Assembly: GCF_000482245.1 (NCBI RefSeq)
Contig: NZ_AWNH01000012.1
Span: 1 to 64,000, forward strand
Source of the DNA: Leptolyngbya sp. Heron Island J
GTDB taxonomy: Bacteria > Cyanobacteriota > Cyanobacteriia > Phormidesmidales > Phormidesmidaceae
Direction of reading: 5' to 3'
Length of the DNA: 64,000 nucleotides
Shown: positions 1 to 64,000 of the stretch, one piece after another
Layout: each line of letters opens with the position of its first letter
Position numbering within the stretch: the stretch's first letter is position 1
The notes under the pieces: model-generated
What the model saw: only the letters and a program-made list of their open reading frames with translations
What the model was told of the DNA's origin: nothing
Databases searched by the model: none
Program-made: the position numbers and the translations under genes

Positions 1-381
1 AAAATAAAACCAATTATCTTTGGGGTTGTTTTATGGATACTTATTGTCATACTTGTATCAATACAAGCCCTCATCTTCCCTATTCAAGATGCTGGAATTT
101 GGTCACCAGTGCCACTAACAATACATTTCGTCACTGTGATTCTTGCTGTTTTAGTTATGTCATTTTGGTATTATAAATCAAGCGAAAAACCAAACGGATT
201 TCTCTTAGGTTTTATCTGGCTTGTTATAGATTTGATTTTAGAATCCGCTATAACAATTCCAATGTTTGTCCTTCCATCTGGTCAAACCCACCTAAGTTAT
301 TTTTTCAGATGGGACTTATTGGTTGATTTTGCAATCATAGTAATAACTCCTGGAATATATAGGTTGGCAAAAAAGAGATAG
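1..381 (+). CDS. Membrane protein, 5' truncated by window edge
   Basis: The frame is open from base 1 to a TAG at 379-381, so at least 126 residues are present and the true start lies outside the window. The visible part is almost entirely hydrophobic, with about four predicted membrane helices (near residues 5-22, 37-55, 66-85 and 102-120) and a short basic tail. The DNA is AT-richer than the phage genes downstream. I do not recognise the family. An integral membrane location is the only inference I make. Confidence 0.6.
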   Translation, partial: KIKPIIFGVVLWILIVILVSIQALIFPIQDAGIWSPVPLTIHFVTVILAVLVMSFWYYKSSEKPNGFLLGFIWLVIDLILESAITIPMFVLPSGQTHLSYFFRWDLLVDFAIIVITPGIYRLAKKR

Positions 382-383
382 CA

Positions 384-420
384 AACCCACCCCTGACGCT
401 CATTGCTTCGGGGGTTATTT
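384..420 (+). terminator. Possible terminator after the truncated membrane gene
   Basis: A C-rich arm at 384-393 can pair imperfectly with GGGGGTT at 410-416, followed by a short T/A run. The stem has a bulged A, so this is a weak call based on position just after the stop codon. Confidence 0.3.
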
Positions 421-537
421 GTTGGGGATGCTCAATACCCTCAATAGATAGCATTAACCAAAAGTCTCGTATTGCAAAAACGTCCTGATCGCTGAACACG
501 CTCCGGTAACCTTGGATGCAGTTTCCCAGGCATTACC

Positions 538-981
538 ATGAGAGCCCCCACAGTTATCGCTTTGTTGTCAGTACTCACGATCGCAGTCCCCACCCCTGTT
601 CGTGCCTGCTACATGGATATGGGAGGCGAGCGCATCGATCTAAGTCATATGTGTGGGGATGGTTCGGGGTCTACACCTGCGCCTGCACCTGCTGCTGAGC
701 CCACACCCCCTGCCAGAGAGGAGCCAGCATACATAAGGCGGGAGGATCTGGCGAGCTTTCAGGTAATCCGCATCAACTCTAACGGAGAAGCAACAGGGCG
801 GGTAAGCTTCACCCGGTCTGCGCCACAAGGGGCCACTGTCCGGGCTTATGTCCGTTTCATGGATGGCACTCGGCGCTATGTTGGGCGGGCTACTCGCACC
901 CGAGGCCAACGCCGGATAGAGATTCAGTTTTGGTTACCCCCTGGCACGTCGGTTAGTGAGGTTGAGGGCGGGGTGAGATAG
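538..981 (+). CDS. Secreted or periplasmic protein of unknown function
   Basis: The 147-residue product begins with a charged residue, a hydrophobic stretch and an Ala/Cys-type cleavage region near residue 23, which reads as a Sec signal peptide. A Pro/Ala/Glu-rich linker (about residues 45-65) leads to a C-terminal domain of about 75 residues rich in Arg, Val and aromatics that looks like a small beta fold. Two cysteines just after the predicted cleavage site could form a disulfide. I do not recognise the domain. The ATG at 538 is preferred because it opens directly on the signal peptide. Confidence 0.6.
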   Translation: MRAPTVIALLSVLTIAVPTPVRACYMDMGGERIDLSHMCGDGSGSTPAPAPAAEPTPPAREEPAYIRREDLASFQVIRINSNGEATGRVSFTRSAPQGATVRAYVRFMDGTRRYVGRATRTRGQRRIEIQFWLPPGTSVSEVEGGVR

Positions 982-1084
982 GTTTGGGTGCGATCGCACT
1001 GGCCAAAGGTCTGGGGTTGTGCAGACGCCCGGACAGCTAGGGATCAGATGTGGACAATGGGGGTGCTGAGTTTGGTGTGTAGCT

Positions 1085-1438
1085 ATGCCTGATAAGCCAA
1101 AACCTAAAAGCTTTCAATTGACCGGAACAGAGGCCATCACGCCGGAAGCCCTTCGCGGGTTGTTGGGGCTTTTGCTGCTTGGTGGCGTAATTTCCTTCTA
1201 CTTCTTGGGTGGACTGGATTGGTTGACAGCTAGGGAGGTTGACAGCCTGTATGTGGAAACTGCCGAGGATCTGGAAAGCCAATATCGCTTGATGGGCTCT
1301 GAATCTTCAGAAATGGATAAATGCGTTCAGGCTGGGGTTGTTGCACAGGCATGGTTGCAGGCGGAGGATCAAGGCAGTTATCGAACCTGGAAAGCTACTG
1401 AAAAAAGTCACTGTGAAGCGGCTGGGATTCAAAATTAG
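1085..1438 (+). CDS. One-helix membrane protein of unknown function
   Basis: A 117-residue protein with a basic N-terminus, one strongly hydrophobic segment at about residues 25-45 that is Gly/Leu rich, and a soluble C-terminal region of 70 residues with two cysteines. The layout suggests a single-pass protein with most of its mass on one side of the membrane. It ends convergently with the leftward gene at 1435-1857, sharing 4 bp. No family recognised. Confidence 0.5.
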   Translation: MPDKPKPKSFQLTGTEAITPEALRGLLGLLLLGGVISFYFLGGLDWLTAREVDSLYVETAEDLESQYRLMGSESSEMDKCVQAGVVAQAWLQAEDQGSYRTWKATEKSHCEAAGIQN

Positions 1439-1857
1439 CAGATTACTGAGAGAAGATCTTCATAGTCAACAATCTTTAAGTCGTGCCACTCGTCACTCAT
1501 CAGTCCGATGCGGTCTTCAGCCGTAAACTTGACTGCTAAGTGATCTACGGCATCTTTACCATACTTGTATATCAAGTCTTCGTGTCTTGGTAAATTCCCA
1601 AGCAATGGGCACTCTCTGAGTTTATCCACTACATAGTCATATACCGGCCATGCTGTTTTCCAGTGAGCGCTAGAAGCCAAATCCACGGCGTTCAAACCTG
1701 CATCCGTGAAGCCCTCGCTAGACTGTTGGATGTCAGCGAAAACGCTGTTCCAGGAATCCCATTTGTAGATAAAGTCATTAATTGCGGGCTCGCAAAAAGA
1801 ATCTACTGGGAGCCGGATAAGACAGGCTGAATGTTGAACTTTGCAAAGTAAATTCAT
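1435..1857 (-). CDS. Partner protein of an XRE regulator (possible toxin or immunity protein)
   Basis: This 140-residue acidic protein follows the XRE gene at 1854-2225 with a 4-bp ATGA overlap, so the two are translationally coupled. It is rich in Trp, Asp and His (for example around residues 60-75 and 118-128) and has no signal peptide or membrane segment. Regulator first and small unknown protein second is a common toxin-antitoxin or phage-regulator arrangement, but I do not recognise any toxin fold and the role is inference from context. Confidence 0.5.
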   Translation of the reverse strand: MNLLCKVQHSACLIRLPVDSFCEPAINDFIYKWDSWNSVFADIQQSSEGFTDAGLNAVDLASSAHWKTAWPVYDYVVDKLRECPLLGNLPRHEDLIYKYGKDAVDHLAVKFTAEDRIGLMSDEWHDLKIVDYEDLLSVIC

Positions 1858-2225
1858 AGCCGAATCTGCTCCTGTAAGTATTTACTCCACACCTGTCCAT
1901 GGGTCAATCCATAACGCTGTTGTGCTGCTGCTAATCGTTGTTTGGCCATCGGTATGGTGCAGTCTAACGCCTGAGCTATCTGTTCCCACCGCTCCACACC
2001 ACATTGGTGGAGCAGCTCGGCAAACAAGGCTACGGGGTCTACTCCCCAGGACTGAGCCATCATCAGCAAATCGACCAACTTAATGTCAGTACGACCGCTT
2101 TCTCTATCCCTTAGAAAGGTGTCTGCCATTCCAAGTTCAGCGGCAGCCATATACCTAAGGGATTTGCTGTATTTTTCGCGAGTCTTTTTTAAAGCCTCTC
2201 CTAATTGTTTGTCGTTAGGTAACAA
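1854..2225 (-). CDS. XRE-type helix-turn-helix regulator
   Basis: The N-terminal 65 residues match the Cro/C1 type HTH pattern: a helix with KKTREKYSKSLRYMA, a recognition region MADTFLRDRESGRT and a third helix. The C-terminal half is a further helical region of unknown role. It is transcribed leftward, divergent from the tail operon starting at 2302, and overlaps its downstream partner by 4 bp. The 76 bp between it and the tail operon probably contain promoters for both directions, so it may control tail gene expression. Confidence 0.7.
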   Translation of the reverse strand: MLPNDKQLGEALKKTREKYSKSLRYMAAAELGMADTFLRDRESGRTDIKLVDLLMMAQSWGVDPVALFAELLHQCGVERWEQIAQALDCTIPMAKQRLAAAQQRYGLTHGQVWSKYLQEQIRL

Positions 2226-2301
2226 TTGGTGATCACGATTTGCTCAGGAATGCCCTATTTTAGCTTGCACATCTGCAAGATTGTAGGCGTAGGTCTATTC
2301 C

Positions 2302-2724
2302 TTGCCTGTGTCTCTCAAGTGGAAGCCGCCCAAACTACCCGCTAACAAAACGGCTCAGTACGCGAACACGGCTGACCATGCACTGATTGTGCATAATGGC
2401 GCTGTGCTGCGAGGTGGGACGCGCATTCCTGGACGCAAGTTTATGCTGAATGCGATCGCGGGTAACTTTGGCTTTGATGATGACTTCAGAGCGGTTGAGG
2501 TTTTTGCTGATGCCTACCAAGAGACAGGTAGCTTTGCTCGTGCATTTAGGGCAACCGCTCAACAGGGCCAGAAAGAGATTAAAGCCGCCTTTGGGTATAA
2601 GTGGGCTTGGCCTTCCGGTAGAGCCACTAAACGCCGTAATGGCGAAGTGGTGACATCTCCCAGAAACATTATCGATACAGGTGAGCTTAAGCGGTCTCAG
2701 CAGCCAGTGAGGTTCTTGCCATGA
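2302..2724 (+). CDS. Phage tail completion / HK97 gp10-like protein
   Basis: First gene of the tail operon, 140 residues, basic. Position (immediately before a tail-terminator-like gene and a tube protein) and size fit the HK97 gp10-type head-tail joining or tail completion family. The C-terminal part ends in a 'DTGEL..S' segment typical of that family. The start is a TTG at 2302; a GTG at 2308 is an alternative and neither has a strong Shine-Dalgarno site. The stop overlaps the next ATG by 4 bp. Family call rests on synteny plus weak motif resemblance. Confidence 0.55.
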   Translation: MPVSLKWKPPKLPANKTAQYANTADHALIVHNGAVLRGGTRIPGRKFMLNAIAGNFGFDDDFRAVEVFADAYQETGSFARAFRATAQQGQKEIKAAFGYKWAWPSGRATKRRNGEVVTSPRNIIDTGELKRSQQPVRFLP

Positions 2725-3158
2725 GTGCAAATTTTGCTGATGCGGTTGAGTTGAGTGAATACCTGGCCAATATCTTGAGACCGCACTTAGGAGAGTGGAA
2801 GGATGGTAGCCCCAGAGTACATATCATCCCGCCCGAGCCAGAACTGCCGGGCAAGGTTAAAGCTGATACCGCCAGCCAATCAGAGCTGGAATGCATCATT
2901 TTTCGTGTGGCTGAAGGTGAGCCCAGATCAATGAGTGGTGGTCAGAAGTATCGAGAGCCAGTGTACCAAATCGAGCTAGTCAATTACCTCGACAATACTA
3001 AACTTGCTCACGCGATGAACGTGATTGACGCGGACGCTCGCATTATTTCAGCCCGTCCTCGAACGTATCTGCCTGCTAACACCCAAACCTATGAGCAATG
3101 TCGTTATTACGTGCGGACTGCTCAAGTGATCAACAAAGTCGTTTACACCCCTTCTTAA
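2721..3158 (+). CDS. Tail terminator-like phage protein
   Basis: A 145-residue protein coupled to the previous gene by an ATGA overlap. Its place between the gp10-like protein and the tube protein, and its alpha/beta composition with a central 'YQIELVNY' strand, fit the tail terminator (gpU-like) slot, which caps the tail tube and stops its polymerisation. Sequence similarity in this family is low, so the call is mostly positional. Confidence 0.5.
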   Translation: MSANFADAVELSEYLANILRPHLGEWKDGSPRVHIIPPEPELPGKVKADTASQSELECIIFRVAEGEPRSMSGGQKYREPVYQIELVNYLDNTKLAHAMNVIDADARIISARPRTYLPANTQTYEQCRYYVRTAQVINKVVYTPS

Positions 3159-3161
3159 CTC

Positions 3162-3410
3162 ATGCCTGAATTAAAAGATTTCTACGTCGTTCGTCATCCC
3201 AACAATCAATTTGAGCCAACCCAAGGCAAAGAGCCCACGGGGTTTATTGCAAGCGCTAAACGTTTTTCAAGTATTGCCGAGGCTGAAAAAGGCGCTAGTG
3301 AGGGCGCTGTTGGCATCAGTCTCTATGGTTATGAAGGTGGTAAACCTATTCCCCTGAAACACATGCCCCTAAGCCAGGGCAAGACTGACAACGCTAAGCC
3401 CACCACATAA
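3162..3410 (+). CDS. Small tail-operon protein of unknown function
   Basis: An 82-residue protein 3 bp after the tail-terminator-like gene, on the same strand and with the same base composition. It has an N-terminal 'FYVVRHPNNQFEP' segment, a central Ala/Glu helix and a polar tail. I do not recognise it. Placement before the tube gene suggests a tail assembly or completion role. Confidence 0.55.
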   Translation: MPELKDFYVVRHPNNQFEPTQGKEPTGFIASAKRFSSIAEAEKGASEGAVGISLYGYEGGKPIPLKHMPLSQGKTDNAKPTT

Positions 3411-3439
3411 ATCTATTTCTCATAGGAGTTCTCAAAACC

Positions 3440-4390
3440 ATGGGTTTCCCTACGATTTCTCAGCTCGTATCAGATGACCGAGCGAGTGTATGCCCTATCC
3501 CTGATAGTCGCACTTTGCCAATCCCTTATACCATTGACTCTGACGCAGCAGCGGGGGCAGGTGCAGGCACGCTTACATTGTCTTTGACGACGGCTGATGG
3601 AGCAGCAGCGGGGGCGAGCGATCGCGCAGAATTAGAACATGATTCAGAGATTTTCTTCCCTAGCTCTAATACAGTCGCCGTGGATGGCGCTGGAGTATTA
3701 GGGAGGCGTACGATCAGTGTTGATGATGGGGCGCTTGGATTGCCCACAAATTTGGTGCAGGTCGGCGATTACATTAAATTTGCTGGCCATGCTCAGAGGT
3801 ACTTGATCAAAGAACGAACTGCAGGTGCTACTGAATATACGCTTCGCCTTGACCCTGCTCTTAAGGCAGTTCCCGCCGATGATGAAGCCGTCACCGTTTA
3901 CAATGTTGTCCGACTAAATCTGGGCACTGGTATTCAGTTCGTAGATATTACCAGTGCCGGGGCAGCGGTCCCAGTAACAGGCGTCAAGTATCCTATGGCA
4001 GGCCCTGTGACATCGCTGACGGTCTATGAGATGCGTCAACTGTTGGGTGTAACCGACATGTCTCCTACGCCGACGGTGGCCTCCACGGAAGTGACCGACA
4101 TGAAGTCTAAGGCCAACATTCAAGGCGACACTACGTTTGACCTGTCCATCTCTGGGGTTGAATTCAACGGAAATAGTGGGCTTGGTGAAGTGGTGCTCCC
4201 ATCGTTGTTGGACGGAGATGACACGAGCATTGGCGTCTATTTTATCTATGTGAACCAAGACGGCAAACGTATTCAGGATACTGGCTCATTCACAGCCTCT
4301 GGCGGTGCTGGCCCTGTGGAAGCTGCTCGGACCTATGAGGTAACCGTGTCTGCAAACCTGGGCGACAACTTTGAACGATGGCAGCCATAA
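3440..4390 (+). CDS. Major tail (tube) protein
   Basis: A 316-residue Thr/Ala/Gly/Val-rich beta protein preceded by an AGGAG site about 9 bp before its ATG. It sits directly before the gpG/gpGT frameshift pair and the tape measure, which is the conserved place of the tail tube subunit in siphoviruses. Residues 30-135 carry an insertion-like Ala/Asp-rich region and the C-terminal half has the alternating strand pattern of tube proteins. The length is at the upper end for tube subunits, so an extra domain facing outward is possible. Confidence 0.65.
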   Translation: MGFPTISQLVSDDRASVCPIPDSRTLPIPYTIDSDAAAGAGAGTLTLSLTTADGAAAGASDRAELEHDSEIFFPSSNTVAVDGAGVLGRRTISVDDGALGLPTNLVQVGDYIKFAGHAQRYLIKERTAGATEYTLRLDPALKAVPADDEAVTVYNVVRLNLGTGIQFVDITSAGAAVPVTGVKYPMAGPVTSLTVYEMRQLLGVTDMSPTPTVASTEVTDMKSKANIQGDTTFDLSISGVEFNGNSGLGEVVLPSLLDGDDTSIGVYFIYVNQDGKRIQDTGSFTASGGAGPVEAARTYEVTVSANLGDNFERWQP

Positions 4391-4623
4391 AGCTATTGCA
4401 GTCCCCCCGCCTGACCTTGGTCAATTCTGTGATTGAAAACGGGTTAATCAAAGCAGGCTGGGTGTATTCACTCGGCTTGCTCGGCTCCGTGGAACCAGTA
4501 CAGGGAGATGGCCAGCAGTATCAGGTAAGCATTCCCGAATTCATGCAGCAAGACCCCAGTGGTGGGGAGTTGTTTGAAGCTAACGACACTATTGATTTTT
4601 TCTTAGCCAATGGACAACAATGA
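4378..4623 (+). CDS. Small tail-operon protein
   Basis: An 81-residue protein whose start overlaps the end of the tube protein by 13 bp and whose end overlaps gpG by 14 bp. Beta-rich, with a C-terminal acidic region. No family recognised. The tight overlaps on both sides support expression as part of the tail operon. Confidence 0.5.
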   Translation: MAAIKLLQSPRLTLVNSVIENGLIKAGWVYSLGLLGSVEPVQGDGQQYQVSIPEFMQQDPSGGELFEANDTIDFFLANGQQ

Positions 4624-5293
4624 GTTCCTAGAAAATCTACGCAAACAATCCCGCCCAGGATTCAACAAACTGGAGCGAGATTGGTACTTTAATCGGTTTC
4701 AGGCTGAAGCAGGAAAAATTGAGGCACTGAAACAACTAGCCGAGCAAATTTCAAAAGCTCTTAATGAGCCATTGGACCAAGTAACGAGCTGGATCGTCCG
4801 GTCTTCGGCCAATGACACCGAGGCTATGGGTAAGCTTACTAAATGGCTTCCTGATATTGCTCGACTAGAAGATGAGGCTAAGCGCTCCAACCAAGCTGCC
4901 AGCCGGGATATGGCAGGGATGATTCTGTGCTCCCGGTTATCTCTGGAGTGGGTGGTTAACCACAAAGAACGGCTTGAAGAGACCTATTTGATTGAGTTCC
5001 CTAACGCTGATTGGGAAGGGTTGCAATCTCAAAAACCTAGCAAGTTCCTTGGCTCCGAAGGACGCTGGAAGGTGATTAATGCCATTACAGATATGCTCCC
5101 TGGCAGCATCATCGAAGAAATTGCAGACTATGCCATGAACGAATTGTTCGATGGCAAACGCCCAGAACCAGAGCCCGAGGAAGCGCCTGAGGATGTCATA
5201 AAAAAGCCAGTACCCGAGTCCAGCGAGCCAGAGAGAATAGGGCTCGATTCGATGAGTATTTCTGGGGGCTCTACCTTACCCTCTGCGAGCTAA
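4610..5293 (+). CDS. Tail assembly chaperone gpG-like protein
   Basis: A 227-residue, mainly helical, acidic protein placed between the tube and tape measure genes, the position of lambda gpG. These chaperones bind the tape measure protein and recruit tube subunits. Near its 3' end the codons ATA AAA AAG contain the slippery heptamer A AAA AAG at 5200-5206, and the -1 frame is open to 5589. The unshifted product ends in a Pro/Glu/Ser-rich tail. The function follows from position and the frameshift signal, not from sequence identity. Confidence 0.75.
   Translation: MDNNEFLENLRKQSRPGFNKLERDWYFNRFQAEAGKIEALKQLAEQISKALNEPLDQVTSWIVRSSANDTEAMGKLTKWLPDIARLEDEAKRSNQAASRDMAGMILCSRLSLEWVVNHKERLEETYLIEFPNADWEGLQSQKPSKFLGSEGRWKVINAITDMLPGSIIEEIADYAMNELFDGKRPEPEPEEAPEDVIKKPVPESSEPERIGLDSMSISGGSTLPSAS
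5200..5206 (+). promoter_or_regulatory. Programmed -1 frameshift site (A AAA AAG)
   Basis: The heptamer A AAA AAG is in the correct register relative to the gpG frame (ATA AAA AAG). It lies 9 nt after the last stop codon (TGA, 5188-5190) of the -1 frame and upstream of the zero-frame stop at 5291-5293, so a shift here gives an uninterrupted fusion. The same heptamer drives dnaX frameshifting in E. coli. Confidence 0.8.
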
Positions 5294-5589
5294 AGATCAG
5301 CGATCCGTTGTGGCATTGGGACAGCATTCTTACCCTACCCATTCGAATGGTGCATGACTTTGTTGAAGAGATGCGTCGCCGTGACACTGCAACTCAAAAC
5401 CGTGCTCAATTTGCGATCGCATCCTTTGCGGCCACCCATGGCAAAGACTGGAAGCCTCAAGATTTCCTCCCCTGGGCAACTGAACAACCTGTAGCCGCTG
5501 ACACCTTAGCTGTTCTCCAAGAATTGGTCGATGCTGGAGAACTTAGTCCACGGGCAGAAGCCGCCGCTAGAGCGAGACTCAAGGCATGA
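5206..5589 (+). CDS. gpT part of the gpGT frameshift product
   Basis: After a -1 slip at 5200-5206 this frame adds 127 residues to 199 residues of gpG, giving a fusion of about 326 residues. There is no ATG or good ribosome binding site that would let it be made alone; the first possible start is a TTG at 5308. The added segment is Trp-rich near its start and helical after that, as expected for a T domain that contacts the tube subunit. The stop overlaps the tape measure ATG by 4 bp. Confidence 0.75.
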   Translation, partial: ASTRVQRARENRARFDEYFWGLYLTLCELKISDPLWHWDSILTLPIRMVHDFVEEMRRRDTATQNRAQFAIASFAATHGKDWKPQDFLPWATEQPVAADTLAVLQELVDAGELSPRAEAAARARLKA

Positions 5590-8500
5590 CTTCCTTAGGC
5601 GAATTAACCCTAGATTTAAAGCTCGACGACAAAGCCTACAACAAAGGTATTGCTGAAGCTCGCAAAAAAGCAGAGGCAATGGACCGAGAGTTTGTATCTG
5701 TGCTTCGGGCAGACACTAAGAACTTTCTGGCAGCCTTTGAGCAAGCGGAACGGGTTAAGAATCGGCTAGACCGAGTTATCACGGCTGAATTCAGAGTAAA
5801 TACTAATCAGATCCGTGGAGCGCTGGAGATTGCCGAGAATGCTCGACGTGAGTTCAAGAAAACTCAAAACACAACATTTACAGCTGACAATAGTCAATTC
5901 CTGGCGGCTGTTAAAGAGATTCGGGCAGCTCGCCGGAACATTGACAAACCCATCAAGGTAAAAATTGGGGTTGAGATCCAAGGATTATTTAACGCGGTCA
6001 ATAATGCGACTAGGGCCATTGCCAGGCTTAGGAAGCCAGTCGCGGTCACATTCACTGCTAACGATCGCGCCCTACGACGCACGCTCAACAGCATTGACAA
6101 AGCAACAGCGCGATTGGGTAAGCCGGTTAGTGCCAACTTCAGGGCCAAGGCGGATCAGTTCTTTAAGGTATTTCGCAATGTTGAGGCTGCCAAAAAACAG
6201 GCATCAACTGACGTTGTTGTTAATTTTAAGCCCAGGAATGAAAGCAGCCTGCTGAGCACTTTAGAGCGAGCAGAAGCCGCTCGCAAACGATTGACTGGCA
6301 CATCTACGGTGGTATTGCAGGCAGACGCCCGAAAGTTTTTTAGGGCTATTAAGCTGACTGAGTCCGCAAAAAAGGACTTCCGATCTGCTGCTACCACCAC
6401 GCTAAATGCCAACGCCACTAAATTCTTTAGGGCTATCAAGGCAGCCAATGAGGCTCGCAAAACACTGTCTAAAACTATCACGGTAGAGATCCGTGCAAAT
6501 GCGACTCAGTTTTTTAGAGCGGTCAAGCGAGCTGAGAAGGCGAAGCAAGATTTTCGATCAGCCGCTACTACCGAATTTAAGCTAAACGCTAATAAGTTTT
6601 TCAAAGGCATTCAGCAGGTTGAACGCGCTCGCAAAACGGTAACCAAGGATGTCACGGTCAATATCCGGGCTAATGCTACTCAATACTTCAGAGCAGCTAA
6701 ACGCATTGAGCAGACCAAGAAAGATATTCGGTCCACGGCTACCACTGAGTTAAGACTGAATGCCAATAAGTTTTTCTCGGGGCTGAAGCGAGCAGAACAG
6801 GCCAAGAAGTCTGTTGTGAGAGATGTCACCGTAAGGCTCAAGGCTGACGCTGGCCAGTATTTCCGCACCACCAAGCGGATAGAATCTGAGAAGAAAAAGT
6901 TTCGTGGGACGGCTACCACAGAATTAAGGGCCAACGCCAGTCAGTTTTTTAGAGCCACCAAAACTGTCAAAGAGCAGAAAAAAGAATTAGGCAAACCAGT
7001 CTCTACAACGCTGCGACTCAATAAAGAGCAGTACCGACAAGATCTTAGGGCAGCCCGCACCGACACCCGAGAGTTTAAGCGTGAATTTGGAACTGGTCAG
7101 TTTCGATTACCACGGGTTAATAGCCGTGAGTTTGAGCGCAGCATTAGGGATGCTGGGAGTCGAGGGCGAAACGTCTTAACTGGGATCTTCCAGGGGATCG
7201 GGCAAGAAATATTTCAGACAATCACCACTGCGCTCACGGCTGCCTTATCTGCACCGATCCGGCTGGGTGGAGGTGCGATCGCAGCATTCTCTGATGTAGA
7301 AGCAGGATTGGTAAACTTTGAGGCCAAGGCCCGTAGCTCGGTTGACAGTGCAGAAGAGTTGGCTAGAGTGTCTGCTAAAGTCGCTGATGAGGCTGAACGT
7401 ATTGGTATTGAAACCAGCAAGACTCCGGCTCAGGTGGCTCAAATTGCTACCCGCATGATCGAGCTGGGGGCAACAGCAAACCAGGCAGCCAACAACGTTG
7501 ATGGAGTTATTACAGCCTTAGAGGCTACCGGCTTTACAGACATCGACAAGACTGCTAAATCATTTCAGTTAGCGGCCAATGTATTTGGCGAGTCCTCAGA
7601 AGAGTTTGCCGATAAACTGGCCTTGCTCACTTCGAGCACAGCCGTCACGACAGCAACCGATGTAGAGCAAGCCTTTGGTAAAGCTGGGGGTGCGTTTCGG
7701 GCAGCTGGCCAGGACTTAGAATCTTTATTGGCATTGTTCTCTGGCTTCAGATCGGCAAGTGGCCCAGAGATTGCGGCAACGGCCACCCGAAACGCTGTAG
7801 CTAAACTGCTGCCCCCAGCTGAACGGGCTACCGAGATTATCGATAAATTGGGCATCACCTTATTCGACTCTGCGGGTGAGGCACTACCCATCCTGGATGT
7901 CTTGGAAGACCTTAAGAGCAGGATTGAGGATTTACCTCAAGAAGAACGCCTGAGATTCTTACAGCGCGTCTTTGACCGTCGTAGCGCCTCTGAGATTGCT
8001 CTTATCCTGGAGCAGCTTGATACTGTTAGATCTACCTACGATGGACTGCGGGAGGACTCCGAGGGCGTTGCTAAGCAGCTGCAAAAAGATCTGAATCAAG
8101 GTATAGGCGCAGCGGTTAACCGTTTGGGCGGAACCATCCAAACACTGGCAGGAGCCTTTGGTGAAGCATTAGGGCCTGGAGTAGAAGCTTTGATTCGGGG
8201 GCTGACTGGGGCATTAAACACGGTAACGGAGGCCGCAGCTGGTGGTTTATTTGATCCCTTGACTGAATCGGTCGAACGGTTTTTTGTTGCAATCAGTGGG
8301 ACAAGTTTATCTAACCTACTGGATCAACTAAGAGCTGGGGAGGGACCAGTAGACGGACTGGGACGCGCATTTGTTCGCGTTGCCGACACAATTCAAGGTG
8401 CTTTGGCTTCTGTGATTAATGGGTTTACTAACTTCATCCAAAACAACCCTGATGCACTAGGTAATTTTGTGGATGGCTTCGCTGATGGATTTAGTCGGAC

Positions 8501-11072
8501 ATCAGAAACGATTGGTCAGATTGCTGGGCAGCTGATACGCATTATTCAGCCTATTGGTGAGATCTCTCAAAATCTATTCTCTGGATTACTTAATCAATCT
8601 AAATCGTTGGTGTCAGTGTTCAGTATTTTTGGGAATGTCGTTACGCCACTGCTAGGGATACTTGAGACCTTGTCTGAGAATTCTGTTCTCGTTGATTTTG
8701 CATTCAAAGGTATCCTTGCCCGAATGATTGCAATTAACGCCGTGAATTTTGCTGGGACTTTAGCGGGCATCGCAACAGGGCTAGTCACTGTTGCTTCAAA
8801 AGGTTTAGCTGCAGTCAAAATATTGACAGGAGCGGCAGCTGCAGGAAAAGGCTTAGCGGCATTCTCGGCGGCGGCTGGCCCAGTCTCTGCCTTAGCAACA
8901 GCATTAGGAGGGCTAGCGATCGCAGCAGGCGTTGTGACTGCCGCTCTTGGCGTATTAGTTGGGGTTTTAGCCGTCATAGAATCCATTCGAATTACGGCAA
9001 TAAATAATGAGATTGAAGCCTTGGCAGGTGCGACAAACACATTAGGCGATGCCAGTATTAATGCGGCTCAGGGGCTGAAAAATGCCATAAAAGAAGCCAA
9101 CGCAGAACGAGCTGAAGGGCTAGATATTGATCAGCAGGCATTGCAGCAGCGCATTAAATTAGCTGAGGAAGAAAAAAAGGCATTGCTGGCACAGCGCCGA
9201 GATCTAGAAGAGCGTTTGTCTAAGGCAGGGAACGGATTATTTGGTAACGCTTTTGGTATTGCCGATGCCCAACGTGGGGCACTTGAGAACCAGATCAAAG
9301 AGACGGAGGCTGCAGAAAAAGCTCTCAACAGTCAGATTGAATCTGCCAATGAACTTCTGCAGGTTGAGCAAGATCGACTACGGAAAACAGACGAGTTGCG
9401 CCAGCAAGACCTAGAGTCATTCCAGGAAAATGAGCAAGCCAAACAGGAGTCTGCTGAAAAACGACTAGAAGCCGTTGAAGCCGACGTTAAAGCGGCCAAT
9501 GCCCGCATCAATCAATCTGAAGCGGAGGCGATTAATGCCGTACTAGAACAGCAGCTTAATGGACTGGATGAGGATACGGCGGCCCAACGCATCCGAGAAA
9601 TTGAGGCTAGAGCTGCTGAAGAACGGGTTGCCCAAAAACGCAAAGAGCTGGATGAGATCATTCAACTCGAAGCTGATGGTGTTTTAGAAGCCGAGAAAGC
9701 CTCTGAGAAAAAAGCTGAAATTGAAGCTCAGCGAACTCAGTTAGTAAGGCAGCAATTAGAAGCTCAGATTCAGGCCCAAAAAGAAGCTGAAGATAGGCGG
9801 CGTGATGAGGCGGTCAGGGCATTTAATGAATTTAATGAAGCCGCTAATCGTGCATTTGAGGAACAGTCCAATGCATTGCAAAAACAGCTAGATGCTCAGA
9901 TTGATGCAGAGAAACAGGCATTTGAAGAGCGCGAAAAGCTGCTAAAAGATGAATTTGAATTTAGGGAGGAACAACTCAAAAAGCAGCAAGAAATTGAAGA
10001 CGAAGCCCTTAAGAAGCGGCTTGATGCTCAGAAGGAAGCCTTAGCCGAGCAACAGCGGCTTGAAAAAGAAGCGAACGACCAAAAACTATCGGCTGTCGAG
10101 CGGTTTGTGGATCGACAGCTGCAATTAGAACAAGCTGCCGACAGTGAAGAACGGAAGCGGCTAGAGGAACAGTTTGCCAATGAAGATGCCCAAGCTAAAC
10201 GCCGTAGCGAACTAGAAGAGAAGGCGTTACGGAGATCTGATCAAATTGCTGGCCGAGAGCGTCGTCGTCGTGGGGACCCAGTTAGCCCCATCGATCAAGC
10301 CCGGCGGGAATTTGACGACGATCAGCAAGCCGAGGCTGATCGGCTGGCAGCTCAACAAGAGGCTGTTCAGCAAAAAGTAGAGGCTCGCCAGGCTGAGGCT
10401 CAAGAACGGCTAGCCCAACAGCGTGAGGAACAAGAGCTGAGGCTGGCTCAACAGCGGGAAGCACTGGAGCAGCAACAGCAGCAGCGCCGAGAGCAATTAG
10501 AAGCCCAAATAGCCAACGATCGCCGCACACTAGAAGATGAGCTGGCTCAACGCCGCATTGAAGCCGAAACAGGACTGCAGCAGGACCGAGCCGCATTCGC
10601 AGCAAACCAACGCCAGCTAGACATCAACGCCGCTAACGAAGTCGCCCGTATACTGTCAGCCGCCAGACCCCAGACACTAACCGCCCGTCGTCATGGTGGT
10701 CCGGTCAGCCCTGGTAGTTCATTCCTCGTAGGAGAAGCCCCACACATTGGCCCTGAGTTGGGCGTATTTAGTGGTAAGCCATTCTTATTCACTCAGCCTA
10801 CAATCCTGCCCAATCCACCCCAGGGACAAATCTACAGTCCAGAACAAACCAAACGAATCATGAGGGCTACCCCGTCGGCTGCAACCACTGGTGGGAATGG
10901 TGAGAGTGCTGCGATCGCAAACGAAATCCGTCAACTTCGCCAGCAGGTGGGCCGCATCCGTGAGGTGATGCCTTTGCTAGATGCCCTGGCCCAGAACATA
11001 GCCAACGATACAGGGCAGATGGAGCGAGATCGTCTGTTTGAAAATGCCCGCTGGCGGCTAGGGGGCATTTAA
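5586..11072 (+). CDS. Tape measure protein with N-terminal tandem repeats
   Basis: The 1828-residue protein sets tail length. Residues 18-510 are about sixteen degenerate 29-residue repeats. Residues about 560-830 resemble the TP901-type tape measure core. Residues about 960-1140 hold long hydrophobic Ala/Gly-rich segments that could insert in a membrane during DNA entry. Residues 1180-1670 are a Glu/Gln/Lys/Arg-rich coiled coil. Near residue 1700 the motif GGPVSPGSSFLVGE matches the usual tape measure C-terminal 'GGPV-LVGE' region. At roughly 0.15 nm per residue this predicts a tail near 270 nm, if the repeats extend as usual. It follows gpT by an ATGA overlap. Confidence 0.9.
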   Translation: MTSLGELTLDLKLDDKAYNKGIAEARKKAEAMDREFVSVLRADTKNFLAAFEQAERVKNRLDRVITAEFRVNTNQIRGALEIAENARREFKKTQNTTFTADNSQFLAAVKEIRAARRNIDKPIKVKIGVEIQGLFNAVNNATRAIARLRKPVAVTFTANDRALRRTLNSIDKATARLGKPVSANFRAKADQFFKVFRNVEAAKKQASTDVVVNFKPRNESSLLSTLERAEAARKRLTGTSTVVLQADARKFFRAIKLTESAKKDFRSAATTTLNANATKFFRAIKAANEARKTLSKTITVEIRANATQFFRAVKRAEKAKQDFRSAATTEFKLNANKFFKGIQQVERARKTVTKDVTVNIRANATQYFRAAKRIEQTKKDIRSTATTELRLNANKFFSGLKRAEQAKKSVVRDVTVRLKADAGQYFRTTKRIESEKKKFRGTATTELRANASQFFRATKTVKEQKKELGKPVSTTLRLNKEQYRQDLRAARTDTREFKREFGTGQFRLPRVNSREFERSIRDAGSRGRNVLTGIFQGIGQEIFQTITTALTAALSAPIRLGGGAIAAFSDVEAGLVNFEAKARSSVDSAEELARVSAKVADEAERIGIETSKTPAQVAQIATRMIELGATANQAANNVDGVITALEATGFTDIDKTAKSFQLAANVFGESSEEFADKLALLTSSTAVTTATDVEQAFGKAGGAFRAAGQDLESLLALFSGFRSASGPEIAATATRNAVAKLLPPAERATEIIDKLGITLFDSAGEALPILDVLEDLKSRIEDLPQEERLRFLQRVFDRRSASEIALILEQLDTVRSTYDGLREDSEGVAKQLQKDLNQGIGAAVNRLGGTIQTLAGAFGEALGPGVEALIRGLTGALNTVTEAAAGGLFDPLTESVERFFVAISGTSLSNLLDQLRAGEGPVDGLGRAFVRVADTIQGALASVINGFTNFIQNNPDALGNFVDGFADGFSRTSETIGQIAGQLIRIIQPIGEISQNLFSGLLNQSKSLVSVFSIFGNVVTPLLGILETLSENSVLVDFAFKGILARMIAINAVNFAGTLAGIATGLVTVASKGLAAVKILTGAAAAGKGLAAFSAAAGPVSALATALGGLAIAAGVVTAALGVLVGVLAVIESIRITAINNEIEALAGATNTLGDASINAAQGLKNAIKEANAERAEGLDIDQQALQQRIKLAEEEKKALLAQRRDLEERLSKAGNGLFGNAFGIADAQRGALENQIKETEAAEKALNSQIESANELLQVEQDRLRKTDELRQQDLESFQENEQAKQESAEKRLEAVEADVKAANARINQSEAEAINAVLEQQLNGLDEDTAAQRIREIEARAAEERVAQKRKELDEIIQLEADGVLEAEKASEKKAEIEAQRTQLVRQQLEAQIQAQKEAEDRRRDEAVRAFNEFNEAANRAFEEQSNALQKQLDAQIDAEKQAFEEREKLLKDEFEFREEQLKKQQEIEDEALKKRLDAQKEALAEQQRLEKEANDQKLSAVERFVDRQLQLEQAADSEERKRLEEQFANEDAQAKRRSELEEKALRRSDQIAGRERRRRGDPVSPIDQARREFDDDQQAEADRLAAQQEAVQQKVEARQAEAQERLAQQREEQELRLAQQREALEQQQQQRREQLEAQIANDRRTLEDELAQRRIEAETGLQQDRAAFAANQRQLDINAANEVARILSAARPQTLTARRHGGPVSPGSSFLVGEAPHIGPELGVFSGKPFLFTQPTILPNPPQGQIYSPEQTKRIMRATPSAATTGGNGESAAIANEIRQLRQQVGRIREVMPLLDALAQNIANDTGQMERDRLFENARWRLGGI
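5637..7122 (+). repeat. About sixteen degenerate 87-bp (29-residue) coding repeats
   Basis: The repeat unit begins with an aromatic pair and helix (FFRAVKR-like) and ends with a strand segment (TTEFKLNANK-like). Units start at residues 18 and 47 and continue in 29-residue steps, with one unit of 30, to about residue 483, followed by one partial unit. The first unit equals the common N-terminal segment of many tape measure proteins, so the array looks like expansion of an ancestral module. Confidence 0.8.
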
Positions 11073-11569
11073 TGGCGTTGTATTTGCAGTTGAAGTTAGG
11101 ATCTCTGACTGTTCGGTTCAAAGGAGCCATTTTTGAAGATGGTGAGCTCCCCAGGGCTGTCGATCCTGAGCTAGCCGGAGAAACCACTTATTCCAATGAG
11201 GGCGGGGTGAGTGTTAGCGGTAGCTCTTTTCACCCCAAACATTTGTGGACTTGGGCCGTGGCAACACGAACCATTTGTGTTACGCAACCGGATTTACCTG
11301 ATCAAGTCCGAGAGCTATGGTCTGAGTACGATCGCTTGCGGAGAGCTAGACTAAATCCCCAGATTGAACTAGAAGATGGGACGCAATACTTCTTTGAAAA
11401 CACTCCGCGCACCCGAGCCCTTGCCACAGATGCCAGTGAAATTGCAACATCCACAGGACGCATAAAGTACTATTCAAAATACTATGTGACTTTTGCTAGG
11501 CCACCTGTTTTTCAACAGGGTGAAGGTTTCACAATTCAGCTAGCTGAGGGGGATATCTTCTCAGCATGA
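11072..11569 (+). CDS. Distal-tail-like protein
   Basis: A 165-residue beta-rich protein whose ATG overlaps the tape measure stop by 1 bp (TAATG). Between the tape measure and the large hub protein is where siphoviruses encode the distal tail (Dit) or an equivalent small baseplate protein. I see no diagnostic motif; the assignment is positional. Confidence 0.5.
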   Translation: MALYLQLKLGSLTVRFKGAIFEDGELPRAVDPELAGETTYSNEGGVSVSGSSFHPKHLWTWAVATRTICVTQPDLPDQVRELWSEYDRLRRARLNPQIELEDGTQYFFENTPRTRALATDASEIATSTGRIKYYSKYYVTFARPPVFQQGEGFTIQLAEGDIFSA

Positions 11570-13716
11570 CTATCGCCAACACTAGCGCCCGCTCCCTTCA
11601 AATCCTCATCGGCCCCGATCTACAAGACTGGTCGGCCCACTACGGCGCGTTCACTCCCGGCTACACCTCCCTGGGCGATGAAAGTGATCCTGGCAAAATC
11701 CCCATCCAAGCCCAGCTAGAGATAAAGCCCGCCTACAACACCCCCGAATCCATCGATCCACTGCTCAACCCCATCCGATGGCGTGTAGGACAGGATGTGC
11801 AAATACGCCCCCGCAACGATGCGAACACCGCGTGGCTGACAGTGCCCTGGACACACCTAAAGATTGTCGCCAACCCCAGCCGACCAGGGCGGGGCAGTCT
11901 GATCCTTGAACTGGGCTGTAAGGTGCTGTGGAGTAATCAGAGCAAGTTCGACGACGATCGCTCCGGGATTATTTACGGCCAAGCAGAGACCGCTGATGCA
12001 GTAGGACGTCGTTTGCTTCTGGCTAGCGATGTCAACCCAGCGAACATCAACCTTGGAACGTGGCCTTATTCAATAGATCGCCCCATCGGCAAACGGGGCC
12101 AGAATAGCTACCTCAATCAACTGGCGGACCTGGCCTATGCCAATGACTGGCGCTATCTCCATCAGAACTCCAGTGGCCAAATCACAGCCACTGAATTGTC
12201 GTTGGCTTCGACGGGAGCGATCGCAACCATAACCCGTGGCCAGAACGATCTCGTCTACGAACCCAACCCTGACCCAGAGCGTCCCGCAGAAATCACCAAG
12301 GTGGCTGGGCTGGGGTATGAGTTGGGGACCATCGAAAATCCGTCGGTGGACATTCAGGATGAGACCATAAATTTCAACGACCTGAGCTCTAACAGCTTTG
12401 GTGAGGGAATCGCTGTACGAACGATCACTACCACAAGTTTCACGACTGGCGCAAACCCCACGAAGACAACGCGGGTGCAGATCTTCCAGGCTGAAGCGTT
12501 GATGTTTCAGAACCCAACTATCCCCTCACAGTTGAGGGAGTTCAGCGATGAAACAGAAACCGAATATTATGAAACAGGCAAACAAGACCCAACCACAGCC
12601 CGTCTCACACAACGCATCCGCACAAAACTTCAGAACGGGCGGACGCTAGACCCCCGTGACGAGATCTTCAACATGCGGGAGATCGAACGGGACCAGGAAG
12701 ACATCACCTATGGCTCGGGCGAACCGATGGAGCGCTACCGGTTCACGGCGAGCCAAGCGGCTATCATCCTCGATGAAAACGCCGAAAACCCATGGGACAG
12801 AATCACGGTTGAAGATTTAGATTTTTCGTGGTCTGAGCACGCCACCGGCAAGTACGACCGAGTTGATAAAGCCAAAGAACCACTGATCAGAATTCGCTCA
12901 AACATCAACCGAGAGTTGGCGAACCCCGATGCTCTCCTTACCAAAAACCGCAACTATAATCGCTCCCGCCCCAACAAACCATTTGACACCCAGTATTTTG
13001 ATGCTGGTATTGATGAAAACCAGTCCGAGTTCACCGGCACTGCCAATTACATGCCCCCCGGTGGCCCATCCGGCTACGAGAAAGAACGACTTTACACCGT
13101 GGCCAATGGGATGGCCTTTAGTGATACCCAGATGCAAACGCTTGCGGCTAAACACCGCGACCTAGCTATTGGCCGAGAGCGGGGGTACGCGATCGAGCTG
13201 GCGATTAATGATGCGCTGTTGATGTCTCCGCCGTTGCCTGAGATTGATGTGGTGGATGTCGACGGGCGCACCTACGCCTACAAAGGAGATGCGCTGACAT
13301 TTGAATTCCTCCAGGCCAGGGCAACGGCGGGGTGTTCTGGTATTTGGATTGGTGGGGGGTATCAGCAGGCGATTAACCTTGCCGGACAGCTACCTGCTAT
13401 TCAGGTTTCTGTTGATATCTTCCGAAGCAACATTGATATTACTGGGCAACTACCTGCCATCAGGGTGGACGTAGCGGTTGTTGCCACGATTGATATAGCT
13501 GGACAGTTGCCTCAGATCCAGGTTGAGGTCGATGTGCAGGAAGACGTTGGCGGCGGCTCCAGCTGGTTTGATATTGATACAAATCAGGACTGGCTTGACA
13601 TCGACACAAATCAAGATTGGCTGGGGATTGGCACAGGCTCAACAAGTTGGGCGGGGATAAGTCAGCAAGAGTGGCTAGCGTTAAATACAAATCAAGACTG
13701 GATAGGAGTCGAGTGA
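11566..13716 (+). CDS. Tail hub / baseplate protein with repetitive C-terminus
   Basis: This 716-residue protein overlaps the previous gene by 4 bp (ATGA) and occupies the hub (Tal or gp27-like) position. Residues 1-560 are an alpha/beta hub-like body; a segment near residues 175-215 resembles hub proteins that load at the tail tip. From about residue 600 there are three copies of a 19-20 residue unit centred on GQLPxIxV, then five or six copies of a 9-residue Trp unit (WxxIxTNQD). These C-terminal repeats may form a ligand-binding tip. Hub role is inferred from position and size. Confidence 0.6.
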   Translation: MTIANTSARSLQILIGPDLQDWSAHYGAFTPGYTSLGDESDPGKIPIQAQLEIKPAYNTPESIDPLLNPIRWRVGQDVQIRPRNDANTAWLTVPWTHLKIVANPSRPGRGSLILELGCKVLWSNQSKFDDDRSGIIYGQAETADAVGRRLLLASDVNPANINLGTWPYSIDRPIGKRGQNSYLNQLADLAYANDWRYLHQNSSGQITATELSLASTGAIATITRGQNDLVYEPNPDPERPAEITKVAGLGYELGTIENPSVDIQDETINFNDLSSNSFGEGIAVRTITTTSFTTGANPTKTTRVQIFQAEALMFQNPTIPSQLREFSDETETEYYETGKQDPTTARLTQRIRTKLQNGRTLDPRDEIFNMREIERDQEDITYGSGEPMERYRFTASQAAIILDENAENPWDRITVEDLDFSWSEHATGKYDRVDKAKEPLIRIRSNINRELANPDALLTKNRNYNRSRPNKPFDTQYFDAGIDENQSEFTGTANYMPPGGPSGYEKERLYTVANGMAFSDTQMQTLAAKHRDLAIGRERGYAIELAINDALLMSPPLPEIDVVDVDGRTYAYKGDALTFEFLQARATAGCSGIWIGGGYQQAINLAGQLPAIQVSVDIFRSNIDITGQLPAIRVDVAVVATIDIAGQLPQIQVEVDVQEDVGGGSSWFDIDTNQDWLDIDTNQDWLGIGTGSTSWAGISQQEWLALNTNQDWIGVE
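13375..13710 (+). repeat. Two sets of short tandem protein repeats in the hub gene
   Basis: Set one: three units of 19-20 residues containing GQLPAIQV, GQLPAIRV and GQLPQIQV. Set two: about six units of 8-10 residues each starting with Trp and often ending NQD. The pattern resembles small repeat modules in adhesins, but no known carbohydrate-binding fold is claimed. Confidence 0.65.
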
Positions 13717-13717
13717 T

Positions 13718-14059
13718 ATGGCGGCAGGTTCAACGGTGGCTGATTTCACGACATTAGAAGGATTGACTGGGGTTAGTGACAATGACTGGTTTCTTGTTAT
13801 TTCCCAAGGCTATGGCCGATATGTTTACGACTCGGCGGGCACTGCGGCGGCCAATGGTGATATCACAAGAGTCCATGGGGCAGGTGGCCGATGGTATGCG
13901 AGCGGACAAATTTTCTCAGACAACATTCCTAGCGGCCCCGCTGAGCTACCTGTTCAGGTAAGCCGAACAGAGCCTGGCTCAACCGGAGGTAAGGAGATTA
14001 ATCGCATTTACTGGAACGGCGGCGGCGGTAATTCAACATGGAATAGCGAATCAATTTGA
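13718..14059 (+). CDS. Tail-tip accessory protein of unknown function
   Basis: A 113-residue protein starting 1 bp after the hub stop codon. It is Gly/Ser/Asn rich, has no membrane segment and reads as a small beta protein with a Gly-rich C-terminus. Its place between the hub and the GH10-like enzyme suggests a baseplate or fibre accessory part. The stop overlaps the next ATG by 4 bp. Confidence 0.55.
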   Translation: MAAGSTVADFTTLEGLTGVSDNDWFLVISQGYGRYVYDSAGTAAANGDITRVHGAGGRWYASGQIFSDNIPSGPAELPVQVSRTEPGSTGGKEINRIYWNGGGGNSTWNSESI

Positions 14060-14808
14060 TGATAATAGGCTCCAAATATATTCACAAAAATCCACTCCTT
14101 CATAAGGATTTCCAGCACATCACACTATGCGCATGGTCAGAGGGTTCGATGCATCGAGGGAGTGCCAAAGAATTACTCAAAGATCTGCAAAGCCAGGGCA
14201 ACATTATCCATGGCCACAACATCCTAGATAAACGCCACAAGCCTAAGGTTTCCACCCTAGAAGAACTTATGGGATGGGTTCGCAATAAAATTGAAGGTAT
14301 TACAGGGGTTCATTCCTGGGATGTGTTGAACGAAGTTATGGGCAATTTCCCTGATGATTGGCTTTTAGCTGTGCTGGAAGAGATGCGAAAACTACAGCCA
14401 GATAGTCTTTTGCTTTGGAATGAATACGCTCTTAAAAACAGGGACTATTGGGATCGACTTATACAATTGGCTGCGATCGCAAAATCCCATGGGCTGTTAG
14501 ACGGAGTGGGCATACAGCGACACATCAATCTTCGAGGAAAGCTCCCATATTCTGAGGTACTCAAGCCAGCTTATTCGTTAGAATGCCACTTAAAAAGCTG
14601 GGTAAACGAAAGACGATTGAGCTATGAAATAAACCGAATTCATGAGCTAGGGTTGCTATGCCATATTTCAGAGGTTTCAATTTGTTGCTTTCCATGGCAG
14701 AGATCTGTCGCTCAGAGGTTTCTAGAAAGGCTGATCGAGATTTCCAGAAATAACGATGCATGGAAGTTAACACTATGGGGTTCCCCTGCAATTAAGGAGA
14801 TTAGCTAA
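14056..14808 (+). CDS. GH10-like glycoside hydrolase in the tail operon
   Basis: The 250-residue product carries the landmarks of glycoside hydrolase family 10 in order. HGHNIL at 52-57 corresponds to the GH10 RGHxLVW strand. WDVLNE at 88-93 places the acid/base at Glu93. The LLLWNEYAL strand is at 118-126 and DGVGIQRH at 149-156. HISEV at 203-207 places the nucleophile at Glu206, and LTLWG at 238-242 is the last strand. GH10 enzymes cleave beta-1,4-xylan-type chains. Usual catalytic domains are about 300 residues, so this is a trimmed barrel. In a tail operon it is probably a depolymerase for sheath or cell-surface polysaccharide. Confidence 0.75.
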   Translation: MMIIGSKYIHKNPLLHKDFQHITLCAWSEGSMHRGSAKELLKDLQSQGNIIHGHNILDKRHKPKVSTLEELMGWVRNKIEGITGVHSWDVLNEVMGNFPDDWLLAVLEEMRKLQPDSLLLWNEYALKNRDYWDRLIQLAAIAKSHGLLDGVGIQRHINLRGKLPYSEVLKPAYSLECHLKSWVNERRLSYEINRIHELGLLCHISEVSICCFPWQRSVAQRFLERLIEISRNNDAWKLTLWGSPAIKEIS

Positions 14809-15491
14809 TGCCTTACTCAACAGCGGCAATCAATGCAGCCATCAATGCAGTTGGGGCGCTTCTAGATGTGGGTAGCGCAGGCAGCCCAACCGCTGAATTC
14901 ACTAACCAAGATGGCTCAATTGTTTATCTTTCGCAACCCTTAGAAAACGATGCATTTGGCGCTGCTGTTGGGGGGCAGATAACCGCCAATATCCCAGCAG
15001 GCAGCATAACTGGATTGGTAGATGGTTCAGCAGGGTATATCCGATTCAAAAACAGGGATGGGGTTGTTGTTGACGCTGAAACTGCTGCAGCTGACGCGGT
15101 GACAGCGTTAATTGCGGTTGGAGCTGGCAACCCTACAGTAGAGATAACTAATAGCGATGCTTCGATTGTTTTTGGCAGCATCAACCTAGATGCCACACCG
15201 TTTGGAGCTGCGGTTAGCGGGGTGGCTACTGCTAATTCACTCCCCAAAACATGGGCAGCCACAGCAACCGGGACCGCAACACACAAACGCTGGAAGGATG
15301 GGGATGGGTTCGTTGTTGGAACTGAAGCCCTGGCCTCTCCCGCTACGATTGAAAGTGGCAGAGCCTATACCTCAAATAGCATTACCTTTTCATCCCCTGG
15401 GATAAACTCACTGCTTACAAATGCAATCTCGGTGACAACAGGGAACTCCTACACCACCAACTCAATCACTCAGACTCAACCCGCAAGCTAA
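14808..15491 (+). CDS. Fibre-like protein with a duplicated domain
   Basis: The 227-residue protein contains two copies of a domain of about 75 residues (about residues 5-85 and 92-165). Each has an AlaAsx-rich helix, a 'GxPTxExTNxDxSIV' strand and an 'FGAAVxGxxTAN' segment. Similar domains are common in phage virion proteins of unknown role encoded near tail fibres. The C-terminal 50 residues are Ser/Thr/Asn rich with two copies of a TxNSIT motif. The start overlaps the GH10-like stop by 1 bp. Confidence 0.6.
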   Translation: MPYSTAAINAAINAVGALLDVGSAGSPTAEFTNQDGSIVYLSQPLENDAFGAAVGGQITANIPAGSITGLVDGSAGYIRFKNRDGVVVDAETAAADAVTALIAVGAGNPTVEITNSDASIVFGSINLDATPFGAAVSGVATANSLPKTWAATATGTATHKRWKDGDGFVVGTEALASPATIESGRAYTSNSITFSSPGINSLLTNAISVTTGNSYTTNSITQTQPAS

Positions 15492-16294
15492 TGGCCGCTA
15501 TTGATAGAGTCCTAGAAGCCACAAAACAACGGCGACAGGCAACCCTCCAATTGATAACTCAGCGATCTGATCTGCCAGTTGAGGAGATTTATGCAGGCGA
15601 TCGCAGGTTCCGCCAGGTTGGTGCTACAGGTGGGTACCTTGGTAGGAATCGGCCAAAGCGCATCAGTCGTAGCATTGGCGAATCCGTCGACTCACTGCTA
15701 TCTGGTGAGAGCGGGGATGTGGATGACCAAGAGCTTAGGCGAATTGTTGATGACCTATCCCAAGCCTTACGGGTGGTGGCCAATCGGCGCGGGATTCTCC
15801 TGTATCAAGGCGATGAAGCCACTAATCCAAACGACGATCCTAACGATGAAGATAACGAGGGCGAGAACAGGGCATATCAGCAGTACGATAATCAGCTAGT
15901 GGCTACTGGCAGTGAGCCCAGAGAGGGGGCGCTCTACCGACATGTCCCAGCAACAGCGACTGAACCCGAGAAATTTGTTCCAGTGGCCATGCATGAGGAC
16001 CAACATGGGCAGATTCAGTCACCAACGGTCAGCCAGACAATATGTGTGATCACTGGTGCAGAATACCGCAGTAAAATCACTAAATTCTCGCTTAAGCTAG
16101 TCGGGGGAGCGACAGTGACAACGCGAGTAGACGACGATACCAATCTAACTGTCGGCACCTCTCCGGACGAAACTACGGTGACTTTTAGTCAAGGCATTGG
16201 GACGGTGATTGATAAAGACCAAAGCCTTGAATTCACTGTCACAGCTACGAATGGTTCTGCGATCGCTTGGTCTGTTGGTTATACAAAAATCTGA
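15491..16294 (+). CDS. Fibre or baseplate-like structural protein
   Basis: A 267-residue protein with a basic helical N-terminal half (residues 1-105), an acidic Asn/Asp/Glu hinge (about 108-130) and a beta-rich C-terminal half (170-267) that looks like a small jelly-roll or Ig-type fold. An N-terminal anchor, hinge and C-terminal beta domain suit an adsorption fibre. No family match is claimed. Confidence 0.5.
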   Translation: MAAIDRVLEATKQRRQATLQLITQRSDLPVEEIYAGDRRFRQVGATGGYLGRNRPKRISRSIGESVDSLLSGESGDVDDQELRRIVDDLSQALRVVANRRGILLYQGDEATNPNDDPNDEDNEGENRAYQQYDNQLVATGSEPREGALYRHVPATATEPEKFVPVAMHEDQHGQIQSPTVSQTICVITGAEYRSKITKFSLKLVGGATVTTRVDDDTNLTVGTSPDETTVTFSQGIGTVIDKDQSLEFTVTATNGSAIAWSVGYTKI

Positions 16295-17211
16295 TGAGCC
16301 GACGCTGGTTTAATTTAATTGAATCTACAAAAGGCCGTCTTGAATTTTTGGCTTACAAAATAGTTGGCTCCACACGCGAAGAATGGTGGATAGGAGGGAT
16401 TGAAGATCCCAGGCTGTTGTATGCAGTCGACTATTCATTTGTCGACACAGGTAGCCGTTTTAGCTTTCACCAGCGTGGCAATAGCGGCAACGCAATTGTG
16501 ATTGTGACAACCGAGCCAATCAACGACGACGACGATCCAAACCTTAACTTTCAGTTTGATATGTCTGGGGCTGTAACGGCTCAGTTTGCTCCAGGTGTTC
16601 TCCCTCCTAATTTAATGGTTGTGGACCGAGGTTGGGGCATGGGCTACCAGAGGGATGTACCAACGGAAAATGAAGGCAATCGAATTCATACGGCCTACCT
16701 TAACTTTTCTGAGGTTAGGCAAGATAGCTTGAATTCTTTGGGCTACGCAATCCCGCTTGGTCTGCCTGGAAGACTATATACACTCCCGTCTTACCCAACA
16801 CCTGAGGCTGACTACAGAACCAATGAAACTGCGTTTGGTCGCGGACTACCTTCAGTAGCATACGATCACGCCTTAATCACTAACTCTGCGACAGGTACAT
16901 TCAACCTGCAGGCTTACTACAGTGCAGCAACCGGGGAGTTGCCATTAGTGGGCGACACCATCCAAACAATTAGAACCTCTGTTGCTAGAGGCGTCGCCCA
17001 TAATGCATACTACAACCACCCGTTTGTTTATGTCGTTGATGGATTTGTCTCAAACTCAAACCCAAACCCACAAAACATTACGCTGAACACATACAGACTG
17101 GAAGTAGGACAGGCAAATGTCACCGGCTCATTGGAGTCAACAGAGGTACTGCAGCCGAAAGGGTTTGATGATCCGGATTTGATTGTTTTTGGGGTACTGA
17201 TCCGGGTTTAA
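16294..17211 (+). CDS. Terminal fibre-like protein of the tail operon
   Basis: The best start is the ATG at 16294, which overlaps the previous stop as TGATG. A TTG at 16267 would add nine residues but lacks support. The 305-residue product is beta-rich and aromatic, with Asn/Pro-rich loops and no membrane segment. It closes the run of adhesin-like genes, so a receptor-binding role is a reasonable guess. Confidence 0.5.
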   Translation: MSRRWFNLIESTKGRLEFLAYKIVGSTREEWWIGGIEDPRLLYAVDYSFVDTGSRFSFHQRGNSGNAIVIVTTEPINDDDDPNLNFQFDMSGAVTAQFAPGVLPPNLMVVDRGWGMGYQRDVPTENEGNRIHTAYLNFSEVRQDSLNSLGYAIPLGLPGRLYTLPSYPTPEADYRTNETAFGRGLPSVAYDHALITNSATGTFNLQAYYSAATGELPLVGDTIQTIRTSVARGVAHNAYYNHPFVYVVDGFVSNSNPNPQNITLNTYRLEVGQANVTGSLESTEVLQPKGFDDPDLIVFGVLIRV

Positions 17212-17366
17212 GCTTGAGATCAGTCTCATCGCCAATCGCATCCTATGGGTGGCAGCACTCCCCAACGAAGCCGCCGCACTCGACCCAAACGGGCATTCGG
17301 TGATTCAGTACGCGGTGAAGTAGCCACCTCCTGGGCACCCTACAACCAACCCCACAACCACAACCC
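17212..17366 (+). other. Intergenic stretch with a short fibre-like frame remnant
   Basis: An open frame through 17230-17322 encodes a short segment ending NGHSVIQYAVK before a TAG. It has no start codon with a ribosome binding site and may be the remnant of a fibre C-terminus. Confidence 0.3.
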
Positions 17367-17561
17367 ATGACCACCCCCGAAGGACTCACCCCCACCGAAT
17401 ACAAGGAAATCGTATCCGACGCCGCTGCTGATGCCGTAATAGACTGCGGGGCGTATTGCTTCGGCGGGGGTGATGTGGGTGTTAGGCCCATCCTCAAATC
17501 GGGAATTCTTGATTTGGCAAACAATAAAACCATCGCCCCCGCTAGGACCCCTGAACGCTAG
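17367..17561 (+). CDS. Possible small protein at the end of the tail operon
   Basis: A 64-residue frame with an ATG start and an acidic, Ala-rich N-terminal half. The terminator hairpin at 17536-17567 overlaps its last codons, and the C-terminal half has an odd composition, so the 3' part may be frameshifted or not translated. Weak call. Confidence 0.3.
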   Translation: MTTPEGLTPTEYKEIVSDAAADAVIDCGAYCFGGGDVGVRPILKSGILDLANNKTIAPARTPER

Positions 17562-17574
17562 TGGGGGTTTTTGT
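17536..17574 (+). terminator. Rho-independent terminator ending the tail operon
   Basis: CCCCCGCTAG (17536-17545) pairs with CTAGTGGGGG (17558-17567), one G-U pair, followed by TTTTT. It lies at the 3' end of the rightward tail operon. Confidence 0.75.
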
Positions 17575-17602
17575 TTGATCCGAGTCGATTGCGTGCTGAC
17601 AA

Positions 17603-17628
17603 CAAAAAAGCCGCTTACTACAGCGGCT
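17603..17628 (-). terminator. Terminator for the leftward 18.3-17.7 kb gene pair
   Basis: Read leftward, GCCGC and GCGGC arms (17623-17627 and 17610-17614) enclose an 8-nt loop and are followed by six T (17604-17609). It lies 44 bp after the stop of the 110-residue gene. Confidence 0.75.
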
Positions 17629-17671
17629 CAGACTATCAGTGAGATCGTCAATCAAATATCTAAGCAACAGC

Positions 17672-18004
17672 TTATCCTTTGGTCACCATATGTGACAAGT
17701 CTTCCCCGAGGATATCCGAAACAGCTTCATCCAGCCCCACCTTAAACCGGTATCCATTGGGGCACCATATCCAGCAGGTGGGATAGCCAGGGGCGGGCAG
17801 TGCATCATAGCCACGACCTTGGATTCGGAACCCAACAGAGACTTCACCCCCGACCCGATCCGCAAATAACGCACCATTACACTTTTGGGCGACCACTTTA
17901 TTAACCAATGCCAAAACACTGCGGATGTCTTGGGGATTGCGGTTGGCAGTTGCGATCGCTTTTCGAGCGAGATTGATGCCTGCGAGGATGGAACCTAGTC
18001 TCAT
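17672..18004 (-). CDS. Unknown protein coupled to a membrane coiled-coil gene
   Basis: A 110-residue protein overlapping the upstream gene by 4 bp. The first half is helical and basic, the second half is aromatic with a Cys-Pro pair. No signal peptide. It lies between the tail operon and the membrane operon, where phages often place lysis genes, but I see no lysozyme or endolysin motif. Confidence 0.5.
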   Translation of the reverse strand: MRLGSILAGINLARKAIATANRNPQDIRSVLALVNKVVAQKCNGALFADRVGGEVSVGFRIQGRGYDALPAPGYPTCWIWCPNGYRFKVGLDEAVSDILGEDLSHMVTKG

Positions 18005-18351
18005 GCCTGCCCCCCGCTAAATACATCCCCAAACTTTTCTTTGATTGAGAGGATCTCATCACGCATGGTTTGCACTTCTGCGGGGGAGATGATGTCGTCC
18101 TCTAAGATTTTCTCAAGCCCATCGACACGGCTTTTGATGTAGCCGAGTGTACTTTCTAGCTGAGAAAAGCGCTTTTCAATCCTGGATTCAACTTGATCAG
18201 CGAGAGTGTCTAATTGCTTCAGCTTATCCTTGACAGAATCCCTGGAGAAGATGGCAGTCGCAGCGACAGAGACGAGGCCCACTGTTCCAATCAGGGCTTC
18301 TAATACGGCTGGATTTTCTAACATAGTAACGATTGAAAGCGGAGTATTCAC
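18001..18351 (-). CDS. Small membrane-anchored coiled-coil protein (holin-like or membrane adaptor)
   Basis: The 116-residue protein has one hydrophobic segment at about residues 16-34 and then a long heptad-patterned region (about 42-100). One-helix proteins with a coiled-coil cytoplasmic part sit in the lysis region of some phages, but they are also common as host membrane adaptors. The next gene overlaps it by 4 bp. Confidence 0.5.
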   Translation of the reverse strand: MNTPLSIVTMLENPAVLEALIGTVGLVSVAATAIFSRDSVKDKLKQLDTLADQVESRIEKRFSQLESTLGYIKSRVDGLEKILEDDIISPAEVQTMRDEILSIKEKFGDVFSGGQA

Positions 18352-18403
18352 CCACAGGATAGCCTAGATGCTTGCGATGTGGCTGTTCCTATTTAAAGAC
18401 AAA

Positions 18404-18430
18404 ACAAAAAGACCACCCCGAAAGGCGGCC
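18404..18430 (-). terminator. Leftward terminator
   Basis: Read leftward, GGCCGCC (18424-18430) pairs with GGTGGTC (18411-18417) using G-U pairs, followed by TTTTT (18406-18410). It is one of two terminators between the 18.6-24.7 kb operon and the 18.3 kb gene pair. Confidence 0.6.
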
Positions 18431-18487
18431 CTAACCATGATGAGGCATAGCCCCACTTGTTCCCTTGTACGCCCCCATTCTAGCCAA

Positions 18488-18522
18488 AGAAAAAGCGCCG
18501 CCGAAAGCTCCCAGGCAGCGCT
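18488..18522 (-). terminator. Leftward terminator of the membrane ATPase operon
   Basis: Read leftward, AGCGCTGCC (18514-18522) pairs with GGCGGCGCT (18494-18502) over 9 bp, followed by TTTTT. It ends the operon whose last gene stops at 18593. Confidence 0.75.
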
Positions 18523-18592
18523 TATGATTGTTCCCGTTGCGGAGTGTTGGTTGGTACTACAGCGGGGTGGGTGGGGGTTCCGGGGAGATTAT

Positions 18593-18799
18593 CTAGGTTG
18601 CCCTGTCGCTTAACTGATTAACGATCTCCGCGCAGAGATCTGTTAAGCCTGATTTCTTAATTCGACCACCACCCCATGGAAGTGCCGCTGAGTACCCAAT
18701 AGCTCTACCTGGGTCTACTTCGGACATTATCGGTTTAATGTCGAACTTGCTAAAAATATTCTGGGCCGCAGCCAACTTGATCGTTCCTTTCTTCCACAT
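18593..18799 (-). CDS. Small protein, last gene of the membrane operon
   Basis: The ATG at 18799 follows a GGAG site at about 10 nt and is preferred over a TTG at 18814. The product is about 68 residues, basic at the N-terminus with a Gly-rich centre. No family recognised. Confidence 0.45.
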   Translation of the reverse strand: MWKKGTIKLAAAQNIFSKFDIKPIMSEVDPGRAIGYSAALPWGGGRIKKSGLTDLCAEIVNQLSDRAT

Positions 18800-18819
18800 A
18801 ATCCTATTCTCCAATTACA

Positions 18820-19014
18820 CTACACAACCCATTTGCTATTTAAATAAACTTGATCGTTCGCATGAACTGTTTTTGACTTTGGCCACGCTTCATTGATTGC
18901 GTCGTAAGTTATTCGGTAATGAGCACATGCTTGATTCATCGCGTCGTAGTCGTCCTCTGCATAACAGAAGAATGAATCGCCGTTTAGTAGCCCAACAAAA
19001 TAAATTTCCACCAT
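18820..19014 (-). CDS. Small hypothetical protein
   Basis: A 64-residue protein starting directly after the stop of the GIY-YIG gene. Begins with a short hydrophobic strand and ends in a basic, aromatic tail. Contiguity with neighbours supports expression; function unknown. Confidence 0.5.
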   Translation of the reverse strand: MVEIYFVGLLNGDSFFCYAEDDYDAMNQACAHYRITYDAINEAWPKSKTVHANDQVYLNSKWVV

Positions 19015-19524
19015 TCAACCTCCAATCACTTCAAAAACTAACACCCCAACCCCCACCAACCCGACCCACACCAGCAATGTCCCCAGGGCATCTCGCAGCC
19101 GCACTCGTCTCCGCTGCTTTCGTTTCGCCCACACCAGCCACCCCATGGCACCCAGTTTGCCAAGCCAGGGGCGATCGCAATTCCAAAACCATGGATAACT
19201 CGTATCGTTCCATGGGGGCCGAAATTCTTTGATGTATCGATTTTCTTGTCGTACATAGTCCAGGGTCTTTATATAGGCGATGTGTGATGCCCTGAGAGAC
19301 GCCAGCCAATACCGCCCATGCCTGCGATCGCCTGTGGCATTCCAGCGCTGGTGGATATTTTTAGATAGGCCAATGTATAGAGTTTGGCGGCCACGCATAA
19401 CAGCGTATAGCCCTGGGATTTCAGGTAACTGATCATGGGCGGAAAAGCGTATCCGTTGCCATCGTCGGGGATGGGCTAGGGTGGAGAGGGGGACGGATGG
19501 CCAGAGGGGGATTGGGAGTGTCAT
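19015..19524 (-). CDS. GIY-YIG domain protein with C-terminal membrane helix
   Basis: The 169-residue protein has a compact GIY-YIG domain: GLY at 38-40, LYIGLS at 49-54, an Arg near 60, a possible catalytic Glu94 in the QEN segment and Asn106. A basic stretch (134-144) is followed by a hydrophobic helix at 147-166. A GIY-YIG nuclease tethered to the membrane is unusual and suggests action on DNA crossing or docked at the envelope. It is coupled to the upstream gene by an ATGA overlap. Confidence 0.65.
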   Translation of the reverse strand: MTLPIPLWPSVPLSTLAHPRRWQRIRFSAHDQLPEIPGLYAVMRGRQTLYIGLSKNIHQRWNATGDRRHGRYWLASLRASHIAYIKTLDYVRQENRYIKEFRPPWNDTSYPWFWNCDRPWLGKLGAMGWLVWAKRKQRRRVRLRDALGTLLVWVGLVGVGVLVFEVIGG

Positions 19525-19805
19525 TCGAAATCAGGCCCCGACGCATCGCAATCCCATGGCCAGACAATATCACCACTTTCATCCCGCGCTGCCTCGCACC
19601 GCAGCTCATTACCTCTAGAATCCTGCGTTGTGGTCGTCGATGACTCAGGGCTATCTGTCGTCGTGGTCACAGTCCCATTGTCGTTATTGGTCGTCTCAAT
19701 CCGATGGGGCCGACCGGTATTACCCGCACCCTTGGCTAGGACAGGGGGTGTCAGGGCAGGGATGATTAGGGTTAAAGACAAGAATAGAAAGATTGGGTTT
19801 TTCAT
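19521..19805 (-). CDS. Secreted Thr-rich protein
   Basis: The ATG at 19805 overlaps the stop of the 45-residue upstream gene and is preferred to a TTG at 19829. The product of about 94 residues begins with a clear signal peptide with cleavage after an Ala-x-Ala-type site near residue 24. A Thr/Ser/Asn-rich low-complexity region and a C-terminal acidic segment with two cysteines follow. Probably periplasmic or released. Confidence 0.6.
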   Translation of the reverse strand: MKNPIFLFLSLTLIIPALTPPVLAKGAGNTGRPHRIETTNNDNGTVTTTTDSPESSTTTTQDSRGNELRCEAARDESGDIVWPWDCDASGPDFE

Positions 19806-19939
19806 TGGTTTGTTTTCCACCAGTAACAACGGTATTCAATTTCACTAGCTGCCGACGCCTCAACGCAAAAGTTGGTATTGGCGTACCAGCCTATTAATGC
19901 GCCGAGGATGAGAGGGATGAAGAAGGGGCGGGGGTTCAT
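19802..19939 (-). CDS. 45-residue small membrane or exported protein
   Basis: This short gene begins at an ATG at 19939 that overlaps the stop of the 200-residue gene (ATGA) and its own stop overlaps the ATG of the next gene. The protein has a basic start, a hydrophobic helix at about residues 6-20 and a polar tail with two cysteines and a Trp pair. Overlaps on both sides are strong evidence that it is translated. Size and shape would suit a small envelope subunit. Confidence 0.65.
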   Translation of the reverse strand: MNPRPFFIPLILGALIGWYANTNFCVEASAASEIEYRCYWWKTNQ

Positions 19940-20538
19940 TTCATCCCCCACTTGGCTAAGCGCTTGAGTACGGTGGCCCCAGCATTAACAATAGGATTTT
20001 CGTATTGAATGTCTTCAAGACTGACAGGCTCAAGCTCCCAGCTTTTTTTCGTGGTATCCCATCCCTTTACCCACATCAAGCGCCGGTTGAATGACACTAC
20101 ATCCCCAGCTTGTAATTGATGCGATCTCAATAAAATGGTCTGATCTCCTCTTTGAACGCTGATAAAACCTTCTGGAAACTTTCCTCGAAATTCCGTTGGC
20201 TGTGCGCTTCTCGTTTGATGAGGCGATATGTTGCTCTCTATGTATTCAAACAATGGATAAAACATCTCATCGTCGACATCTAGCGCAATTGCTAGTGCAT
20301 CAACGCAAGTTTTAACCTCGCTATCCGAAAGTTTGATAGCCGAAACCTGACCCAAACTCTCAATGCCATCAAGAAGCTGTTGATATTCGCTGCTCAGGTT
20401 AGGAACCCCAGATTGATGTGCGAGCTCTTCTGCTACCTGCAAGGCATCTATCAGCAAATCTATGTTTTTCCCTTTCAATATCATGAACCTGTGCTCCCAG
20501 TGAATTGAGGTGTGTAGGGTTAGACATTTGTTATTCAA
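19936..20538 (-). CDS. Unknown protein downstream of the membrane ATPase
   Basis: Up to 200 residues. A TTG at 20538 overlaps the ATPase gene, while an ATG at 20484 gives 182 residues and a cleaner N-terminus. The first part is helical, the last 90 residues look like a beta domain. No transmembrane segment. It lies between the ATPase and the exported small proteins, so a cytoplasmic accessory role is likely but unproven. Confidence 0.55.
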   Translation of the reverse strand: MNNKCLTLHTSIHWEHRFMILKGKNIDLLIDALQVAEELAHQSGVPNLSSEYQQLLDGIESLGQVSAIKLSDSEVKTCVDALAIALDVDDEMFYPLFEYIESNISPHQTRSAQPTEFRGKFPEGFISVQRGDQTILLRSHQLQAGDVVSFNRRLMWVKGWDTTKKSWELEPVSLEDIQYENPIVNAGATVLKRLAKWGMK

Positions 20539-22303
20539 TGCCGTAAGCTTCAGCGGCAGGCAGGTACATGATGCGCAACCCAGGCGAACCCTTAATCACC
20601 TTGAACTGATCTGGGTACATGCTCTGGAGAGACCTGCAAATATCTTCCATAAGGGGATAATAACCCTCTCTTTCAGACGGTTCTGTTTCAGATTTTTTTT
20701 CACCGCTAAAGCACTGAGCTGCCATCTTGATGGTGATACTTGATGTACCGTTTCCGATAGCGCACTGCTTACGAATTTCGTTAGCGACCCTTTCTAAGGC
20801 ATTGACCCACTCTTCGATTTCGTCTTCGTCGCCTCCGTCATCGAGAAAATCAGAAGGAAGCTCGTAATTATTTGGCTTATCTAATCGAGCGTCTAACTCA
20901 GGAAATAGCTCTAAAGCGCTGTGAACATAACAAGGGACCATATCTCCTTCGCGGCCTTCCACTTTGACAAACTTCAGCCAATCAGGCAGCTTAATTACCT
21001 CTCCTGTGCTCTCGTAAGCATTACTTTGAGCTTCCAAGACGTGGTATGTCCCTGAAGGATATTTGCCAGTTTTTTTATAGTCTGCACCCACGCTTCTGGC
21101 CCATAAAGCGCCTAACATCAGAAGTTCAGACTTGGCTTGATCTGAATATCCAGCAGGAATACCCATGGATGTGGCTGTTTTGCCATGCATCACTAGCCGA
21201 ACGCAGCCCCCAGTCTTAGCAAACCCTGTCATCAAGTTGTTCCAGAGATCCGTACTAGACTGTTTGCCCATGGACCTCAATGTCTTAGTGCATTCGTCCA
21301 GAAACCAAATCCGATCCCTGGCTGAGCCCTTCTTTAAAGCACTAATTTCTTTGATGACCGCCTGATACCCTTGTTTGCCAGTGTCGATATCGCCGCCATA
21401 GATTCGCGTAAATTTAACCGGATAGATATCATCATCGCAGGTCACATAGGTAATCTGTTTATCATTGAGCGCTGACTCAATGATGGCCAAAATCATCAAG
21501 ATAGTAGATTTTCCTGACCCTTGATTTCCGGTTGCACCAATCATGCGATCGCCCACAAATTGTTCTATGTCGCAGCCAGCGGATTTTAGCTCACGCAGCA
21601 AAATGGTGGCCCGCTCCTGTTTGGTTTTTGAAAGAAACTCAGGGGATACCCCGTGGTCATCAAAAATCGACCGTGGAGCATTGTCGTCTATACTCCAATC
21701 GTTATCGGATGATTTAGTACTGTACTGAGGGGTCCAAGACGATATTTCGCCATCCGGTTCTTCCTCATCGTCATCAATCGTCAAAACTTCGTAATCTGTA
21801 TCAATAGCAGGTTCAATAACGTCTTTCTCTCCTTCAGCAGATTCTTCACTATCGCCTTCAAGCATGTTTTTTAAGACTGAAGACGTTTTTTCTTTAACTA
21901 AGGGATCAGCCGTTTCCGGAACTCCTTTACAAAGAGCTTCTAAGTCCTCCCACTCATCATCTGTGAGCCAGTCCCCAATCATGTCATCACGGATGTCTTC
22001 CTTAAACTCAAAGAACCGCTTGATAGCAAAGTAGCCGTTTCCACCCGTCCCGACACCAAACAAAATTACCGCTAACAAGGCTCCGCCTCCGCTAGCAAGC
22101 GCAACCGCACTGAGACCCAAAGATGTTGCAGCTCCCCAAGTCAGGAACGAAAACATTCGCGATGTCTCTCGCTCCTCAGCAATATCTGCATAAATATCGG
22201 TTGGAGAAACCCTCCCCTCCCTCAAATTCTGAGATAATTCTGCGATCGCTTGAGATTTTTCCTCAGGCAGCAATGCGTCAATGGACGGATGTGACAGCAT
22301 CAA
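20531..22303 (-). CDS. Membrane-anchored P-loop ATPase (DNA transfer, packaging or secretion type)
   Basis: The 590-residue protein has two hydrophobic segments at about 52-70 and 72-95, an acidic linker (150-210), and an ATPase core. Walker A is GATGNQGSGKST at 256-267 with Lys265; Walker B is RIWFLDE at 331-337 with Asp336 and Glu337. The order of two membrane helices followed by a P-loop domain recalls type IV coupling proteins, HerA/FtsK-type pumps and filamentous-phage morphogenesis ATPases. Here the core is short and I cannot choose between them. It is the hub of the leftward operon and overlaps both neighbours. Confidence 0.7.
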   Translation of the reverse strand: MMLSHPSIDALLPEEKSQAIAELSQNLREGRVSPTDIYADIAEERETSRMFSFLTWGAATSLGLSAVALASGGGALLAVILFGVGTGGNGYFAIKRFFEFKEDIRDDMIGDWLTDDEWEDLEALCKGVPETADPLVKEKTSSVLKNMLEGDSEESAEGEKDVIEPAIDTDYEVLTIDDDEEEPDGEISSWTPQYSTKSSDNDWSIDDNAPRSIFDDHGVSPEFLSKTKQERATILLRELKSAGCDIEQFVGDRMIGATGNQGSGKSTILMILAIIESALNDKQITYVTCDDDIYPVKFTRIYGGDIDTGKQGYQAVIKEISALKKGSARDRIWFLDECTKTLRSMGKQSSTDLWNNLMTGFAKTGGCVRLVMHGKTATSMGIPAGYSDQAKSELLMLGALWARSVGADYKKTGKYPSGTYHVLEAQSNAYESTGEVIKLPDWLKFVKVEGREGDMVPCYVHSALELFPELDARLDKPNNYELPSDFLDDGGDEDEIEEWVNALERVANEIRKQCAIGNGTSSITIKMAAQCFSGEKKSETEPSEREGYYPLMEDICRSLQSMYPDQFKVIKGSPGLRIMYLPAAEAYGIE

Positions 22304-23136
22304 TTGACATCTCCTTTAAATAATCGAACTCCTTTACGAACCAAGCAGAAACACCAAACAGCAAGCCATAGGAAGAACAACGTTATCGAGCCACGCATGA
22401 CGTTAGTCCAGTCGATTCCGGTAGCCCATACCGACCAACCGCCTTTAAGCGGTGGAGCGGCATACAGTACAACTCCCCCATCAATGCAGAAGCAGGCAAA
22501 CTGAACGACCCTCAAGCCAAAAATAAAAGATTCATAGTATCGGTTGTAATCCTCAATCATGGATGTCACCAATGATGAATCCCCTTGCTGAGGGTTGATT
22601 TTTTTAAATTTACGAAAGCTGCTAATGATGGACTTTCTTAATCGTGGTGAATGCTTGATCACCGTTGGAGCAATTTCACCTGACTGCAGCAACAAGAAAA
22701 TGATGATGAATCCAAAACCGTAGGTTGTGATAACCAGTGCGTGAAGCACACTGGCGGCAATATCTAAAAAGAACGCCAGGAGATCACGCAGGAAACTCCC
22801 ATACTTCCAGTCCTCAACAATACCAGCCCCCATGCGTTTCCAATCGATCACCTGCGACTCGCCAACTTTTCGCCCAAGCTCCGCATAGATATGGGCTCCT
22901 TGAAACAGGAGCCACCCAATCAACACGATTAGCAAAAAGCACAAAATAATACATACTGTGCTGCCTGGCGTGAAAATAGCTCCTAGCTTTGGAGCCTTGA
23001 ATTTAGACGTTTTACGAGAACGAGGGGTCTTAGTATCAGACTTCTTTTTTTTGGAGTATTTCTCCCTCAAGTTACTGAGTTTTTGGGTTGTTGTGTCGGA
23101 ACTTTGAGTTGCTCCATCGCCAGCAGCAGCTACCAC
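22300..23136 (-). CDS. Polytopic membrane protein, partner of the ATPase
   Basis: A GTG start at 23136 has an ideal AAGGAG six bases upstream, and the stop codon of the previous gene lies directly before that site. The longer frame from a TTG at 23208 is less likely. The product of about 278 residues has a basic Lys-rich N-terminal region (to about residue 60) and four or so membrane helices. The last codons overlap the ATPase start by 4 bp. A channel or platform for the ATPase is plausible. Confidence 0.65.
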   Translation of the reverse strand: MVAAAGDGATQSSDTTTQKLSNLREKYSKKKKSDTKTPRSRKTSKFKAPKLGAIFTPGSTVCIILCFLLIVLIGWLLFQGAHIYAELGRKVGESQVIDWKRMGAGIVEDWKYGSFLRDLLAFFLDIAASVLHALVITTYGFGFIIIFLLLQSGEIAPTVIKHSPRLRKSIISSFRKFKKINPQQGDSSLVTSMIEDYNRYYESFIFGLRVVQFACFCIDGGVVLYAAPPLKGGWSVWATGIDWTNVMRGSITLFFLWLAVWCFCLVRKGVRLFKGDVN

Positions 23137-23146
23137 GGCTTTCTCC

Positions 23147-23728
23147 TTACTGATCAATTTGAATCTCTGAACGATGCGCCCTTGGGTTCCAGTCCGCTGC
23201 ACTGGCAAACCTGTTGTTTACGATGTCCATGTCCGTCGCCCTGGCCACGGTGCTCATATCCACATAGCCGTCCGGACCAATTTCAGCCGTTGTGCCGCGA
23301 TCGTCACAGACTTCTGTCTTCGGCGGAAACGGCTTGCCCGTGTTTTTATCGATGGGTCGAAAATCCGTCGTGATGACGGCGACCTTGCTGGCATAGCGTT
23401 CGCCCGGCTCTTTCGGGAGAAACGTAATGATGCACCCAGAGTAAAAACGAATATGGGCTTGACGAGCTTCCAGCTCACGAGCTTCTAACTCGGCTTCCAG
23501 CGCTTCAGCTTTCGCTTTTGATTCTGCAGCCAGCACTCTGGATTGAAATTCTTGCCGATCTTGCAGCTGGCTAACCTCAGATTTCATCTCCCGGAAGTTT
23601 CGGCTCGACGGAGTGAATTGCATGGCGATGGAAACAGCAATCGCAGCTCCACCAACGAACAATACCGGTCCACGGTCTGCTGTCCGTTGCGGGCGTTTTC
23701 TATTGACGGCTTTTTGACGACGTGACAT
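23147..23728 (-). CDS. Single-pass membrane protein with periplasmic coiled coil
   Basis: The 193-residue protein has a very basic N-terminus, one membrane helix at about 22-37, a Glu/Ala/Gln coiled coil (45-92) and a C-terminal domain with two cysteines (about 99 and 142). The orientation predicted by the positive-inside rule puts the coiled coil and C-terminus outside the cytoplasm. Such proteins often bridge membranes in secretion or transfer systems. The gene follows a long repeat-rich leader region. Confidence 0.6.
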   Translation of the reverse strand: MSRRQKAVNRKRPQRTADRGPVLFVGGAAIAVSIAMQFTPSSRNFREMKSEVSQLQDRQEFQSRVLAAESKAKAEALEAELEARELEARQAHIRFYSGCIITFLPKEPGERYASKVAVITTDFRPIDKNTGKPFPPKTEVCDDRGTTAEIGPDGYVDMSTVARATDMDIVNNRFASAADWNPRAHRSEIQIDQ

Positions 23729-23938
23729 GACTTTAAAATCGACCTAGTTCGCTAAACAATTTATAAGTTGACAATGAGCAGGACAGGACTGAATTTAACC
23801 CCCTACAGGGAACCTTGCCTGCTACGATCTCCTGTGCCTGCTAAAACCTTCCTGTTCCTTTAGATGAAGGGTTTCGGCTGTTCCTGCAAATTATCTACAG
23901 GAGGTCAACCAGGATCTTGACACTCCTGTAGATCCTGC
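23729..23938. promoter_or_regulatory. Intergenic region with many CAGGA/TCCTG motifs
   Basis: About ten copies of TCCTG or its complement CAGGA occur in roughly 200 bp, in both orientations and often at 8-15 bp spacing. The region lies within the leftward operon, between the 169-residue and 193-residue genes. It could be a clustered protein-binding site, an origin-like region or a transfer origin. Confidence 0.5.
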
Positions 23939-24448
23939 TCACTTTGCAGGGCCTAAAACAGCCTGATCTAGCCGCGCTTTTTGGGCGGGGCTGAGGAGAT
24001 TTGCAAACGTTTTCGGGTCTGGGAATTTGGGCGCTGATAAATTTGTCAACAAATCCCCTCCTTCCAAACGCTCAAACTCAATGGACACCGTGGCGTCAGC
24101 TTGAACCGATTCTCCTAATTGGTAAGTTGAACGCCGTTTGGCCAGCATGCTTTCTAGCGTTGAGCCATTTAGCATACATTCCTCTCTATACGCGATCGCA
24201 TCAGCGGCGCTCTCCAGTTTCCGCTCAAGCCCTGTGATGACATCAACTTTTTTCTGCAGTTGGTGCCCAAGAGCAGCCGCTGCAGTATCAGAGAAGGCCA
24301 GGGATGCCTCTTTAGCTTGTTCTGCAGACTCGCTAGGGGCAGTACTGGGTGCTTGTACCTGATGTGATGCTTGAGATTGAGTGCGATCGGTCGAAAAGCC
24401 TTGACCTGCAGTGGCTTTAGCTTTTTTCAAGTCTTCTGTTGTTCTCAC
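23939..24448 (-). CDS. Soluble helical protein of unknown function
   Basis: A 169-residue protein with a Ser/Thr/Gln/Ala-rich disordered N-terminus (to about residue 48), a helical Ala-rich centre and a C-terminal domain. It begins 2 bp after the small HTH gene. No signal peptide. Possibly a DNA-binding or partition accessory protein; not recognised. Confidence 0.5.
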   Translation of the reverse strand: MRTTEDLKKAKATAGQGFSTDRTQSQASHQVQAPSTAPSESAEQAKEASLAFSDTAAAALGHQLQKKVDVITGLERKLESAADAIAYREECMLNGSTLESMLAKRRSTYQLGESVQADATVSIEFERLEGGDLLTNLSAPKFPDPKTFANLLSPAQKARLDQAVLGPAK

Positions 24449-24450
24449 AA

Positions 24451-24705
24451 TTAAATCTCCTTAAGTAAATCGAAGTGAACGTCAATGAAGTGGTTGATGT
24501 TTCTGCCTGAGCGCAGCCAACCAGCCAAACTAACCAGTGCATCCAGCTGTTTGCCGGTATAAGTCCCAAACTCGCAAGGATGAATGTCTAGCTTCTGACG
24601 CCAACGACGAATTGTTCTAGAAGCAACAGATCTTCCAGTTTCTGACTTGATGCAGAGCTTAACTTCTGCTGCCGTAAAACCATCATTTAAGACCTGAACA
24701 TTCAT
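24451..24705 (-). CDS. Small helix-turn-helix DNA-binding protein
   Basis: The 84-residue protein reads as a compact HTH: FTAAEVKLCIKSE then RSVASRTIRRWRQKL as a turn and recognition helix, with a helical tail. It is the first gene of the leftward operon and faces a tandem CCTAGGTCATG repeat 66 bp upstream, so it is probably the operon regulator. Confidence 0.6.
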   Translation of the reverse strand: MNVQVLNDGFTAAEVKLCIKSETGRSVASRTIRRWRQKLDIHPCEFGTYTGKQLDALVSLAGWLRSGRNINHFIDVHFDLLKEI

Positions 24706-24771
24706 TGCCCCTTAAGTCTCTCCTTTAAAAGGTTTCAGCGATTTGGTGACCTACCTGTGTCCGGTCGACGA

Positions 24772-24793
24772 CCTAGGTCATGCCTAGGTCATG
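24772..24793. promoter_or_regulatory. Tandem operator-like repeats CCTAGGTCATG
   Basis: Two identical 11-bp units lie head to tail at 24772-24782 and 24783-24793, and each contains the palindrome CCTAGG. They stand in the divergent region between the leftward HTH gene and the rightward gene near 24.9 kb. Confidence 0.55.
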
Positions 24794-24897
24794 CCGCCAC
24801 TAAAGACAAGGATAATTCAGAAAATAAGAAATAGCAATGCTATCTCTATGCTTTAGCTATACAATTGCCTAAACCTCGTTCTTCAATCAAAATTGAG

Positions 24898-25239
24898 ATG
24901 CCCAAAAATATAGAAAAAGCGATGCCTGGGAAAAACCAACGGAATATAAGCTTGTCCGATGCAGCGTCTGAAGAATTCCAGTTGGTAGCAGATTGGTTGG
25001 GGGTACCCCAAGCGTCGCTAATGAGGCAAAAGCTAGAAGAAGCACACCAGTCACCAGCTTTTGCGTCGGTGGTGAGACGAGCCAAGGCATCTCAACGCGC
25101 GTCAGCTGAAATCAGTCAGCTGACAAGGGAACTGAGAAGTGAAATCGCCAGCAACGAAAATGCGATCGCGCTGCTTGACAAACTGGAATCAGAATTAGAA
25201 ACGCTGCTAGGGAAAGTACCCGGATCTGATAGTCATTAG
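24898..25239 (+). CDS. Ribbon-helix-helix-like DNA-binding protein
   Basis: From the ATG at 24898 the product is 113 residues; a TTG at 24865 and an ATG at 24922 are alternatives. The segment RNISLSDAASEEFQLVADW followed by a short second helix looks like a strand-helix-helix DNA-binding fold of CopG type. The C-terminal half is a Leu/Glu coiled coil (about residues 75-108) for oligomerisation. It is divergent from the leftward membrane operon and may share its operator. Confidence 0.5.
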   Translation: MPKNIEKAMPGKNQRNISLSDAASEEFQLVADWLGVPQASLMRQKLEEAHQSPAFASVVRRAKASQRASAEISQLTRELRSEIASNENAIALLDKLESELETLLGKVPGSDSH

Positions 25240-25253
25240 CCACCCTCCCCACC

Positions 25254-25283
25254 AAAAAACCTGGGAGCCAGTCAACCCCCAGG
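25254..25283 (-). terminator. Leftward terminator beyond the RHH-like gene
   Basis: CCTGGG (25260-25265) pairs with CCCAGG (25278-25283); read leftward the stem is followed by six T. It would stop transcripts entering from the right and faces the end of the rightward gene. Confidence 0.55.
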
Positions 25284-25820
25284 CAGTCAGTGTGTGTTGC
25301 GGCAGCCGGAGCGCGGCGATCAGCTCCAGCCGTGTAATCCAGGTTACCCAAAGTAACCCGTTATATGTCCTATAGTATGACAGTCATTTGCCACTTATAG
25401 TGGTTGCGCCTGGCCTTATGCTGGGCGTTTTCTGTGGGTGGGCAGCCTCCGAGATAAAACCCCCAGAAGTATTGGCGGACTCCCAGGGGGTTATGTCGTG
25501 CTATGTGCAGCTAGAGATGCTTGCTGTGCTCTAGCCGCACATAGTTTGCCCAGGGAGGGTTGGGGTTAACGGAGGAAAGCTTAAAGGAATGGGAAGGCAC
25601 TGCCTCCACCCACGGACATCGGCTGATCGCTGAAAGCCCTATGTTTTGGTTGACATCCGTGGGGCCTTATTTGACAAGGGTTTCAGTGCTTGAGGCCGTA
25701 AATCCTGCAGGCTGATAGGATAGGACTATCGACATCCGTGGTTTAGCTGTCTGACAGTTTCACTCGTTACAACCAGGGAGCTTCAGCATTCACGGAACCA
25801 ACGTTAGCCTTTGGGCATTG
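25284..25820. other. Gene-free stretch with hairpins and a leader-like repeat
   Basis: No convincing gene is present. A perfect AACCCCC/GGGGGTT stem spans 25458-25492. A CCCACGGACATC motif lies at 25609-25620, and the leader-like block at 25643-25753 is homologous to sequence beside CRISPR array 2. Confidence 0.5.
25643..25753 (+). repeat. Inverted copy of the CRISPR array 2 leader-like sequence
   Basis: This block is similar over about 110 bp to the reverse complement of 35766-35877. Shared segments include GACATCCGTGGTTTAGC, GGGGCCTTA, GGTTTCAG and GGCTGATAG. The motif GACATCCGTGG occurs at 25652-25662 and 25731-25741. No CRISPR repeat follows it. Confidence 0.65.
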
Positions 25821-26327
25821 TTATTCCGTTGTGAATTGCGGCATGAACGGAATATCCGTACTGCCAACATCTAGATTTAGCTGAGATAATAACGTTGTCA
25901 CTTGTCCCCGGTGATGGGTTTGGTGGTTAAACATGTGCATAATCAGAAACCTTCGAGATACTGAACGCACTTTCCCATCGACTTTGCTCTTGTAAGTCTG
26001 CACCTGGTCAAGCCAGGAATCTTCAAGCGTTGATACCCAATCGACAAGCCGAATATCAAGAGAAGAACGAGCAGATTTAAGCTCAGAAAATGTGGAGAAA
26101 AGCTCTGCCCCAAGTTCCGGTACCTGAGGTGGATTTTCGGTAAATCTTGACATAAAGGCCAGGTCGCCATAGGTGATGTGGTTGAGTGTCAAATATATAG
26201 AGCCAAAGAATGCTCCCCTATCTAACCTAAGTTCATCCTCTGGTAGCTCTGAACACACGTCGTAAATCTTGCTATTCATCCATTGGTTATACTCAGCCAG
26301 CAACAGAAACAGGGGTTTGTCTAGCAT
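25821..26327 (-). CDS. DinB-family protein
   Basis: The 168-residue protein has the DinB/YfiT four-helix pattern with the usual metal-binding histidines: His50 in the TLNHI segment and His135 and His139 in FNHQTHHRGQ. The C-terminal 'GQVTTLL' and 'DIPFM' segments are also typical. DinB-family proteins are metal-dependent enzymes, often thiol transferases, and are common in cyanobacteria. The gene stands alone. Confidence 0.85.
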   Translation of the reverse strand: MLDKPLFLLLAEYNQWMNSKIYDVCSELPEDELRLDRGAFFGSIYLTLNHITYGDLAFMSRFTENPPQVPELGAELFSTFSELKSARSSLDIRLVDWVSTLEDSWLDQVQTYKSKVDGKVRSVSRRFLIMHMFNHQTHHRGQVTTLLSQLNLDVGSTDIPFMPQFTTE

Positions 26328-26605
26328 ACTTACCTTTTGATCAGTAAACTTCGAAAACTATACCCCAACCAACCTCTGACGCTCACCCCTACCACAGCCC
26401 TATGGAGTACTCGGGAGCAAGTTACATCAACTGCAACACTTGATATACGCATTAAATAGCCCCCAATACACAGGTACCGAGGGCGGCTTTGTTATAGGAA
26501 GTTACTCATAATATGAAGGAGCAGTATGTCTGCTCTCAGTGTCTAGAGTACCCAGTTCTGTAGGGAGAGATCGCACCTTTCAAGTGTGCACAATCCCTCA
26601 AGTTC
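26328..26605. other. Intergenic region without a recognised gene
   Basis: The sequence holds promoter-like AT-rich patches upstream of the DinB gene but no open frame with a ribosome binding site. Confidence 0.4.
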
Positions 26606-26992
26606 TTATTGGGTTTGAGGGGTTGAGCTCACGCCTTCTATAAGATGGGAACGAACACACGTCAATAGACTGTTAAACCGGAAAGGCTTGGCAATGAATG
26701 CTTGAGCCCCTAAGGAGAGAACGTCTTCTCGAATTTCGTCATTGTCAAGAGCCGTCACAACAATCACAGGAATCTGCACTGCTTGCGCACGGATTTCCTT
26801 TAAGACTTCCCTGCCATCCATTCCAGATAGCCCTAAATCTAGCAATATAAGGTCGAATTTTCCTGATAAAGCTAAGGGAAGAGCTTGATTCCCATTTGAG
26901 GCTATCTGGGTTTGATAGCCTGCTTTTTTCAATCCTTTTGACACAAAGTCTGCGATCCGAGGTTCATCTTCAACAATTAAAATAGTCGCCAC
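26606..26992 (-). CDS. Single-domain response regulator receiver
   Basis: The 128-residue protein is a stand-alone CheY-like receiver. The acidic pair Glu8-Asp9, the phosphoacceptor Asp52 in LLDLGLSGMDG, Thr80 and Lys102 in AKPF are all present. The sequence resembles OmpR-family receivers but stops after the receiver, with no DNA-binding domain. It probably relays a phosphate or acts by protein contact. No histidine kinase is nearby. Confidence 0.9.
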   Translation of the reverse strand: MATILIVEDEPRIADFVSKGLKKAGYQTQIASNGNQALPLALSGKFDLILLDLGLSGMDGREVLKEIRAQAVQIPVIVVTALDNDEIREDVLSLGAQAFIAKPFRFNSLLTCVRSHLIEGVSSTPQTQ

Positions 26993-27117
26993 AGTGCAAA
27001 CTGTAATTCAGGTCGTCAACCCTGAAGCTTAAAGGGTTTTTTGGGAAGAAGATGTAAGCATTGACTCAGAATTTGCAGAAAAGTGTCAATTATTCGTTTA
27101 ATAGGACATCTTATCGG

Positions 27118-27273
27118 ATGAATGCAACCACTCTCGGCACTGCACGCCCGTTCACTCCCCAACCAACCGCTGCCCCTGCCAATCCCCTCAAGAGTAACTT
27201 CATTCAGGGGTTTGAGCTTAACCGAGTAGGAGCGACAGGATTTGCTGGCATTTCTGAATATGTTGACCGATGA
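27118..27273 (+). CDS. Possible small protein
   Basis: A Pro/Ala/Asn-rich product of 51 residues from the ATG at 27118 (70 from a TTG at 27061). It is divergent from the receiver gene. Codon use is plausible but there is no strong ribosome binding site and no family. Confidence 0.3.
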   Translation: MNATTLGTARPFTPQPTAAPANPLKSNFIQGFELNRVGATGFAGISEYVDR

Positions 27274-27341
27274 AACTTTTATTCAGAATCCGGCCTTCGG
27301 CGCTCCCCACGACGATTAACTATTAAGCAGGATAAGAAATC

Positions 27342-27536
27342 TTACTCCACCGTATGACCTTTTGCAGTAATCGCTTCCCGCACAGCATTTTCAGAGGCGC
27401 TGGTTTCGGCAGATACCTCCTTCGTCTCAACATTAATGTTGACCTTTGCACCGGAGTCCAGCTCGGTGATGGCTTTGGTAATAGTGTCAGCGCAACCATC
27501 ACAAACGATGGAAGGAACCTTGAGTTGCATAGCCAT
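27342..27536 (-). CDS. Heavy-metal-associated (HMA) domain protein, Atx1-like metallochaperone
   Basis: From the ATG at 27536 the product is 64 residues with the ferredoxin-like HMA pattern. It begins MAMQLKVPSIVCDGC, so the metal-binding CxxC is at residues 12 and 15. The end has the usual 'AITAKGHTVE' strand. Small HMA proteins carry Cu(I) or Zn(II) to P-type ATPases. The longest frame (start 27569) adds an unlikely basic leader. Confidence 0.85.
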   Translation of the reverse strand: MAMQLKVPSIVCDGCADTITKAITELDSGAKVNINVETKEVSAETSASENAVREAITAKGHTVE

Positions 27537-27569
27537 AGGGATAGGGTGTCCTCTTCGAAACAGTGGCAC

Positions 27570-27983
27570 CTTTAATGTAGATCGTTTTTAACACAGACCA
27601 GAGTAGATATCTGGGTAGAGATTGTAGCAATCCCATTGAGTTGTGCGAGTCACCTTGACGGGCTTTTCCTCACGGCAAGGGCCAACGCTCTCCGACCAAG
27701 AACAGCGCCAACCCTCGTTGCCTCTAGGTTTCCTGAAAGCCTATGGACATTCCCGAACACCTCAGTTAAGCTAGGCGAAACCACCTCATTTTCTGAGGGG
27801 GTCTGCCGAACCTCGAAAACTGCATTATTTCGTTGACCCCCTCAGATACATTACTGGGCAAGGGCTTCAGACGTTTTCCACAGGGCTTTATTGGGAATAG
27901 CTTCTATTTATCTGGGCTTTTCCAGACCCCCTCAGAAATCGGGTTCTAGAGGACTTGTATAGTAAGGGTTCCAGAAGGTGGGG
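27570..27983 (+). promoter_or_regulatory. Probable leader of CRISPR array 1
   Basis: A gene-poor stretch directly upstream of the first repeat. The inverted motif CTGAGGGGGTCTG / CAGACCCCCTCAG occurs near 27793 and 27927, plus a GACCCCCTCAG near 27834. The last repeat of the array is the degenerate one, so this side is the leader end. Confidence 0.5.
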
Positions 27984-28304
27984 GTTCAGAACCCATTACC
28001 CCGCAAGGGGACGGAAACTTCTCGCCATCGGTGTGGTCGCACACCTCTGTGTTTTGTTCAGAACCCATTACCCCGAGAGGGGACGGAAACAAATAACCTC
28101 AGTTTAAGTAAAACTGCTCAGGAGGCTGTTCAGAATCTACTACCCCGAGAGGGGACGGAAACTAGTGCATGTTTTCCTTAACCTCTGTGTAGGGGGCAAG
28201 GGTTTAGATCCCATTACCCCGAAAGGGGACGGAAACGCGATCAGATTAATCTCTCCCATCATGAACTTTAGGGGTTCAGACCCCACTGCCCCGAAAGGGG
28301 AAAC
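27984..28304 (+). CRISPR. CRISPR array 1: five repeats, four spacers
   Basis: Repeats of 35 bp start at 27984, 28056, 28128, 28202 and 28274. They contain the stem CCCCGAGAGGGG and end in GACGGAAAC. Spacers are 37, 37, 39 and 37 bp. The loop and 5' half vary between repeats (GCAA, GAGA, GAAA loops) and the last copy lacks ACGG, so the array is decaying. Repeat shape and the GAAAC end resemble cyanobacterial type III-associated repeats. No cas gene was seen in the window, so processing would have to be in trans. Confidence 0.9.
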
Positions 28305-28686
28305 TACCCACACAAAAACAGGGCATACGCATGACGCACGCCCCTTCTGAATTCCTATTGTTCATGTGTCAGGCTTGGTGAATATCTAAGCCGCCACCAG
28401 CCTTAATAACCAAATACCCCACCCCCGACCTTAGTCTCGTATCTCAGCCCCAAAGCCTCCCAAATGCTCCACTAAGGTCTGACCGACAATGAAGGACGAT
28501 GCCACGACAGAAAGTCTTTAGGAAATATACAGAACCTTTCAGGCGATCGTTTAAGGCTGCATGGTAGACCGAAATATTTCAATCTAACCAATTGTTAGGC
28601 TCCAAGTGCATTTGTAGAGTAGTAGCTTCCACATATCGGATTTGTGTTTATCATTCAATTGCTGTGAGATTATTGGAAGGCTTCAG
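28305..28686. other. Gene-free stretch after CRISPR array 1
   Basis: No open frame with a ribosome binding site was found. The AT-rich end near 28560-28680 probably carries the promoter of the following membrane gene. Confidence 0.4.
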
Positions 28687-29472
28687 ATGGAAGCGTTAAT
28701 TGTTCGGATCGTCAAGGAGATTAGGCGTGGAGAAAATATAGACTTATACATTGCAATAGTTACAGCTATTGCATTACTAATACTAGGTATCTTTGGTATA
28801 TCAAATCCTAGCTGGATTGCCTCTATCAACATATCTGTGCTAATACTTATTACGGTTTCGCTACTAGGAAATCGTTATCGGATCGAGAATATACAAAAAA
28901 AGCTTTCAGAGTCTAGCCATGGTGTTTTCCAGGAGAAATTTCCAGAAGATTTTGAGGAAAGTATCTCACAAGCACAAGAGCTATGGATTGTTGGTATTAA
29001 TCTAGGAACAACTTCAAGCATATACTTTAAAAACTTTCGCCGCATATTAGAAAGCCGTAGAAAAATAAAGATACTTATACTAGAGCCGAATGGAGTAGCA
29101 AATAGCCTTGGTGCTGCTAGATATGATATGCAGACATCATCTCAATGGCACAGGATAAAGATTTTAGAATCAATCACGATATTTTGTAGGTTAAAAGAGA
29201 AAAATCCTGAATTCCTAGAAATTCGAACAATTGACTATATACCTAGTTTCGGCTTTTTTGGCGTTGATCCTGAATCGTCAAAAGGTACTCTATACATTGA
29301 ACACTACGGTTATAGATTAAGAGAAGGTGACTTACCCAGAGTTGTTTTGAGACCTAAAGATAGTGCTTGGTATGTTCTTTTTCAAGAACAACTTTTTACA
29401 TTGTGGAATGATGGTAATGAGTGGAATCACAATGTAGCTGAGACAGAAGCGATGATTCAAAACTCCCCCTAG
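28687..29472 (+). CDS. Two-helix membrane protein with cytosolic effector-like domain
   Basis: The ATG at 28687 gives 261 residues and removes an unlikely Cys-rich leader. Two membrane helices at about 18-37 and 43-62 are followed by a soluble domain of about 190 residues. Its core 'WIVGINLG' strand, 'RRKIKILILEP' strand and Asn/Arg/His-containing loops recall PLD-like or DUF5919-type domains attached to two-helix anchors in defence loci. The catalytic motif HxK is not obvious. AT content is higher than in neighbours. Defence role is inferred from architecture and from lying between a CRISPR array and an Mrr-like nuclease. Confidence 0.5.
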   Translation: MEALIVRIVKEIRRGENIDLYIAIVTAIALLILGIFGISNPSWIASINISVLILITVSLLGNRYRIENIQKKLSESSHGVFQEKFPEDFEESISQAQELWIVGINLGTTSSIYFKNFRRILESRRKIKILILEPNGVANSLGAARYDMQTSSQWHRIKILESITIFCRLKEKNPEFLEIRTIDYIPSFGFFGVDPESSKGTLYIEHYGYRLREGDLPRVVLRPKDSAWYVLFQEQLFTLWNDGNEWNHNVAETEAMIQNSP

Positions 29473-29750
29473 GGTCAATATGCTTTTGATTACTGAGTTA
29501 CAAGCTACATTGAGTTGTCTTTAGCACAGTGACCTAATCGGTATAGGGATAATCCTCACGAATGCAGGGCTGCACCAGTCACTTCAGCATCACGGGGCAA
29601 ACATGCCCTAGAGCGTTGGAAGTTATATGGAAAATTCCGTACAGCTGCCGAATCTAGGCGTAATATACCGGCAAGTTCCATATAGCTAGCCTTATAAGGG
29701 GTAGCTATATGGAAAAGTAGATTTAATAATAGTTATGTAGCAGAGAAAAC
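29473..29750. other. Intergenic region with TTCCATATA half-sites
   Basis: It contains the inverted repeat listed separately and a related TATATGGAAAATTCC site near 29628. No gene seen. Confidence 0.45.
29676..29714. repeat. 13-bp perfect inverted repeat upstream of the Mrr-like gene
   Basis: TTCCATATAGCTA (29676-29688) and TAGCTATATGGAA (29702-29714) flank a 13-nt spacer. The element is 37 bp upstream of the Mrr-like start and could be an operator or a hairpin in the 5' leader. Confidence 0.65.
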
Positions 29751-30641
29751 ATGAGCGATCTTGCGTGGGAAGCGATTAATGATCAACTCTTCGTGAAGCT
29801 CACGGGTACTTTGCTGTCACGTTACGGGTTCATTGATCTTGACTACCAAGGTACTGGTCCGGATGGCGGCATCGATTTATTCGCAACCGAATTGGTGACG
29901 TTCACGGTACAAGGTTCCGTACCTTTCCGATGGGCAATCCAATGCAAATACTCTTCTGAGCCAAGTGACAAATCGGTCAAGGCATCTGAAATCTCTGACA
30001 TCAGCGGCATATTGCGTTCTCAACGCTATGCCGTTCAGAAGCCTCAAGGTTATATGTTGGTTACGAATCGACGCATTACTCAAACCGTGGTGGAACGCCT
30101 ACGGGGCATCAATGACACAACAGAGTTCCGCACCGCGAGGATTGATGGAGATCGTGTTGAGTCTATGCTGTCTGAGAAGCCAGAGATTAGTGATGCATTC
30201 TTCGGCAGTCAGATTTTGGGAACACCTGCCATTACAGCACGCAATCCCAAGGGACGATATCTTGAATCACGACCAAAAACTTCCGTCACATTTCGACTAA
30301 TTGAAGGGATGCAGGCGACAGGGCCGTGCGCATCCTGGGTCTGTCGTGAATTGCTGATCGACCCGCATTCTATCCAAACGACGCTCAACCGCTCACAATT
30401 CGAGGCTTTGGGGGCAATTCCGTACCCACGCAGTGAAGAACCGGAGTGGTCGAAGCACAAGGGTCAGCCTGCCGCAATTCTGGAGCTTGAGATTGACGGT
30501 ATAAAGCACTTCTGTCGGGTGACGATGGTGGAAAACGATCAAGAGTGTGTTCTGGGCTCTGAGATATTGCAGAAGTACATTACCGTAATTCACCCGGATG
30601 GAACTTGTCACCTTCATTCAGCCGGTCCACAAACTGCCTAA
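29751..30641 (+). CDS. Mrr-like (PD-(D/E)XK) nuclease with unusual C-terminal domain
   Basis: The 296-residue protein has an N-terminal restriction-endonuclease fold: DGGID with Asp38 and Asp42, then IQCKY with Gln64 and Lys66, the D...QxK signature of the Mrr_cat family. These enzymes usually cut modified foreign DNA. Residues about 170-296 form a second beta-rich domain. Its last segment (LGSEILQKYITVI) looks like the end of a retropepsin-like fold, without a DTG motif. No methylase is adjacent, which fits a type IV or abortive system. Confidence 0.65.
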   Translation: MSDLAWEAINDQLFVKLTGTLLSRYGFIDLDYQGTGPDGGIDLFATELVTFTVQGSVPFRWAIQCKYSSEPSDKSVKASEISDISGILRSQRYAVQKPQGYMLVTNRRITQTVVERLRGINDTTEFRTARIDGDRVESMLSEKPEISDAFFGSQILGTPAITARNPKGRYLESRPKTSVTFRLIEGMQATGPCASWVCRELLIDPHSIQTTLNRSQFEALGAIPYPRSEEPEWSKHKGQPAAILELEIDGIKHFCRVTMVENDQECVLGSEILQKYITVIHPDGTCHLHSAGPQTA

Positions 30642-30715
30642 TAGGGATAGGGAAAATCGCACGAATCCCCCTCCCACACTTCCCAGTGCGGGTCCATGCC
30701 AGGGTAATAGGTTCA

Positions 30716-31297
30716 TCATTTCACCCCTAAATTTCTGCAATACGATTGGGCATAGAAAAACCAGCATTCACAATTCTTGCCAGCGATATAAGCAGACTCA
30801 TGAGGTTCTCCATAGCCAACTTGCAAGACTAACTCGCCACTGTCGTACATTGAGATCTCTGCCCATTGCAAACCCTGGATGAAGTAACGGATAAATTCAG
30901 GGGTAGTTTCCATATCCCATTCACCACCATCTCTAGACTCAATTCGATAACACAAGTAGTATTGACCAGCCGCTATCTGCTCAAGGAACGCCTCCACTAC
31001 CCGAAACCTGGCAGCTTCTAAAACCTGCATGTCGCCATCGACCAAATCTAATTGATCATGTTGGACAGGAAAACGAATCACAGAACCGTCAGGCAATTCG
31101 CGAGTTTCGACAACAACACCGCTAATTCCATGCTGCTTTTGATAAGCATGCACTTGCTCTCGAACCTCGTGATAGCTGGTAATGGCTGCAAACTTTTCTT
31201 CAATGCGATCGAGCCTGACAAATTCACGCTCTCCTTTAATGTGCGCCATCATCTCAGAGTCAATGATTTCGATCAGCTGATCGGTGGTGTAAGTCAT
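30716..31297 (-). CDS. Unknown protein coupled to an antirepressor-like gene
   Basis: The 193-residue acidic protein overlaps the upstream antirepressor-like gene by 4 bp. The first 55 residues are helical and the C-terminal half is aromatic with a 'CECWFFYAQ' segment. No membrane helix. It probably belongs to the phage-type regulatory cluster; function not recognised. Confidence 0.55.
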   Translation of the reverse strand: MTYTTDQLIEIIDSEMMAHIKGEREFVRLDRIEEKFAAITSYHEVREQVHAYQKQHGISGVVVETRELPDGSVIRFPVQHDQLDLVDGDMQVLEAARFRVVEAFLEQIAAGQYYLCYRIESRDGGEWDMETTPEFIRYFIQGLQWAEISMYDSGELVLQVGYGEPHESAYIAGKNCECWFFYAQSYCRNLGVK

Positions 31298-32193
31298 GCC
31301 GCCACACCTCCATCAAATACCTCCAGCACTCGCTTACTCCACTTGAGATGCTGATAGGTAGTCATGTCGCCGTCACTTCCATTAGCGGTAGTCATTCGGC
31401 CATACTCCTGCCCCCATTCAGTTGGCAGATACTTAGGTTCACCCTTGGCAGGTTTATCAACTTTAATCTGAAGCCCCATGTCTGTTAGTGCCCGATTCAC
31501 TTTTACGGCACTTAGCCCAAGATACTTACCCAAAGAAGTTGGGGTTAACCAGACAATATCTTCGGCGTCAACAGTATTAGTGGCTGCCAGCATACTTTGT
31601 GCAGGCTTTAACGCTGGTGACAGTTCAGGGTAAAGTGCTTGCACTGCGGAAATCTCTGCCCCAGCTTTTAGGCTTTTAGACTGTTCCTCTGTCTTACCTA
31701 GGGTTAGGGGTTCAAGAATGTATCGAGTTAGCTCAACAACTTCTTTGGGAGATGGCAGCGCTAAGGTGCTTTTTGAAGCCGTTGCGGGAATTTCCGTATC
31801 GGTAGGTGACTGTATTTGAACTAACCCCTTAGCGGCATAACAAGTAGCCCGAATACCCATCTCCTGAAATTGATCACAAGCATATTCAGCTTGAACCGTG
31901 CATCGTTTGCCAGCTTTATAGGCATAGTATTTAAGAATTACTCCAAGAGCTTGATCTGGGACTCCCTCCTCAGAGAAGCGGAAAATTTGCCCCCCATCAA
32001 AGCCTTTATTTTCAAGCATTACAGCTAATTCAGACTTGTTTTTTTGCCCCCCATTAAAGTGGTATCGTAACGACCCTGGTTCCTTCCCAGCCAAACGCGC
32101 AGCAGCCTTGATGCTAACAATTGCCACACCGTCACTTTCACGTATGGTTATCTCGTCTGCGATATTTCGAAACTCGATTATTTCACCACTCAT
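31294..32193 (-). CDS. Phage antirepressor-like protein
   Basis: The 299-residue protein has an N-terminal KilA/Bro-like region with an 'SIKAAARLAG' helix and a C-terminal wing-type domain (about 218-280) starting LTPTSLGKYLGLS. It shares both regions with the protein at 42297-43130, so the two are paralogues. Antirepressors inactivate phage repressors. This one lies beside two XRE regulators and a divergent promoter region, which fits that role. Confidence 0.6.
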   Translation of the reverse strand: MSGEIIEFRNIADEITIRESDGVAIVSIKAAARLAGKEPGSLRYHFNGGQKNKSELAVMLENKGFDGGQIFRFSEEGVPDQALGVILKYYAYKAGKRCTVQAEYACDQFQEMGIRATCYAAKGLVQIQSPTDTEIPATASKSTLALPSPKEVVELTRYILEPLTLGKTEEQSKSLKAGAEISAVQALYPELSPALKPAQSMLAATNTVDAEDIVWLTPTSLGKYLGLSAVKVNRALTDMGLQIKVDKPAKGEPKYLPTEWGQEYGRMTTANGSDGDMTTYQHLKWSKRVLEVFDGGVAA

Positions 32194-32367
32194 TTGTTAA
32201 TCCTCAGAAACTTCATTTCGTAATTCAAAACTCTTTTTTCCTTCCGTCCCTTTAAAATCCCACTACCAACAGCACGTCCCCCGACCGCTGCCGACTGCTC
32301 TATTTCGTTGCTAAAATCTGTTGGCGCTATTATAGCGAGAAAACAGAGAAAAGAGAGAAGAATGCAA

Positions 32368-32652
32368 TCAAAAAAGAGTGCTTTCTTTTTGATTCTCTTT
32401 TGACTTTTGGGTGCTGTTTGGGCGGTACTCTATCAGGTCTGAAAACGACAGCGGATAAAGCTCTAACTTCTCTTTGTTGCCCAGTGCAAGAATCGCATCC
32501 ATAATTCGGTCAACGCGATCTAACTTGGGGGTTTTGGCTCCTGATCGATATTCAGAAATTAGAGCATCACTTTTTAAGCCGAGGTATTCAGCCAGGGCAA
32601 CATTGCGCACGTTGTATCGAGCTTGGACTTCTTTGAGTTTGAAGATGATCAT
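32368..32652 (-). CDS. XRE-type regulator
   Basis: A 94-residue Cro/C1 HTH protein: residues 5-60 form the helices with NVALAEYLGLKSDALISEY as the turn and recognition region. It lies 12 bp after a second XRE gene, and both face away from the operator-rich region near 33.0 kb. The C-terminal tail is Lys/Ser rich. Confidence 0.75.
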   Translation of the reverse strand: MIIFKLKEVQARYNVRNVALAEYLGLKSDALISEYRSGAKTPKLDRVDRIMDAILALGNKEKLELYPLSFSDLIEYRPNSTQKSKENQKESTLF

Positions 32653-32664
32653 GACGCCCTCCTT

Positions 32665-32985
32665 CTAAAATGGCGCTTCCCATTCGGTGCCATCATCCGA
32701 AATAATTTTCTTTTTGCCTTCTTCGGGCTGCTGGTCAAAACTTACGCCGAAAGAAACACCTAAAACCCTTTCTATTTCTCGGAGCGTTTCAAGCGGCAAA
32801 ACTTTAGTGTCTTCATTTTCTATTTTGTACCAGTTCGCTGGGGTCATCCCTGCATCTGTAGCAATCTTGGCCACGCTAAGCCTCTCTGGGAGTTGCTGCC
32901 GCTGCAACTCCTCCCTTGCTTCTTTAATGCGTCCTCCAAGCCCAGGGAAATCGACATCCTTGCGAACCTTCATCATTACGGCCAT
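32665..32985 (-). CDS. XRE-type regulator (repressor-like)
   Basis: A 106-residue HTH protein: the segment RLSVAKIATDAGMTPANWY and the following helix form the DNA-binding part. It is the promoter-proximal gene of the leftward pair next to the operator half-sites, the position of a repressor that controls both itself and the rightward operon. Confidence 0.75.
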   Translation of the reverse strand: MAVMMKVRKDVDFPGLGGRIKEAREELQRQQLPERLSVAKIATDAGMTPANWYKIENEDTKVLPLETLREIERVLGVSFGVSFDQQPEEGKKKIISDDGTEWEAPF

Positions 32986-32999
32986 AGACTGCGTACTCC

Positions 33000-33110
33000 A
33001 TCATAAATTGTCGGTTGTAATTATATATTAATCAACAATCTATAATTGTCAACTGGCGGTTGACGACTGTTGATTGTCGGTTTATAGTTATGCTATAGCA
33101 AAGCCCCAGG
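33000..33110. promoter_or_regulatory. Divergent operator region with TTGTCGGTT-type half-sites
   Basis: Half-sites related to TTGTCRRTT occur at least four times in 90 bp. They include GTCAAC and GTTGAC arranged as an inverted pair (33048-33064, 5-bp spacer) and GTTGATTGTCGGTT near 33069. The region separates leftward XRE genes from the rightward operon and resembles a lysogeny-type switch. Confidence 0.6.
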
Positions 33111-33170
33111 TCTCTCCGTCCAAAGATCGACCCAGGGCTAAGCAACCCAAACCACTTAGCAATTTGGATT

Positions 33171-33596
33171 ATGCAAACTATACCCAAGTTTTCGACTAGT
33201 CCCAATGGTGATAGCCACACCGTTTTCTGGGGCGATCAGGTTATTGGAAAGATCGACTTTAATATCACCACGCTGAAGTGGGAGTACAGCCGCTACAGCC
33301 AGTACCCCGCTATCACCTCTGGTGCCACGGCTGCGGAATGCCTGAAAGTAGCTGAGCAAGATCATGCGCTAGTTCATGCGTCCAATGAACCCTGCCTGGC
33401 TGAGGCTGGATACGTTAACAGCATTCGTCTGGTCCGTGCGACTGACATGGCCTCACTGACAGGGCACATCAATCAGGCTAAGGCAGATGGGATTCCAACC
33501 ATCATCTGGCTGGCCGGTGAAGACGCTCCGCTGTGGTGGAGTGAGTGCCTACAGGCTTCCGTGATGGCTGCCTACAAGGGGAGGGCTCACCAATGA
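33171..33596 (+). CDS. Unknown protein, first gene of a rightward operon
   Basis: A 141-residue protein with an N-terminal beta half and a helical C-terminal half containing several Trp. It starts next to the XRE-controlled promoter region and overlaps the next gene by 4 bp. Not recognised; probably an early phage-type protein. Confidence 0.55.
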   Translation: MQTIPKFSTSPNGDSHTVFWGDQVIGKIDFNITTLKWEYSRYSQYPAITSGATAAECLKVAEQDHALVHASNEPCLAEAGYVNSIRLVRATDMASLTGHINQAKADGIPTIIWLAGEDAPLWWSECLQASVMAAYKGRAHQ

Positions 33597-33802
33597 AAAT
33601 CACCAAGAACCCTACCTTTGGCCAGCTCTACGTCGAACACAACGGCTACGAGTACCGGGTACCCAAGCACAACGTTCAGCACTTCCTACGGGGTATCGAC
33701 CTGGAAGAGGTGCCTGACGAAGGGTGCCATCACGACAGCTCATTAGCGGATGAAGCGCTGGAGCTGTTTGCTGAGCTGGTATGCCAATTGCCTGACATGT
33801 AA
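33593..33802 (+). CDS. Small acidic protein
   Basis: The ATG at 33593 overlaps the previous stop (ATGA) and gives 69 residues, shorter than the longest frame. Beta strands in the first half, acidic helix at the end. Function unknown. Confidence 0.55.
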   Translation: MKITKNPTFGQLYVEHNGYEYRVPKHNVQHFLRGIDLEEVPDEGCHHDSSLADEALELFAELVCQLPDM

Positions 33803-33863
33803 GACCTCACCGCCGGTTCCATCGCTACGGGACCGGCCCCGCCAACCCTACGGAATTAGAACG

Positions 33864-34040
33864 ATGCGAATACTCCTATACACGTTGTTGTGGCTTGTTG
33901 TTTGTCCCCTATGGCTGCTGACTCAAGCTTTAGATGCAGGTAGCTACATCGAAGGTCAGCTTAGTGATCTTGAAGTACGCCTGAAGCTTGAGATTGAGTC
34001 TCGGATCAACGCCACCATCAAAGCTTGGGCGGAGGCGTAG
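33864..34040 (+). CDS. 58-residue small membrane protein
   Basis: From the ATG at 33864 the protein has a hydrophobic helix at about residues 3-20 and a helical, charged C-terminal part. The longer frame upstream is an artefact of the adjacent gene. It is followed 4 bp later by the next ATG. Confidence 0.5.
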   Translation: MRILLYTLLWLVVCPLWLLTQALDAGSYIEGQLSDLEVRLKLEIESRINATIKAWAEA

Positions 34041-34044
34041 ATCG

Positions 34045-34359
34045 ATGACTAACTTCACCTTGCAACTAACCAAAGAAGGCTACATTGCCGCCTTCCCCTC
34101 TCGAATGAACCACGGGGCTTCTTATGAGTCGTTACCCTGGCCCACACCCGATCAAGCCATTCAGAGTCTGACGGATGACTACGACTGGGATAGCCAGGTC
34201 GGTGAGGCGATGGATGTGATTCGTCCTGTCATTGAGAAGCACGGGGCGGGACTGATTATTGATGCTTTGCTCCGACTGGAAGAAGTGCTTTCTGATATTG
34301 CCCTGCATGAAGCCAAAGGGGCATTGGAAGTGACTCAGAAGATTATGGACCGCTATTAA
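34045..34359 (+). CDS. Small hypothetical protein
   Basis: The ATG at 34045 gives 104 residues. The N-terminal 35 residues look like a beta hairpin and the rest is an acidic helical region. Same operon as its neighbours; function unknown. Confidence 0.5.
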   Translation: MTNFTLQLTKEGYIAAFPSRMNHGASYESLPWPTPDQAIQSLTDDYDWDSQVGEAMDVIRPVIEKHGAGLIIDALLRLEEVLSDIALHEAKGALEVTQKIMDRY

Positions 34360-34411
34360 TCCTGCGCGATCGCTACCGGTTCTCCGATGAGGGGAACCGG
34401 TTTGCTGTGCT

Positions 34412-35290
34412 ATGTCTCTACAGCTAACCACCCGTATCTATACCCGCATCCTTGACTGCGGCAGAGAAGAGGCCAGACTTTGGCATGTGCTTCGGGCCAT
34501 GGACCCGCAAGGCACTGGCAAGGTACTGACAACACCTGCTGCACTCGCCCAGTTAATGGATGTTGGTTGCTCCACTGTGTACCGATGGCTCAAGAATGGC
34601 CTCGGTACCTTTTGGCGTGGAAGACGGGTGGTTAATGACCAGACGGAACTCTATCTATCCGGCATTGCTCAGGTAGTGCGATCGCTCAGCTTAGGCAAAC
34701 TGGGTGCGATCGCAGAGGTTCCAATAAGCCTCCTGACCCGAGCAGGGGCAAAGGCATTGTCCACCCAGTTAGATGCCCAACAACGACAACGACAGGCGTG
34801 GTGGGCGGCGAATGCAGAAGCCAACAGAAATGCTAGGAAATTCATATTGAAGCCATGGGAGCGCGTCGCCTCTGCTATATCGACAGGGGCAAACGAAGGT
34901 GGGGAGGCAAAACCCTTTCCCAAATACGCTCTCATTGATGGTCAATGGCAATTACCTGGTACTTCTTTAGCAGGCATCCGAAAACAAACTGATTGGAAGA
35001 GCGATCGCACCATCCAACGCAGACTATCCAATACCTGGAGAAAAGAGAGAGACCTTGAACCGGTGGCTAAACTGAGGGTTGCTGAGGACTTGAAAGACCC
35101 AGCATTAATCTATCAGTTGGCTCAATCTGGTGTAGGTTACTTTGCTACAGATAAGCGAGTCTATAAGGTATTGCCTCACACCACTGGCAAGTACTTTGTT
35201 CTGTTGCATAACATCTATGCTGAGGAGTATGAGCTACTGAGCTGTAGACGGTTGAGAGGGAAAGTGAAGAAGATGGTTGAACGAATATAG
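34412..35290 (+). CDS. HTH-containing DNA-binding protein, replication or regulation type
   Basis: A 292-residue basic protein with an HTH near residues 40-72 (TPAALAQLMDVGCSTVYRW), a long Ala/Arg-rich central helix and a C-terminal domain with a basic tail. The arrangement suits a phage replication or late-activation protein. It ends the rightward operon that starts at 33171. No catalytic motif seen. Confidence 0.5.
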   Translation: MSLQLTTRIYTRILDCGREEARLWHVLRAMDPQGTGKVLTTPAALAQLMDVGCSTVYRWLKNGLGTFWRGRRVVNDQTELYLSGIAQVVRSLSLGKLGAIAEVPISLLTRAGAKALSTQLDAQQRQRQAWWAANAEANRNARKFILKPWERVASAISTGANEGGEAKPFPKYALIDGQWQLPGTSLAGIRKQTDWKSDRTIQRRLSNTWRKERDLEPVAKLRVAEDLKDPALIYQLAQSGVGYFATDKRVYKVLPHTTGKYFVLLHNIYAEEYELLSCRRLRGKVKKMVERI

Positions 35291-35390
35291 TTAGGACAGA
35301 AATGAGAATAAAAAATGAGGATTCTGCTCAAGCGATCGCAGCACTAGAAATTATTGAGGCTGAGTAGTAGATCTAATAGCGCTAGCTAAA

Positions 35391-35730
35391 AACCCTCCGA
35401 TTTCAACTGATCGGTAAAGGTGATGCAAGAGCTTACCGAAATGGGTAAGAAAAATGGACTATTATTTCCAACTATTCCGATTTCAACAATCGGTAAAGCG
35501 TGGTGATGGGTAAAGGAAGAATGGAAGAGTTTCTTTCATTCTTCCAACTATTCCGATTTCAACTAATCGGTAAAGTGAACGAAGCTAGCGTAGTAAGCTA
35601 TGGCCATCCAGACTATAGCTAGTTTCCAACTATTCCGATCTGAGTCGATCGGTAAAGCAAGAGCCCGAAGAAAGTGAATTGCAGCAGCACAGAGGTTTCC
35701 AACTATTCCGATCTGAGTCGATCGGTAAAG
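35391..35730 (-). CRISPR. CRISPR array 2: four full repeats plus one truncated
   Basis: Repeats of 34-35 bp lie at 35465-35498, 35541-35575, 35623-35657 and 35696-35730; a truncated copy spans about 35391-35418. On the minus strand they start CTTTACCGATC and end GAATAGTTGGAAA, similar to cyanobacterial TTGGAAAG-type repeats. Spacers are 38-47 bp, unusually variable. Two repeats carry a GATCTGAGTCGATC centre and the left ones GATTTCAAC. The degenerate end is on the left, so the leader should be on the right. No cas genes are near. Confidence 0.85.
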
Positions 35731-36089
35731 ACACCCCCAGCAGAAGCCCGTCATAGAGCACGCCCCAGACAGCTAAACCACGGATGTCGATATAGCCATT
35801 CTATCAGCCTACAGTTCTAGCCACTTCCAACGCTGAAACCATTGCCCTGTAAGGCCCCACGGAGGTCAACGGAAAACCAAGGTTTTCGAGGATCTGCTCA
35901 CCTCCGTGGTCAACGCCAATTACTAACAGTTAGTCCCCCAACAACAAAACCCCCAGCGCCACCGCCAGGGGGAGAGCAGGATTAGCTTCGACATCTACAG
36001 CGTATCGACTGGGCACAGGCCACACCCTAGCCAAAGGTCTAGAAAGTTGGAATGTACGGAACTATGGCTGTAGGGTGCGTCTTTACTAG
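35731..36089. other. Gene-free region between CRISPR array 2 and the TnpB element
   Basis: It contains the leader-like block and a GC-rich hairpin region near 35950. No open frame is convincing. Confidence 0.45.
35766..35909 (-). promoter_or_regulatory. Leader-like sequence of CRISPR array 2
   Basis: Read leftward it approaches the array from the expected leader side, ending about 36 bp before the first repeat, one spacer length. It carries CCACGGATGTC (35778-35788), CCACGGAGGTC (35857-35867) and CACCTCCGTGG (35899-35909) and is similar to 25643-25753 in inverted orientation. Confidence 0.6.
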
Positions 36090-37430
36090 TGCTACGTTGA
36101 CTACTCCCACCGCTAAATCAAAGATTATAGCGGGGGATTCCCAGGCTCACGCTTGAGAGTTTTCTGCTTCGTAGCACTAGCCTTAACAGACTTGCTCTGT
36201 TCGGGTCTTACAGTTGCTCCACAGACTTCGACCGCTAGACCAGCGGCAAGAATATTTATCGCAGCATTTATATCTCTATCATGGCTATGGCCACACTCAG
36301 GACAAACCCAATCTCTAACATTAAGCAGCATTTTGGGGCTGATATGCCCGCAATTACTGCAACGTTTAGAGCTTGGAAACCATCGGTCAATCTTGACCAC
36401 AGTCCGACCATACCAATCAGCTTTATACTCAAGCTGCCTAACCAGTTCACCCCAACTTGCATCACTGATAGAGAGTGCAAGTTTGTGGTTTTTCTTCATG
36501 TTCTTCACTGCCAAATCTTCGACTGCAATTACTTGGTTTTCGCGTATCAGTCGAGTAGTCAGCTTATGAAGAAAATCTCTGCGAGTGTCAGCTATTTCAG
36601 CCTGGATTCTCGCTACTTTCAACCGTGCTTTATGCCGATTGTTAGAGCCCTTTTGCTTCTTAGCGAGACGCTTTTGAGCCAATGCAAGCCGCTTGTGCTT
36701 TTTGCGAAACGTCTTAGGATTAGCAACTTTCCCGCCATTGCTGTCAGCAATCAGGCTTGTTACACCCAAATCAACCCCGATTTTATTAGGAGACTTAGGC
36801 AATGTCTCAATACCCACGTCCACCAACAGGCTTACAAACCAACGACCAGACGGATCAAGCTTGACCGTCACAGTCGAAGGTTTAGCACCTTCAGGCAATG
36901 GCCTAGACCATCGAATCGGCAATGGTTCGGAACATTTAGCCAAGTAAATCTGATTGTCTCTGAACTTGAACGCCGACTTAGTGAACTCAGCACTTCCACC
37001 ATTATGCTTCTTTTTGAAGTTGGGGTATTTCGCCCGACCTGCAAAGAAGTTGGTGAAAGCCTTTTGAAGGTGCCTGAGACATTGTTGCAAGGGGACACAG
37101 CTAACCTCATTCAAGAAGTTCAGCGAGTCCTCTTTTTTCCAGAGCGTAAGCATAGCGGACGTTTCTTTGTACCCAACCCGTTTTTGATGCTTATACCAAG
37201 CGTCAGACCGTGCAGCCAATGCGCGGTTGTAAACGAGTCGAGCGCAACCCATAGTTCTTCTCAGCAAGTTTTCTTGCTCAGGAGTTGGATAAAAACGATA
37301 TCGAAATGCTTTTTGGCTCATAGTCACATTATAGTGTTTAGAATGTGAAAGTGTGATCTGCCACGCTCTTTTGTTTTGTGAGGGGTGATTTATTCCTCTC
37401 GTCGCTAAGCTTCGCTATAGCGAGAGTCTC
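36090..37430 (-). mobile_element. IS200/IS605-type element with tnpB only
   Basis: One tnpB gene without a TnpA transposase. On the left (3') side a hairpin CCCACCGCTA / TAGCGGGGG (36106-36136) overlaps the tnpB stop, the usual right end and guide-RNA scaffold. On the right a palindrome CTCTCG...CGAGAG (37396-37426) could be the left end. Exact boundaries are uncertain because these elements make no target duplication. Confidence 0.65.
36125..37327 (-). CDS. tnpB: TnpB RNA-guided nuclease (OrfB of IS200/IS605)
   Basis: The 400-residue protein has the full TnpB layout. An N-terminal helical and basic region is followed by RuvC motifs GVDLGV (Asp186), VEDLAV (Glu270) and DRDINAA (Asp352), and a zinc finger with Cys323, Cys326, Cys342 and Cys345. 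All catalytic residues are present, so the enzyme is probably active. TnpB uses an RNA from the element's 3' end to cut DNA next to a short motif. Movement would need TnpA supplied elsewhere. Confidence 0.93.
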   Translation of the reverse strand: MTMSQKAFRYRFYPTPEQENLLRRTMGCARLVYNRALAARSDAWYKHQKRVGYKETSAMLTLWKKEDSLNFLNEVSCVPLQQCLRHLQKAFTNFFAGRAKYPNFKKKHNGGSAEFTKSAFKFRDNQIYLAKCSEPLPIRWSRPLPEGAKPSTVTVKLDPSGRWFVSLLVDVGIETLPKSPNKIGVDLGVTSLIADSNGGKVANPKTFRKKHKRLALAQKRLAKKQKGSNNRHKARLKVARIQAEIADTRRDFLHKLTTRLIRENQVIAVEDLAVKNMKKNHKLALSISDASWGELVRQLEYKADWYGRTVVKIDRWFPSSKRCSNCGHISPKMLLNVRDWVCPECGHSHDRDINAAINILAAGLAVEVCGATVRPEQSKSVKASATKQKTLKREPGNPPL

Positions 37431-37521
37431 CAAAATCTGCCCTCACACACCCACGATCTGGATGACCCGCCCCCGGTTTGCTGTCGGGGGTTTTCTGTGT
37501 GTTGGGGCGAGCCCCTTAGAA

Positions 37522-37716
37522 TTAATCGGTGAGCGCTTGTAGAATATCGGATGCGTTCGTGCCGACTAGTTGCAAGTTCACACCCAACCGCTGAAAATCT
37601 TCAAGAGTTCTCTGGGTGTGGGTGCCATTTAAGGCATTTGAGGCTAACTGAGTAGCTCTATAGGCAGAAAACCCTTGGCGCTCTAGCTCGTTGCGAAGCA
37701 GTGCATGTTGTCTCAC
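37522..37716 (-). CDS. Possible small helical protein
   Basis: A GTG at 37716 gives 64 residues with two predicted helices and a polar linker. The upstream part of the longest frame has poor composition. No strong ribosome binding site. Function unknown. Confidence 0.35.
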   Translation of the reverse strand: MRQHALLRNELERQGFSAYRATQLASNALNGTHTQRTLEDFQRLGVNLQLVGTNASDILQALTD

Positions 37717-37880
37717 TTGGTGGCGATTTGGGTAGTCATGGTGCGCTTCCTCCTGGGAATGTGTCGTGGTGGCCCGTTGCGGTGGGCCAGTCCGGTTCCT
37801 TTCCGTACTAACGACCAGATGGCCTTGCACGCCCTGAATAAGCTCCAGCATCAGGGGGCTGTTCCCTGGAGCAATATTTG

Positions 37881-38126
37881 TTATTCCGCCATCTCCTCCA
37901 TCTCAGCGTCGGAGTGGCTAGATGTGACAAACTCGATCGCTTCCTGCAGCGTGTCCACTTCATCAAAATAGGAGCTCTCACTGTAAGGCTCGTCAGCCAA
38001 GCCCACCCGCCAGAATGTATCGTCATCATCCTGGACACTCCAAATGCACTGCCACGTATAGCCATGAACAATGATGGATTCGTCAGCGCGGGTGATTGTA
38101 GCGGTAGCAGTAGTAGTGACGCTCAT
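37881..38126 (-). CDS. Small acidic hypothetical protein
   Basis: An 81-residue acidic protein with a Thr-rich beta N-terminus and an acidic helical C-terminus ending in Met-Glu repeats. ATG start. Function unknown. Confidence 0.5.
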   Translation of the reverse strand: MSVTTTATATITRADESIIVHGYTWQCIWSVQDDDDTFWRVGLADEPYSESSYFDEVDTLQEAIEFVTSSHSDAEMEEMAE

Positions 38127-38304
38127 GACGATTGGCTCCAGAAAAACGACAAAGTCTTTTAGTCGCTGACCGGCTCCGGTACGCTCGCTGGCTTATGCCC
38201 CGGTGACGCGCCTCACGTCCTGCGCCCCGTTTGCCCTGGGGAGGGGTGGGCATCCCGTGCCCGGTTGAATTAAATATAGCGAATCCCGCTTTATTCATCA
38301 ACCC

Positions 38305-38332
38305 TTGCTATAAATTCATTTTTAGATACAAT
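38305..38332 (+). promoter_or_regulatory. Promoter for the GIY-YIG/XRE gene pair
   Basis: TTGCTA (38305-38310) and TACAAT (38327-38332) are separated by 16 bp, with the first start codon 10 bp downstream of the -10 box. The region is more AT-rich than its surroundings. Confidence 0.45.
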
Positions 38333-38341
38333 GGGATTCAG

Positions 38342-38572
38342 ATGTCAAAGGGTCTTATGAAAGAAAGGACACAAAAAACTATTCGCATGGGTGAAAAAAC
38401 ACCCATGATCGTCGCTTACTACGCCGCCCGATGTGGATTGTTGTATGGCAACAAAGGTTCTATCGGACTACTGCTGGACGTAATCTCAAATTTTCGAGGG
38501 AAGCGATTGGATACATTTACTCAGTTAATCAAAAATCAGATGGCAGAGGACAAAGAAAATGATAGGCATTGA
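38342..38572 (+). CDS. Small basic partner of the GIY-YIG/XRE protein
   Basis: The ATG at 38342 gives 76 residues, a basic helical protein. It overlaps the next gene by 14 bp. Two-gene layout with a nuclease fusion suggests an antitoxin or an accessory subunit, but no known fold is evident. Confidence 0.5.
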   Translation: MSKGLMKERTQKTIRMGEKTPMIVAYYAARCGLLYGNKGSIGLLLDVISNFRGKRLDTFTQLIKNQMAEDKENDRH

Positions 38573-39446
38573 TTCTTTGAATTTAGGCGACTTGCCGACA
38601 GTAGATTTCGAAAGAAAAAATGCCTTGCCATCTGTGTGTGGAGTTTATCTTGCTATTGATTCAAGCAATAAAGTCCAGTATGTGGGGAAAGCGAAATCGA
38701 TTAAAGACAGATGGGACTCTCACGAAAAAGCCAAAGAATTAGAAGCAAGCAATAAAATTGCATACATCCGGTGCTCGTACAGGGCTTGCAATCAAATTGA
38801 AGCTGACCTAATCAGCTTCTACCAACCTAAACTAAACAAAAGCTTCACTCAGAAGGAGTATTTTAATCAAAAACCAAAAACAACACTGAACTGGAATTTT
38901 AGGTTTATTTTTAACAGGCAAAAAAAGAGTGTCGCAGATATTGCAAAAGCCTCTGGTTTGACTAAATCTAAAATTCAGAACTTTGTGGAAATGGAGAACT
39001 GCCCAAATATAAGCACACAGGTTTTGCACAGGCTATGCATTTCCTTGGATTGCCAGCCAGGAGATCTAATTTCAATTGAATACGAAGACATCAAGCATTC
39101 ACAAAGTGTACAAAAAACAAAAAATCCAGCAGAGCCTAGGCTTGGGAGCATTTATAGGTACAAAAATCACGGCCAAAATCCATTGATATGGTCAGAATTC
39201 AAAGTAATAGGATTAATCGAAAATAGCCTAAAAAGCTATAAAAGTCTTGTTTGTAATGGGGCTGCAGATTATGCATTAATACCGGGACTGCAAGAAATGG
39301 TCAAAAGAAATTCTTCTGGTTACACAATTGTTTCAAAAACAAGAGGAAAGAATTCTTCGGTCTGGAATGCAAGATGGGCAATAAATACTGATTTTTTACT
39401 TTCCGAGAATTTTCAATTTATTGACAACTCATCTACTGTCCCCTGA
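38559..39446 (+). CDS. GIY-YIG nuclease fused to XRE-type HTH
   Basis: The 295-residue protein begins with a GIY-YIG domain: CGVY at 27-30, YVGKA at 41-45, Arg51, Glu81 in the NQIEADLI helix and Asn93. Residues 123-175 form a Cro/C1 HTH (KSVADIAKASGLTKSKIQNF). Residues about 190-295 form a third domain of unknown type. A nuclease that carries its own sequence-reading HTH suggests a site-specific endonuclease, for example a homing or self-regulating defence enzyme. The gene is AT-rich compared with its neighbours, consistent with transfer. Confidence 0.7.
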   Translation: MIGIDSLNLGDLPTVDFERKNALPSVCGVYLAIDSSNKVQYVGKAKSIKDRWDSHEKAKELEASNKIAYIRCSYRACNQIEADLISFYQPKLNKSFTQKEYFNQKPKTTLNWNFRFIFNRQKKSVADIAKASGLTKSKIQNFVEMENCPNISTQVLHRLCISLDCQPGDLISIEYEDIKHSQSVQKTKNPAEPRLGSIYRYKNHGQNPLIWSEFKVIGLIENSLKSYKSLVCNGAADYALIPGLQEMVKRNSSGYTIVSKTRGKNSSVWNARWAINTDFLLSENFQFIDNSSTVP

Positions 39447-39574
39447 GGAGTTAAGGCAGTTGGTGTGCTTCACCCGAGCCTTGGCTATAGATTGTGATGA
39501 CGAGCTAAGGTTGAGCAACTAGCCCCGGCATACTCCACGGTGGTTCTTTGAGAATTCCGTAGCGTTGTCGGGGT

Positions 39575-39967
39575 TTAGGGTTGGCGCGGGGGCCTGGTGC
39601 GTCGGGGAGGCGAACTAGGGCCATCTTCCACCACCCCAACCAGTAAAAACGCATGCTCCACCACAAACCACTGTTTTACTAACAGGGTCATGTCATCAAA
39701 CAGATAGACTTCTCCGTCGCCATCGCAGATTTCCGCCATCTTGCCCATGCTCATGGTTCTCGCCAAGACGATCGCTGAACTGAGCCCCTGATAATCATGG
39801 TGTGGATGAATAACAATGCCATCGACATCCGGATCATCAATCGTGGTGCAATAGCCAGCTGGGTGATTCTGGCCCAGCACACCATTGACAATGCCCGTGG
39901 GATTCTTCCAGGCTTCGTCGTGTTCGGAGTACAGCGGCGTGAATCGGGGGTCAGTGTAGGTTTTCAT
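39575..39967 (-). CDS. Hypothetical acidic protein
   Basis: A 130-residue protein with Asp- and His-rich loops (about residues 43-58) and a Pro/Arg tail. It overlaps the upstream membrane gene by 17 bp. No family recognised. Confidence 0.5.
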   Translation of the reverse strand: MKTYTDPRFTPLYSEHDEAWKNPTGIVNGVLGQNHPAGYCTTIDDPDVDGIVIHPHHDYQGLSSAIVLARTMSMGKMAEICDGDGEVYLFDDMTLLVKQWFVVEHAFLLVGVVEDGPSSPPRRTRPPRQP

Positions 39968-40145
39968 TACTTGTCAGTTTCTTGCAGATTTCATCCAACA
40001 GCGTGTAGTAAGCCTCTCTGCCCATCACTAATCGAGCCGCCCTAGAAATGGCCCTATCGACCACAAACGCTGTCAGCCAGATGAATGCCGCCAGTCCTAT
40101 GACAGCATCAATAATCAAGTGGATCTTGGTGTAGTACTCCAGCAT
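39951..40145 (-). CDS. Small one-helix membrane protein
   Basis: A 64-residue protein with a hydrophobic segment at about 9-30 and a basic C-terminal helix. It starts 2 bp after the stop of the 48-residue gene upstream. Confidence 0.5.
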   Translation of the reverse strand: MLEYYTKIHLIIDAVIGLAAFIWLTAFVVDRAISRAARLVMGREAYYTLLDEICKKLTSNENLH

Positions 40146-40147
40146 GG

Positions 40148-40294
40148 TTATTTTCTATATCGCCCAGACGTCAATTCCAAAGCGACCAACGCCCACCCAA
40201 ACGCATTACAGTATCGAATCAGATCGCCCATCCTTAGGACTTTTTTGGGTCTAAGCCAAAACCACAGCGAGCAATTCATCCTGCTACCAGCCAT
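40148..40294 (-). CDS. 48-residue small basic protein
   Basis: The ATG at 40294 has a clear AAGGAG ten bases upstream, and the gene ends 2 bp before the next start. The protein is basic and aromatic with a short hydrophobic centre. The ribosome binding site makes translation likely despite the small size. Confidence 0.5.
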   Translation of the reverse strand: MAGSRMNCSLWFWLRPKKVLRMGDLIRYCNAFGWALVALELTSGRYRK

Positions 40295-40399
40295 AACTTT
40301 TAATCTCCTTCTTCAATACGCTTGCATATCCTCTCAGGCACCCACCAACACCTCCCATCGTCCTTCTCCACAAATAGATACCCTGGCAGTCTTTGGTCA

Positions 40400-40687
40400 T
40401 TAGCGAAATACAAAAGGCCAATGAATACCCCTAGTAAAACTGCTTGGGCTCAAATCAAAGTCCCCAGGCTGAGACTGAAGATCCTTGACCACTGTTTTGC
40501 AGTGCTTTCGGAACCGCCACAATCCCACCACTATATTTTTAGTCTTGGGGGACCAATCATTGATTAAGTGCCGTTCATTTGTACACTGCCTATGAGTTGG
40601 CACAGATAAAACTGCACTGAATAAAAGAGAGCGTTGGGCTCTGTCAATTTTGAGGCAGTCTACCTGCCAATGCGTTGAGGTCTTCAT
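40400..40687 (-). CDS. Possible basic protein
   Basis: A frame of 95 residues from an ATG at 40687. It is basic with a Ser/Pro-rich end. There is no strong ribosome binding site and several opposite-strand frames overlap, so this is a weak call. Confidence 0.3.
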   Translation of the reverse strand: MKTSTHWQVDCLKIDRAQRSLLFSAVLSVPTHRQCTNERHLINDWSPKTKNIVVGLWRFRKHCKTVVKDLQSQPGDFDLSPSSFTRGIHWPFVFR

Positions 40688-40878
40688 TGCTTCAGTCAAG
40701 ATAAATTCTTGCCGCCATCCTAGCACCCCCCAACCTGCGATCGCGCCAGGCTTCCGGCCCACCAGCAAGAATCTCCTGAAAGGCTTGGTTTTAAAGGGGT
40801 TGAGCAGCAAAAACTCTGGGTGTGCGATCGCGTGTGGGTTGGCTTATGATTTGGTGAAGAAGACAATCGCACTTTTAA

Positions 40879-41241
40879 ATGAACAATCCATTCGGCATTA
40901 AGGCCAAAGCGCCACTCAGTATTGTTGCCCGCCCTGGAGAGGTGAGCCTGACTTTTAATCGCGTATGCGGGATGCAGATACATCACGAGATTCTAAGTAT
41001 TGAGATTTTCGGCAACTTTCATGTGGGAGTACAGACATATGACAATGCTCCGTCTGAGCCTGAGCCATCACTTGCATACTGGATAAATTTTCCTCACAAT
41101 CTGTATGACCCCAATCATGTCGCCACCCGAATTGCTGAGCGACTTAAGGCAGAGCATGGGATAGATAGCATTGTAAGCAGATACAACCCTAAAGACGATG
41201 ACAACGAAGGGCCAATGAATGTGCTGGTGACTGCTCGGTAA
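40879..41241 (+). CDS. Hypothetical protein
   Basis: A 120-residue protein with alternating strand and loop segments in the first 70 residues and an acidic tail. ATG start and unbroken frame; another small gene follows 10 bp later. Function unknown. Confidence 0.5.
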   Translation: MNNPFGIKAKAPLSIVARPGEVSLTFNRVCGMQIHHEILSIEIFGNFHVGVQTYDNAPSEPEPSLAYWINFPHNLYDPNHVATRIAERLKAEHGIDSIVSRYNPKDDDNEGPMNVLVTAR

Positions 41242-41251
41242 GCTTTGATCT

Positions 41252-41593
41252 ATGCTTCATCCCAACCCCACCCAGACCTACCGCCACCGAAAACACGACC
41301 CAGCCGCCGGACGCTGGCATGAGTATGAGGTGGTTGGCATCGTGGAGCCGTGGCCTGAGATTCCTTCAGGTGATGTTCGCACCCACTGGTATTTCCCTCA
41401 GCGGTATCGCCACACCGGCACAGGAGAGTTGGTCGTACTCATCGGCTGCGGCACCAAGATTTACGCAGAGGTGAATGAGCCTCACATCGCATACAGAAAC
41501 ACCCGCCCCGACCTGTGTGATCCGGAGTGGGTGTTTTGCCTCAGGCAAGTGAGTGAGTTTACCGATAGGCGTTTTTCTTTGATAGAGCCCTGA
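41252..41593 (+). CDS. DUF1653-like small protein
   Basis: A 113-residue protein that starts with the TYRHRKHDP and YEVVG pattern seen in the DUF1653 family, then a Trp/Tyr-rich beta region. DUF1653 proteins are short, of unknown role and often phage-borne. The match is partial because the C-terminal half is longer than usual. Confidence 0.45.
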   Translation: MLHPNPTQTYRHRKHDPAAGRWHEYEVVGIVEPWPEIPSGDVRTHWYFPQRYRHTGTGELVVLIGCGTKIYAEVNEPHIAYRNTRPDLCDPEWVFCLRQVSEFTDRRFSLIEP

Positions 41594-41599
41594 TAGCTA

Positions 41600-41788
41600 C
41601 TACGATCGCGTACCAATGCGAGCTGTTCTATTCTTCTTTATCCTTCCAGCGAGGTGGTAGGCGGTCATTAAATCTTTTTCAGTTAAATCCTGGTCTAAGT
41701 AACTGCTTAGCGCTTGCTGGCAAATACTGGCCTCTTCATCAGAAAGATAGATGAACCGATTAGGGGGTTGTTCTTGTGGTTGATCCAT
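41600..41788 (-). CDS. Small hypothetical protein of the leftward small-gene chain
   Basis: 62 residues, helical, with a basic end. The ATG overlaps the stop of the upstream 50-residue gene as TAATG, so the two are coupled. Confidence 0.5.
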   Translation of the reverse strand: MDQPQEQPPNRFIYLSDEEASICQQALSSYLDQDLTEKDLMTAYHLAGRIKKNRTARIGTRS

Positions 41789-41940
41789 TATTTAAGCTCT
41801 CCACATAATGCTCTGGCCGCTCGGTAGCAAGTGCTCCAGCTCCACATCGGGTTGTAGTTTTGCAGCAGTAAGGCTGTCGTGTCTACATCGCCGTCGGTGA
41901 CCGCAGCCTCTAAATCATCTGGGAGTTGTGGTTTGTTCAT
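41788..41940 (-). CDS. 50-residue small protein
   Basis: Reads from an ATG at 41940 that overlaps the stop of the upstream gene (ATGA), and its stop touches the next ATG. The product is acidic at the N-terminus and aromatic in the centre. Overlap on both sides supports real coding. Confidence 0.55.
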   Translation of the reverse strand: MNKPQLPDDLEAAVTDGDVDTTALLLQNYNPMWSWSTCYRAARALCGELK

Positions 41941-42221
41941 TGCACCCCTCCCAGTTTCTTAGCCAAATACTCAAGATTCCGAACGACAGCGGCAAACTGT
42001 TCTGTCGAATAGCATTCAATCTCGGGCAAGTCATTCCAGTTGCCATCAGCATCCACCACTCGGATGTAGGCATGGCCTGTTAGCTCATGAGCAACGACCT
42101 GGATCTCCAGAGGGCCTTCTAGTTCCGGTTGCTTGCTGTAGACACCCTGGTCAATCAGTTTGTAGCCTTCACGTTCTAGCCATTGCAGGGCCAAGTTGTA
42201 TGCAGTCGTCAATTGAGGCAT
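41937..42221 (-). CDS. Small soluble protein
   Basis: The ATG at 42221 with AGGAG about 9 nt upstream gives 94 residues, preferred over a start at 42287. Helical N-terminus, beta centre, helical end. Coupled to the next gene by ATGA. Confidence 0.55.
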   Translation of the reverse strand: MPQLTTAYNLALQWLEREGYKLIDQGVYSKQPELEGPLEIQVVAHELTGHAYIRVVDADGNWNDLPEIECYSTEQFAAVVRNLEYLAKKLGGVQ

Positions 42222-42296
42222 GAGAATTTCTCCTAAAATTTGATTGATTCGACGTCCTGATAAAATGTCAGAACTTTTGATGTGCACAACGTGAAG

Positions 42297-43130
42297 CTAT
42301 GCTGCAGACTCCATCTCTTGACCACGAAGCTCGTCAATGATGCTGGCGTACCAGAGCAACTGATCCTTATCGGATTTGCTGTTGGTTGACACTGGCTTGC
42401 GATCGCTGAATGGCTTTCCTTTTTCGGTAGCACTCCATTTGCCTTCAATCTTTTCCTGATAACCCAATGCAGCCAGCATATTGTTAGCAGCCCTAGGATT
42501 GGGTTTACCGCTGCTTTTGTAGGTCATACCCAACTGATCAGCTATCTCAGTGGGAGTCAGCAGGGCTTCAGATGACTTAAGAGAGGCGCGTTCTTTGGCA
42601 GGGACTTCGGGCAATGCAACGTTAGGACAGTGTTTCTTGATATTCAACAATGCGAAACTCTCACCATAGGCAGGACCAAACATTTCACCAAGAGCTTTTC
42701 CTGCATCGACAAAGCCAGCAATTAATTTCGGTTCATTTGGTTGGATCTGTTGATTGAATTGATCGTCTGAAATTTGATTGAAAGCCGTTTTGACGCCAAA
42801 TGCACCAAATGTATTGGCAATAGCCTTAGCGTAGACCGCCTTAGCCTTCGACTCATTGGCGAAATAGTCAATAGTCAACCATGTGGCAACAGGATTAAAT
42901 CCTTCTTCAGCTAAGGCAGCGGACTCAAACCCTTTAGCCTCAAGCTTTTGAGCTAATGCAGCCGACTTAAAGGCAGCGCCCCGAATAATAGAAGTATCAG
43001 CAACACCGCAGAGGGCAGCAACTCCTTTAATACTAAGATTTTCACCCTGTAAATTCTCTCTAATAAATTCGACCAGACTTTCTGTGTCAATAGCCTTGCG
43101 TACTTGCAAGGTCAAAGTATTTTCACTCAT
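42297..43130 (-). CDS. Phage antirepressor-like protein, paralogue of the 31.3-kb gene
   Basis: The 277-residue protein has an N-terminal DNA-binding-like region (LSIKGVAALCGVADTSI), a central helical part and a C-terminal winged domain starting LLTPTEIADQLGM. It shares the SIK...LA..LE.KGF pattern and the LTPT start of the C-domain with the protein at 31294-32193. Two antirepressor-like proteins suggest two repressor targets or two phage remnants in the element. Confidence 0.55.
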   Translation of the reverse strand: MSENTLTLQVRKAIDTESLVEFIRENLQGENLSIKGVAALCGVADTSIIRGAAFKSAALAQKLEAKGFESAALAEEGFNPVATWLTIDYFANESKAKAVYAKAIANTFGAFGVKTAFNQISDDQFNQQIQPNEPKLIAGFVDAGKALGEMFGPAYGESFALLNIKKHCPNVALPEVPAKERASLKSSEALLTPTEIADQLGMTYKSSGKPNPRAANNMLAALGYQEKIEGKWSATEKGKPFSDRKPVSTNSKSDKDQLLWYASIIDELRGQEMESAA

Positions 43131-43303
43131 TTTTCAATCTCTCCATTGCTTAAATAGCGTTTGGGCGAAATGCAATCAGGTTGTTTCGCATTCCGCAATA
43201 TCTGCTGTCGTCGTTGCTGGCGCTGTTTGGCGGTTGCGATCGCTTCATCTAGATCGCATTCTCCAAAAGCTAGGGAGCCAATGATTGTCGTAAAGTCGTC
43301 CAT
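43127..43303 (-). CDS. Small protein before the antirepressor-like gene
   Basis: The ATG at 43303 has an AGGAG about 8 nt upstream and gives 58 residues, helical with a Gln/Arg-rich centre. It overlaps the antirepressor-like start by 4 bp. Confidence 0.5.
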   Translation of the reverse strand: MDDFTTIIGSLAFGECDLDEAIATAKQRQQRRQQILRNAKQPDCISPKRYLSNGEIEK

Positions 43304-43350
43304 GACCGTCTCCTGTGGTTTGTGGAGATCAGCCTCTGTGATTCTGAAAG

Positions 43351-43515
43351 TTAATTGCCGCTGGGCTGCTGCCAATTCTCACCCAGTTGCTCTAGTAATC
43401 CGATAGCTCGCTGGCGTTCACCCATGGGTTGAGTCTCGTCTGCTGCTATGCCCTTGAGAAACTGAATGTGATTGTCGATCTGGATTTTCTCAACCATCCC
43501 GCGCATGGTAGTCAT
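43351..43515 (-). CDS. 54-residue small protein
   Basis: The ATG at 43515 overlaps the stop of the 50-residue gene (ATGA); a second ATG three codons later sits at better spacing from GGAGG. Helical, with a Leu-Glu rich C-terminal half. Confidence 0.5.
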   Translation of the reverse strand: MTTMRGMVEKIQIDNHIQFLKGIAADETQPMGERQRAIGLLEQLGENWQQPSGN

Positions 43516-43664
43516 GACCTCCACCCCGGAACTACTTTAGTGCTCTGAATGGTTACCTTGTGAGGGTTTTGCCATGGCTTTACAGGTGGCAACTGCGCCC
43601 CATTGCTGCGCTGAAGCTGGGCTCTGAGATTAAGAATCTCAGCCGATTGCTGTTTATTCTTCAT
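43512..43664 (-). CDS. 50-residue small protein
   Basis: The ATG at 43664 follows an AAAGGA site. A Lys/Gln-rich helical N-terminus is followed by a Pro-rich tail. It is coupled to the next gene by ATGA. Confidence 0.5.
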   Translation of the reverse strand: MKNKQQSAEILNLRAQLQRSNGAQLPPVKPWQNPHKVTIQSTKVVPGWRS

Positions 43665-43735
43665 GGTTATCCTTTGTCACAAATAGAGCCGAAGCTCAGG
43701 CCCATCGCCCTCATTGCAAGGGCAAGGCAGCGTGA

Positions 43736-44086
43736 TTACTGCTGGGCGTTGATTAGGGCACGATTGAGCTTGATCATGTCAGAGTTAAATTGCAGTTGAA
43801 TCTGTAGCAATTCAATCTCATTGCGAATGGTGTCCATCTCCGCTTCAATGGCAAGATATTCTTCGTCACTTGCCTTTAGCTCGGTGAGTGCAGCTTTCCG
43901 TTTATCGGCATTCGTTAAAGCTTTATCTACTGCAATTATCGAGTTAAAACGAGCAACCGCGATCGCTTCGCCCTTTTGTAAATGAGCTAATCGCTTACCC
44001 TGCTCGTGAATCTGCAATCGAATATCATGTGAGCCTTGAATCAAACGTTTAGTCTCTTCTGCCAAATTCATGGTTAAGTCCATCAT
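43736..44086 (-). CDS. Coiled-coil protein
   Basis: A 116-residue protein that is almost entirely helical with heptad Leu/Ile spacing over residues 10-105 and no membrane segment. It follows the RDF-like gene at 51 bp on the same strand. Phage genomes often carry such small helical proteins next to recombination genes; no specific function claimed. Confidence 0.5.
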   Translation of the reverse strand: MMDLTMNLAEETKRLIQGSHDIRLQIHEQGKRLAHLQKGEAIAVARFNSIIAVDKALTNADKRKAALTELKASDEEYLAIEAEMDTIRNEIELLQIQLQFNSDMIKLNRALINAQQ

Positions 44087-44137
44087 GTCACCAAATTAAG
44101 TTCATGTTGTGTAGCCCAGCGATCGCAGCACTAAGCA

Positions 44138-45517
44138 TCAATCAATCCCAACACCGTTAAACGTCGTTGGCTGTTCCTTCTGGGCAGGCCTAATGTGATT
44201 TGGTAGCTCAGAAATAAAGAGTTCAGCCAGTCCTTCATCAACAATCCCCAACTCATCCTGGAGACGTACGATTAACTTCATCGCATCTGTCTGCCTGACC
44301 ATGTGGGACTCACCATAATGGAGCAGCATCAGCTCGATTAGCTCTGATGTTTTCTCGATGCCATGGAGGGTTTGATCAACTTGCCCCCAAAGGTCATCTT
44401 GGACTGATTTATCAAGCTTCGTAAACTCGTTAACCGCTGCCACTCGTTCCTTAGGAGAGCGCCCTAGCATCTGCTCTCGATACTCTGCTGCTGCATCTTG
44501 ATCAGCCGCAGTAAACGTATCCACAATCGGCTCTGCCTCGATCTCATCCGACCCCCCAACACTAGGCTCTAATGCTGGTTTCTCATAGGCTGAGGCAGGT
44601 GCGATCGCTTTCTGCTCAACTTCAGCAACGGGCAATGCCTGAGGCGATGCCATGGGTAATTCAAGCTTAGACATCTCCTGATAAAGCGCTTGATCCTCTG
44701 GTTGCAACAATGCCAGTTGGCCTTGCTCAGCCATCTGAAGGATCATCTGCTTCCGGAAATAGGTATTCCAGAACGACAGCCATTGCTCATCCTCAGTAAT
44801 CTTGATGGGCCATGCTTCACTTCTGCCATATCCACCTGTATACTTCTTGGCTTTTCCGTCGTACAGGGGACGAGCGATGTCTTTGGGAATCCGTCGAAGG
44901 ACAAAAGGGATATACCCCCAAGTCATCGGAGATGGGATAGACGCCTTAGACAAACTACCGTACTTTTCTTCAAATCCTCTGAGTTGTTTGGTCACCCCAA
45001 CGACGTCATTGATGCCGGTGACCGTCTGGACAATCACCTGCTGCATTCCAGCAATGCCAAACAATTCACGAATATAGAACTTCAGATAACCAGTAGACGT
45101 GCATTCAGAACAAATGGCTTCATCGGGTTTCCGCTGACATGGGCGATCGCAGTCCTGACCACAGCGCTTAGGATACGGCTTCCCGCCACGATAACTTGTC
45201 TTGGTGACAACCTCCCGAATAATCCGCTCGCCATTACAACGATGCTGAAGACCCTGAACAGTTACCGCATCGTTCCAGGTTTCAAAGACTTTGTCTGTCT
45301 CCTGGTGAGGGAAAAATACCCGTAGCTCAGTCGGTTGCATGGTGTTGTAGCTCGCCATGATCACCTTGTCAAATGGCGGTGGAATATCCAGGCGGAACTT
45401 GTCTTTAAGATCCGCTCCCGCTCGATTCTGCTGCTTTTTAGCCCCCTTCCAGGACTTACCCAGCTGGCTGGTCTCAATCGGCGTATCAGACTTTGTCGTT
45501 AATCCTAAAATTGGCAT
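44138..45517 (-). CDS. Recombination-directionality-factor-like (Gp3-type) protein
   Basis: The 459-residue protein has an N-terminal region resembling the phage Gp3-type recombination directionality factor fold. A 'LRVFFPHQETDKVFETWNDA' strand-loop region precedes a cysteine cluster (Cys94, Cys119, Cys123, Cys127, Cys136, Cys139). A helical segment ending 'VTKQL' follows. Such factors turn a serine integrase from integration to excision. The last 180 residues are an acidic helical extension. No integrase was seen in this window, so the partner may lie outside. The family call rests on pattern resemblance. Confidence 0.45.
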   Translation of the reverse strand: MPILGLTTKSDTPIETSQLGKSWKGAKKQQNRAGADLKDKFRLDIPPPFDKVIMASYNTMQPTELRVFFPHQETDKVFETWNDAVTVQGLQHRCNGERIIREVVTKTSYRGGKPYPKRCGQDCDRPCQRKPDEAICSECTSTGYLKFYIRELFGIAGMQQVIVQTVTGINDVVGVTKQLRGFEEKYGSLSKASIPSPMTWGYIPFVLRRIPKDIARPLYDGKAKKYTGGYGRSEAWPIKITEDEQWLSFWNTYFRKQMILQMAEQGQLALLQPEDQALYQEMSKLELPMASPQALPVAEVEQKAIAPASAYEKPALEPSVGGSDEIEAEPIVDTFTAADQDAAAEYREQMLGRSPKERVAAVNEFTKLDKSVQDDLWGQVDQTLHGIEKTSELIELMLLHYGESHMVRQTDAMKLIVRLQDELGIVDEGLAELFISELPNHIRPAQKEQPTTFNGVGID

Positions 45518-45537
45518 TATTCAGAAATCTCCTATAG

Positions 45538-45744
45538 TTAAGCTTCTGGCAGTTCGCTGTTTTCCAGCAGATATATGTAGCTGTTCTGCTCGCGCACTAT
45601 CGAGCTAAGCGCCTCGATCACATCGCATGCAATCCTGATAACCTCTTCAGGGTCCTCGCAATCAGGGATCAAGCCCTTAAGTCGAGAGTATTGAACAGCG
45701 TCCACAGGGATACTCGTTGGAATCATTGGCAATATTTGACTCAC
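45538..45744 (-). CDS. Small acidic protein
   Basis: 68 residues from a GTG at 45744, or from an ATG at 45726. An acidic helical protein with two cysteines. It stands directly upstream of the RDF-like gene. Confidence 0.5.
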   Translation of the reverse strand: MSQILPMIPTSIPVDAVQYSRLKGLIPDCEDPEEVIRIACDVIEALSSIVREQNSYIYLLENSELPEA

Positions 45745-45788
45745 CTCACCACCTCGCTGTTCTCATACATCTCTTTCATTAAACAAAA

Positions 45789-45833
45789 CAAGAAAAGCCC
45801 TGACCGCATAGACATTTCAAAGATGGCCAGGGC
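45789..45833 (-). terminator. Leftward terminator
   Basis: Read leftward, GCCCTGGCC (45825-45833) pairs with GGTCAGGGC (45797-45805), followed by TTTTCTTG. It follows the 86-residue gene. Confidence 0.6.
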
Positions 45834-45843
45834 AAACACTACT

Positions 45844-46104
45844 TCACCGCGGCATCCATCCATGGTCATTGAATAAATCGCCACCATCGTCGTAGCTACA
45901 GAACAGCTCCCACCCCCTTTCTTCCGTCGCCCTCCAGTGCAGGCGATAATGTCGGGCTCTAGCAGCAAAAGACCATGGCGGCGACCCTGTCTCAGATGGG
46001 CCATAGGCATACTTGCTCAATGAGTACCAGAACAATGCTCGCTTAGACCAAGTTGCCTTATTAGCAAAGACCAACTTTCTCCACTTCTCAAAAGCTCGCT
46101 TCAT
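45844..46104 (-). CDS. Small aromatic basic protein
   Basis: The ATG at 46104 overlaps the upstream stop (TGATG) and gives 86 residues. The protein is Trp/Tyr/Arg rich in the first 60 residues and acidic at the end. An overlapping frame at 45741-46010 is a shadow. Function unknown. Confidence 0.5.
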   Translation of the reverse strand: MKRAFEKWRKLVFANKATWSKRALFWYSLSKYAYGPSETGSPPWSFAARARHYRLHWRATEERGWELFCSYDDGGDLFNDHGWMPR

Positions 46105-46316
46105 CACACCACCCACTCACCCACAATCTGCAGTCTGTCATGAGCCCCCGCGACCACAAGAGCCGCCCCATCCTTCGTGGGATACTGCCCAATAGGTAGA
46201 TCCCCATTCTCTGTGGCTAAGTAGGCTGTCCAACGACCGGAGTGAGACTTATAGCAAACAGAGCCGATGTAGCTTCCGTTGCAGTGGACGTCGCCGTTGT
46301 CAAAGATCTCAAGCAT
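46104..46316 (-). CDS. Small beta-rich protein
   Basis: A 70-residue protein with short beta segments and many Gly and Tyr, probably a small barrel. It follows an AGGA-type site and its stop touches the next ATG. Confidence 0.5.
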   Translation of the reverse strand: MLEIFDNGDVHCNGSYIGSVCYKSHSGRWTAYLATENGDLPIGQYPTKDGAALVVAGAHDRLQIVGEWVV

Positions 46317-46345
46317 AGTTATTTCTTCCTAAAAAACTAAAAACA

Positions 46346-46383
46346 GAAAAGCCCCAGCCCCATAGGCGTCAATCAGCTGGGGC
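46346..46383 (-). terminator. Leftward terminator
   Basis: GCCCCAG and CTGGGGC arms (46377-46383 and 46351-46357, read leftward) are followed by TTTTCTGTTTTT. It separates the 86-residue gene at 46390 from the next chain. Confidence 0.7.
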
Positions 46384-46389
46384 GAAACC

Positions 46390-46650
46390 CTACGCAACCA
46401 ACCCAAACTCTGGCAGCTGATCCCCTGCAAACGTCTCCAGGATGAACCAGTTGCCAGGGCACAACGCCCGCTTAGCCTTAATCACAGCGGCCAAACTATC
46501 GGGCTGCACCCACATCTCTAAATACTTCTCCTGCCCATGGCCATTGCCGACAAGAACAGCGACTCTCTCCAACTTGCAACTGGAGTTTGCAGCGGTGGCG
46601 GTGCTCAAGGGAGCGACTAATATTGCATCTGTAGCGGGATAGTTGGTCAT
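46390..46650 (-). CDS. Small soluble protein
   Basis: The ATG at 46650 gives 86 residues and follows AGAAAGA. A beta-rich centre with one Cys pair. The upstream part of the longest frame is out of register with a plausible protein. Confidence 0.5.
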   Translation of the reverse strand: MTNYPATDAILVAPLSTATAANSSCKLERVAVLVGNGHGQEKYLEMWVQPDSLAAVIKAKRALCPGNWFILETFAGDQLPEFGLVA

Positions 46651-46720
46651 GGTTCTTTCTATAAATAATTTGTTATTTGCAGCGCGAGCAGTATTCTCAG
46701 CTTGCTCAGAGCCTTTGGGC

Positions 46721-47155
46721 CTACGCCTTAGCCATATCAGCAGGCCACTTCTCGGTAGCCCAGGAGATGTACTCTTCAGCCTCAATATTCGGAGCCAACA
46801 ACATCGCTAACTCCGTATCTGCCACGGGCTCAGCCGGAGTCTCGTAGCACAACAGAAACCGACAGGTTGCATCCAGTCCAGCCACCGTCATCGGCACACC
46901 ATAGTCACACACCCACTGATAAACAGCCACGCCAGCAGCAGCCAGCACGCAGGCGATGAGCAACAGAACAAGAGCCGCCATGGTCGCGTACGTCCGACCG
47001 TGGTTCTCCCACCAACGCCGGGTGATGCGCCCTGAATCAATGGCATCCTGGGCCGCGCCGCGAGTCCAGCGATATAGGGTGATTGCAGTTGCCACGGCCT
47101 CGACGGTGGCGTCGTTGGTGGTGATTGTGTTGATGATTTCTTGGTAAGTTTTCAT
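46721..47155 (-). CDS. Membrane protein of the small-gene operon
   Basis: The 144-residue protein has a soluble helical N-terminus, one long hydrophobic stretch (about 58-85) that could be one or two helices, and an acidic C-terminal region. It is the first gene downstream of the promoter at 47251-47276, so it heads the leftward chain. Confidence 0.55.
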   Translation of the reverse strand: MKTYQEIINTITTNDATVEAVATAITLYRWTRGAAQDAIDSGRITRRWWENHGRTYATMAALVLLLIACVLAAAGVAVYQWVCDYGVPMTVAGLDATCRFLLCYETPAEPVADTELAMLLAPNIEAEEYISWATEKWPADMAKA

Positions 47156-47250
47156 GATGAGTAAATAGCGAATGTGTCGTGGGAGTGAATGGTGGTGCAG
47201 CTCGGCCCGTGTGGTGGGGGTGGCTGCTGTGCATCGAGCACATTACCAAT

Positions 47251-47276
47251 GTATATCAACAATATACAAATGTCAA
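47251..47276 (-). promoter_or_regulatory. Leftward promoter with overlapping palindromic operator
   Basis: The leftward -35 TTGACA is at 47276-47271 and a TATACA -10 box follows after 15 bp. The perfect palindrome GTATATcaacaATATAC (47251-47267) covers the -10 region, so a dimeric repressor could block it. Confidence 0.55.
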
Positions 47277-47499
47277 ACAAAGAATACAAAAACCACGGGC
47301 GCACATTAAAACGACGCTGTGAACTTACTGCACAGCGCCATCTCACCGGCCACCAAAAAATTAGCGATCGCATCCGACCGCACCGCCTTCAGTTCAGCAC
47401 GACGGATCAGCAAGCGTGCGATCGCAGGGGCGAGGCTTGCGGGGCGAGGGGGTACCTGAAATGAGTGAGTATTTGTTCGCGGTGGGGTAAGGCAATTAA

Positions 47500-47523
47500 T
47501 CCTCATTGGCATTCCAATGAGGA
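47500..47523. repeat. Perfect 10-bp hairpin TCCTCATTGG/CCAATGAGGA
   Basis: Two 10-bp arms (47500-47509 and 47514-47523) around a CATT loop. No T-run follows on either strand, so it is not a standard terminator. It marks the boundary between the leftward small-gene block and a gene remnant. Confidence 0.6.
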
Positions 47524-47706
47524 GATAGACCAGATCAACCAGGGATAACTGAGTTTAATGAGTGGTGGAAATGGGCTTATGGACAAGGACTAGTTATTGC
47601 ATCACAGCAGATTGATGAAAAGATATGGGTTTGTACTACCGATCTAAAGTGGCTGAAGTTCAAGGAAATCGAAGCATTACACAATACGTCACAAACAAGG
47701 TGTTGA
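47521..47706 (+). pseudogene. Remnant of a Trp-rich protein gene
   Basis: The frame is open for 61 codons from just after a TGA at 47518-47520 to a TGA at 47704-47706, with no ATG start. It encodes a Trp-rich segment (EFNEWWKWAYGQGL) typical of a protein C-terminus. It is probably the truncated end of a gene cut by the 47.5-kb junction. Confidence 0.35.
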
Positions 47707-47728
47707 CAAAAATGAGTTTTTTGGACAG

Positions 47729-47759
47729 AATTTTGACGTCGTGCAAACGAGTCAAAATT
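47729..47759. promoter_or_regulatory. Palindromic operator AATTTTGAC(N13)GTCAAAATT
   Basis: Perfect 9-bp arms at 47729-47737 and 47751-47759. It lies 15 bp before the ATG of the following gene and overlaps its probable promoter. The downstream XRE-ImmA/IrrE protein is a likely binder. Confidence 0.7.
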
Positions 47760-47774
47760 CAATAGGACCTGAAA

Positions 47775-48467
47775 ATGTCGTCATCAACATCCAATTTTGA
47801 TAATTTACTGTACGAATCATGCCCTACTGAGTTTTTGACTGGTTTGCTTCAAGCATTGGATAGGTCATATAAAGTGACTGAGAAAAATGTAAGTTATCCA
47901 ACCTTTGAAAGACCTGAAGCGATGGATGTACGTGGGCATTACCTACGAGGAAAGTTTGAGACAGAATGGAAGAGATTAGCCGCAAGTTTTCCAAGCGCTT
48001 ATGTTGAAAGTCGAAAAAATCATAGGAAAACCAGCAATTACACCTGGGTGCAATTTGGGCGTCTATTTTTAACTGCTTCTTCTGTTCCAGAAAGAGGTAG
48101 AAAACCTAGACCAGCTCAATTCAGAGGAAATTACGCTTCAGCAAATGGCCAGCTTGAACTCGAAATGGACTTATATGAGCGTCCGCAATTAGAAGGAGAG
48201 CCTGTTTATGGAATATTTCTTTATGGCCCCTTGAAAGCAACTTTACCCAGCATTGCTACAGTTGCCTTTCCAGACATTAAATGGAAAATTTTTCTTGACA
48301 AAATAGATTTACTTAAGCGGCATCCTGGCTTTTTTGGTACAAATGAACTAGATGTCGAGGTGCAGTATGAACCAAGGCCTGAAGTAGGAGATCTATCTCC
48401 AGAAGAAATCATTCCGGAGCCCGATTTGCCTATTATTCGCCGTCGTCCTGCAGAAGAAGAAGGTTAA
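47775..48467 (+). CDS. Unknown protein paired with an XRE-ImmA/IrrE protease
   Basis: A 230-residue protein with no membrane segment. The N-terminal half is helical and the C-terminal half beta-rich with a Pro/Glu/Arg tail. It is 2 bp upstream of the protease gene and under the same operator. In such pairs one member is often the target or antitoxin of the metalloprotease regulator. The exact role here is unknown. Confidence 0.55.
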   Translation: MSSSTSNFDNLLYESCPTEFLTGLLQALDRSYKVTEKNVSYPTFERPEAMDVRGHYLRGKFETEWKRLAASFPSAYVESRKNHRKTSNYTWVQFGRLFLTASSVPERGRKPRPAQFRGNYASANGQLELEMDLYERPQLEGEPVYGIFLYGPLKATLPSIATVAFPDIKWKIFLDKIDLLKRHPGFFGTNELDVEVQYEPRPEVGDLSPEEIIPEPDLPIIRRRPAEEEG

Positions 48468-48469
48468 TT

Positions 48470-49702
48470 ATGCTGTTAGAAAACATATCAGGATTTAATG
48501 GGGTCAACCTCATCGAAGCTAGAGAAGCTAGAGGACTCACTGGCAAAGAGTTTGGTAAGCTGCTTGGCGTAACTCGTCAAACTATTTCAAATTACGAAAA
48601 CAACAAACGGAAGCCCTCTTTGCAGACTTTAGAAAAAATAAGTGAAAAGCTTAATTTTCCGTACTCATTTTTTCTTAATTCATCAACAGAAAACTCTGAA
48701 ATAGTAGCGCCAATTTTTTACAGATCAATGAGTGGCGCTACGAAAAATGCTAGAAGAAAAGCTGAGATCAAGTTTAATTGGCTTGTAAAACTAGTTTTAT
48801 ATCTAAGTGTTTTCGTAGAAACTCCAGAAGTAAATTTTCCAGACTTTGATTTGCCATCTGACCCAAATCATATATCTGATGAAGAAATTGAAAGGATTGC
48901 AATCGAGGTTAGACGTTTTTGGGGGCTTGGAGATGGGCCTATAAGTAATTTTCTATGGCTTCTAGAGAACAATGGAGGAATAGTAGTTCGTAGATCCCTA
49001 GAAGCAAAAAAGTTAGATGCTTTTTCTCATTGGCGAGACGGGGTTCCCTACATTGTGATAACTAATGACAAACTTAGCTGCGCAAGAGCGAGATTCAGTG
49101 CAGCTCATGAACTAGGGCATTTAATACTTCACCGAAATGTTCCTCAGATATGTCTCAATAAACCTGAGTATTTCAAGTTAATTGAACATCAAGCCAATAG
49201 ATTCGCCGCTGCAATTCAAATGCCTTCAACAGCTTTTTATAAGGAAGTTAAGCGGATTAACCTTGAAGCTTTTCGCTTTCTGAAGCAAAGGTGGAAGCTT
49301 TCAATTGCGATGTTCATAACAAGGGCAGAAGACCTAGGTTGTTCAGACTCAAAAAAGGCTTTGTCTTTATGGAAATCATACAGCCGGAATGGGTGGAAGA
49401 CATTTGAACCATTAGATGATGATCTGCCATTAGAAGAACCTAAGCTAATCAAAAATACCGCTGATGTTTTACTAACAGAAAAAGTGATTAGCAAGCAGCA
49501 AATTCTTGATCAAATGGATTTATTTCATTTAGATGTGGAAGATTGTGCCGGATTACCAGAAAATTATTTGAACCCGAGACTAGGTGAAGTTCTAGATCTC
49601 AAGATCAAGCTACGTAGCAGAGATAAAAACAAGAAAGAACTTACAGAAAGGCACTCTGGAGATGTACTAATTTTTCCACATCCAGAAAAGTTGGAAAACT
49701 AG
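48470..49702 (+). CDS. XRE HTH fused to an ImmA/IrrE-type metalloprotease
   Basis: The 410-residue protein has an XRE HTH (residues 12-65, GKEFGKLLGVTRQTISNYE) and a zinc protease domain with HELGH at 213-217 and a second motif EHQANRFAAA starting at Glu239. ImmA/IrrE proteases inactivate a repressor in response to DNA damage or phage signals. The protein is a single-chain regulator-protease and stands second in a two-gene cassette controlled by a perfect palindrome. A toxin-antitoxin or defence-type switch is a reasonable reading. Confidence 0.8.
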   Translation: MLLENISGFNGVNLIEAREARGLTGKEFGKLLGVTRQTISNYENNKRKPSLQTLEKISEKLNFPYSFFLNSSTENSEIVAPIFYRSMSGATKNARRKAEIKFNWLVKLVLYLSVFVETPEVNFPDFDLPSDPNHISDEEIERIAIEVRRFWGLGDGPISNFLWLLENNGGIVVRRSLEAKKLDAFSHWRDGVPYIVITNDKLSCARARFSAAHELGHLILHRNVPQICLNKPEYFKLIEHQANRFAAAIQMPSTAFYKEVKRINLEAFRFLKQRWKLSIAMFITRAEDLGCSDSKKALSLWKSYSRNGWKTFEPLDDDLPLEEPKLIKNTADVLLTEKVISKQQILDQMDLFHLDVEDCAGLPENYLNPRLGEVLDLKIKLRSRDKNKKELTERHSGDVLIFPHPEKLEN

Positions 49703-49727
49703 CATGCACGCAAAATGCGTGCATGCT
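49701..49727. terminator. 12-bp perfect hairpin at the end of the protease gene
   Basis: AGCATGCACGCA and TGCGTGCATGCT (49701-49712 and 49716-49727) with a 3-nt loop begin inside the stop codon. No T-run follows, so termination would be atypical. It may stabilise the mRNA end. Confidence 0.5.
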
Positions 49728-49881
49728 GTATGGGCCGCGTGTGGGTCACCAGTCGGGCTTCCTATCCTAGGCTGCGGGGTCCAATCCCCCGGCGGTCACC
49801 TCTTATCATTGTACCGAAGAGGATCTAAGGCATGGATTTCATTGTTTAGATGCTCTAATACTCATCCTTCAGCCACCATCA

Positions 49882-50274
49882 TCAACAAATCCGATGCTCA
49901 AAGCGCACGAATGCATTTCCCATATCTACGCGATGTCTCCGAATGCGCCAACCATAGTCGATGGTGGGCTCAGCTGTGACGTAAACATATCTGTTTCGCG
50001 TATCAACTAGATACCCACGTTCTCCAGGGACAAAGACGTAATATGCAGTCTCCCAATCATTTGATCCTGAAGGGATATATTCGATCTCAACTTGCATATC
50101 AGTAGCGCAGCGATTTCTGAGGTTAAAATTGTAGGAAGTCAAATTGTCTATCACATCCCTCCCTCCATTAGACCACGTCCCTGGATCAAATGGAGTATTA
50201 TCAAGCTGAGCATAAGATGGTGTTTGAGCAACAGCAAACAAAATAACAAAGGGTAAAATTCGTTTCCAGATCAT
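49882..50274 (-). CDS. Secreted protein with signal peptide
   Basis: A 130-residue protein starting with a basic, Phe/Leu-rich signal peptide that ends at Ala-x-Ala near residue 22. The mature part is beta-rich with several Tyr and Arg and two cysteines far apart. Function unknown; probably periplasmic. Confidence 0.6.
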   Translation of the reverse strand: MIWKRILPFVILFAVAQTPSYAQLDNTPFDPGTWSNGGRDVIDNLTSYNFNLRNRCATDMQVEIEYIPSGSNDWETAYYVFVPGERGYLVDTRNRYVYVTAEPTIDYGWRIRRHRVDMGNAFVRFEHRIC

Positions 50275-50546
50275 TGTTCTTTCCTCTCTAGCAAATTGAC
50301 TGTCTTGCTAGGTACTGCAAAGGATAGGAAGCCCCTAAGTAAGTAGTCCGAACTTGAAACATTCAACTATTCTTCCAAAAGGAAACTAAGCTAAAGTCTT
50401 TGTTCCGCGTAGGGCTCAGCGGTACTTACATTTTGCAATCTAGGTAAGCTTTTCTACCCTTACCTACTTAGCTGTTAAAAATCAACTTCATAGTTTGGGC
50501 ATACAGCTTTCGAATCGCCTGTGTCGTAGCCCTTTGAAGCTATTAG

Positions 50547-50592
50547 CTTATTTCTTGACAAGCCTTAACTATAAGGCTTGTCAAGAAATAAG
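50547..50592. repeat. 20-bp perfect inverted repeat with 6-nt loop
   Basis: CTTATTTCTTGACAAGCCTT and its complement (50547-50566 and 50573-50592) flank AACTAT. Each arm contains TTGACA-like sequence. It may be a bidirectional terminator, a MITE-like remnant or a binding site. Confidence 0.6.
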
Positions 50593-50789
50593 AGCCTTAT
50601 CACGCTAAAAGCATTGGCATGCAAGGGTTTGAGTCACTTTGTTCCCTTATTTCGCAACAGCTCTATAGAACCTAGAAGCTCAAGAAGATTCTAACGACTC
50701 TTCCGATGCTGGCCTCTCATTCGTTAAAGGATATACACAAGGCTTTTTATATATACCTCCTAAGTTTAGGATGAGAATATGAGAATCTT

Positions 50790-51039
50790 ATGAAGAAATT
50801 AGAGGAACTGACAGGATACTGGCAAGAGGGAGAAAGCGCCAAAGCCAAGAGGAGGACAAAACTACCATCAATGGCTTTCTAGTCAATATGGCCTTCAAAA
50901 ATTAATGCAGCACATTTGGCAAGTCATTGGTATGGCTAAAACTTGTGAAACTATGCCTGAGTTAAGGCAACGCATGGCTGAAACCTTTGGGACAGGGCCA
51001 ATACAGCTGACCATCAAAATACCCAAACAAAGTCCGTAA
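50790..51039 (+). pseudogene. Frameshifted small gene
   Basis: Two frames read as one protein: an ATG at 50790 opens a frame (MKKLEELTGYWQEG...) ending at 50882, and a second frame continues through 50873-51039 (...GLQKLMQHIWQVIGMAK). Joined, they make about 80 residues without a stop. A one-base shift near 50870-50880 breaks it. The protein is short, basic and helical; family unknown. Confidence 0.4.
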
Positions 51040-51159
51040 CTCTGTATCTCACCTATCCCAAACCAAGCTATAGCCATGAGCCTACATCTGAACCATCGGC
51101 ACCTCATAACCAGCTACTAAGCCCCAGCCACCCCACACAGCAGCCAGGGCCACACACAG

Positions 51160-51327
51160 CTATTGCGTCACCTCCTTCTCAGGGCCGATGATCTCAATCT
51201 CATGACTGCTATCAGGCGAGCTGGACCTAATTGCGAATGAGCCTCCACGCCAAAGCACAGCAAGCCCAAGCAGGGTTACTCCAAAAACAATGGTGGGGAT
51301 TATTATGTTGATTGAGTGTAATTTCAT
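51160..51327 (-). CDS. 55-residue small membrane protein
   Basis: The ATG at 51327, with GGAG upstream, gives a protein with a hydrophobic helix at about residues 6-24 and an acidic tail. The longer frame adds an unlikely N-terminus. Confidence 0.45.
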   Translation of the reverse strand: MKLHSINIIIPTIVFGVTLLGLAVLWRGGSFAIRSSSPDSSHEIEIIGPEKEVTQ

Positions 51328-51758
51328 GGCCTGCTCTCCATTGAATGCACGAACTGAGGCCGCCTGCACCCTAGGTGGCCTTTGATGTTTTAAGTTCCCC
51401 TTGCGGGCTCATACAATCTTGAGCTTGTCAGCGAGTTTTCGCAAACTTTCCTAGCGAGTTTTCACAAACTTTCCTAGCGATAATATTGGCTTTTCACCAA
51501 AAAGATATAGATAATTTTAGGTTTTCCAGAGAATATTCTTCACAGGAGATAAATCTCTCTTTATCCCTGTTTTCAAAGCAGCATTGGGCACCCTATAACT
51601 AACCACAGGATGCCGCCCATGACCAAACCAAAGCCACACAAACGACCCCGCAATGGCGGAAATGGGTGACGTTCGTTATTGCTGTGATTACCTGGCCTTG
51701 GACGGTTGCTGAGCGGGTGAGGCGGGGGGTATATGGGCGGAAGTATCGGAGGTAGGAG

Positions 51759-52502
51759 TTAGCCTTGGTTTTCGTCGGAGTTCTCAGGCAGGCGTTTTGA
51801 TATTTTTTCTCGAAGCTCTTGGGCTGTACAGTCGAGTGGTTCAATTTTGATATGTAGACTTGCTGCAGATTTCTTTGATGCTTCCTGAAAATTTCCTAAA
51901 CCTCCAATCACTCCTCCACATACTGCCCAACAAGCAGCTATTGGAATCCCTACAGGTGGAGCTAACATTATTGGCGCAGTTAATGCTGCAACATGCAAAA
52001 CACCTAAGCTGCAAAAAGCACCTCCAGTCAAGCCTATCAACCCACCTGCCATAGCATCACCCGCAATAGCAGATTGAAGCGCCTCGTGCTCTATTTCTTG
52101 AAGACTTTTAAGCACCTCTCTATCGAACACATCACAGTCACCTTTGCAAACTCCGTGGGATTTAAAATCCCTATCGTTTTCTTCTAAACACTCGCTACAT
52201 CTAGCGGCGTAGAAATAAGAAATTAGCTTAGGGGTACCCTCATTTTGAGAAGCCGCTGCCTCAAACTTCTCGATAGCTTTACTTAAACTTTGACATGCCT
52301 CGGTAACATGATTGCGCTTAGCACGTTCAACCGCCTTTTTTATATGATGCAATCCCTCTTCTAGCGGCCCTTTCTGAATAAGATCGATAGCAGTTGGAGC
52401 ATTGAGGCATACCTGAATACTTCCGGCAATTGCATTAAGGCACGATTCGAGCCCATAAGTGAGAAAAAATCCAGAAAAGGTAAATCCTTCAACCAAGGCC
52501 AT
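51759..52502 (-). CDS. Cysteine-containing protein with glycine-rich membrane hairpin
   Basis: The 247-residue protein has an N-terminal helical region with spaced Cys, a central segment with a CxxC-like zinc or redox pattern (about residues 100-125) and a long Gly/Ala/Ile-rich stretch (about 145-205). That stretch resembles glycine-zipper membrane insertion hairpins. Such hairpins occur in pore-forming effectors and in scaffold proteins. No homologue is known to me. Confidence 0.5.
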   Translation of the reverse strand: MALVEGFTFSGFFLTYGLESCLNAIAGSIQVCLNAPTAIDLIQKGPLEEGLHHIKKAVERAKRNHVTEACQSLSKAIEKFEAAASQNEGTPKLISYFYAARCSECLEENDRDFKSHGVCKGDCDVFDREVLKSLQEIEHEALQSAIAGDAMAGGLIGLTGGAFCSLGVLHVAALTAPIMLAPPVGIPIAACWAVCGGVIGGLGNFQEASKKSAASLHIKIEPLDCTAQELREKISKRLPENSDENQG

Positions 52503-52686
52503 AAGTCAACCTCATTTCTTCATTTTTAATTTTGATGAATGAATTATCTAAAGCAGAAGAACTTGACTTAAATCACCACAACTTTAGCCTAAATTTTTTT
52601 TTTGAGATACATTTTTCTGGATATATCTACAAAGTAAAATACCGGAGAACAAGCCTTTCAATGATTTCAGCTCAAGATAAAATCAG

Positions 52687-53367
52687 TTACTCAGCCTCTG
52701 ACAGTCGTTTTATCAGGTCGGCTTTCTTAAGCTTGGAGTAGCCTGTTATCCCTCGTTTCTTCGCCCTTTTCTTTAGCTCTGTGGCAGTGAATGTATCAAG
52801 AAGTATAGGATCAGTGATCACCTCAGGTAGAGGTTCGGGCTCTAAGTAAAAAACCTTTCTCAGTTCCTTGAGCTTCCCTTTTGTAATTCTGCATTTTAAT
52901 TTGGTAATTGGCTCCAGAGTCTTCCAGTACTTACGTGGAGCGCTGTCAATACGTCCAGCAGTTGTAGCTACACTAACTCCCTTAAGTAATGTCCCAGGCT
53001 GCTTAATCAGATAGTCGAGGGCAGCCGCTATCTGTTTGTGTGTAGCCTTAGATAGGTTAATACGAGGTACTGTGTCATGGGCTAGCACAGAGGATACCAA
53101 GGCAGTATCAGCAGAGTCATCAGCAATGATGCACCAGGCTTTCTCAAGTCCAGCTTCTGCGATCGCTTCGTAGACAAATGCATTCGCTACGACTTCATAC
53201 TGGTCAACTCCAACCTCTTTAACAATGAGAGGTATCCAGTTTCGCTGACTTACTCGAAGCAAACTACTAGCCTCATGAATTAAAAACTCATGAGCTTCTG
53301 TCAACGGACCTGGCTCAATTTCGTCAAATGGCAAACACATAAGATTGCCAATATCTCTTATCCCCAT
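52687..53367 (-). CDS. parB: ParB-like centromere-binding protein with SAP/Rho-N tail
   Basis: The 226-residue protein overlaps parA by 10 bp. Residues about 40-85 (NWIPLIVKEVGVDQYEVV and the segments after it) resemble the N-terminal ParB/Srx fold. The centre is helical. Residues 190-226 (TATELKKRAKKRGITGYSK then KKADLIKRL) look like a SAP or Rho N-terminal nucleic-acid-binding motif. Together with ParA it would segregate the replicon. No CTP-binding motif is confirmed. Confidence 0.6.
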   Translation of the reverse strand: MGIRDIGNLMCLPFDEIEPGPLTEAHEFLIHEASSLLRVSQRNWIPLIVKEVGVDQYEVVANAFVYEAIAEAGLEKAWCIIADDSADTALVSSVLAHDTVPRINLSKATHKQIAAALDYLIKQPGTLLKGVSVATTAGRIDSAPRKYWKTLEPITKLKCRITKGKLKELRKVFYLEPEPLPEVITDPILLDTFTATELKKRAKKRGITGYSKLKKADLIKRLSEAE

Positions 53368-54698
53368 AACAAATAATCCTTAATGAATTTTCTATATTGC
53401 TGAAATGCGACTTTTGAGCAAAATGCAGCTGGTGTGTGGAGAAAATCGGCCTTAGCAATGTTCGCCATATAGCGAATTTTCACCATTTCAAAATCTCGAC
53501 GCCCCTTAGTCCATTTAGGGTAAAAATATGGTCTCAAATTAAATCCTTTTTTCTTCCCATCCTTGATGACCTGTTCAATAGCCTTATGCATAATTTCAGA
53601 CAGGCTAGGTGAAATTTTAGATGGATGGCTATTAAAAAGTACTACTAAAGGTATAGGCCCAGCATCCCCAAAGCTCCTTCGTCGCCCCTTCTGTATTTCT
53701 GGTAATAAATCAGTGACTGCCATGCCTGCATTTTGCAGGGAATGGAGATTATCATGGCGCGCTGGCATCAGGACGACATCTGCCGCATAAACAGCCTGCT
53801 GAGAAAAAACTCGCCAGTTTGGAGGTACGTCGATCAGTATGTAGTCGTACTTAGTCTGTTTTACTGATTCCAGAGTCTTTAATAGCGAATGATCTTTAAC
53901 ATACTGCCTTAATCCAACTTCATCGGCTTCAGAAACCATTTTCGCGTCGGAAAGGATCAGGTCAAAGCCAACTTTTTCCCCACTTCGAAATTTATACTCA
54001 TAGGATGTAATGCTTTCACAAATATCAGCATTCTTTTCTGTTAACATTCGCCACATCTGCCCTTGAGATGGAGGCAGACCCAAGGCATCGCCTAAATCCT
54101 GCTGGTTAGGATCAAAGTCAATAGCAAGCACACGCTTACCAAGAACCGTTAAAGCTGCAGCCAAATTGATGGTAGTAGTGGTTTTGCCAACACCACCTTT
54201 ATTGTTGTAGATCGCTATCGTTAAACCCCTGGGGACGATATTCATCCGCTCACGAAACTTTCTAGCAATTCCGTCTGGGTCTGAGCACTCCAAGCACGGA
54301 GTCACTGGGTATATAACCTTTCCGTGTTTTCGGAATAGCTGAGCATGCAGCGAGTTTGTAATGATACCCCATTGCACCGACTCGGATTTATCGCCCAAGA
54401 GGTAGCGCTTCAACTGATCTACAACTTTCACATATTCCTTTTGACCTTCAGCCAAATCTTTGTCTTGCCCCTTGGTTTCGACATATAGATAAGGATCACG
54501 TCTTGTGTCAATAAACCTGCCATTTTCTGTGCTTTTGCCTGCTGCATGGTCAACCGGACCCGCTCCCGTAGGGAACTGAAAGAATATGTCGTCCTTAGTG
54601 AAACCTAAAGCCTGAATAAAAGCAGGGGTAAATTCGCGCTCAACAAATGCTTCTTCTGCCCCATCAGGCAATTGATCGATAATTTCCTTTAAACTCAT
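53358..54698 (-). CDS. parA: ParA partition ATPase with N-terminal PD-(D/E)XK-like domain
   Basis: In the 446-residue protein, residues about 1-150 resemble the type I restriction R-subunit N-terminal domain (HSDR_N). Asp68 in RRDPY is followed by YVETKG, giving Glu74-x-Lys76, and an LFR..G segment. Residues 160-446 are a ParA ATPase: NNKGGVGKTTTT with signature Lys167 and Lys172, a Walker A' LAIDFDPNQQDL and a Walker B ILIDVPP. ParA proteins position and separate replicons on the nucleoid. The nuclease-like domain is not part of usual ParA and may bind DNA or act as a guard. Confidence 0.8.
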   Translation of the reverse strand: MSLKEIIDQLPDGAEEAFVEREFTPAFIQALGFTKDDIFFQFPTGAGPVDHAAGKSTENGRFIDTRRDPYLYVETKGQDKDLAEGQKEYVKVVDQLKRYLLGDKSESVQWGIITNSLHAQLFRKHGKVIYPVTPCLECSDPDGIARKFRERMNIVPRGLTIAIYNNKGGVGKTTTTINLAAALTVLGKRVLAIDFDPNQQDLGDALGLPPSQGQMWRMLTEKNADICESITSYEYKFRSGEKVGFDLILSDAKMVSEADEVGLRQYVKDHSLLKTLESVKQTKYDYILIDVPPNWRVFSQQAVYAADVVLMPARHDNLHSLQNAGMAVTDLLPEIQKGRRRSFGDAGPIPLVVLFNSHPSKISPSLSEIMHKAIEQVIKDGKKKGFNLRPYFYPKWTKGRRDFEMVKIRYMANIAKADFLHTPAAFCSKVAFQQYRKFIKDYLLWG

Positions 54699-55094
54699 CT
54701 AATAGCCTCTCGATATAACGTTAGGCTTGCGACTTTTGACAAGCAACTCACAATAAAATTAAAAACATAGATAACATCCCTATACACACCGTATACGGAT
54801 ACTCAGAAAAAGTTATGCGAACCTTAGTAGATAGTTAAAGACTCATACTAAAGGCTAAAACCCGTCATTTTCTAATAGAAAAAACAAGGAGCAAAGCATT
54901 AGTTAAAGTCAATACTTTGCTTCTTGTTTTCTTTATATCAATAACTGCATTGAAAGGAATCTATTCTAAGGATTGTTTCTTTGTAAGATGCCTTGCAGTT
55001 ATAAATCAGCTAAATGATGGAATTTTCTACAAAATGCGATGAATTAAACGATGTATCCCCGAGACTTAGCAGAGCGCCCTGGTTTGTAGAAATG
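54699..55094. other. Gene-free region upstream of parA
   Basis: AT-rich; contains a perfect palindrome CCGTATACGG at 54789-54798, a possible parA operator or parS half. No open frame was found. Confidence 0.45.
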
Positions 55095-55244
55095 TCATTC
55101 AAGTTTTACAGAGAGATCAATTAACAGGTGAGTTAACTTTAATCTTTCTTCTTTTGAGAGGTTTTTGGCTCTCTCTAAAACCTCTTTGGCCAAAATAGAA
55201 AGGCCTTCAGGTCCACCTTCCTTTTCAAACGATTTACTTTTCAT
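55095..55244 (-). CDS. 49-residue helical protein related to the XRE regulator tail
   Basis: The product's C-terminal LSKEERLKLTHLLIDL resembles ISKEEQIRLMHMLLDH in the XRE protein at 55369-55767. This looks like a duplicated or swapped regulator end. ATG start at 55244; moderate support. Confidence 0.4.
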   Translation of the reverse strand: MKSKSFEKEGGPEGLSILAKEVLERAKNLSKEERLKLTHLLIDLSVKLE

Positions 55245-55368
55245 GAGTGAGTGATTTCAGGATACCGGCGTTTTTTACTGCTGTGCCCCCGATACTTTTT
55301 ATTCGAAGGAAGTCACTAAAAGCACATTGTATAAAAAATAATCGTTACGTATGTATGTAGGTGCGGCG

Positions 55369-55767
55369 TCATGCTTTAGTCGTACCTGATTGTTGATGAT
55401 CAAGAAGCATGTGCATTAGCCGTATTTGCTCTTCTTTGCTAATAGACACAGCTATTTCAAATACATCCTCAGCAGTGACGTAGGCTCTCAGATCTTCTGG
55501 TTTTCGCCCCTGGCTTATCGCCTTAAGTTCTACGTAAGTATATGGAACGACTTCCGAGAGTGCCTCCAGCACATCATCGGATACATCACTCAGGGATTTT
55601 TCAAGGCGATCAATTGTGCCGTGAGATACATCAACAAGTTCAGCAAACTTTCTTAAACTAAGCCCTCTGGATTCGCGAGCGGATCTAACTATTTCGGCTA
55701 ATTTATCCAGCCCCTCTTGGGAGTCCATGGTCATTGGCAGCTCTAGTTTTCGCATCGTCAAACACAT
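55369..55767 (-). CDS. XRE-type regulator
   Basis: A 132-residue HTH protein with Cro/C1 fold at residues about 20-75 (SARESRGLSLRKFAELVDVS). The start at 55767 has a GAGGTGAT site just upstream. It is divergent from the RHH gene at 55867 and faces palindromes in the 100-bp intergenic region. It probably controls the replication operon to the right, or a toxin-antitoxin pair. Confidence 0.75.
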   Translation of the reverse strand: MCLTMRKLELPMTMDSQEGLDKLAEIVRSARESRGLSLRKFAELVDVSHGTIDRLEKSLSDVSDDVLEALSEVVPYTYVELKAISQGRKPEDLRAYVTAEDVFEIAVSISKEEQIRLMHMLLDHQQSGTTKA

Positions 55768-55796
55768 ATCACCTCACCCCGTAATCTTCATATAGA

Positions 55797-55857
55797 CAGC
55801 TGTATAGTGTTGCTATACAATCAAAACTGTATTACTCTATAGACAGACGTATACAGG
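55797..55857. promoter_or_regulatory. Operator region between divergent XRE and RHH genes
   Basis: TGTATAGtgttgCTATACA is a perfect 7-bp inverted pair with a 5-bp spacer, and CTGTATTACTCTATAGACAG and CGTATAC elements repeat the same core. At least three overlapping half-sites occur in 60 bp. Confidence 0.6.
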
Positions 55858-55866
55858 CACTAGACA

Positions 55867-56037
55867 GTGAAACAATCAGGCCGCAAAAAAGGGCCAAAAA
55901 CAAAGCCAGTTCCAATTAGATTTGCTCCGTGGCAACTTGTTTTGATGCAAAGCGCTGCAAGCAGGGAAGGGATACCTTTCGCTACTTGGGCGAGAAAAGT
56001 CCTCGTGAAAGAAGCTCAAAACGATAAAGCCGCCTAG
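55867..56037 (+). CDS. Ribbon-helix-helix small DNA-binding protein
   Basis: A GTG start gives 56 residues. A Lys/Arg-rich N-terminus and the strand PVPIRFAPWQLVLM followed by two helices read as a MetJ/CopG-type fold. Size and divergent regulation fit an antitoxin or plasmid copy-control repressor. Confidence 0.6.
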   Translation: MKQSGRKKGPKTKPVPIRFAPWQLVLMQSAASREGIPFATWARKVLVKEAQNDKAA

Positions 56038-56105
56038 TAATACATCAACAGAAGTCAATGCATTGAATTGACTCAAATCTATGTTACACGGGAGAGTGTG
56101 CAGAG

Positions 56106-56216
56106 ATGTCCGCAACAGCAACAGTGTACGACAACAAGGACGTCTATACCCTAGGGGTCTTCCTAGTGAGGGGTCTCACCAATGTTGTTCAGTGTGCCCG
56201 TCGTAGGGGGAGATAA
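56106..56216 (+). CDS. 36-residue leader-type small protein
   Basis: An ATG after GGGAG opens a 36-residue frame ending 6 bp before the next ATG. It may be a small regulator or leader peptide of the replication operon. Confidence 0.4.
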   Translation: MSATATVYDNKDVYTLGVFLVRGLTNVVQCARRRGR

Positions 56217-56222
56217 ACAGCC

Positions 56223-56459
56223 ATGAGTATTCTGTTCAGCCCACCGACCACAACCAAATTCGCCTCACTCCACGACAACACCAATTCCTTCGCTCTGTGG
56301 AGTGTTGGGGCTATTGAGGACGATGATCTCTACTGGGTGATCGCAAGTCCAGAGGGGAAGCCGCTAACCCAAGAGACCTGTCAACGGCTGAGGGCTGTGG
56401 TGGCCTTCCAGAATATTGCGATCGCCCAGGGTGGTTCGGGGAGGGGTGACCATGAGTGA
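56223..56459 (+). CDS. Small protein of the replication operon
   Basis: A 78-residue, mostly beta protein. Its end overlaps the nuclease gene by 8 bp, showing coupled translation. Function unknown. Confidence 0.5.
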   Translation: MSILFSPPTTTKFASLHDNTNSFALWSVGAIEDDDLYWVIASPEGKPLTQETCQRLRAVVAFQNIAIAQGGSGRGDHE

Positions 56460-56823
56460 GATTACTGTTCTCCCGATCTGCCCCGACTGGGCGGCCAAAG
56501 CCTCTGAGCTAGAACTGGCTTTTGGTCAGTTGTGGGTAGAGCTTTACCCCAGACTCGATCTTTATGTTGAGCAAAAGCTTATTCCTAAGCGTCGGTTTCG
56601 ATTTGATTTCTGCCACTACCCAAGTCGGGTGGCGATTGAAATCCAAGGCTATGGCCCTGGGCACTACAGCAAAAGGGGAGTCGACCGCGACAACCTGAAG
56701 CATCGGTTAGCTGCTGAGAACGGCTGGCTGGTGGTGGCCGTGGAAGGGGAGAAGGTTCGTGATGCGGAAGAGCATCACAGGATAGCCAAGATTATTGACG
56801 GTAGGGCAAAAGAGGCCGCATGA
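56452..56823 (+). CDS. PD-(D/E)XK-like small endonuclease
   Basis: The ATG at 56452 gives 123 residues. The core RRFRFDFCHYP (with Asp) and AIEIQG (Glu, Gln) resemble a VSR/DUF559-type PD-(D/E)XK fold, followed by a basic segment with His and Tyr. Phage operons often carry such resolving or restriction-like nucleases. It is coupled to the next gene by ATGA. Confidence 0.6.
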   Translation: MSEITVLPICPDWAAKASELELAFGQLWVELYPRLDLYVEQKLIPKRRFRFDFCHYPSRVAIEIQGYGPGHYSKRGVDRDNLKHRLAAENGWLVVAVEGEKVRDAEEHHRIAKIIDGRAKEAA

Positions 56824-56990
56824 CCACTGCAAATTTACAGCTAACACTTGAAGAGCTGGCCTTTATCCATGGGTTGACTTGGGAGCATTTTGTTTTTGTG
56901 AGCGCTCCCGAGGGTAACCACACAATGATCCAGGGATTGCTGCAGAAGTTACAGGTAGCCGCTGGTGCAAGTGAGCAGGAGGCCGCATGA
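56820..56990 (+). CDS. 56-residue small protein
   Basis: An acidic helical protein, coupled at both ends (ATGA overlaps). Function unknown. Confidence 0.5.
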   Translation: MTTANLQLTLEELAFIHGLTWEHFVFVSAPEGNHTMIQGLLQKLQVAAGASEQEAA

Positions 56991-57229
56991 GATCTCCCTA
57001 TAACAATCCCCGCCCCATTCTTCGACCCATCGCTAGGGCATTCCCCCATCAGGAGCGTGGATCGTGCCTGAACTGTCGCTATAGCAAAAAGCGGCAAGGT
57101 GGGTTGTTCTGCCATGGGTGTTATGGGATGGGGCAGGTGTTTAGCCCGAGAGTGAGCAGCGTGCTTACTGGTGAGGAGCGGTGGGCGTTGCACCGCATTG
57201 CCGCAGGATTAACGGAGGAAGCTTCATGA
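56987..57229 (+). CDS. Small zinc-ribbon-like protein
   Basis: The 80-residue protein has CLNC and CHGC motifs at about residues 27-30 and 42-45, fitting a treble-clef or zinc-ribbon. Basic N-terminus. Probably nucleic-acid binding. Confidence 0.55.
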   Translation: MRSPYNNPRPILRPIARAFPHQERGSCLNCRYSKKRQGGLFCHGCYGMGQVFSPRVSSVLTGEERWALHRIAAGLTEEAS

Positions 57230-57525
57230 AGCACATTCACCCACCCACCGAATGCGATCGCGCGCTCAAGGAAAAGGTGATTACAGACGGAGATATCGCT
57301 AAGTCTGTCTCATGGTATGAGCAGAACTGGGAGCGAATATCGATCAGGCTGATTACGTCGCTGACTATTGAGGGCGTCACTTATACCCAGAGATGGCAAG
57401 AGATATTTGACTACAAGACGTTGCCTGCATGGCGATCGGGACAACTGAAGGGTCTAGCTGTGGCCTATGTCTATCTGACGCTACGGCAGCTTTGCAGAGG
57501 ACTCAGAGAAAGGGCCAGCCCGTAG
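57226..57525 (+). CDS. Small phage-type protein
   Basis: The ATG at 57226 overlaps the previous stop and gives 99 residues. Helical protein with several Trp and Arg and a C-terminal basic helix. Function unknown. Confidence 0.5.
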   Translation: MKHIHPPTECDRALKEKVITDGDIAKSVSWYEQNWERISIRLITSLTIEGVTYTQRWQEIFDYKTLPAWRSGQLKGLAVAYVYLTLRQLCRGLRERASP

Positions 57526-57591
57526 CCGCAAAGAGCGTTATTCCTTGGTGCATTTACTTTCATTGTTGTTTAGTAAGTAATTCCTGAAATC

Positions 57592-57768
57592 ATGAGACAA
57601 GAAACCGCCGATAACGGGGGACGGGTTTGTGTGCTTGAAATTCCTCCGAGCACAGTGAACTTCGACCACATTAGCGATGAAGAGAAGCTTGAATTATGGG
57701 CTGTTCACCGTGGCTCCCCAGCAGGCATTAGACAACGCCTCATCGATTTTCAGGGGGTAGGGTTGTGA
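57592..57768 (+). CDS. 58-residue small protein before the initiator gene
   Basis: ATG at 57592; the stop overlaps the GTG of the next gene, giving coupling. Mixed composition, function unknown. Confidence 0.5.
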   Translation: MRQETADNGGRVCVLEIPPSTVNFDHISDEEKLELWAVHRGSPAGIRQRLIDFQGVGL

Positions 57769-58898
57769 GAGAAACCTGTATTCGCCATCAACCAAAACAA
57801 ATAATGGCAGTCATTAGGCAGGATTATTACGACATAACCGCTGATGCCGTAGCTTCAGCATTGATCAATTTTTTTGAATTTCGTGCCAACGGCGTTATCT
57901 CAAGCAACTCCAACCAAGCCAATTCGGAAGATATACCTCTAGGGGAAATATCAATAAAAGAGTTTCAAGAGGCTTTGCTAGGGCTTTCTACGGACAAGCA
58001 AATTAGAAAGCGACTAGATTATCTCATACAGCAAAAAATCGTCTCTAGAGCAAAAAAAACAGGACGTGTAACTGAATTTGTATTTCATATAGGAAACACG
58101 CAGAGCGCCATCGACCACCCCGGTCAAATGACCGCACCATACCCCGGTCATTTGACCAAAGAACCCCGGTCAAATGACCAAAGAACCCCGGTCAAACAAC
58201 CGCACCAACCCCGGTCAAATGACCGTTCATCTATATATAAGAATAATTTAAAAGAAAAAGAAGAAAGAAAGAAGGATCCTTCCCCTTTTGAAAAGCCTGC
58301 TACGCAGCCCGAGGAAATCAATTCTTCTGTTCAGATTAATGAACAAAATTCTGGGCAAACGGGATCGGCTTCGCTTGATTTGGGTCAGGCTAAATCGGTA
58401 GGCAAAGATCAAGGGGGTAATGTTCCGCCGCCGCCAAAAGTTGGCGTTGTTACGTACAAGCAGTCTCCCGAGTCGATAGACCTTTCTGAGCTGTGGGAGG
58501 TTGCAGAGTACGAGGCCAAAGCCAAGGCTAGAGCTTTAGCTCCTGGCCACAGACATCCAGCTTTGGTCGCTCATGGGTTGGGAGATATCTGGGTAGGGCC
58601 AAACGTAAGCGATTTTGATGCAGGATTGTTGGCATTAATTGCTAAAAACAAAAAAACTGGCAATCATCCCGACAATCGGGCCGCTTGCGTGACGTTTATC
58701 ACTAGGGCGATCAGGGATGCTGACTGGGCAAAGCTTGAGGCTCTTTGGCTGGATGTCCAACAGAAAACGCGACAACAGCCAGCTTTGACCGTCATTGATG
58801 CGCCTTTACCAAAGAAAGAAACAGGGAAATATTCACCTCCGCCTGAAAAAAATTGGGCAAAGAACGTACTAGGAGCAAGATATCGAAATGCAGGCTAA
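57765..58898 (+). CDS. Replication initiator, lambda-O-like in layout
   Basis: The 377-residue protein has an N-terminal DNA-binding-like region (about 20-110) with winged-helix character and a long polar linker (about 117-235). The C-terminal domain (235-370) is suited to helicase loading. The linker is encoded by five iterons and an AT-rich tract. The gene runs directly into dnaB. This mirrors lambda O followed by P or DnaB, where the origin lies inside the initiator gene. Start is a GTG overlapping the previous stop. Confidence 0.7.
   Translation: MRETCIRHQPKQIMAVIRQDYYDITADAVASALINFFEFRANGVISSNSNQANSEDIPLGEISIKEFQEALLGLSTDKQIRKRLDYLIQQKIVSRAKKTGRVTEFVFHIGNTQSAIDHPGQMTAPYPGHLTKEPRSNDQRTPVKQPHQPRSNDRSSIYKNNLKEKEERKKDPSPFEKPATQPEEINSSVQINEQNSGQTGSASLDLGQAKSVGKDQGGNVPPPPKVGVVTYKQSPESIDLSELWEVAEYEAKAKARALAPGHRHPALVAHGLGDIWVGPNVSDFDAGLLALIAKNKKTGNHPDNRAACVTFITRAIRDADWAKLEALWLDVQQKTRQQPALTVIDAPLPKKETGKYSPPPEKNWAKNVLGARYRNAG
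58118..58275 (+). other. Putative replication origin: five iterons plus AT-rich tract
   Basis: The unit CCCCGGTCAAATGACC occurs at 58118, 58142 (reversed centre), 58164, 58186 (imperfect) and 58209, at 22-24 bp spacing. Its core GGTCAAATGACC is nearly palindromic. It is followed at 58225-58275 by an AT/purine-rich unwinding tract. Confidence 0.75.
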
Positions 58899-61263
58899 CA
58901 ACACCACACCCATTCTCCCGTTTCGGTCACCTAAGACGGCTGACCCTGCCAACATAGACGCTGAGTACGACATCATCGGCGCAATCCTGGTTGACCCAGG
59001 CGCGATCGCTCGGATTGCTCACAAGCTACCCCCAGAGGCGTTCTATGTGCACAACCACCGCACCATCTACCAGGCTTGCCTAGAGCTTCACAGGGATGGC
59101 CAAATTGTTGACCTGATGACCGTATGCACTGCGCTGGCCAATAACAAGCAGTTGGATAAGGTTGGCGGGAAGAGTGCGATCGCGCAAATGTTTGATCTAT
59201 GCCTAACGTCGGCAAATGTCGAGCAACACGCCGATTTAATTCTTGAAAAGCACTTTCGTCGCTGCATGGCCCGTGCAGGCGCAGAAATCCAAGAGATTTC
59301 CAAAGATGTCAGTCGGGGGTTGGGTGATTGCCTAAGTGAAGCTCAGAGGTCACTAGGCAGACTTTTGGAATTGGGCGTTAGTGAAAGCAGTGTTATCAAG
59401 CTTGACCAGGTAGTTGCTTTGAATATTTGCAAAACTGAAGACGCAGCTGATGACAAGATCCCTAAAGGCATCCCGACTGGTTTTTATGACTTAGACGAAA
59501 TGCTTCGTGGAGTAAAACCAGGTGAGCTAATTATCTTGGCTGGTCGTCCGTCGATGGGTAAATGCCTTGGTAAAGGCACCAGGGTTGTGATGTTTGATGG
59601 AACCCTTAAGGCGGTTGAGAATGTTGCCGTAGGTGATTTGCTAATGGGTCCTGATTCAAAGCCGAGGAAGGTATTAAGCTTGGCTCGTGGAAGAGAAATG
59701 ATGTATTGGGTCAGGCAAAAAAGAGCTATTGACTATCGAGTAAATGAAAGTCATATTCTGTCTCTTAAATACAGTGGAGATAATGGGACAATCAAGCATG
59801 GTGACATTTTTAACGTCTCTGTTAGGGGATATCTTGATAAGTCTCAACGATTCAAGGAAAGAGCTAAGGGGTACAAAGTTGCTGTAGATTGGCCAGACCA
59901 GCCACTTAAGATCGATCCTTATCTGTTGGGTGTCTGGCTTGGTGATGGCTCCACCGGAAAGGGTTCAATTCATAACCCTGATCCTGAGATAGAAAACTTT
60001 TTGCGGGACTACTCAAGTAAAACTGGCTGTGAGTATCGTTGCTACGACAGAGAAAGTTGCCCTGAGCATGTTCTGATTAATGCGTCAAACGCTAAAGGGT
60101 TATGGACGTTGTTGGGGGAGTTGGGCTTGCAAGGCGATAAGCGTATACCAGACAGCTATGTCGCAAACTCAATAGACAAACGGATGAATTTGCTCGCAGG
60201 GCTTTTGGATACAGATGGATATTATTGCAGTAAGTTCAATTGCTTTGAAATCACTCTGAAATCGAAGATTTTGTCTGAGCAAGTCAAGTATCTGGCAGAC
60301 ACCCTTGGTTTCAGAACTAGCCTCAATTCAAAGCAGGGGACTATCAAGGAGGTCAACTTTTCCGGTACGTACTACCGAGTCAGGATCTCTGGAGATCTTG
60401 ACTCTATCCCAACTAAAGTCGAAAGGAAGCAGGCCAGAGCACTAAAGACTAAGCGTGACTGGAGAAATACTGGCGTATCTGTAGAAAAAGATTGCGTAGA
60501 CGATTACTACGGGTTTGAGATTGACGGAGATCATCTTTTCTTGCTTGAAGATCTGACCGTTACTCACAATACAGCTGGGTTGGTTAACGTGGCTGTTAAT
60601 GTCGCAGCTCAGGGGCGCGGGGTCTACATTTCAAGCCTTGAAATGAGCGCTGAGCAACTTGGTTATCGCATTATGTCGGCTGACTCTTCTATTGAGTCTG
60701 GGAGGCTACGAGATGGCAAAGTAGGGCAACATGAATGGCCAAGCTTAGGTGAGTCAGTGACAAAGTTAGCCGGTCTTCCCGTCTGGATTGACGATAGTTT
60801 TCGCCAGACACCTGAGACTGTTGCAGCTAATATTCAGCGAATCAATGCTGAGAATGGGCCAGGCACGATCAATCTGGCCATGGTGGACTACATCCAGCTT
60901 ATGGGAGATCGCGGTGCAGGCAATCGAGTCGCAGAACTTGGAAAGATCTCCCGTGGATTTAAAGGAATGGCGAAGGAGCTAGGGCTTAGTGTCTGGACGT
61001 TGTCTCAGCTGTCGCGTGGTGTTGAGTCGCGCAATCCGAAACGACCTCTAATGAGTGATCTGAGGGAATCTGGAAATATCGAAGAGGATGCAGATGCCGT
61101 AATCCTCTTGTACAGGGAGGATTATTACGATCCTGACACGCCTGACAGAGGGCTTGCCGAATGGATCGTTGGCAAGAACCGCAATGGTCCCACAGGTACG
61201 GTCAAGTTGTTATTTGAGCCTGCTTTCACCAGATTCCGTAACCTAGCGCCAAGGATTGGGTAG
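58888..61263 (+). CDS. dnaB: DnaB-type replicative helicase interrupted by an intein
   Basis: The 791-residue precursor holds a DnaB helicase of about 455 residues after splicing. It has the N-terminal DnaB domain (about 22-130), the linker, and the RecA-like core with P-loop GRPSMGK broken at Lys225 by an intein, then AGL after the insertion. Later motifs include LAMVDYIQLM and SQLSRGVESRNPKRPLMSDL. DnaB unwinds DNA at the fork and would be loaded by the initiator encoded just upstream (11-bp overlap). The host helicase cannot work until the intein is removed. Confidence 0.95.
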   Translation: MQANNTTPILPFRSPKTADPANIDAEYDIIGAILVDPGAIARIAHKLPPEAFYVHNHRTIYQACLELHRDGQIVDLMTVCTALANNKQLDKVGGKSAIAQMFDLCLTSANVEQHADLILEKHFRRCMARAGAEIQEISKDVSRGLGDCLSEAQRSLGRLLELGVSESSVIKLDQVVALNICKTEDAADDKIPKGIPTGFYDLDEMLRGVKPGELIILAGRPSMGKCLGKGTRVVMFDGTLKAVENVAVGDLLMGPDSKPRKVLSLARGREMMYWVRQKRAIDYRVNESHILSLKYSGDNGTIKHGDIFNVSVRGYLDKSQRFKERAKGYKVAVDWPDQPLKIDPYLLGVWLGDGSTGKGSIHNPDPEIENFLRDYSSKTGCEYRCYDRESCPEHVLINASNAKGLWTLLGELGLQGDKRIPDSYVANSIDKRMNLLAGLLDTDGYYCSKFNCFEITLKSKILSEQVKYLADTLGFRTSLNSKQGTIKEVNFSGTYYRVRISGDLDSIPTKVERKQARALKTKRDWRNTGVSVEKDCVDDYYGFEIDGDHLFLLEDLTVTHNTAGLVNVAVNVAAQGRGVYISSLEMSAEQLGYRIMSADSSIESGRLRDGKVGQHEWPSLGESVTKLAGLPVWIDDSFRQTPETVAANIQRINAENGPGTINLAMVDYIQLMGDRGAGNRVAELGKISRGFKGMAKELGLSVWTLSQLSRGVESRNPKRPLMSDLRESGNIEEDADAVILLYREDYYDPDTPDRGLAEWIVGKNRNGPTGTVKLLFEPAFTRFRNLAPRIG
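59563..60570 (+). other. DnaB intein with LAGLIDADG homing endonuclease
   Basis: A 336-residue insert (Cys226 to Asn561) lies between the Lys and Thr of the P-loop GRPSMGK-T. It starts CLGKGTRV with nucleophile Cys1, has an NESH block B, LLGVWLGDGS and LLAGLLDTDGY endonuclease motifs, and ends TVTHN before a Thr. All splicing residues are present, so both splicing and homing activity are expected. Confidence 0.92.
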
Positions 61264-61272
61264 GAGACAACC

Positions 61273-61590
61273 ATGGATATTTTGCTATCAGACCAACTCT
61301 CAGTCTTCGACGCCCCAATCATCATCGATTCAACCCCTATCCCACCCACCCCAAAGCCCGAACCAACGGAATATTCACCTGGTGACCTCGTTGTTCCCAA
61401 GGCTCGGGAGGGTCATCCGGTCCCGCTGTTTCCCGATCAGGTGTGCGAGGTGGTGCGCATTGGCCAGTCTCTTGGGCGCGATTGTTTTTTCTGTGTCCCG
61501 GTGAAGTGGAAGTCTCGGGGTGTGCCAGCGTTTCCCTGTAACCCGTTGGATTTGCTGTTGCTGGTACCAGCGAGAGGAGGTGAATCATGA
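61273..61590 (+). CDS. Small protein downstream of dnaB
   Basis: A 105-residue protein with a Pro-rich N-terminal region and a beta C-terminal region with three Cys. Coupled to the next gene by ATGA. Function unknown. Confidence 0.5.
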   Translation: MDILLSDQLSVFDAPIIIDSTPIPPTPKPEPTEYSPGDLVVPKAREGHPVPLFPDQVCEVVRIGQSLGRDCFFCVPVKWKSRGVPAFPCNPLDLLLLVPARGGES

Positions 61591-61826
61591 ATCTTCCAGT
61601 TGATTTATCCCCACAGCTGGGTATGGTCTCTTTCTTCCAAAAGCTAGATTCAACTGGATTTGATCAAAGTCTCAGGCTTTGGTGTCAGCAGCAGAATTTC
61701 AGGATTGAGGATGATTGGACGACAAACGTAATCGTTTCTCAATTAAGCGACGAGCTGGTGATTAAGTTGGGCGCATTGCCAAGGAAAAGGCTATTTAACA
61801 AAGTTCAAGAAAGGAGAGAGCTATGA
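61587..61826 (+). CDS. Small hypothetical protein
   Basis: A 79-residue protein with helical and aromatic content, coupled to its neighbours by ATGA overlaps at both ends. Function unknown. Confidence 0.5.
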   Translation: MNLPVDLSPQLGMVSFFQKLDSTGFDQSLRLWCQQQNFRIEDDWTTNVIVSQLSDELVIKLGALPRKRLFNKVQERREL

Positions 61827-62254
61827 GCGGTGTATCGATAGAGCCATTTATTCATGATGATTACGATCTTGACGACTACACCGAATATGACGGGGATGGG
61901 CCATATTTTGACCCATATGCGGGCTGCTATGACGATGAGCCCAACGATCTGTGGGACGAAGAAGATGATCACGAGTATTGGCTCCAAGAATGCGGCTTGG
62001 TTGAGGGCCAAGGCTGCCTAAAAGCGGGCTCTGAAGAATGTGATTTTGAGTGTCCGTTCTCGATGGAAATGGTTCAGCCGTTTTTTGATGATTCTGAGCC
62101 TAGCGGGCTCCTGTTGAAAATTCCTGTGTTCCTTCGCAGATGGTGGAGCGATGTCAAGTTTTATCAGCGGCACATGAGCGAAGACTACCAGGCCCATGCG
62201 TATTGGGTGCGTTATGCCTGGGGGCTAGAGAGTGAAGAGGATTGTCCATTTTGA
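61823..62254 (+). CDS. Acidic cysteine-containing protein
   Basis: A 143-residue, very acidic protein: residues 10-55 are Asp/Glu/Tyr-rich, with several Cys (about 35, 57, 65, 73, 77) that could bind metal. The C-terminal part is aromatic and basic. Strong acidity suggests a DNA-mimic or a protein-binding role, but no homologue is known to me. Confidence 0.5.
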   Translation: MSGVSIEPFIHDDYDLDDYTEYDGDGPYFDPYAGCYDDEPNDLWDEEDDHEYWLQECGLVEGQGCLKAGSEECDFECPFSMEMVQPFFDDSEPSGLLLKIPVFLRRWWSDVKFYQRHMSEDYQAHAYWVRYAWGLESEEDCPF

Positions 62255-62264
62255 GGAAAGAGTG

Positions 62265-62975
62265 ATGAGTGAAACAGCAACAGCAACCAAACCCAAAGAA
62301 CGCCCTATTCTGTTCAGTGGCCCTATGGTGCGGGCGATTCTTGAAGGGCGGAAGACGGTGACTCGGCGGGTACCTTCGACAGAAGTTTGCGTCAATCATG
62401 ACGAGCATCACCCGTATGCCATTAGGGATAAAAAAGCCCTATGGCACACCTACAAGACGCTTGACGAATTCGTCGAACGACGTAGCCCACATGGAAGTCC
62501 AGGAAACGTTCTATGGGTTCGCGAGACTTGGCGTCCATGCTGGTGGGATGAAGATTTTGTTGATGTCAGGTTGGAATATAAAGCCGATGGCGAAAAGCGT
62601 GATGTATCGCCTAGCTACGAGGTGTGGAACCCAACATCGCTAGAGAATTTGCACATCGCTGTATCTAACCAGTCTTGGGTGGGCGATGACTGGAAGCCAG
62701 AGAATGTTAAATGGCGACCCAGTATCTTTATGCCCCGCGCAGCGTGTCGGTTGAAACTGCGTATCACTGACGTACGGATGGAGCGCTTGCATGAGATCAC
62801 AGCCGCCCAGTGCATCGCTGAAGGGATCGAGATCGAGCGAAGTATTAACACGGCCTGTGGAGAGGCCGAGGCTTTTAACAAGTTTATAGAGCTGTGGGAC
62901 GGCATCAACTCTGCTCGGGGATATTCGTTCGAGTCAAACCCGTACGTGTGGGTTGTTGAGTTTGAACGCCTCTGA
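62265..62975 (+). CDS. ASCH-domain phage-type protein
   Basis: The ATG at 62265 (after GAGGAAAGAG) gives 236 residues. The pattern PILFSGPMVRAILEGRKT then WVRETW, and the later MPRAACRLKL and WDGIN segments, match phage proteins with an ASCH fold. These bind RNA or nucleotides and often sit in phage replication operons. Confidence 0.7.
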   Translation: MSETATATKPKERPILFSGPMVRAILEGRKTVTRRVPSTEVCVNHDEHHPYAIRDKKALWHTYKTLDEFVERRSPHGSPGNVLWVRETWRPCWWDEDFVDVRLEYKADGEKRDVSPSYEVWNPTSLENLHIAVSNQSWVGDDWKPENVKWRPSIFMPRAACRLKLRITDVRMERLHEITAAQCIAEGIEIERSINTACGEAEAFNKFIELWDGINSARGYSFESNPYVWVVEFERL

Positions 62976-63014
62976 TTACACCACCCACTAGAACCCCAAC
63001 CAAAGGAGGAAGGA

Positions 63015-63251
63015 GTGAACGAACAATTTAGCGCTGACGATCTTGATTTTAGCTTTCTAGAAAACATCTGCCAGCTTTTTCAAATTGCATCAGGAGAACA
63101 TGGCGAAAACGTTGGAGTTTTCACGATTCATCAGGGTAACGAGCAAGAAGGATTTACCAAGGGATACATCATTGCGGTTGATCCAAGAAATCTTAGGAGA
63201 TCAACGCAGCTGCAATTAGAAGCACTGATAGCAAGACTTACGGAGGAATAA
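63015..63251 (+). CDS. Small protein with strong ribosome binding site
   Basis: A GTG start preceded by AAAGGAGGAAGGA gives 78 residues, mixed alpha/beta. The next gene follows at 3 bp. Function unknown. Confidence 0.55.
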   Translation: MNEQFSADDLDFSFLENICQLFQIASGEHGENVGVFTIHQGNEQEGFTKGYIIAVDPRNLRRSTQLQLEALIARLTEE

Positions 63252-63254
63252 ATC

Positions 63255-63623
63255 ATGACAGCAACACTAACCACCGACACAGCCTCAGGGCAATTCGTCC
63301 ATCTCGAGTTAGAAGAGAAAGTTGAATTAAAGTACAGCCGAGCGCCGGTCACCCTCTCGATGCATGAGTTAATCCGAGATTGGTCTGAAGGGCTGATCAA
63401 CGACGATGCTTACATTCGATTCGCCTTAAAGATTGAGCGAGTCGGCCAAGAAGGCTTGGAAGAATTCGACGTAACTAAGTTCTGTGAGGACTGGGAGGGC
63501 TATACAAATAGCGACAAACCCAAGCGGCTTAAAGAGGCGAAGGTGACTGGATACATCCAAAAGTTGCAACAGAAAGGTGCGGCAACGGTCGAGATCAAGA
63601 TGCAGTTGAGCTTGGATATTTAG
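63255..63623 (+). CDS. Unknown soluble protein
   Basis: A 122-residue protein with an N-terminal beta region and helical C-terminal region. Same operon. No known family. Confidence 0.55.
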   Translation: MTATLTTDTASGQFVHLELEEKVELKYSRAPVTLSMHELIRDWSEGLINDDAYIRFALKIERVGQEGLEEFDVTKFCEDWEGYTNSDKPKRLKEAKVTGYIQKLQQKGAATVEIKMQLSLDI

Positions 63624-63706
63624 TTATGCCACTTAAAGACAGCCTGAAGGTCGGCCCATGGCCAGGCGGAGCACCATTTTTGTCTGAGATAGAAGGAGAG
63701 CAAGCA

Positions 63707-64000
63707 ATGCCTGATAACACGATTACACCCAACCCTAACCCCCTCACCCCAGCTCAATTGCGGGAGGCCCTGGATCGGTGGGCGGAGGAGCAGCCAGGCG
63801 TGATCCGGTTTGACCATGAGGATGGCTTGCAGCCTGGATGGGAAGCTCAGATCTGGTCTCCCCGATGCGATATCCAGTCAACAGACCGCTCTGGTTACCA
63901 CTGGGAATTTATTGCGTCCCAGCTTGAGAACGGCGGAGCGATCACGTTTGATGTCAAAGACTGGATGCTGTTGCTCTCACTAGCGATTCAGCATCAGTAC
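63707..64000 (+). CDS. Partial gene running off the right edge
   Basis: An ATG at 63707 follows AAGGAG at good spacing; an in-frame ATG at 63626 has none. The frame stays open to base 64000. The visible part has a Pro/Asn-rich start and then a mixed domain with Trp. Function cannot be judged. Confidence 0.5.
   Translation, partial: MPDNTITPNPNPLTPAQLREALDRWAEEQPGVIRFDHEDGLQPGWEAQIWSPRCDIQSTDRSGYHWEFIASQLENGGAITFDVKDWMLLLSLAIQHQY

Follow-up and report, generated by a model that had tools for sequence, protein, structure and literature searches.

The window, which makes up the first 64 kb of a contig of 208 kb from Leptolyngbya sp. Heron Island J, shows a siphovirus-like tail operon containing a gene of the glycoside hydrolase GH10 type, with conserved structural genes on either side. 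All genes of this operon are on the forward strand. Upstream of the GH10-type gene are a gene encoding a tape measure protein of 1828 aa (5586-11072; Pfam PhageMin_Tail, E 2.1e-23; PHROG families down to E 5.7e-25), which is 86% identical in G004, a genome of the same genus; a gene encoding a small tail protein (11072-11569), which shares 67% identity with its positional counterpart in G004; a gene encoding a hub-like tail protein of 716 aa (11566-13716), whose role is assigned from its position and which is 62-63% identical to the same-position genes of two G004 operons; and a 113-aa ORF (13718-14059), which has no Pfam or PHROG match and no relative among the 5130 ORFs of the fetched loci. 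The GH10-type ORF (14059-14808) is followed by a 227-aa structural gene (14808-15491), 41-44% identical to the post-hub gene of both G004 operons, a 267-aa structural gene (15491-16294), whose N-terminal 165 residues are 47% identical to the gene that immediately precedes the GH10 relative in G004, and a 314-aa ORF (16267-17211), placed last in the operon by position and without a family match. Among 63 genomes of the family, the 227-aa gene has strong relatives in G000 and G004 only, and in IMG/VR its close relatives are confined to these tail elements. An earlier note on this DNA, made from the sequence alone, had assigned the GH10-like gene to the tail operon of a phage, with a hub gene on one side and fibre genes on the other. 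The operon setting is borne out by the tape measure, hub-like and conserved structural genes; the position also stands approximately, after the hub-like gene and the 113-aa ORF and before structural genes conserved in G004, for which 'fibre' is a putative label. The hub-like protein ends in DTNQDWL-type repeats; in the G004 hubs, the C-terminal region is different and long.

An integrase gene is located at contig position 65835-66998, followed by ordinary chromosomal genes. Since the window opens at the contig start and the integrase and chromosomal genes lie just past its other end, it corresponds to most of a prophage, whose head genes would lie beyond the start of the contig. A related element in G004 (IMG/VR UViG_2509601039_000003) carries a terminase gene and an integrase gene. 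Elsewhere, the window contains a gene encoding a DnaB helicase into which an intein is inserted, with a Hint domain and a LAGLIDADG endonuclease (58888-61263, +), a gene encoding a ParA-type ATPase whose N-terminal stretch has a weak resemblance to a type I restriction subunit (53358-54698, -; E 0.038), and after it a ParB-like gene (52687-53367, -), a similar pair being found beside a tail gene in L048. It also shows a gene whose sequence indicates a TnpB-like transposon protein with zinc-finger motifs at the C-terminus (36125-37327, -), 31% identical to a gene of the G004 element, and one encoding an Xre-type HTH fused to an IrrE/M78 peptidase, a domain combination seen in phage regulators (48470-49702, +).

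The GH10-type ORF can start with an ATG at 14059 or with a TTG at 14056; the ATG overlaps the TGA that ends the 113-aa ORF upstream (ATGA). The ATG is the likelier start, and gives a protein of 249 aa (MIIGSKYIHK...AIKEIS). By codon usage, the ORF scores 0.033 in its own frame and between -0.28 and -0.41 in the remaining five frames; 0.033 is the lowest score within the operon, and its GC is 0.432 versus 0.47-0.54 in the adjoining operon genes. The low GC and low codon score suggest a separate origin. Sequence inspection of the protein showed no obvious signal peptide for export.

The protein matches Pfam PF00331 with 44.5 bits (E 1.5e-11), above the family cut-off of 22.1, and in a six-frame search of its own 8.06-Mb genome the gene scores 38.1 bits and is the sole GH10. 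Its closest PDB sequence matches are GH10 xylanases (6wqw, E 2.2e-6). Two GH10 HMMs score it at 21.0 and 21.7 bits, versus at most 6.8 and 0.9 for 1000 shuffles, and no other ORF of the window is above 1.7 bits with them. Global hhalign against 33 cyanobacterial GH10s aligned residues 1-249 (E 4.2e-14), with all eight strand landmarks in order: IIGSKY, FQHITL, GHNIL and HSWDVLNE for beta1-beta4, and LLLWNEY, DGVGIQRH, LCHISEVSI and LTLWG for beta5-beta8, the labels being taken from the known GH10 order rather than a structure and the beta1-beta2 part being the least certain. Identity to GH10 homologs is about 20-22%; the profile comparisons make the protein almost certainly homologous to GH10. 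The earlier note had reached the same family and the same order of landmarks for the ORF 14056-14808.

Both catalytic Glu proposed in that note are found in all 29 aligned homologs; its count of 250 residues and its numbering, Glu93 and Glu206, become 249 aa, E92 and E205 when the protein is read from the ATG. E92, in the NE motif after beta4 (14332-14334), is the candidate acid/base, and E205, at the end of beta7 (14671-14673), the candidate nucleophile. The alignment also shows N91, directly before E92; H53 (14215-14217), equivalent to the conserved His of GHTLVWH (His in 29/29 homologs); Q153 and H155 (14515-14523), equivalent to the beta6 Gln (29/29) and His (28/29); and W240 (14776-14778), equivalent to the beta8 Trp (28/29). 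Asp stands in place of the GHTLVW Trp, and the stretch that would carry the ENxMK Lys lacks this residue and is about 8 residues shorter than its counterpart in the homologs. Besides the two Glu, we take the GH10 -1/-2 subsite residues to be, in Cex numbering, Lys47, His80, Trp84, Asn126, Gln203, His205 and Trp273; the equivalents of Trp84 and Lys47 are lost and the other five are kept. Seven of nine canonical catalytic and -1-subsite positions, picked from general knowledge of GH10, are therefore retained, versus 10 of 32 other near-invariant columns (Fisher p 0.017), and the chance of keeping seven of nine is 6e-4 at 22% identity to the majority. We read this biased retention as pointing to selection for catalysis, short of proof, and the loss of subsite residues suggests that plain xylan is not the substrate.

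The Pfam match stops at profile position 276 of 311, so that the last ~35 positions are missing, and the ORF ends nine residues past W240. The alpha8 region (..FD..QPKPAY.AL in homologs) and some loops are missing from the sequence, in agreement with the shortened barrel of the earlier note. The next gene begins at 14808 and is conserved in the relatives, and no remnant of alpha8 was found in the other reading frames. A frameshifted gene with its C-terminus intact elsewhere was rejected on this ground. An AlphaFold2 model from the single sequence has a pLDDT of 52 and is unusable; by homology, the predicted fold of the protein is a barrel of the (beta/alpha)8 type that closes although the usual alpha8 is missing.

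As for tail-associated GH10s in other cyanobacterial phages, which the earlier note had proposed to look for, GH10 relatives were found in tail operons of G004. This genome holds two related tail operons, each ending in a highly diverged GH10 relative, of 292 aa (L047:4973-5851) and 343 aa (L046:12389-13420, minus strand), so that each of the three related tail operons that were found has a GH10 relative. Pfam gives no match for either G004 protein. Both keep the motifs NEL, W-I-G-[DE]-Y and A-L-E in GH10 order, the Glu of ALE being the putative nucleophile, and both keep alpha8-type sequence (GSWDAGGQPK and GWFDKDHQMK). A profile of the two sequences, run against 388 genomes of the class, found besides itself three genes only, all clear GH10s of one cyanobacterial subfamily. 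The HMM of this subfamily scores all three tail proteins above their shuffles, the G004 relatives at 19.6 and 10.6 bits versus at most 4.0 and 3.7 for 1000 shuffles. With the broad GH10 HMM, the weaker relative gives 2.5 bits, below its shuffles at 3.2, and its assignment to GH10 is less secure.

The gene order is not the same in the three operons: the window gene lies before the 227- and 267-aa genes and the G004 GH10s lie after their equivalents. Between the window and G004, identity is 86% for the tape measure, 99% for an 80-aa gene, 63% for the hub and 41-47% for the next two genes, and the GH10 genes have no BLAST-significant match to each other. Identity falling in this way toward the tail tip is the pattern of a putative host-contact module. 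Single-sequence searches with the window protein found nothing in phage records, IMG/VR or GTDB genomes, nor did a scan with it and the two G004 proteins together. Two further cyanobacterial loci with a related hub show other enzyme genes downstream of the tail genes, one encoding a sulfotransferase (L055:6529-7422, +) and one a C39-like peptidase (L053:5739-6425, -), and the distal tail slot may hold various enzymes across such loci.

The best phmmer matches of the window protein and of one G004 relative belong to the same cyanobacterial GH10 subfamily (L078-L085). A tree of 46 GH10s leaves descent from this subfamily without support: the window protein has no supported neighbour, its end branch is 8.8 and long-branch warnings were given. 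With MAFFT, a G004 protein was misaligned, and so was the N-terminal part of the window protein. As for GH10s of the host lineage, genome G003, of the same genus, contains three. Two of them lie in polysaccharide clusters of the Wza/Wzx/Wzy/glycosyltransferase kind, where the genes are Poly_export, Wzx, Wzy_C-like or glycosyltransferase ones. A GT4 or Wzx gene flanks GH10 in 6 of 30 cyanobacterial loci of about 4 kb, a figure that has no background rate, and many host GH10s lie outside polysaccharide clusters; the contexts with polysaccharide genes are suggestive of host exopolysaccharide as a sensible target. In four genomes (L068-L070, L073) the subfamily GH10 adjoins a conserved gene of ~168 aa, the tested copy of which has no Pfam match. 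Xylose is listed among the monosaccharides measured in Leptolyngbya exopolysaccharide (PMC10142279).

A GH10 scan of 2.9 million IMG/VR contigs gave seven loci, three of them with phage genes alongside. In L158, a gene encoding a protein with tail collar and GDSL-esterase regions is upstream of GH10 and a phage DNA polymerase gene is downstream; in L159 the GH10 gene adjoins tail protein genes and in L163 it adjoins a portal gene. L160, L161, L162 and L164 were not retained as phage GH10s, as the part read shows no tail or head gene beside GH10, and they may be bacterial flanks. In L158 (4366-6975, +), the tail gene is GDSL-esterase/arabinofuranosidase-like, and the GH10 directly after it is full-length with a signal-like N-terminus. 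In the literature searched, GH10 is included among the auxiliary genes of soil viruses (PMC6460857) and no description of GH10 in a phage tail operon was found: phage GH10 as such is already known, and a diverged, minimal GH10 in a recurrent tail slot was not found there.

On these data, the best-supported function is that of a putative depolymerase for a cyanobacterial glycan, because of the tail position, the retained active site, the divergence pattern and some of the host GH10 contexts. That the phage uses an active glycan hydrolase on the host surface appears reasonably probable from the sequence evidence. The gene, located in the distal tail module of this cyanobacterial prophage, would encode a glycoside hydrolase of the GH10 family that is minimal and evolves fast. 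The protein, part of the virion or travelling with it, would use the retaining two-Glu mechanism to cleave a beta-linked polysaccharide of the host surface, either exopolysaccharide or sheath, and so help the phage to reach the cell. The gene may have been taken from a cyanobacterial GH10 and have diverged along with the host glycan. The wider proposal, that a lineage of cyanobacterial temperate phages uses the GH10 scaffold as a variable host-contact enzyme, one version of which lacks alpha8, is among the smallest working barrels and is aimed at exopolysaccharide, is tentative, and we hold it to be possible rather than probable.

The loss of alpha8, of the ENxMK Lys and of the GHTLVW Trp could instead have left a binding-only or inactive derivative. 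A GH10-derived tail protein, catalytically dead, that recognises the host polysaccharide without cutting it would account for the missing alpha8, the missing subsite Lys and Trp and the strong divergence; we consider it unlikely, given that E92, E205, N91, H53, Q153, H155 and W240 are kept while the other near-invariant columns are mostly lost, and that NEL is present in both G004 relatives too. Decay is another reading: a non-functional GH10 fragment left by recombination would lack its C-terminus and could have the lowest coding score of the operon, as this gene does, and yet the ORF is intact with coupled start and stop, its frame is clearly coding, the active-site residues are selectively kept and the missing end has no frameshifted remnant, which makes this reading very improbable.

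The gene may also be cargo, as its variable place in the operon allows: an auxiliary enzyme that the infected cell or lysogen would produce and that would serve metabolism or release by acting on the exopolysaccharide of that cell, without forming part of the virion. Its GC, below that of its operon neighbours, fits this reading, as does the precedent of GH10 among soil-virus auxiliary genes. Nevertheless, the start of the gene overlaps the stop of a tail-operon gene, a GH10 relative occurs in each of the three related operons and the protein has no obvious signal for export, and we regard cargo as improbable. If the depolymerase reading is true, it identifies both an enzyme family and a gene slot, open to expression and testing, for a process of which little is known, the passage of phages through the thick glycans of filamentous cyanobacteria. 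The enzyme might also serve as a reagent for the sheath polysaccharide of cyanobacteria, and it would be a case of phages turning a textbook family of plant-polymer enzymes to host contact; for enzymologists, a GH10 barrel that lacks alpha8 would be of interest.

Well-known phage depolymerases are beta-helical tailspikes, unlike the GH10 type. Phage depolymerases are usually encoded among the structural genes (PMC7916357), and the window locus shares with tail-associated ones a hydrolase gene in the structural/tail region, distal and fast-diverging (PMC7916357). With the GH10 family of endo-beta-1,4-xylanases (PF00331), the window protein has in common the profile match over its whole length, the order of strand motifs, the catalytic Glu pair and the His, Asn, Gln, His and Trp of the -1 subsite, and it differs in having 249 aa instead of about 310, with alpha8 and several loops missing. 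It shares the HIxEVSI nucleophile strand with the cyanobacterial subfamily of Leptolyngbya, Phormidesmis, Prochloron and Spirulina, whose members are full-length (about 310-345 aa) and, where inspected, show no adjoining phage genes. The IMG/VR phage GH10s L158, L159 and L163 lie beside tail or portal genes like the window gene, but they are canonical (196-312 bits) and belong to unrelated phages.

Follow-up and report, generated by a model that had tools for sequence, protein, structure and literature searches.

A membrane-anchored ATPase and two membrane partners on cyanobacterial plasmids and small integrated elements: a candidate DNA-translocation module

A leftward operon of Leptolyngbya sp. 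Heron Island J (contig NZ_AWNH01000012.1; positions are those of the window, i.e., the whole stretch of 64,000 nucleotides that was analyzed) is built around a three-gene core that recurs in cyanobacteria and is composed of a one-helix protein, a multi-helix protein, and a membrane-anchored ATPase. We tentatively read this operon as a DNA-translocation module of mobile elements and would give this reading slightly less than an even chance. Among the functions considered by the first-pass annotation of this DNA (conjugation, filamentous phage morphogenesis, DNA uptake or secretion), DNA transfer is the best supported, and its description of an uncharacterized envelope operon around a membrane-anchored ATPase is borne out by the open reading frames at this place and by the conserved core. 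A literature search found no paper on this module.

All proteins named in that annotation are minus-strand entries of the ORF list, neighboring genes overlap by at most 62 bp or are separated by at most 210 bp, and purine-rich sites resembling ribosome-binding sites precede several of them. These reading frames are more than chance ORFs because relatives of the ATPase and of several other genes occur elsewhere, and no gene of the operon reached the cut-off of any named Pfam family. The unit probably extends beyond the operon to two further reading frames and a noncoding stretch, and its features are as follows:

25242..25560, no strand: hairpin-rich noncoding stretch heading the element, conserved (detected in 3 of the 5 genomes searched; z -3.2; alignment)
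24865..25239, plus strand: divergent 124-aa gene, RHH-like by eye (Z 1.4 and 2.7 with sister-element counterparts)
24451..24705, minus strand: HTH regulator of 84 aa that opens the operon, with a weak match to a MerR-like fold (Pfam MerR_1, E 0.15 only; related to the first gene of the Adonisia element, Z 7.6)
23939..24448, minus strand: soluble helix-rich protein of 169 aa (Adonisia counterpart marginal, Z 2.3)
23147..23728, minus strand: core gene 1, a single membrane helix at the N-terminus (hydropathy, 20-38), a coiled coil, and a C-terminal domain that contains two Cys (position conserved; Z 3.1 with Adonisia)
22300..23208, minus strand: core gene 2, polytopic membrane protein with five hydrophobic segments (hydropathy; position conserved, similarity to counterparts not significant)
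20531..22303, minus strand: core gene 3, ATPase with predicted membrane anchor, P-loop K265, D336-E337, and H373 (invariant residues, model, and fold search)
19936..20538, minus strand: 200-aa protein, C-terminal domain common to an Adonisia 82-aa protein (Z 20.6; E 2.5e-9)
19802..19951, minus strand: possible small membrane protein of 49 aa (45 aa from an internal ATG)
19521..19829, minus strand: small secreted Thr-rich protein with an N-terminal hydrophobic segment (related to a G015 89-aa protein, Z 15.9)
19015..19524, minus strand: GIY-YIG nuclease-like domain (Pfam PF01541, E 0.0012, below cut-off) and C-terminal membrane helix (150-168)
18820..19014, minus strand: 64-aa protein common to a G015 element (Z 28.5)
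18593..18814, minus strand: 73-aa protein common to a G015 element (Z 23.0)
18409..18432, minus strand: terminator-like hairpin with T run just past 18593 (from a noisy terminator scan, 21 found versus 9.5 expected)
18001..18351, minus strand: coiled-coil protein of 116 aa with one helix, likely to belong to the element (Z 5.3 with the Adonisia 82-aa protein)
17672..18004, minus strand: protein of 110 aa, likely to belong to the element (Z 6.1 with an Adonisia 99-aa protein)

Hydropathy agrees with the first-pass annotation on the polytopic partner, the single-pass coiled-coil protein, and the secreted Thr-rich protein. Both reading frames of its two short exported or membrane proteins are present, but the 49/45-residue one fell below the hydropathy cut-off, and the idea that the 45-residue protein is a small structural subunit found no support. 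Its membrane-tethered GIY-YIG protein does have the tether, but the family match stays below threshold (19.6 bits against a cut-off of 22.6); GLY, YIG, R, E, and N are all present by eye, and the sequence makes this protein a likely divergent member of the GIY-YIG nuclease family. A PDB sequence search with it returned P-loop-only or chance matches. A promoter scan gave a signal no higher than in shuffles, and Rfam recognized no RNA family in 17000-29000.

The core was found at 54 loci in the genome collection, on 53 plasmid records, and on 1 viral contig, with no matches among 50,697 phage records. Of the 47 loci whose upstream sequence is long enough to judge, 39 keep its gene order (8 of 55 loci with less than 1.3 kb upstream were left out, as was L065, a second copy of the contig of L066; the window, L004, L005, and L006 are not counted). 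Because the core genes stand together in these 39 loci, the first-pass annotation's own ground for giving up the unit, genes found separately in unrelated contexts, falls away for the core, but it holds for the small downstream genes, some of which adjoin a different motor in another genome. At the sequence level, homology among the polytopic proteins of the window, L011, L012, and the plasmids is not significant, and the plasmid profile of the one-helix protein matches L011 (76%, E 2e-5) but neither the window nor L012. A shared RHH-like gene across the elements was also considered and dropped, as its similarity is not significant and the counterparts correspond by position only.

The window ATPase carries its P-loop lysine at residue 265, counted from TTG, and G259, K265, and T267 as well as D336 and E337 are invariant in 15 ATPase sequences, representing a Walker A and an acidic Walker B motif in a RecA-like core. 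For the profiles, 14 of 50 ATPases of at least 500 aa were kept (those of at least 88% identity being dropped) and joined to the window protein in A3, while A8 holds 32 of the 50 (94% limit) plus the window protein. Structure modeling and a fold search predict a RecA/FtsK-like motor with TcpA (Z 12.9) and FtsK among the best matches, though RecA, UvsX, and Rho are on a par with them; HerA is absent among the VIA-align matches listed, which excludes nothing. A search of viral structures gave AAA-type and helicase proteins and no clear lead, and PDB sequence searches with A3 and A5 and with L086 alone gave P-loop-only or chance matches. The ATPase had been described as a two-helix protein, and one hydrophobic segment (66-84) was indeed seen by hydropathy, but the second helix is absent there and appears only in the model of the homologue L014, which has two N-terminal helices. 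The same model shows a winged-helix-like C-terminus (three helices and two strands at 591-654); in the window protein, the C-terminus was modeled with low confidence, and Pfam gave no match for a winged helix.

The other outcome that would have spoken against novelty, an ATPase that groups with an already known and fully partnered system, was not found. The window protein does not match PF02534 at E<=1, the genome's five PF02534 places lying elsewhere (C32, C81, C41, C113), and the window locus is not among the 43 own-genome matches of PF01580 at E<=1; PF05707 (Zot) matches on C85 in this genome but not, at E<=1, at the window locus. PF03135 (VirB4) has no match in this genome, with a model that detects its family in only 1 of 14 control genomes. 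Motor domains of other types also occur joined to the anchor half of the ATPase, with 15 of the 53 plasmid records matching the N-terminal region only (3 of these 15 were read). These exchanged motor types lean towards coupling proteins and FtsK, and one type C relative carries a fused peptidoglycan hydrolase domain. Type A motors have no direct match to coupling-protein, FtsK, or Zot profiles: a profile comparison over 45 columns gave 92% for A-B, 95% for B-C, 64% for C-FtsK, and 85% for C-coupling protein, and at most 10% for A directly. Judged by these profiles, the motor seems tied to FtsK and coupling proteins only through the other motors on that anchor.

On plasmids, the core adjoins replication and ParM-like genes, and no type IV secretion genes were found beside it. 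A relaxase is encoded on 44 of the 53 ATPase plasmids versus 78 of 191 reference plasmids matching CyRepA1 (counts that include sister-strain copies and possibly shared records); the relaxase genes lie outside the core's operon. A gene of 310 to 394 aa upstream of the core is actin-like in two cases (L085 and L006), for which reason a capsid or Rep assignment was dropped; the 394-aa protein of L004 had no match. A 1087-aa ORF of L011 was initially taken for a relaxase because it matched a TraI-like protein of L006, and was rejected as a CyRepA1-type replication protein (DUF3854, 8.5e-45). The window operon instead lies within an approximately 8-kb element that adjoins phage tail genes and has relatives in two genomes of the same genus; a search for its ends fixed none. 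Such elements were found with the phage-type protein phrog_2428, and one is on a contig classed as viral. Neither the window nor the Adonisia element has a ParM-type gene in the operon. On the equivalent side of the motor, G015 elements encode an SH3-domain protein that also has a helix and weakly matches a nuclease fold, while an HNH nuclease suspected by eye at the place of the GIY-YIG gene in the Adonisia element was not confirmed on search.

If the operon does translocate DNA, N-terminal helices would anchor the ATPase, probably in ring form, in the inner membrane, and its RecA/FtsK-like motor would pump DNA that the C-terminal winged helix of the homologue's model may select. The one-helix and multi-helix proteins could make a channel or septum-docking part, and the tethered GIY-YIG nuclease may cut or trim DNA in the window element, a role that the relaxase could take on plasmids. 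The element would thereby spread from cell to cell, perhaps within filaments, and need no full type IV secretion system. The conserved core, its setting on plasmids and small integrated elements, the relaxase association, the exchange of motors on a constant anchor, and the hydrolase fusion all favor this reading, as do the predicted fold and the winged-helix-like end and paired helices of the homologue; TraB, TdtA, and TcpA show that such motors transfer DNA (PMC5365140, PMC12857230). Against it stand the lack of direct profile matches for type A motors, the tied structural matches, the 9 of 53 plasmids without a relaxase, the position of relaxase genes outside the operon, and the tight ParM-like link, which fits maintenance too.

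Such a maintenance role, in which a septum-bound pump or anchor clears or segregates element DNA at division in the fashion of FtsK, within one cell line and sending nothing to other cells, would account for the FtsK-like fold, for cores that follow ParM-type actin-like genes on one strand, and for those on plasmids lacking a relaxase. We consider it unlikely given that the window and Adonisia operons do without a ParM-type gene, that the plasmids already have ParM and ParA systems, and that relaxases are associated with the core. A filamentous phage was considered first because the order of small proteins, one-helix protein, polytopic protein, and ATPase recalls inoviruses, whose pI/Zot is likewise a membrane-bound P-loop ATPase among small membrane proteins. 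In pI/Zot, the ATPase domain is N-terminal and the membrane helix follows. In the window protein, the order is reversed, segment 66-84 preceding the P-loop at 265, and the Zot profile is silent even at E 1; no coat or Rep gene was recognized, and together with the missing phage-record matches and the plasmid setting this leaves filamentous phage morphogenesis unsupported.

Less likely again than maintenance is virus-like egress more broadly, with the element or plasmid as a small chronic virus or vesicle-packaged element whose motor and membrane proteins load or extrude the particle. The wealth of small membrane proteins in the approximately 8-kb elements, their hairpin-rich noncoding stretch, phrog_2428, the viral-classed contig, and the neighboring tail genes fit this idea, but the window operon offers no recognizable coat, capsid, or Rep gene, phage records and the Zot profile are silent, and most copies sit on replicating plasmids with partition genes. 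Lowest of all we rank exclusion or defense, where a membrane motor and tethered nuclease would detect and destroy incoming DNA to guard the resident element: the GIY-YIG-like protein with its membrane helix and the G015 protein with helix and SH3 domain are in keeping with it, but most plasmids have no nuclease directly beside the core, whose plasmid-backbone place would be atypical of defense cargo.

DNA translocation by this module would most resemble the mode of working of Streptomyces TraB/Spd, Thermus TdtA, and Clostridium TcpA. TraB and Spd carry out FtsK-like transfer of double-stranded DNA in the mycelium; they combine a membrane-bound FtsK-like motor with small membrane proteins in one unit, and their bacteria form filaments and carry them on plasmids or integrated elements (PMC12857230, PMC5365140). 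The module is similar in setting and predicted fold, and the winged helix of TraB has a putative counterpart in the model of homologue L014, whereas here the window locus lacks a PF01580 match, the plasmids often have a relaxase, and the envelope has two membranes. TdtA of ICEth1 (transjugation) resembles the module, whose motor is a putative FtsK/HerA-type one, in belonging to a small integrated element and in having a nuclease gene alongside, but its operon is described as encoding NurA and a type IIG enzyme (PMC5365140), neither of which was recognized in the window operon (for NurA, by Pfam naming only). With TcpA of pCW3 and VirD4-type coupling proteins, the module shares the predicted motor fold, the N-terminal membrane anchor, and the plasmid setting; the differences are that it gave no PF02534 match and that no secretion-channel ATPase was recognized among the operon genes.

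It is still an open question how plasmids travel among cyanobacteria. Of 424 cyanobacterial plasmids, 24 were predicted to be conjugative (given as 6%) by a 2021 survey, which names pCC7120alpha alone as having been reported to be transmitted in vivo and cites an earlier suggestion of an unknown mechanism (PMC8600333). A 2011 survey described FtsK-based systems as moving double-stranded DNA within actinobacterial mycelia and knew no experimental evidence of relaxases working with them (PMC3158045). Since 53 plasmid records have the conserved motor module and 44 of these also encode a relaxase, both points become testable in existing laboratory strains such as Tolypothrix sp. PCC 7601, which has several plasmids with the module. 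It is a bolder and rather doubtful proposal that filament-forming cyanobacteria own a plasmid-borne DNA pump, independent of that of Streptomyces, that serves spread along and between filaments by means of a conserved anchor, two membrane partners, and exchanged FtsK/HerA-type motors. The module may be an unrecognized machine that moves DNA between cells; under the bolder proposal, it would be a transfer system hitherto missing for small cyanobacterial plasmids that bear a relaxase but no secretion system.

The genes that the first-pass annotation had assigned to one leftward operon are all present where it placed them, arranged head to tail in close succession along the minus strand (24705 to 18593), with a terminator-like stem after them at 18432-18409. 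The window is the start (1-64000) of a contig 208,660 bases long, in a genome of 8.06 Mb. None of the 10 operon proteins scanned reaches the curated cut-off of a Pfam family, and PHROGs gave weak endonuclease and transposase matches with otherwise no named role for these proteins. Not counting the window and three plasmids, 55 loci were compared; upstream of the membrane-anchored ATPase they usually encode first a one-helix protein (130-190 aa, the helix N-terminal) and then a multi-helix protein of 230-300 aa. By profile count, both partners lie upstream of the ATPase in 39 of the 47 loci whose upstream sequence extends for 1.3 kb or more (8 of the 55 had less). The eight misses comprise L011 and L012 (the latter an Adonisia element), in which the partners exist by position and are too divergent for the profile, and L015, L029, L048, L052, L063 and L064, several of which are interrupted or short. 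Between the window and the Adonisia element, the HTH genes are related (Z 7.6) and the one-helix proteins weakly so (Z 3.1; 4 of 500 shuffles); similarity of the multi-helix proteins is not significant (Z 1.8).

Downstream of the motor, the window shares proteins both with G015, a genome of the same genus (Thr-rich, Z 15.9; 73-aa, Z 23.0; 64-aa, Z 28.5), and with Adonisia (200-aa C-terminus, Z 20.6; 116-aa, Z 5.3; 110-aa, Z 6.1). The G015 proteins before the motor have no detectable relation to their window counterparts, and the G015 motors are of types B or C, as opposed to type A, the motor of the window ATPase. Because downstream genes are shared while the G015 pre-motor proteins and motors differ, the operon of the window represents the core module in one member of an element family, roughly 7-14 kb in size, whose parts can be exchanged; the element's ends in the window were sought and could not be fixed. 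Downstream of their motors, three sister elements each carry a different small membrane-helix protein:

Window, 19015-19524, minus strand: GIY-YIG-like protein with a membrane helix
L155 (G015), 9453-10160: protein with a membrane helix and an SH3 domain, weak nuclease-fold match
L012 (Adonisia), 11759-12187: small membrane-helix protein

An HNH-like identity of the last protein, suggested by eye, was not confirmed on checking. Both G015 elements have, at their far end, a phage-family protein of phrog_2428 (L155 4537-4950, 9e-34; L154 1929-2396), which resembles an anti-CBASS protein (sponge), and one of these elements sits in a contig classed as viral. Outside the operon, a hairpin-rich non-coding stretch of 200-300 bases (25242-25560) folds better than all 100 shuffles (z -3.2) and recurs at the same operon end in Adonisia and both G015 elements. 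It is present in 3 of 5 genomes searched, in one, two and three copies, and congeneric genomes keep it at 76-82% identity though most neighbouring proteins have diverged. This stretch is possibly an origin, a transfer site or a regulatory region.

Exchange of motors on a constant anchor is not confined to G015, whose two elements have motors of type B and of another kind again, type C. In genome G412, the match of three chromosomal copies to the ATPase profile is limited to the N-terminal part (ending at profile positions 225 and 259 in two; the third, shorter, spans 121-277), and the copies carry other motor domains; all three have the one-helix partner and two the multi-helix partner. Likewise, 15 of 53 plasmid records match only N-terminally, and all three of these that were examined carry type B. 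A D-P-K-[GN]-D stretch in type B and a glutamine ending a core strand in types B and C are features of FtsK/HerA/VirD4 motors; the histidine at this glutamine's position in type A (H373) is invariant. In a contig of the viral collection (L158, 12163-13767), a type C motor is joined to a Peptidase_M23 domain (1.4e-8; a peptidoglycan hydrolase) with a membrane segment between them, and a second type C motor lies a few kb away.

Since PF02534, PF01580 and PF05707 do not match the window ATPase, we do not class it with coupling proteins, TraB/FtsK or Zot. In its AlphaFold2 model the motor core is confident (71-96 in blocks from residue 211 to 400) and the anchor poor (whole-model mean 60.5), with RecA, FtsK, FlaI and EccC as best solved-structure matches; upon realignment, TcpA (Z 12.9; 190 aligned, 3.6 A) ties with UvsX and RecA. 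The model of the L014 homologue (mean 68.7) shows two long N-terminal helices (53-92 and 99-121) followed by the motor; at the C-terminus, three helices and two strands form a unit that we read as a putative winged helix. At E<=0.001 this model matches six chains, five of them FtsK motors and the sixth titled "ATPase", and FtsK upon realignment (Z 12.1; 196 aligned, 3.6 A) ties with UvsX, Rad51-type and Rho chains. In profile comparison, the A-B link scored 92% and the B-C link 95%; type C was in turn linked to the FtsK of the own genome (64%, 119 columns) and to a coupling protein of this genome (85%, 45 columns). Compared directly with five coupling proteins, FtsK and the Zot-like protein, type A reached at most 10%, and five DnaB, ParA and Rep controls all stayed below 3%; all these figures are rough, the alignments being shallow. 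Through these intermediates, type A likely belongs to the FtsK/HerA superfamily by an indirect relation. The own genome has five coupling-protein places, all outside the operon, and no match to the VirB4 profile PF03135, a weak model. A 1101-aa open frame elsewhere in this genome (C85, 13855-14052) scores over the Zot cut-off.

The ATPase is found in 3 of 63 genomes of the host's order, own genome included, and, with a 15-sequence profile, in 11 of 386 genomes sampled from the phylum. Among 84,980 species genomes, 263 pattern matches yielded 54 confirmed loci, all with cyanobacterial record titles, and the genera concerned are filament-forming. Of 72,556 plasmid records, 37 match the window ATPase and 53 its Nostoc version; none of 50,697 phage records matches, and the viral collection has one contig with it. 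The closest relative (L011, 51%) shares its 19.7-kb contig with a replication gene of CyRepA1 type. In several Nostocales plasmids, the core comes after an actin-like gene of ParM type and some small genes on one strand, with a primase-helicase Rep on the opposite strand and a ParA-like gene nearby. Mobility typing scored 35 of the 53 plasmid records as mobilizable, 9 as conjugative and 9 as neither. Relaxases occur in 78 of the 191 records that match a CyRepA1 protein and in 19 of the 37 that match the Rep of plasmid L004; their enrichment on ATPase plasmids relative to the 191 (odds ratio 7.1, p 5e-8) is an association and not a test, because near-identical sister-strain plasmids are included, records may be common to both sets, and for some of the 191 the match runs through a relaxase.

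Elsewhere in the window, a plus-strand phage tail module (3440-17211) with a 1828-aa tape-measure protein (PF10145, 2e-23) and a glycosyl-hydrolase-10-like protein stops just before the element. Five degenerate CRISPR-like repeats of about 37 nt, spaced 72-74, lie near the operon (27976-28309), and similar ones near the Adonisia operon. A DnaB-like helicase contains an intein with a homing endonuclease (58888-61263). A ParA-like partition protein (53358-54698; phrog_164, 6e-35) and an IS605 OrfB / Cas12f1-like transposase (36125-37327) give the contig a plasmid- or phage-plasmid-like flavour.

Our preferred interpretation of the module is a device for DNA translocation, based on a motor bound to the membrane together with two membrane proteins, its residence on plasmids and small integrated elements, its greater frequency on relaxase-bearing plasmids, the swapping of motors on a constant anchor and, in one type C relative, the joining of the motor to a peptidoglycan hydrolase domain. 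Among the rival readings, a role in segregation seems unlikely, virus-like egress somewhat more so, and exclusion is the least probable. DNA transfer, for which we see a little less than an even chance, is our tentative preference, and the device would act like TraB/Spd of Streptomyces, TdtA of Thermus or TcpA of pCW3.

What the first reader, a model, noticed from the sequence alone, without database searches (positions are those of the whole stretch)
53358..54698. ParA fused to a restriction-endonuclease-like N-terminal domain
The partition ATPase carries about 150 extra residues that look like the HSDR_N nuclease domain (Asp68, Glu74-x-Lys76). ParA proteins usually lack a nuclease fold. The fusion could bind DNA near the replicon, attack competing plasmids or link segregation to DNA integrity. 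The ParB-like partner with a SAP/Rho-N tail is also unusual.
Basis: partly seen in the sequence, partly recalled or inferred. Interest (0 to 1): 0.72.

Follow-up and report, generated by a model that had tools for sequence, protein, structure and literature searches.

The report
Nuclease-armed ParA with ParB-like partner
A gene pair kept across many cyanobacteria joins a DNA-cutting domain to the ATP-driven switch normally used to sort plasmids and pairs it with a DNA-binding partner, which looks more like a DNA-cutting guard or maintenance machine than a plasmid-sorting one.

Summary
The 446-residue protein (53358-54698, minus strand) is an HsdR-type PD-(D/E)XK domain (about 1-141) fused to a complete ParA/Soj ATPase (156-446). 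One detail is wrong: the catalytic Asp is Asp50, not Asp68. In 70 distinct relatives Glu16 is kept in 70, Asp50 in 68, Glu74 in 70, Lys76 in 69; Asp68 in only 7. An AlphaFold2 model (pLDDT 92) has the expected order of nuclease elements. A ParB-like gene follows in 66 of 73 distinct relatives; it combines a ParB/sulfiredoxin fold without the GERR CTP motif, a helix-hairpin-helix-like region and a Rho_N/SAP tail. So this is a conserved two-gene system, seen here only in cyanobacteria. It is mostly chromosomal; in one genus it lies between housekeeping genes and is missing as a clean two-gene cassette in one genome. It also occurs on phages and plasmids; in the window it sits in a probable integrated prophage, and two plasmids that carry it also carry another partition system. 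Plasmid partition is therefore not its likely main job. Best reading: an ATP-switched DNA nuclease guided by a DNA-binding adaptor, for defence or genome maintenance. That function is inferred, not shown.

The parts
53358..54698 (-). Gene A: HsdR-type PD-(D/E)XK nuclease domain fused to a ParA/Soj ATPase (446 aa)
   Evidence: ORF; domains; AF2 model; 70-member alignment
54276..54698 (-). N-terminal PD-(D/E)XK domain, residues 1-141; Glu16, Asp50, Glu74-x-Lys76, Gln95-xxx-Tyr99
53361..54233 (-). ParA/Soj-type ATPase domain, residues 156-446; deviant Walker A KGGVGKT at residues 167-173
   Evidence: VIA-align Z 28.5 to H. pylori Soj 6iub_A, rmsd 2.9 over 255 residues; both Walker lysines in 70 of 70
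52687..53367 (-). Gene B: ParB-like adaptor (226 aa), overlapping gene A by 10 bp
   Evidence: adjacent in 66 of 73 distinct relatives
53071..53355 (-). B residues 5-99: ParB/sulfiredoxin-like fold without the GERR motif
   Evidence: Z 13.1, rmsd 1.9 over 89 residues to M. xanthus ParB 7bnk_A; GERR in 0 of 23
52837..53067 (-). B residues 101-177: helical region resembling a ComEA-type helix-hairpin-helix module
   Evidence: 2duy Z 6.4, rmsd 2.4 over 62 residues; weak
52690..52815 (-). B residues 185-226: Rho_N/SAP nucleic-acid-binding tail
   Evidence: 2a8v Z 7.2, rmsd 1.1 over 42 residues; Rho_N in 17 of 23 members
47775..48467 (+). Context only: RmrT-like gene (PADLOC label)
   Evidence: E 9e-12
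48470..49702 (+). Context only: RmrA-like HTH plus M78 peptidase gene (PADLOC label)
   Evidence: E 1e-121; homologues also near the pair in L097 and L029

Best explanation
The pair is a stand-alone, two-gene, ATP-switched DNA nuclease. The ParA half is inferred to dimerise on DNA with ATP, bringing two HsdR-type nuclease domains together. The ParB-like partner, with its helix-hairpin-helix-like and SAP/Rho_N parts, is inferred to recognise a DNA target and trigger the switch. The likeliest use is restriction of incoming or abnormal DNA without a companion methylase, a service carried both by chromosomes and by phages and plasmids. Shown by computation: the domains, the conserved active site, the intact Walker motif, the gene pairing, the genomic locations and the gain/loss pattern. 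Inferred: dimerisation, cleavage, the target and the biological role.
For: Catalytic set kept: E16 70/70, D50 68/70, E74 70/70, K76 69/70, ranking 1, 7, 2 and 6 of 141 N-domain columns. The one K76 exception (L235) has also lost D50, as a decaying nuclease would. Walker lysines 70/70. Partner adjacent in 66 of 73 distinct relatives; 39 of the 42 cyanobacterial genomes with a B match also hit the A N-domain. Patchy: 49 of 386 cyanobacterial genomes at E<=2e-10, some of them truncated. Prophage, plasmid and chromosomal copies are interleaved on the tree. In the genus of G095, 10 of 12 genomes carry it; of the two that lack it, one has a clean empty site and one keeps only the end of B. RmrA homologues lie near the pair in 2 of 34 fusion loci although only 14 RmrA matches occur in 146 genomes.
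Against: Neighbours of 20 chromosomal copies (118 proteins) show no clear excess of PADLOC defence models over 120 control proteins. PADLOC recognises no defence system in A or B. It is near-core in two genera (10 of 12, 11 of 11), steadier than many defence systems. Seven of 73 relatives, among them all four f19 loci read, have A without a recognisable B. No nuclease, ATPase or phage assay exists. No self/non-self rule is visible.
Confidence: 0.45

Rival explanations
1. A chromosome-maintenance machine: the ParA-nuclease and its adaptor patrol the nucleoid and process abnormal DNA (replication or recombination intermediates) or link segregation to repair.
For: Mostly chromosomal, at conserved places between housekeeping genes; 11 of 11 genomes of one genus. 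The partner has HhH-like and SAP parts, the SAP part also matching FAN1.
Against: Absent from most cyanobacteria; carried by a prophage, a viral contig and plasmids; deleted without trace in one Microcystis-like genome.
Confidence: 0.27
2. A plasmid or phage partition system in which the nuclease-fold domain only binds DNA, as the N-terminal HTH of type Ia ParA does (recalled).
For: Complete ParA fold, ParB-fold partner, operon order ParA-ParB, and presence on plasmids.
Against: Catalytic residues are among the most conserved of the domain. Partner lacks GERR (0 of 23) and has only 6 residues before its first strand. No clear parS-like repeat near the pair. Mostly chromosomal. Two plasmids carry another partition system too.
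Confidence: 0.13
3. An addiction or toxin-antitoxin-like cassette: A is a toxic nuclease held in check by B.
For: Two-gene overlapping cassette lost as a unit in one genome; tight pairing.
Against: Seven of 73 relatives keep A with no recognisable B next to it, which an unrestrained toxin should not allow.
Confidence: 0.08

Closest known systems
HsdR N-terminal nuclease domain (HSDR_N, HSDR_N_2; type I restriction), and the MmeI N-domain
   Same: Order of elements and motif set: Glu in the first helix, Asp, Glu-x-Lys, Gln-xxx-Tyr in most members
   Different: Fused to a ParA ATPase in place of the helicase motor; no HsdM or HsdS partner seen
ParA/Soj ATPases of ParABS
   Same: Deviant Walker A, whole fold, operon order with a ParB-fold partner
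   Different: Armed with a nuclease domain; mainly chromosomal cassettes beside housekeeping genes; partner lacks GERR
ParB/Srx-fold proteins of conflict systems (DndB and GmrS-type; passages of PMC10853773, PMC12839542, PMC12373910 read)
   Same: ParB/sulfiredoxin fold used outside partition, in DNA-cutting systems
   Different: None is described there with a ParA-nuclease partner; a passage of PMC5512222 says ParA association is absent in its polyvalent ParB-like DNases
MinD/ParA-like domains in conflict systems of PMC7159879 (passages read)
   Same: ParA-like domain in a predicted immune setting
   Different: Those domains are predicted inactive; here the Walker lysines are intact in 70 of 70

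Membership tests
HsdR-type PD-(D/E)XK nuclease | Conserved Glu (helix 1), Asp, Glu-x-Lys | tested here: met
   E16 70/70, D50 68/70, E74 70/70, K76 69/70
HsdR-type PD-(D/E)XK nuclease | Gln-xxx-Tyr motif after the catalytic strand (motif recalled, not from a call) | tested here: met
   Q95 in 58 of 70, Y99 in 54 of 70; the Gln is Gly in 10
HsdR-type PD-(D/E)XK nuclease | Pfam HSDR_N score over the curated cutoff | tested here: inconclusive
   Window protein below cutoff (14.5 against 25); relatives L238, L239, L039 above it
HsdR-type PD-(D/E)XK nuclease | Alpha-beta-beta-beta-alpha-beta core matching a solved nuclease | tested here: inconclusive
   Predicted order of elements fits, but the fold searches listed only ParA-domain matches and the domain was not folded alone
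HsdR-type PD-(D/E)XK nuclease | DNA cleavage | not testable with these tools
   needs an assay
Type I restriction system | SF2 helicase motor in the same subunit, with HsdM and HsdS | tested here: not met
   No helicase family among the Pfam matches of A; B is the only gene that recurs beside A in most of the stretches compared (25 of 31 with A)
ParA/MinD ATPase | Deviant Walker A with signature Lys, and overall fold | tested here: met
   K167 and K172 in 70/70; Z 28.5, rmsd 2.9, 255 aligned to Soj
ParABS partition system | Partner with the GERR CTP-binding motif (motif recalled) | tested here: not met
   0 of 23
ParABS partition system | ParB basic N-terminal tail that stimulates ParA (recalled) | tested here: not met
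   First strand starts at residue 7 in the window protein
ParABS partition system | parS-like repeats near the operon | tested here: inconclusive
   Only weak imperfect repeats near the window pair and L227
ParABS partition system | Stabilises a replicon | not testable with these tools
   needs a plasmid-loss assay
Known anti-phage systems (PADLOC 2023) | Match to a named system model over most of the protein | tested here: not met
   A: only a short Walker-region match to PDC-M28B; B: none

The most novel reading that the evidence does not exclude
A new immune principle in which a ParA switch, normally used to move DNA, is a nucleoid-patrolling trigger for a restriction nuclease: a DNA-bound ATP dimer holds two nuclease domains at the ready, and a ParB-fold adaptor that recognises DNA structure rather than a parS sequence licenses cutting of foreign or abnormal DNA.
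Probability: 0.3. Interest if true: 0.82.

Novelty: new variant of a known kind. Interest (0 to 1): 0.62.

Why it matters
ParA ATPases are known as movers of DNA, carboxysomes and other cargo. A conserved family with an intact restriction-type active site on a working ParA switch would tie DNA positioning to DNA cutting. It occurs in bloom-forming and marine cyanobacteria (Microcystis, Prochlorococcus, Nostoc) and in their plasmids and phages, so if it restricts DNA it bears on cyanophage immunity and on how these organisms resist transformation. It is untested but easily testable, with point mutants in two separate active sites.

Tried and rejected
Asp68 as catalytic residue: rejected (7 of 70). 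Plasmid-only partition module: made unlikely by chromosomal location and integrated context. Defence-island test: 118 neighbour proteins against 120 control proteins taken at fixed coordinates of the same contigs; no clear PADLOC excess (one very long neighbour, in L215, was left out of the 119 listed). First count of the partner gave 65 of 73; its window was too narrow and missed L201, and the recount gave 66 of 73. Non-cyanobacterial fusions: full-length matches in the plasmid and genome scans were cyanobacterial (one search kept only the best 80 of 440); the window N-domain alone found only two Nostoc plasmids; 0 of 299 genomes of the phylum of G453 (its locus is titled Gammaproteobacteria) at E<=1e-6, a run with no positive control of its own, the same model ringing in cyanobacteria. 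Bacteroidota plasmid hits that seemed to start inside the N-domain: ParA genes of 942 and 966 bp, too short for the fusion; two similar hits had no annotation and were not followed. HSDR_N_2 in the window's own genome: no match at E<=0.001. parS-like repeats: none convincing. A viral-contig search with the partner alignment found no relative. Literature: searches listed no paper on this fusion; the library is licence-limited, and PMC3424549 and PMC4241021 were not held.

Full report
What is there. The window encodes, on the minus strand, a 446-residue protein (53358-54698) followed by a 226-residue protein (52687-53367) whose start overlaps it by 10 bp. Pfam finds a ParA-type ATPase at residues 160-317 of the first (AAA_31, E 3e-30) and a weak HSDR_N_2 match at 63-124, below the curated cutoff; the second has a Rho_N tail above the cutoff and a sub-threshold ParB_N match.

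The fusion is real and conserved. The same genome (8.06 Mb, 119 contigs) has a second full-length copy at 47% identity on another contig. Relatives that cover at least 80% of the protein occur on six cyanobacterial plasmid records (six plasmid loci were read), on 16 named cyanobacterial genome contigs at 38-48% identity (one of them cut by the contig end) plus more distant ones, and on one viral contig. An N-domain model hits 70 of 386 cyanobacterial genomes at E<=0.001; the weaker hits include HsdR-length frames, and 49 of 386 are at E<=2e-10, some of them truncated. In the window's own family 20 of 57 genomes carry it.

The N-terminal domain is an HsdR-type PD-(D/E)XK domain. In 70 distinct relatives Glu16 is kept in 70, Asp50 in 68, Glu74 in 70 and Lys76 in 69. 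Two members depart: L038 has Asn for Asp50, and L235 has lost both Asp50 and Lys76. AF2 on a 22-row alignment gives mean pLDDT 92.1 and pTM 0.92, with the order of helices and strands expected of the nuclease core, Asp50 and Glu74 in successive core strands and Lys76 just after the second. Pfam HSDR_N_2 matches 13 of 22 members at E<=0.01, and three distant fusions pass its cutoff. A profile search of PDB sequences puts MmeI first, weakly (E 0.022). I could not search the domain's fold on its own.

The ATPase half is an ordinary, apparently working ParA: Walker lysines in 70 of 70, and Z 28.5 with rmsd 2.9 over 255 residues to H. pylori Soj.

The partner is not an ordinary ParB. Its model (pLDDT 90) has a ParB/sulfiredoxin fold at 8-99 (Z 13.1, rmsd 1.9 over 89 residues to M. 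xanthus ParB), a helical part at 94-175 resembling a ComEA-type helix-hairpin-helix (Z 6.4, weak), and a Rho_N/SAP tail at 185-226 (Z 7.2, rmsd 1.1 over 42 residues) that also matches FAN1. None of 23 relatives has the GERR motif; an Asn kept in 22 of 23 stands in that stretch. The tail is missing in the more distant subfamily.

The two genes form one system. A B gene lies directly downstream of A in 66 of 73 distinct relatives; 7 lack it, including all four f19 loci examined (which corrects the 65). Of 42 cyanobacterial genomes with a B match, 39 also hit the A model; the three others have only partial B matches.

Where it lives. Twenty-two loci lie on contigs of 1.7-6.8 Mb, one of them a truncated copy. 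In one genus the pair sits near plsC and metG; in another A sits beside rpsB and tsf (gene names are my reading of the translations). The first genus is Microcystis by inference, because named Microcystis copies fall inside its clade. Ten of its 12 genomes carry the protein. Of the two that lack it, one shows a clean empty site and the other keeps only the end of B, so the pair behaves as a self-contained cassette. In the genus of G089, 11 of 11 genomes carry it. Plasmid, phage and chromosomal copies interleave on the tree: 6 changes between mobile and chromosomal location. The window copy lies in a prophage-like stretch with a head protein-like gene, a very long tape-measure-like ORF, and an integrase-like gene just outside the window at contig 65838-66998 (26.1 bits, cutoff 27.1), followed by genes that I read as chromosomal. 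An integrated prophage has no obvious need for partition. Two of six plasmid loci have another annotated partition system within the stretch read.

What it most likely does. Strict conservation of a nuclease active site and of the ParA switch, with a partner that has DNA-binding-like parts but lacks ParB's CTP motif, points to regulated DNA cutting rather than segregation. Patchy spread, exchange between mobile elements and chromosomes and clean cassette loss fit a defence function. RmrA-type genes lie near the pair in the window and in 2 of 34 other fusion loci totalling 0.44 Mb, although a survey found only 14 RmrA matches in 146 genomes; mobile elements are rich in such genes, so this is suggestive only. 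Against defence: no clear excess of PADLOC models among chromosomal neighbours, and near-core status in two genera. Genome maintenance is therefore a serious rival. Every step beyond sequence and predicted structure is inference.

Novelty. No NCBIfam, PHROGs or PADLOC model describes the fusion, records call the genes 'AAA family ATPase' and 'Rho termination factor N-terminal domain-containing protein', and nine paper searches listed nothing on it. I read passages only of PMC13190303, PMC10853773, PMC12839542, PMC12373910, PMC5512222 and PMC7159879. Each domain is known; the combination as a conserved two-gene system appears undescribed within that limited library.

Noticed in passing
window 47775-49702: RmrT/RmrA-like pair (PADLOC labels) in the same prophage-like stretch as the finding.
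   Followed up: partly
window 58888-61263: DnaB replicative helicase interrupted by a Hint intein with LAGLIDADG homing endonuclease domains (Pfam).
   Followed up: no
L228 1838-2998 (contig C12 65838-66998): Integrase-like gene next to an N6/N4 DNA methylase gene just beyond the window, then genes read as chromosomal; probable right end of the prophage.
   Followed up: partly
L211 8665-9762: Gene whose start looks like an RRXRR/IscB-type protein (recalled motif), beside the pair in one Microcystis-like genome and absent at that place in others.
   Followed up: no
L030 7581-9347: Xenococcus copy of the fusion with about 130 extra N-terminal residues that look TerB-like (recalled, not searched).
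   Followed up: no
L238, L239, L039: More distant HSDR_N-ParA fusions over the Pfam cutoff, on long branches of the tree; possibly a separate origin of the same architecture.
   Followed up: partly
L235 8837-10216: Copy that has lost both the catalytic Asp and Lys while keeping the ATPase; a natural nuclease-dead member.
   Followed up: no
L035, L037, L031, L032, L219: Partner proteins in which the middle helical (helix-hairpin-helix-like) part appears repeated.
   Followed up: no
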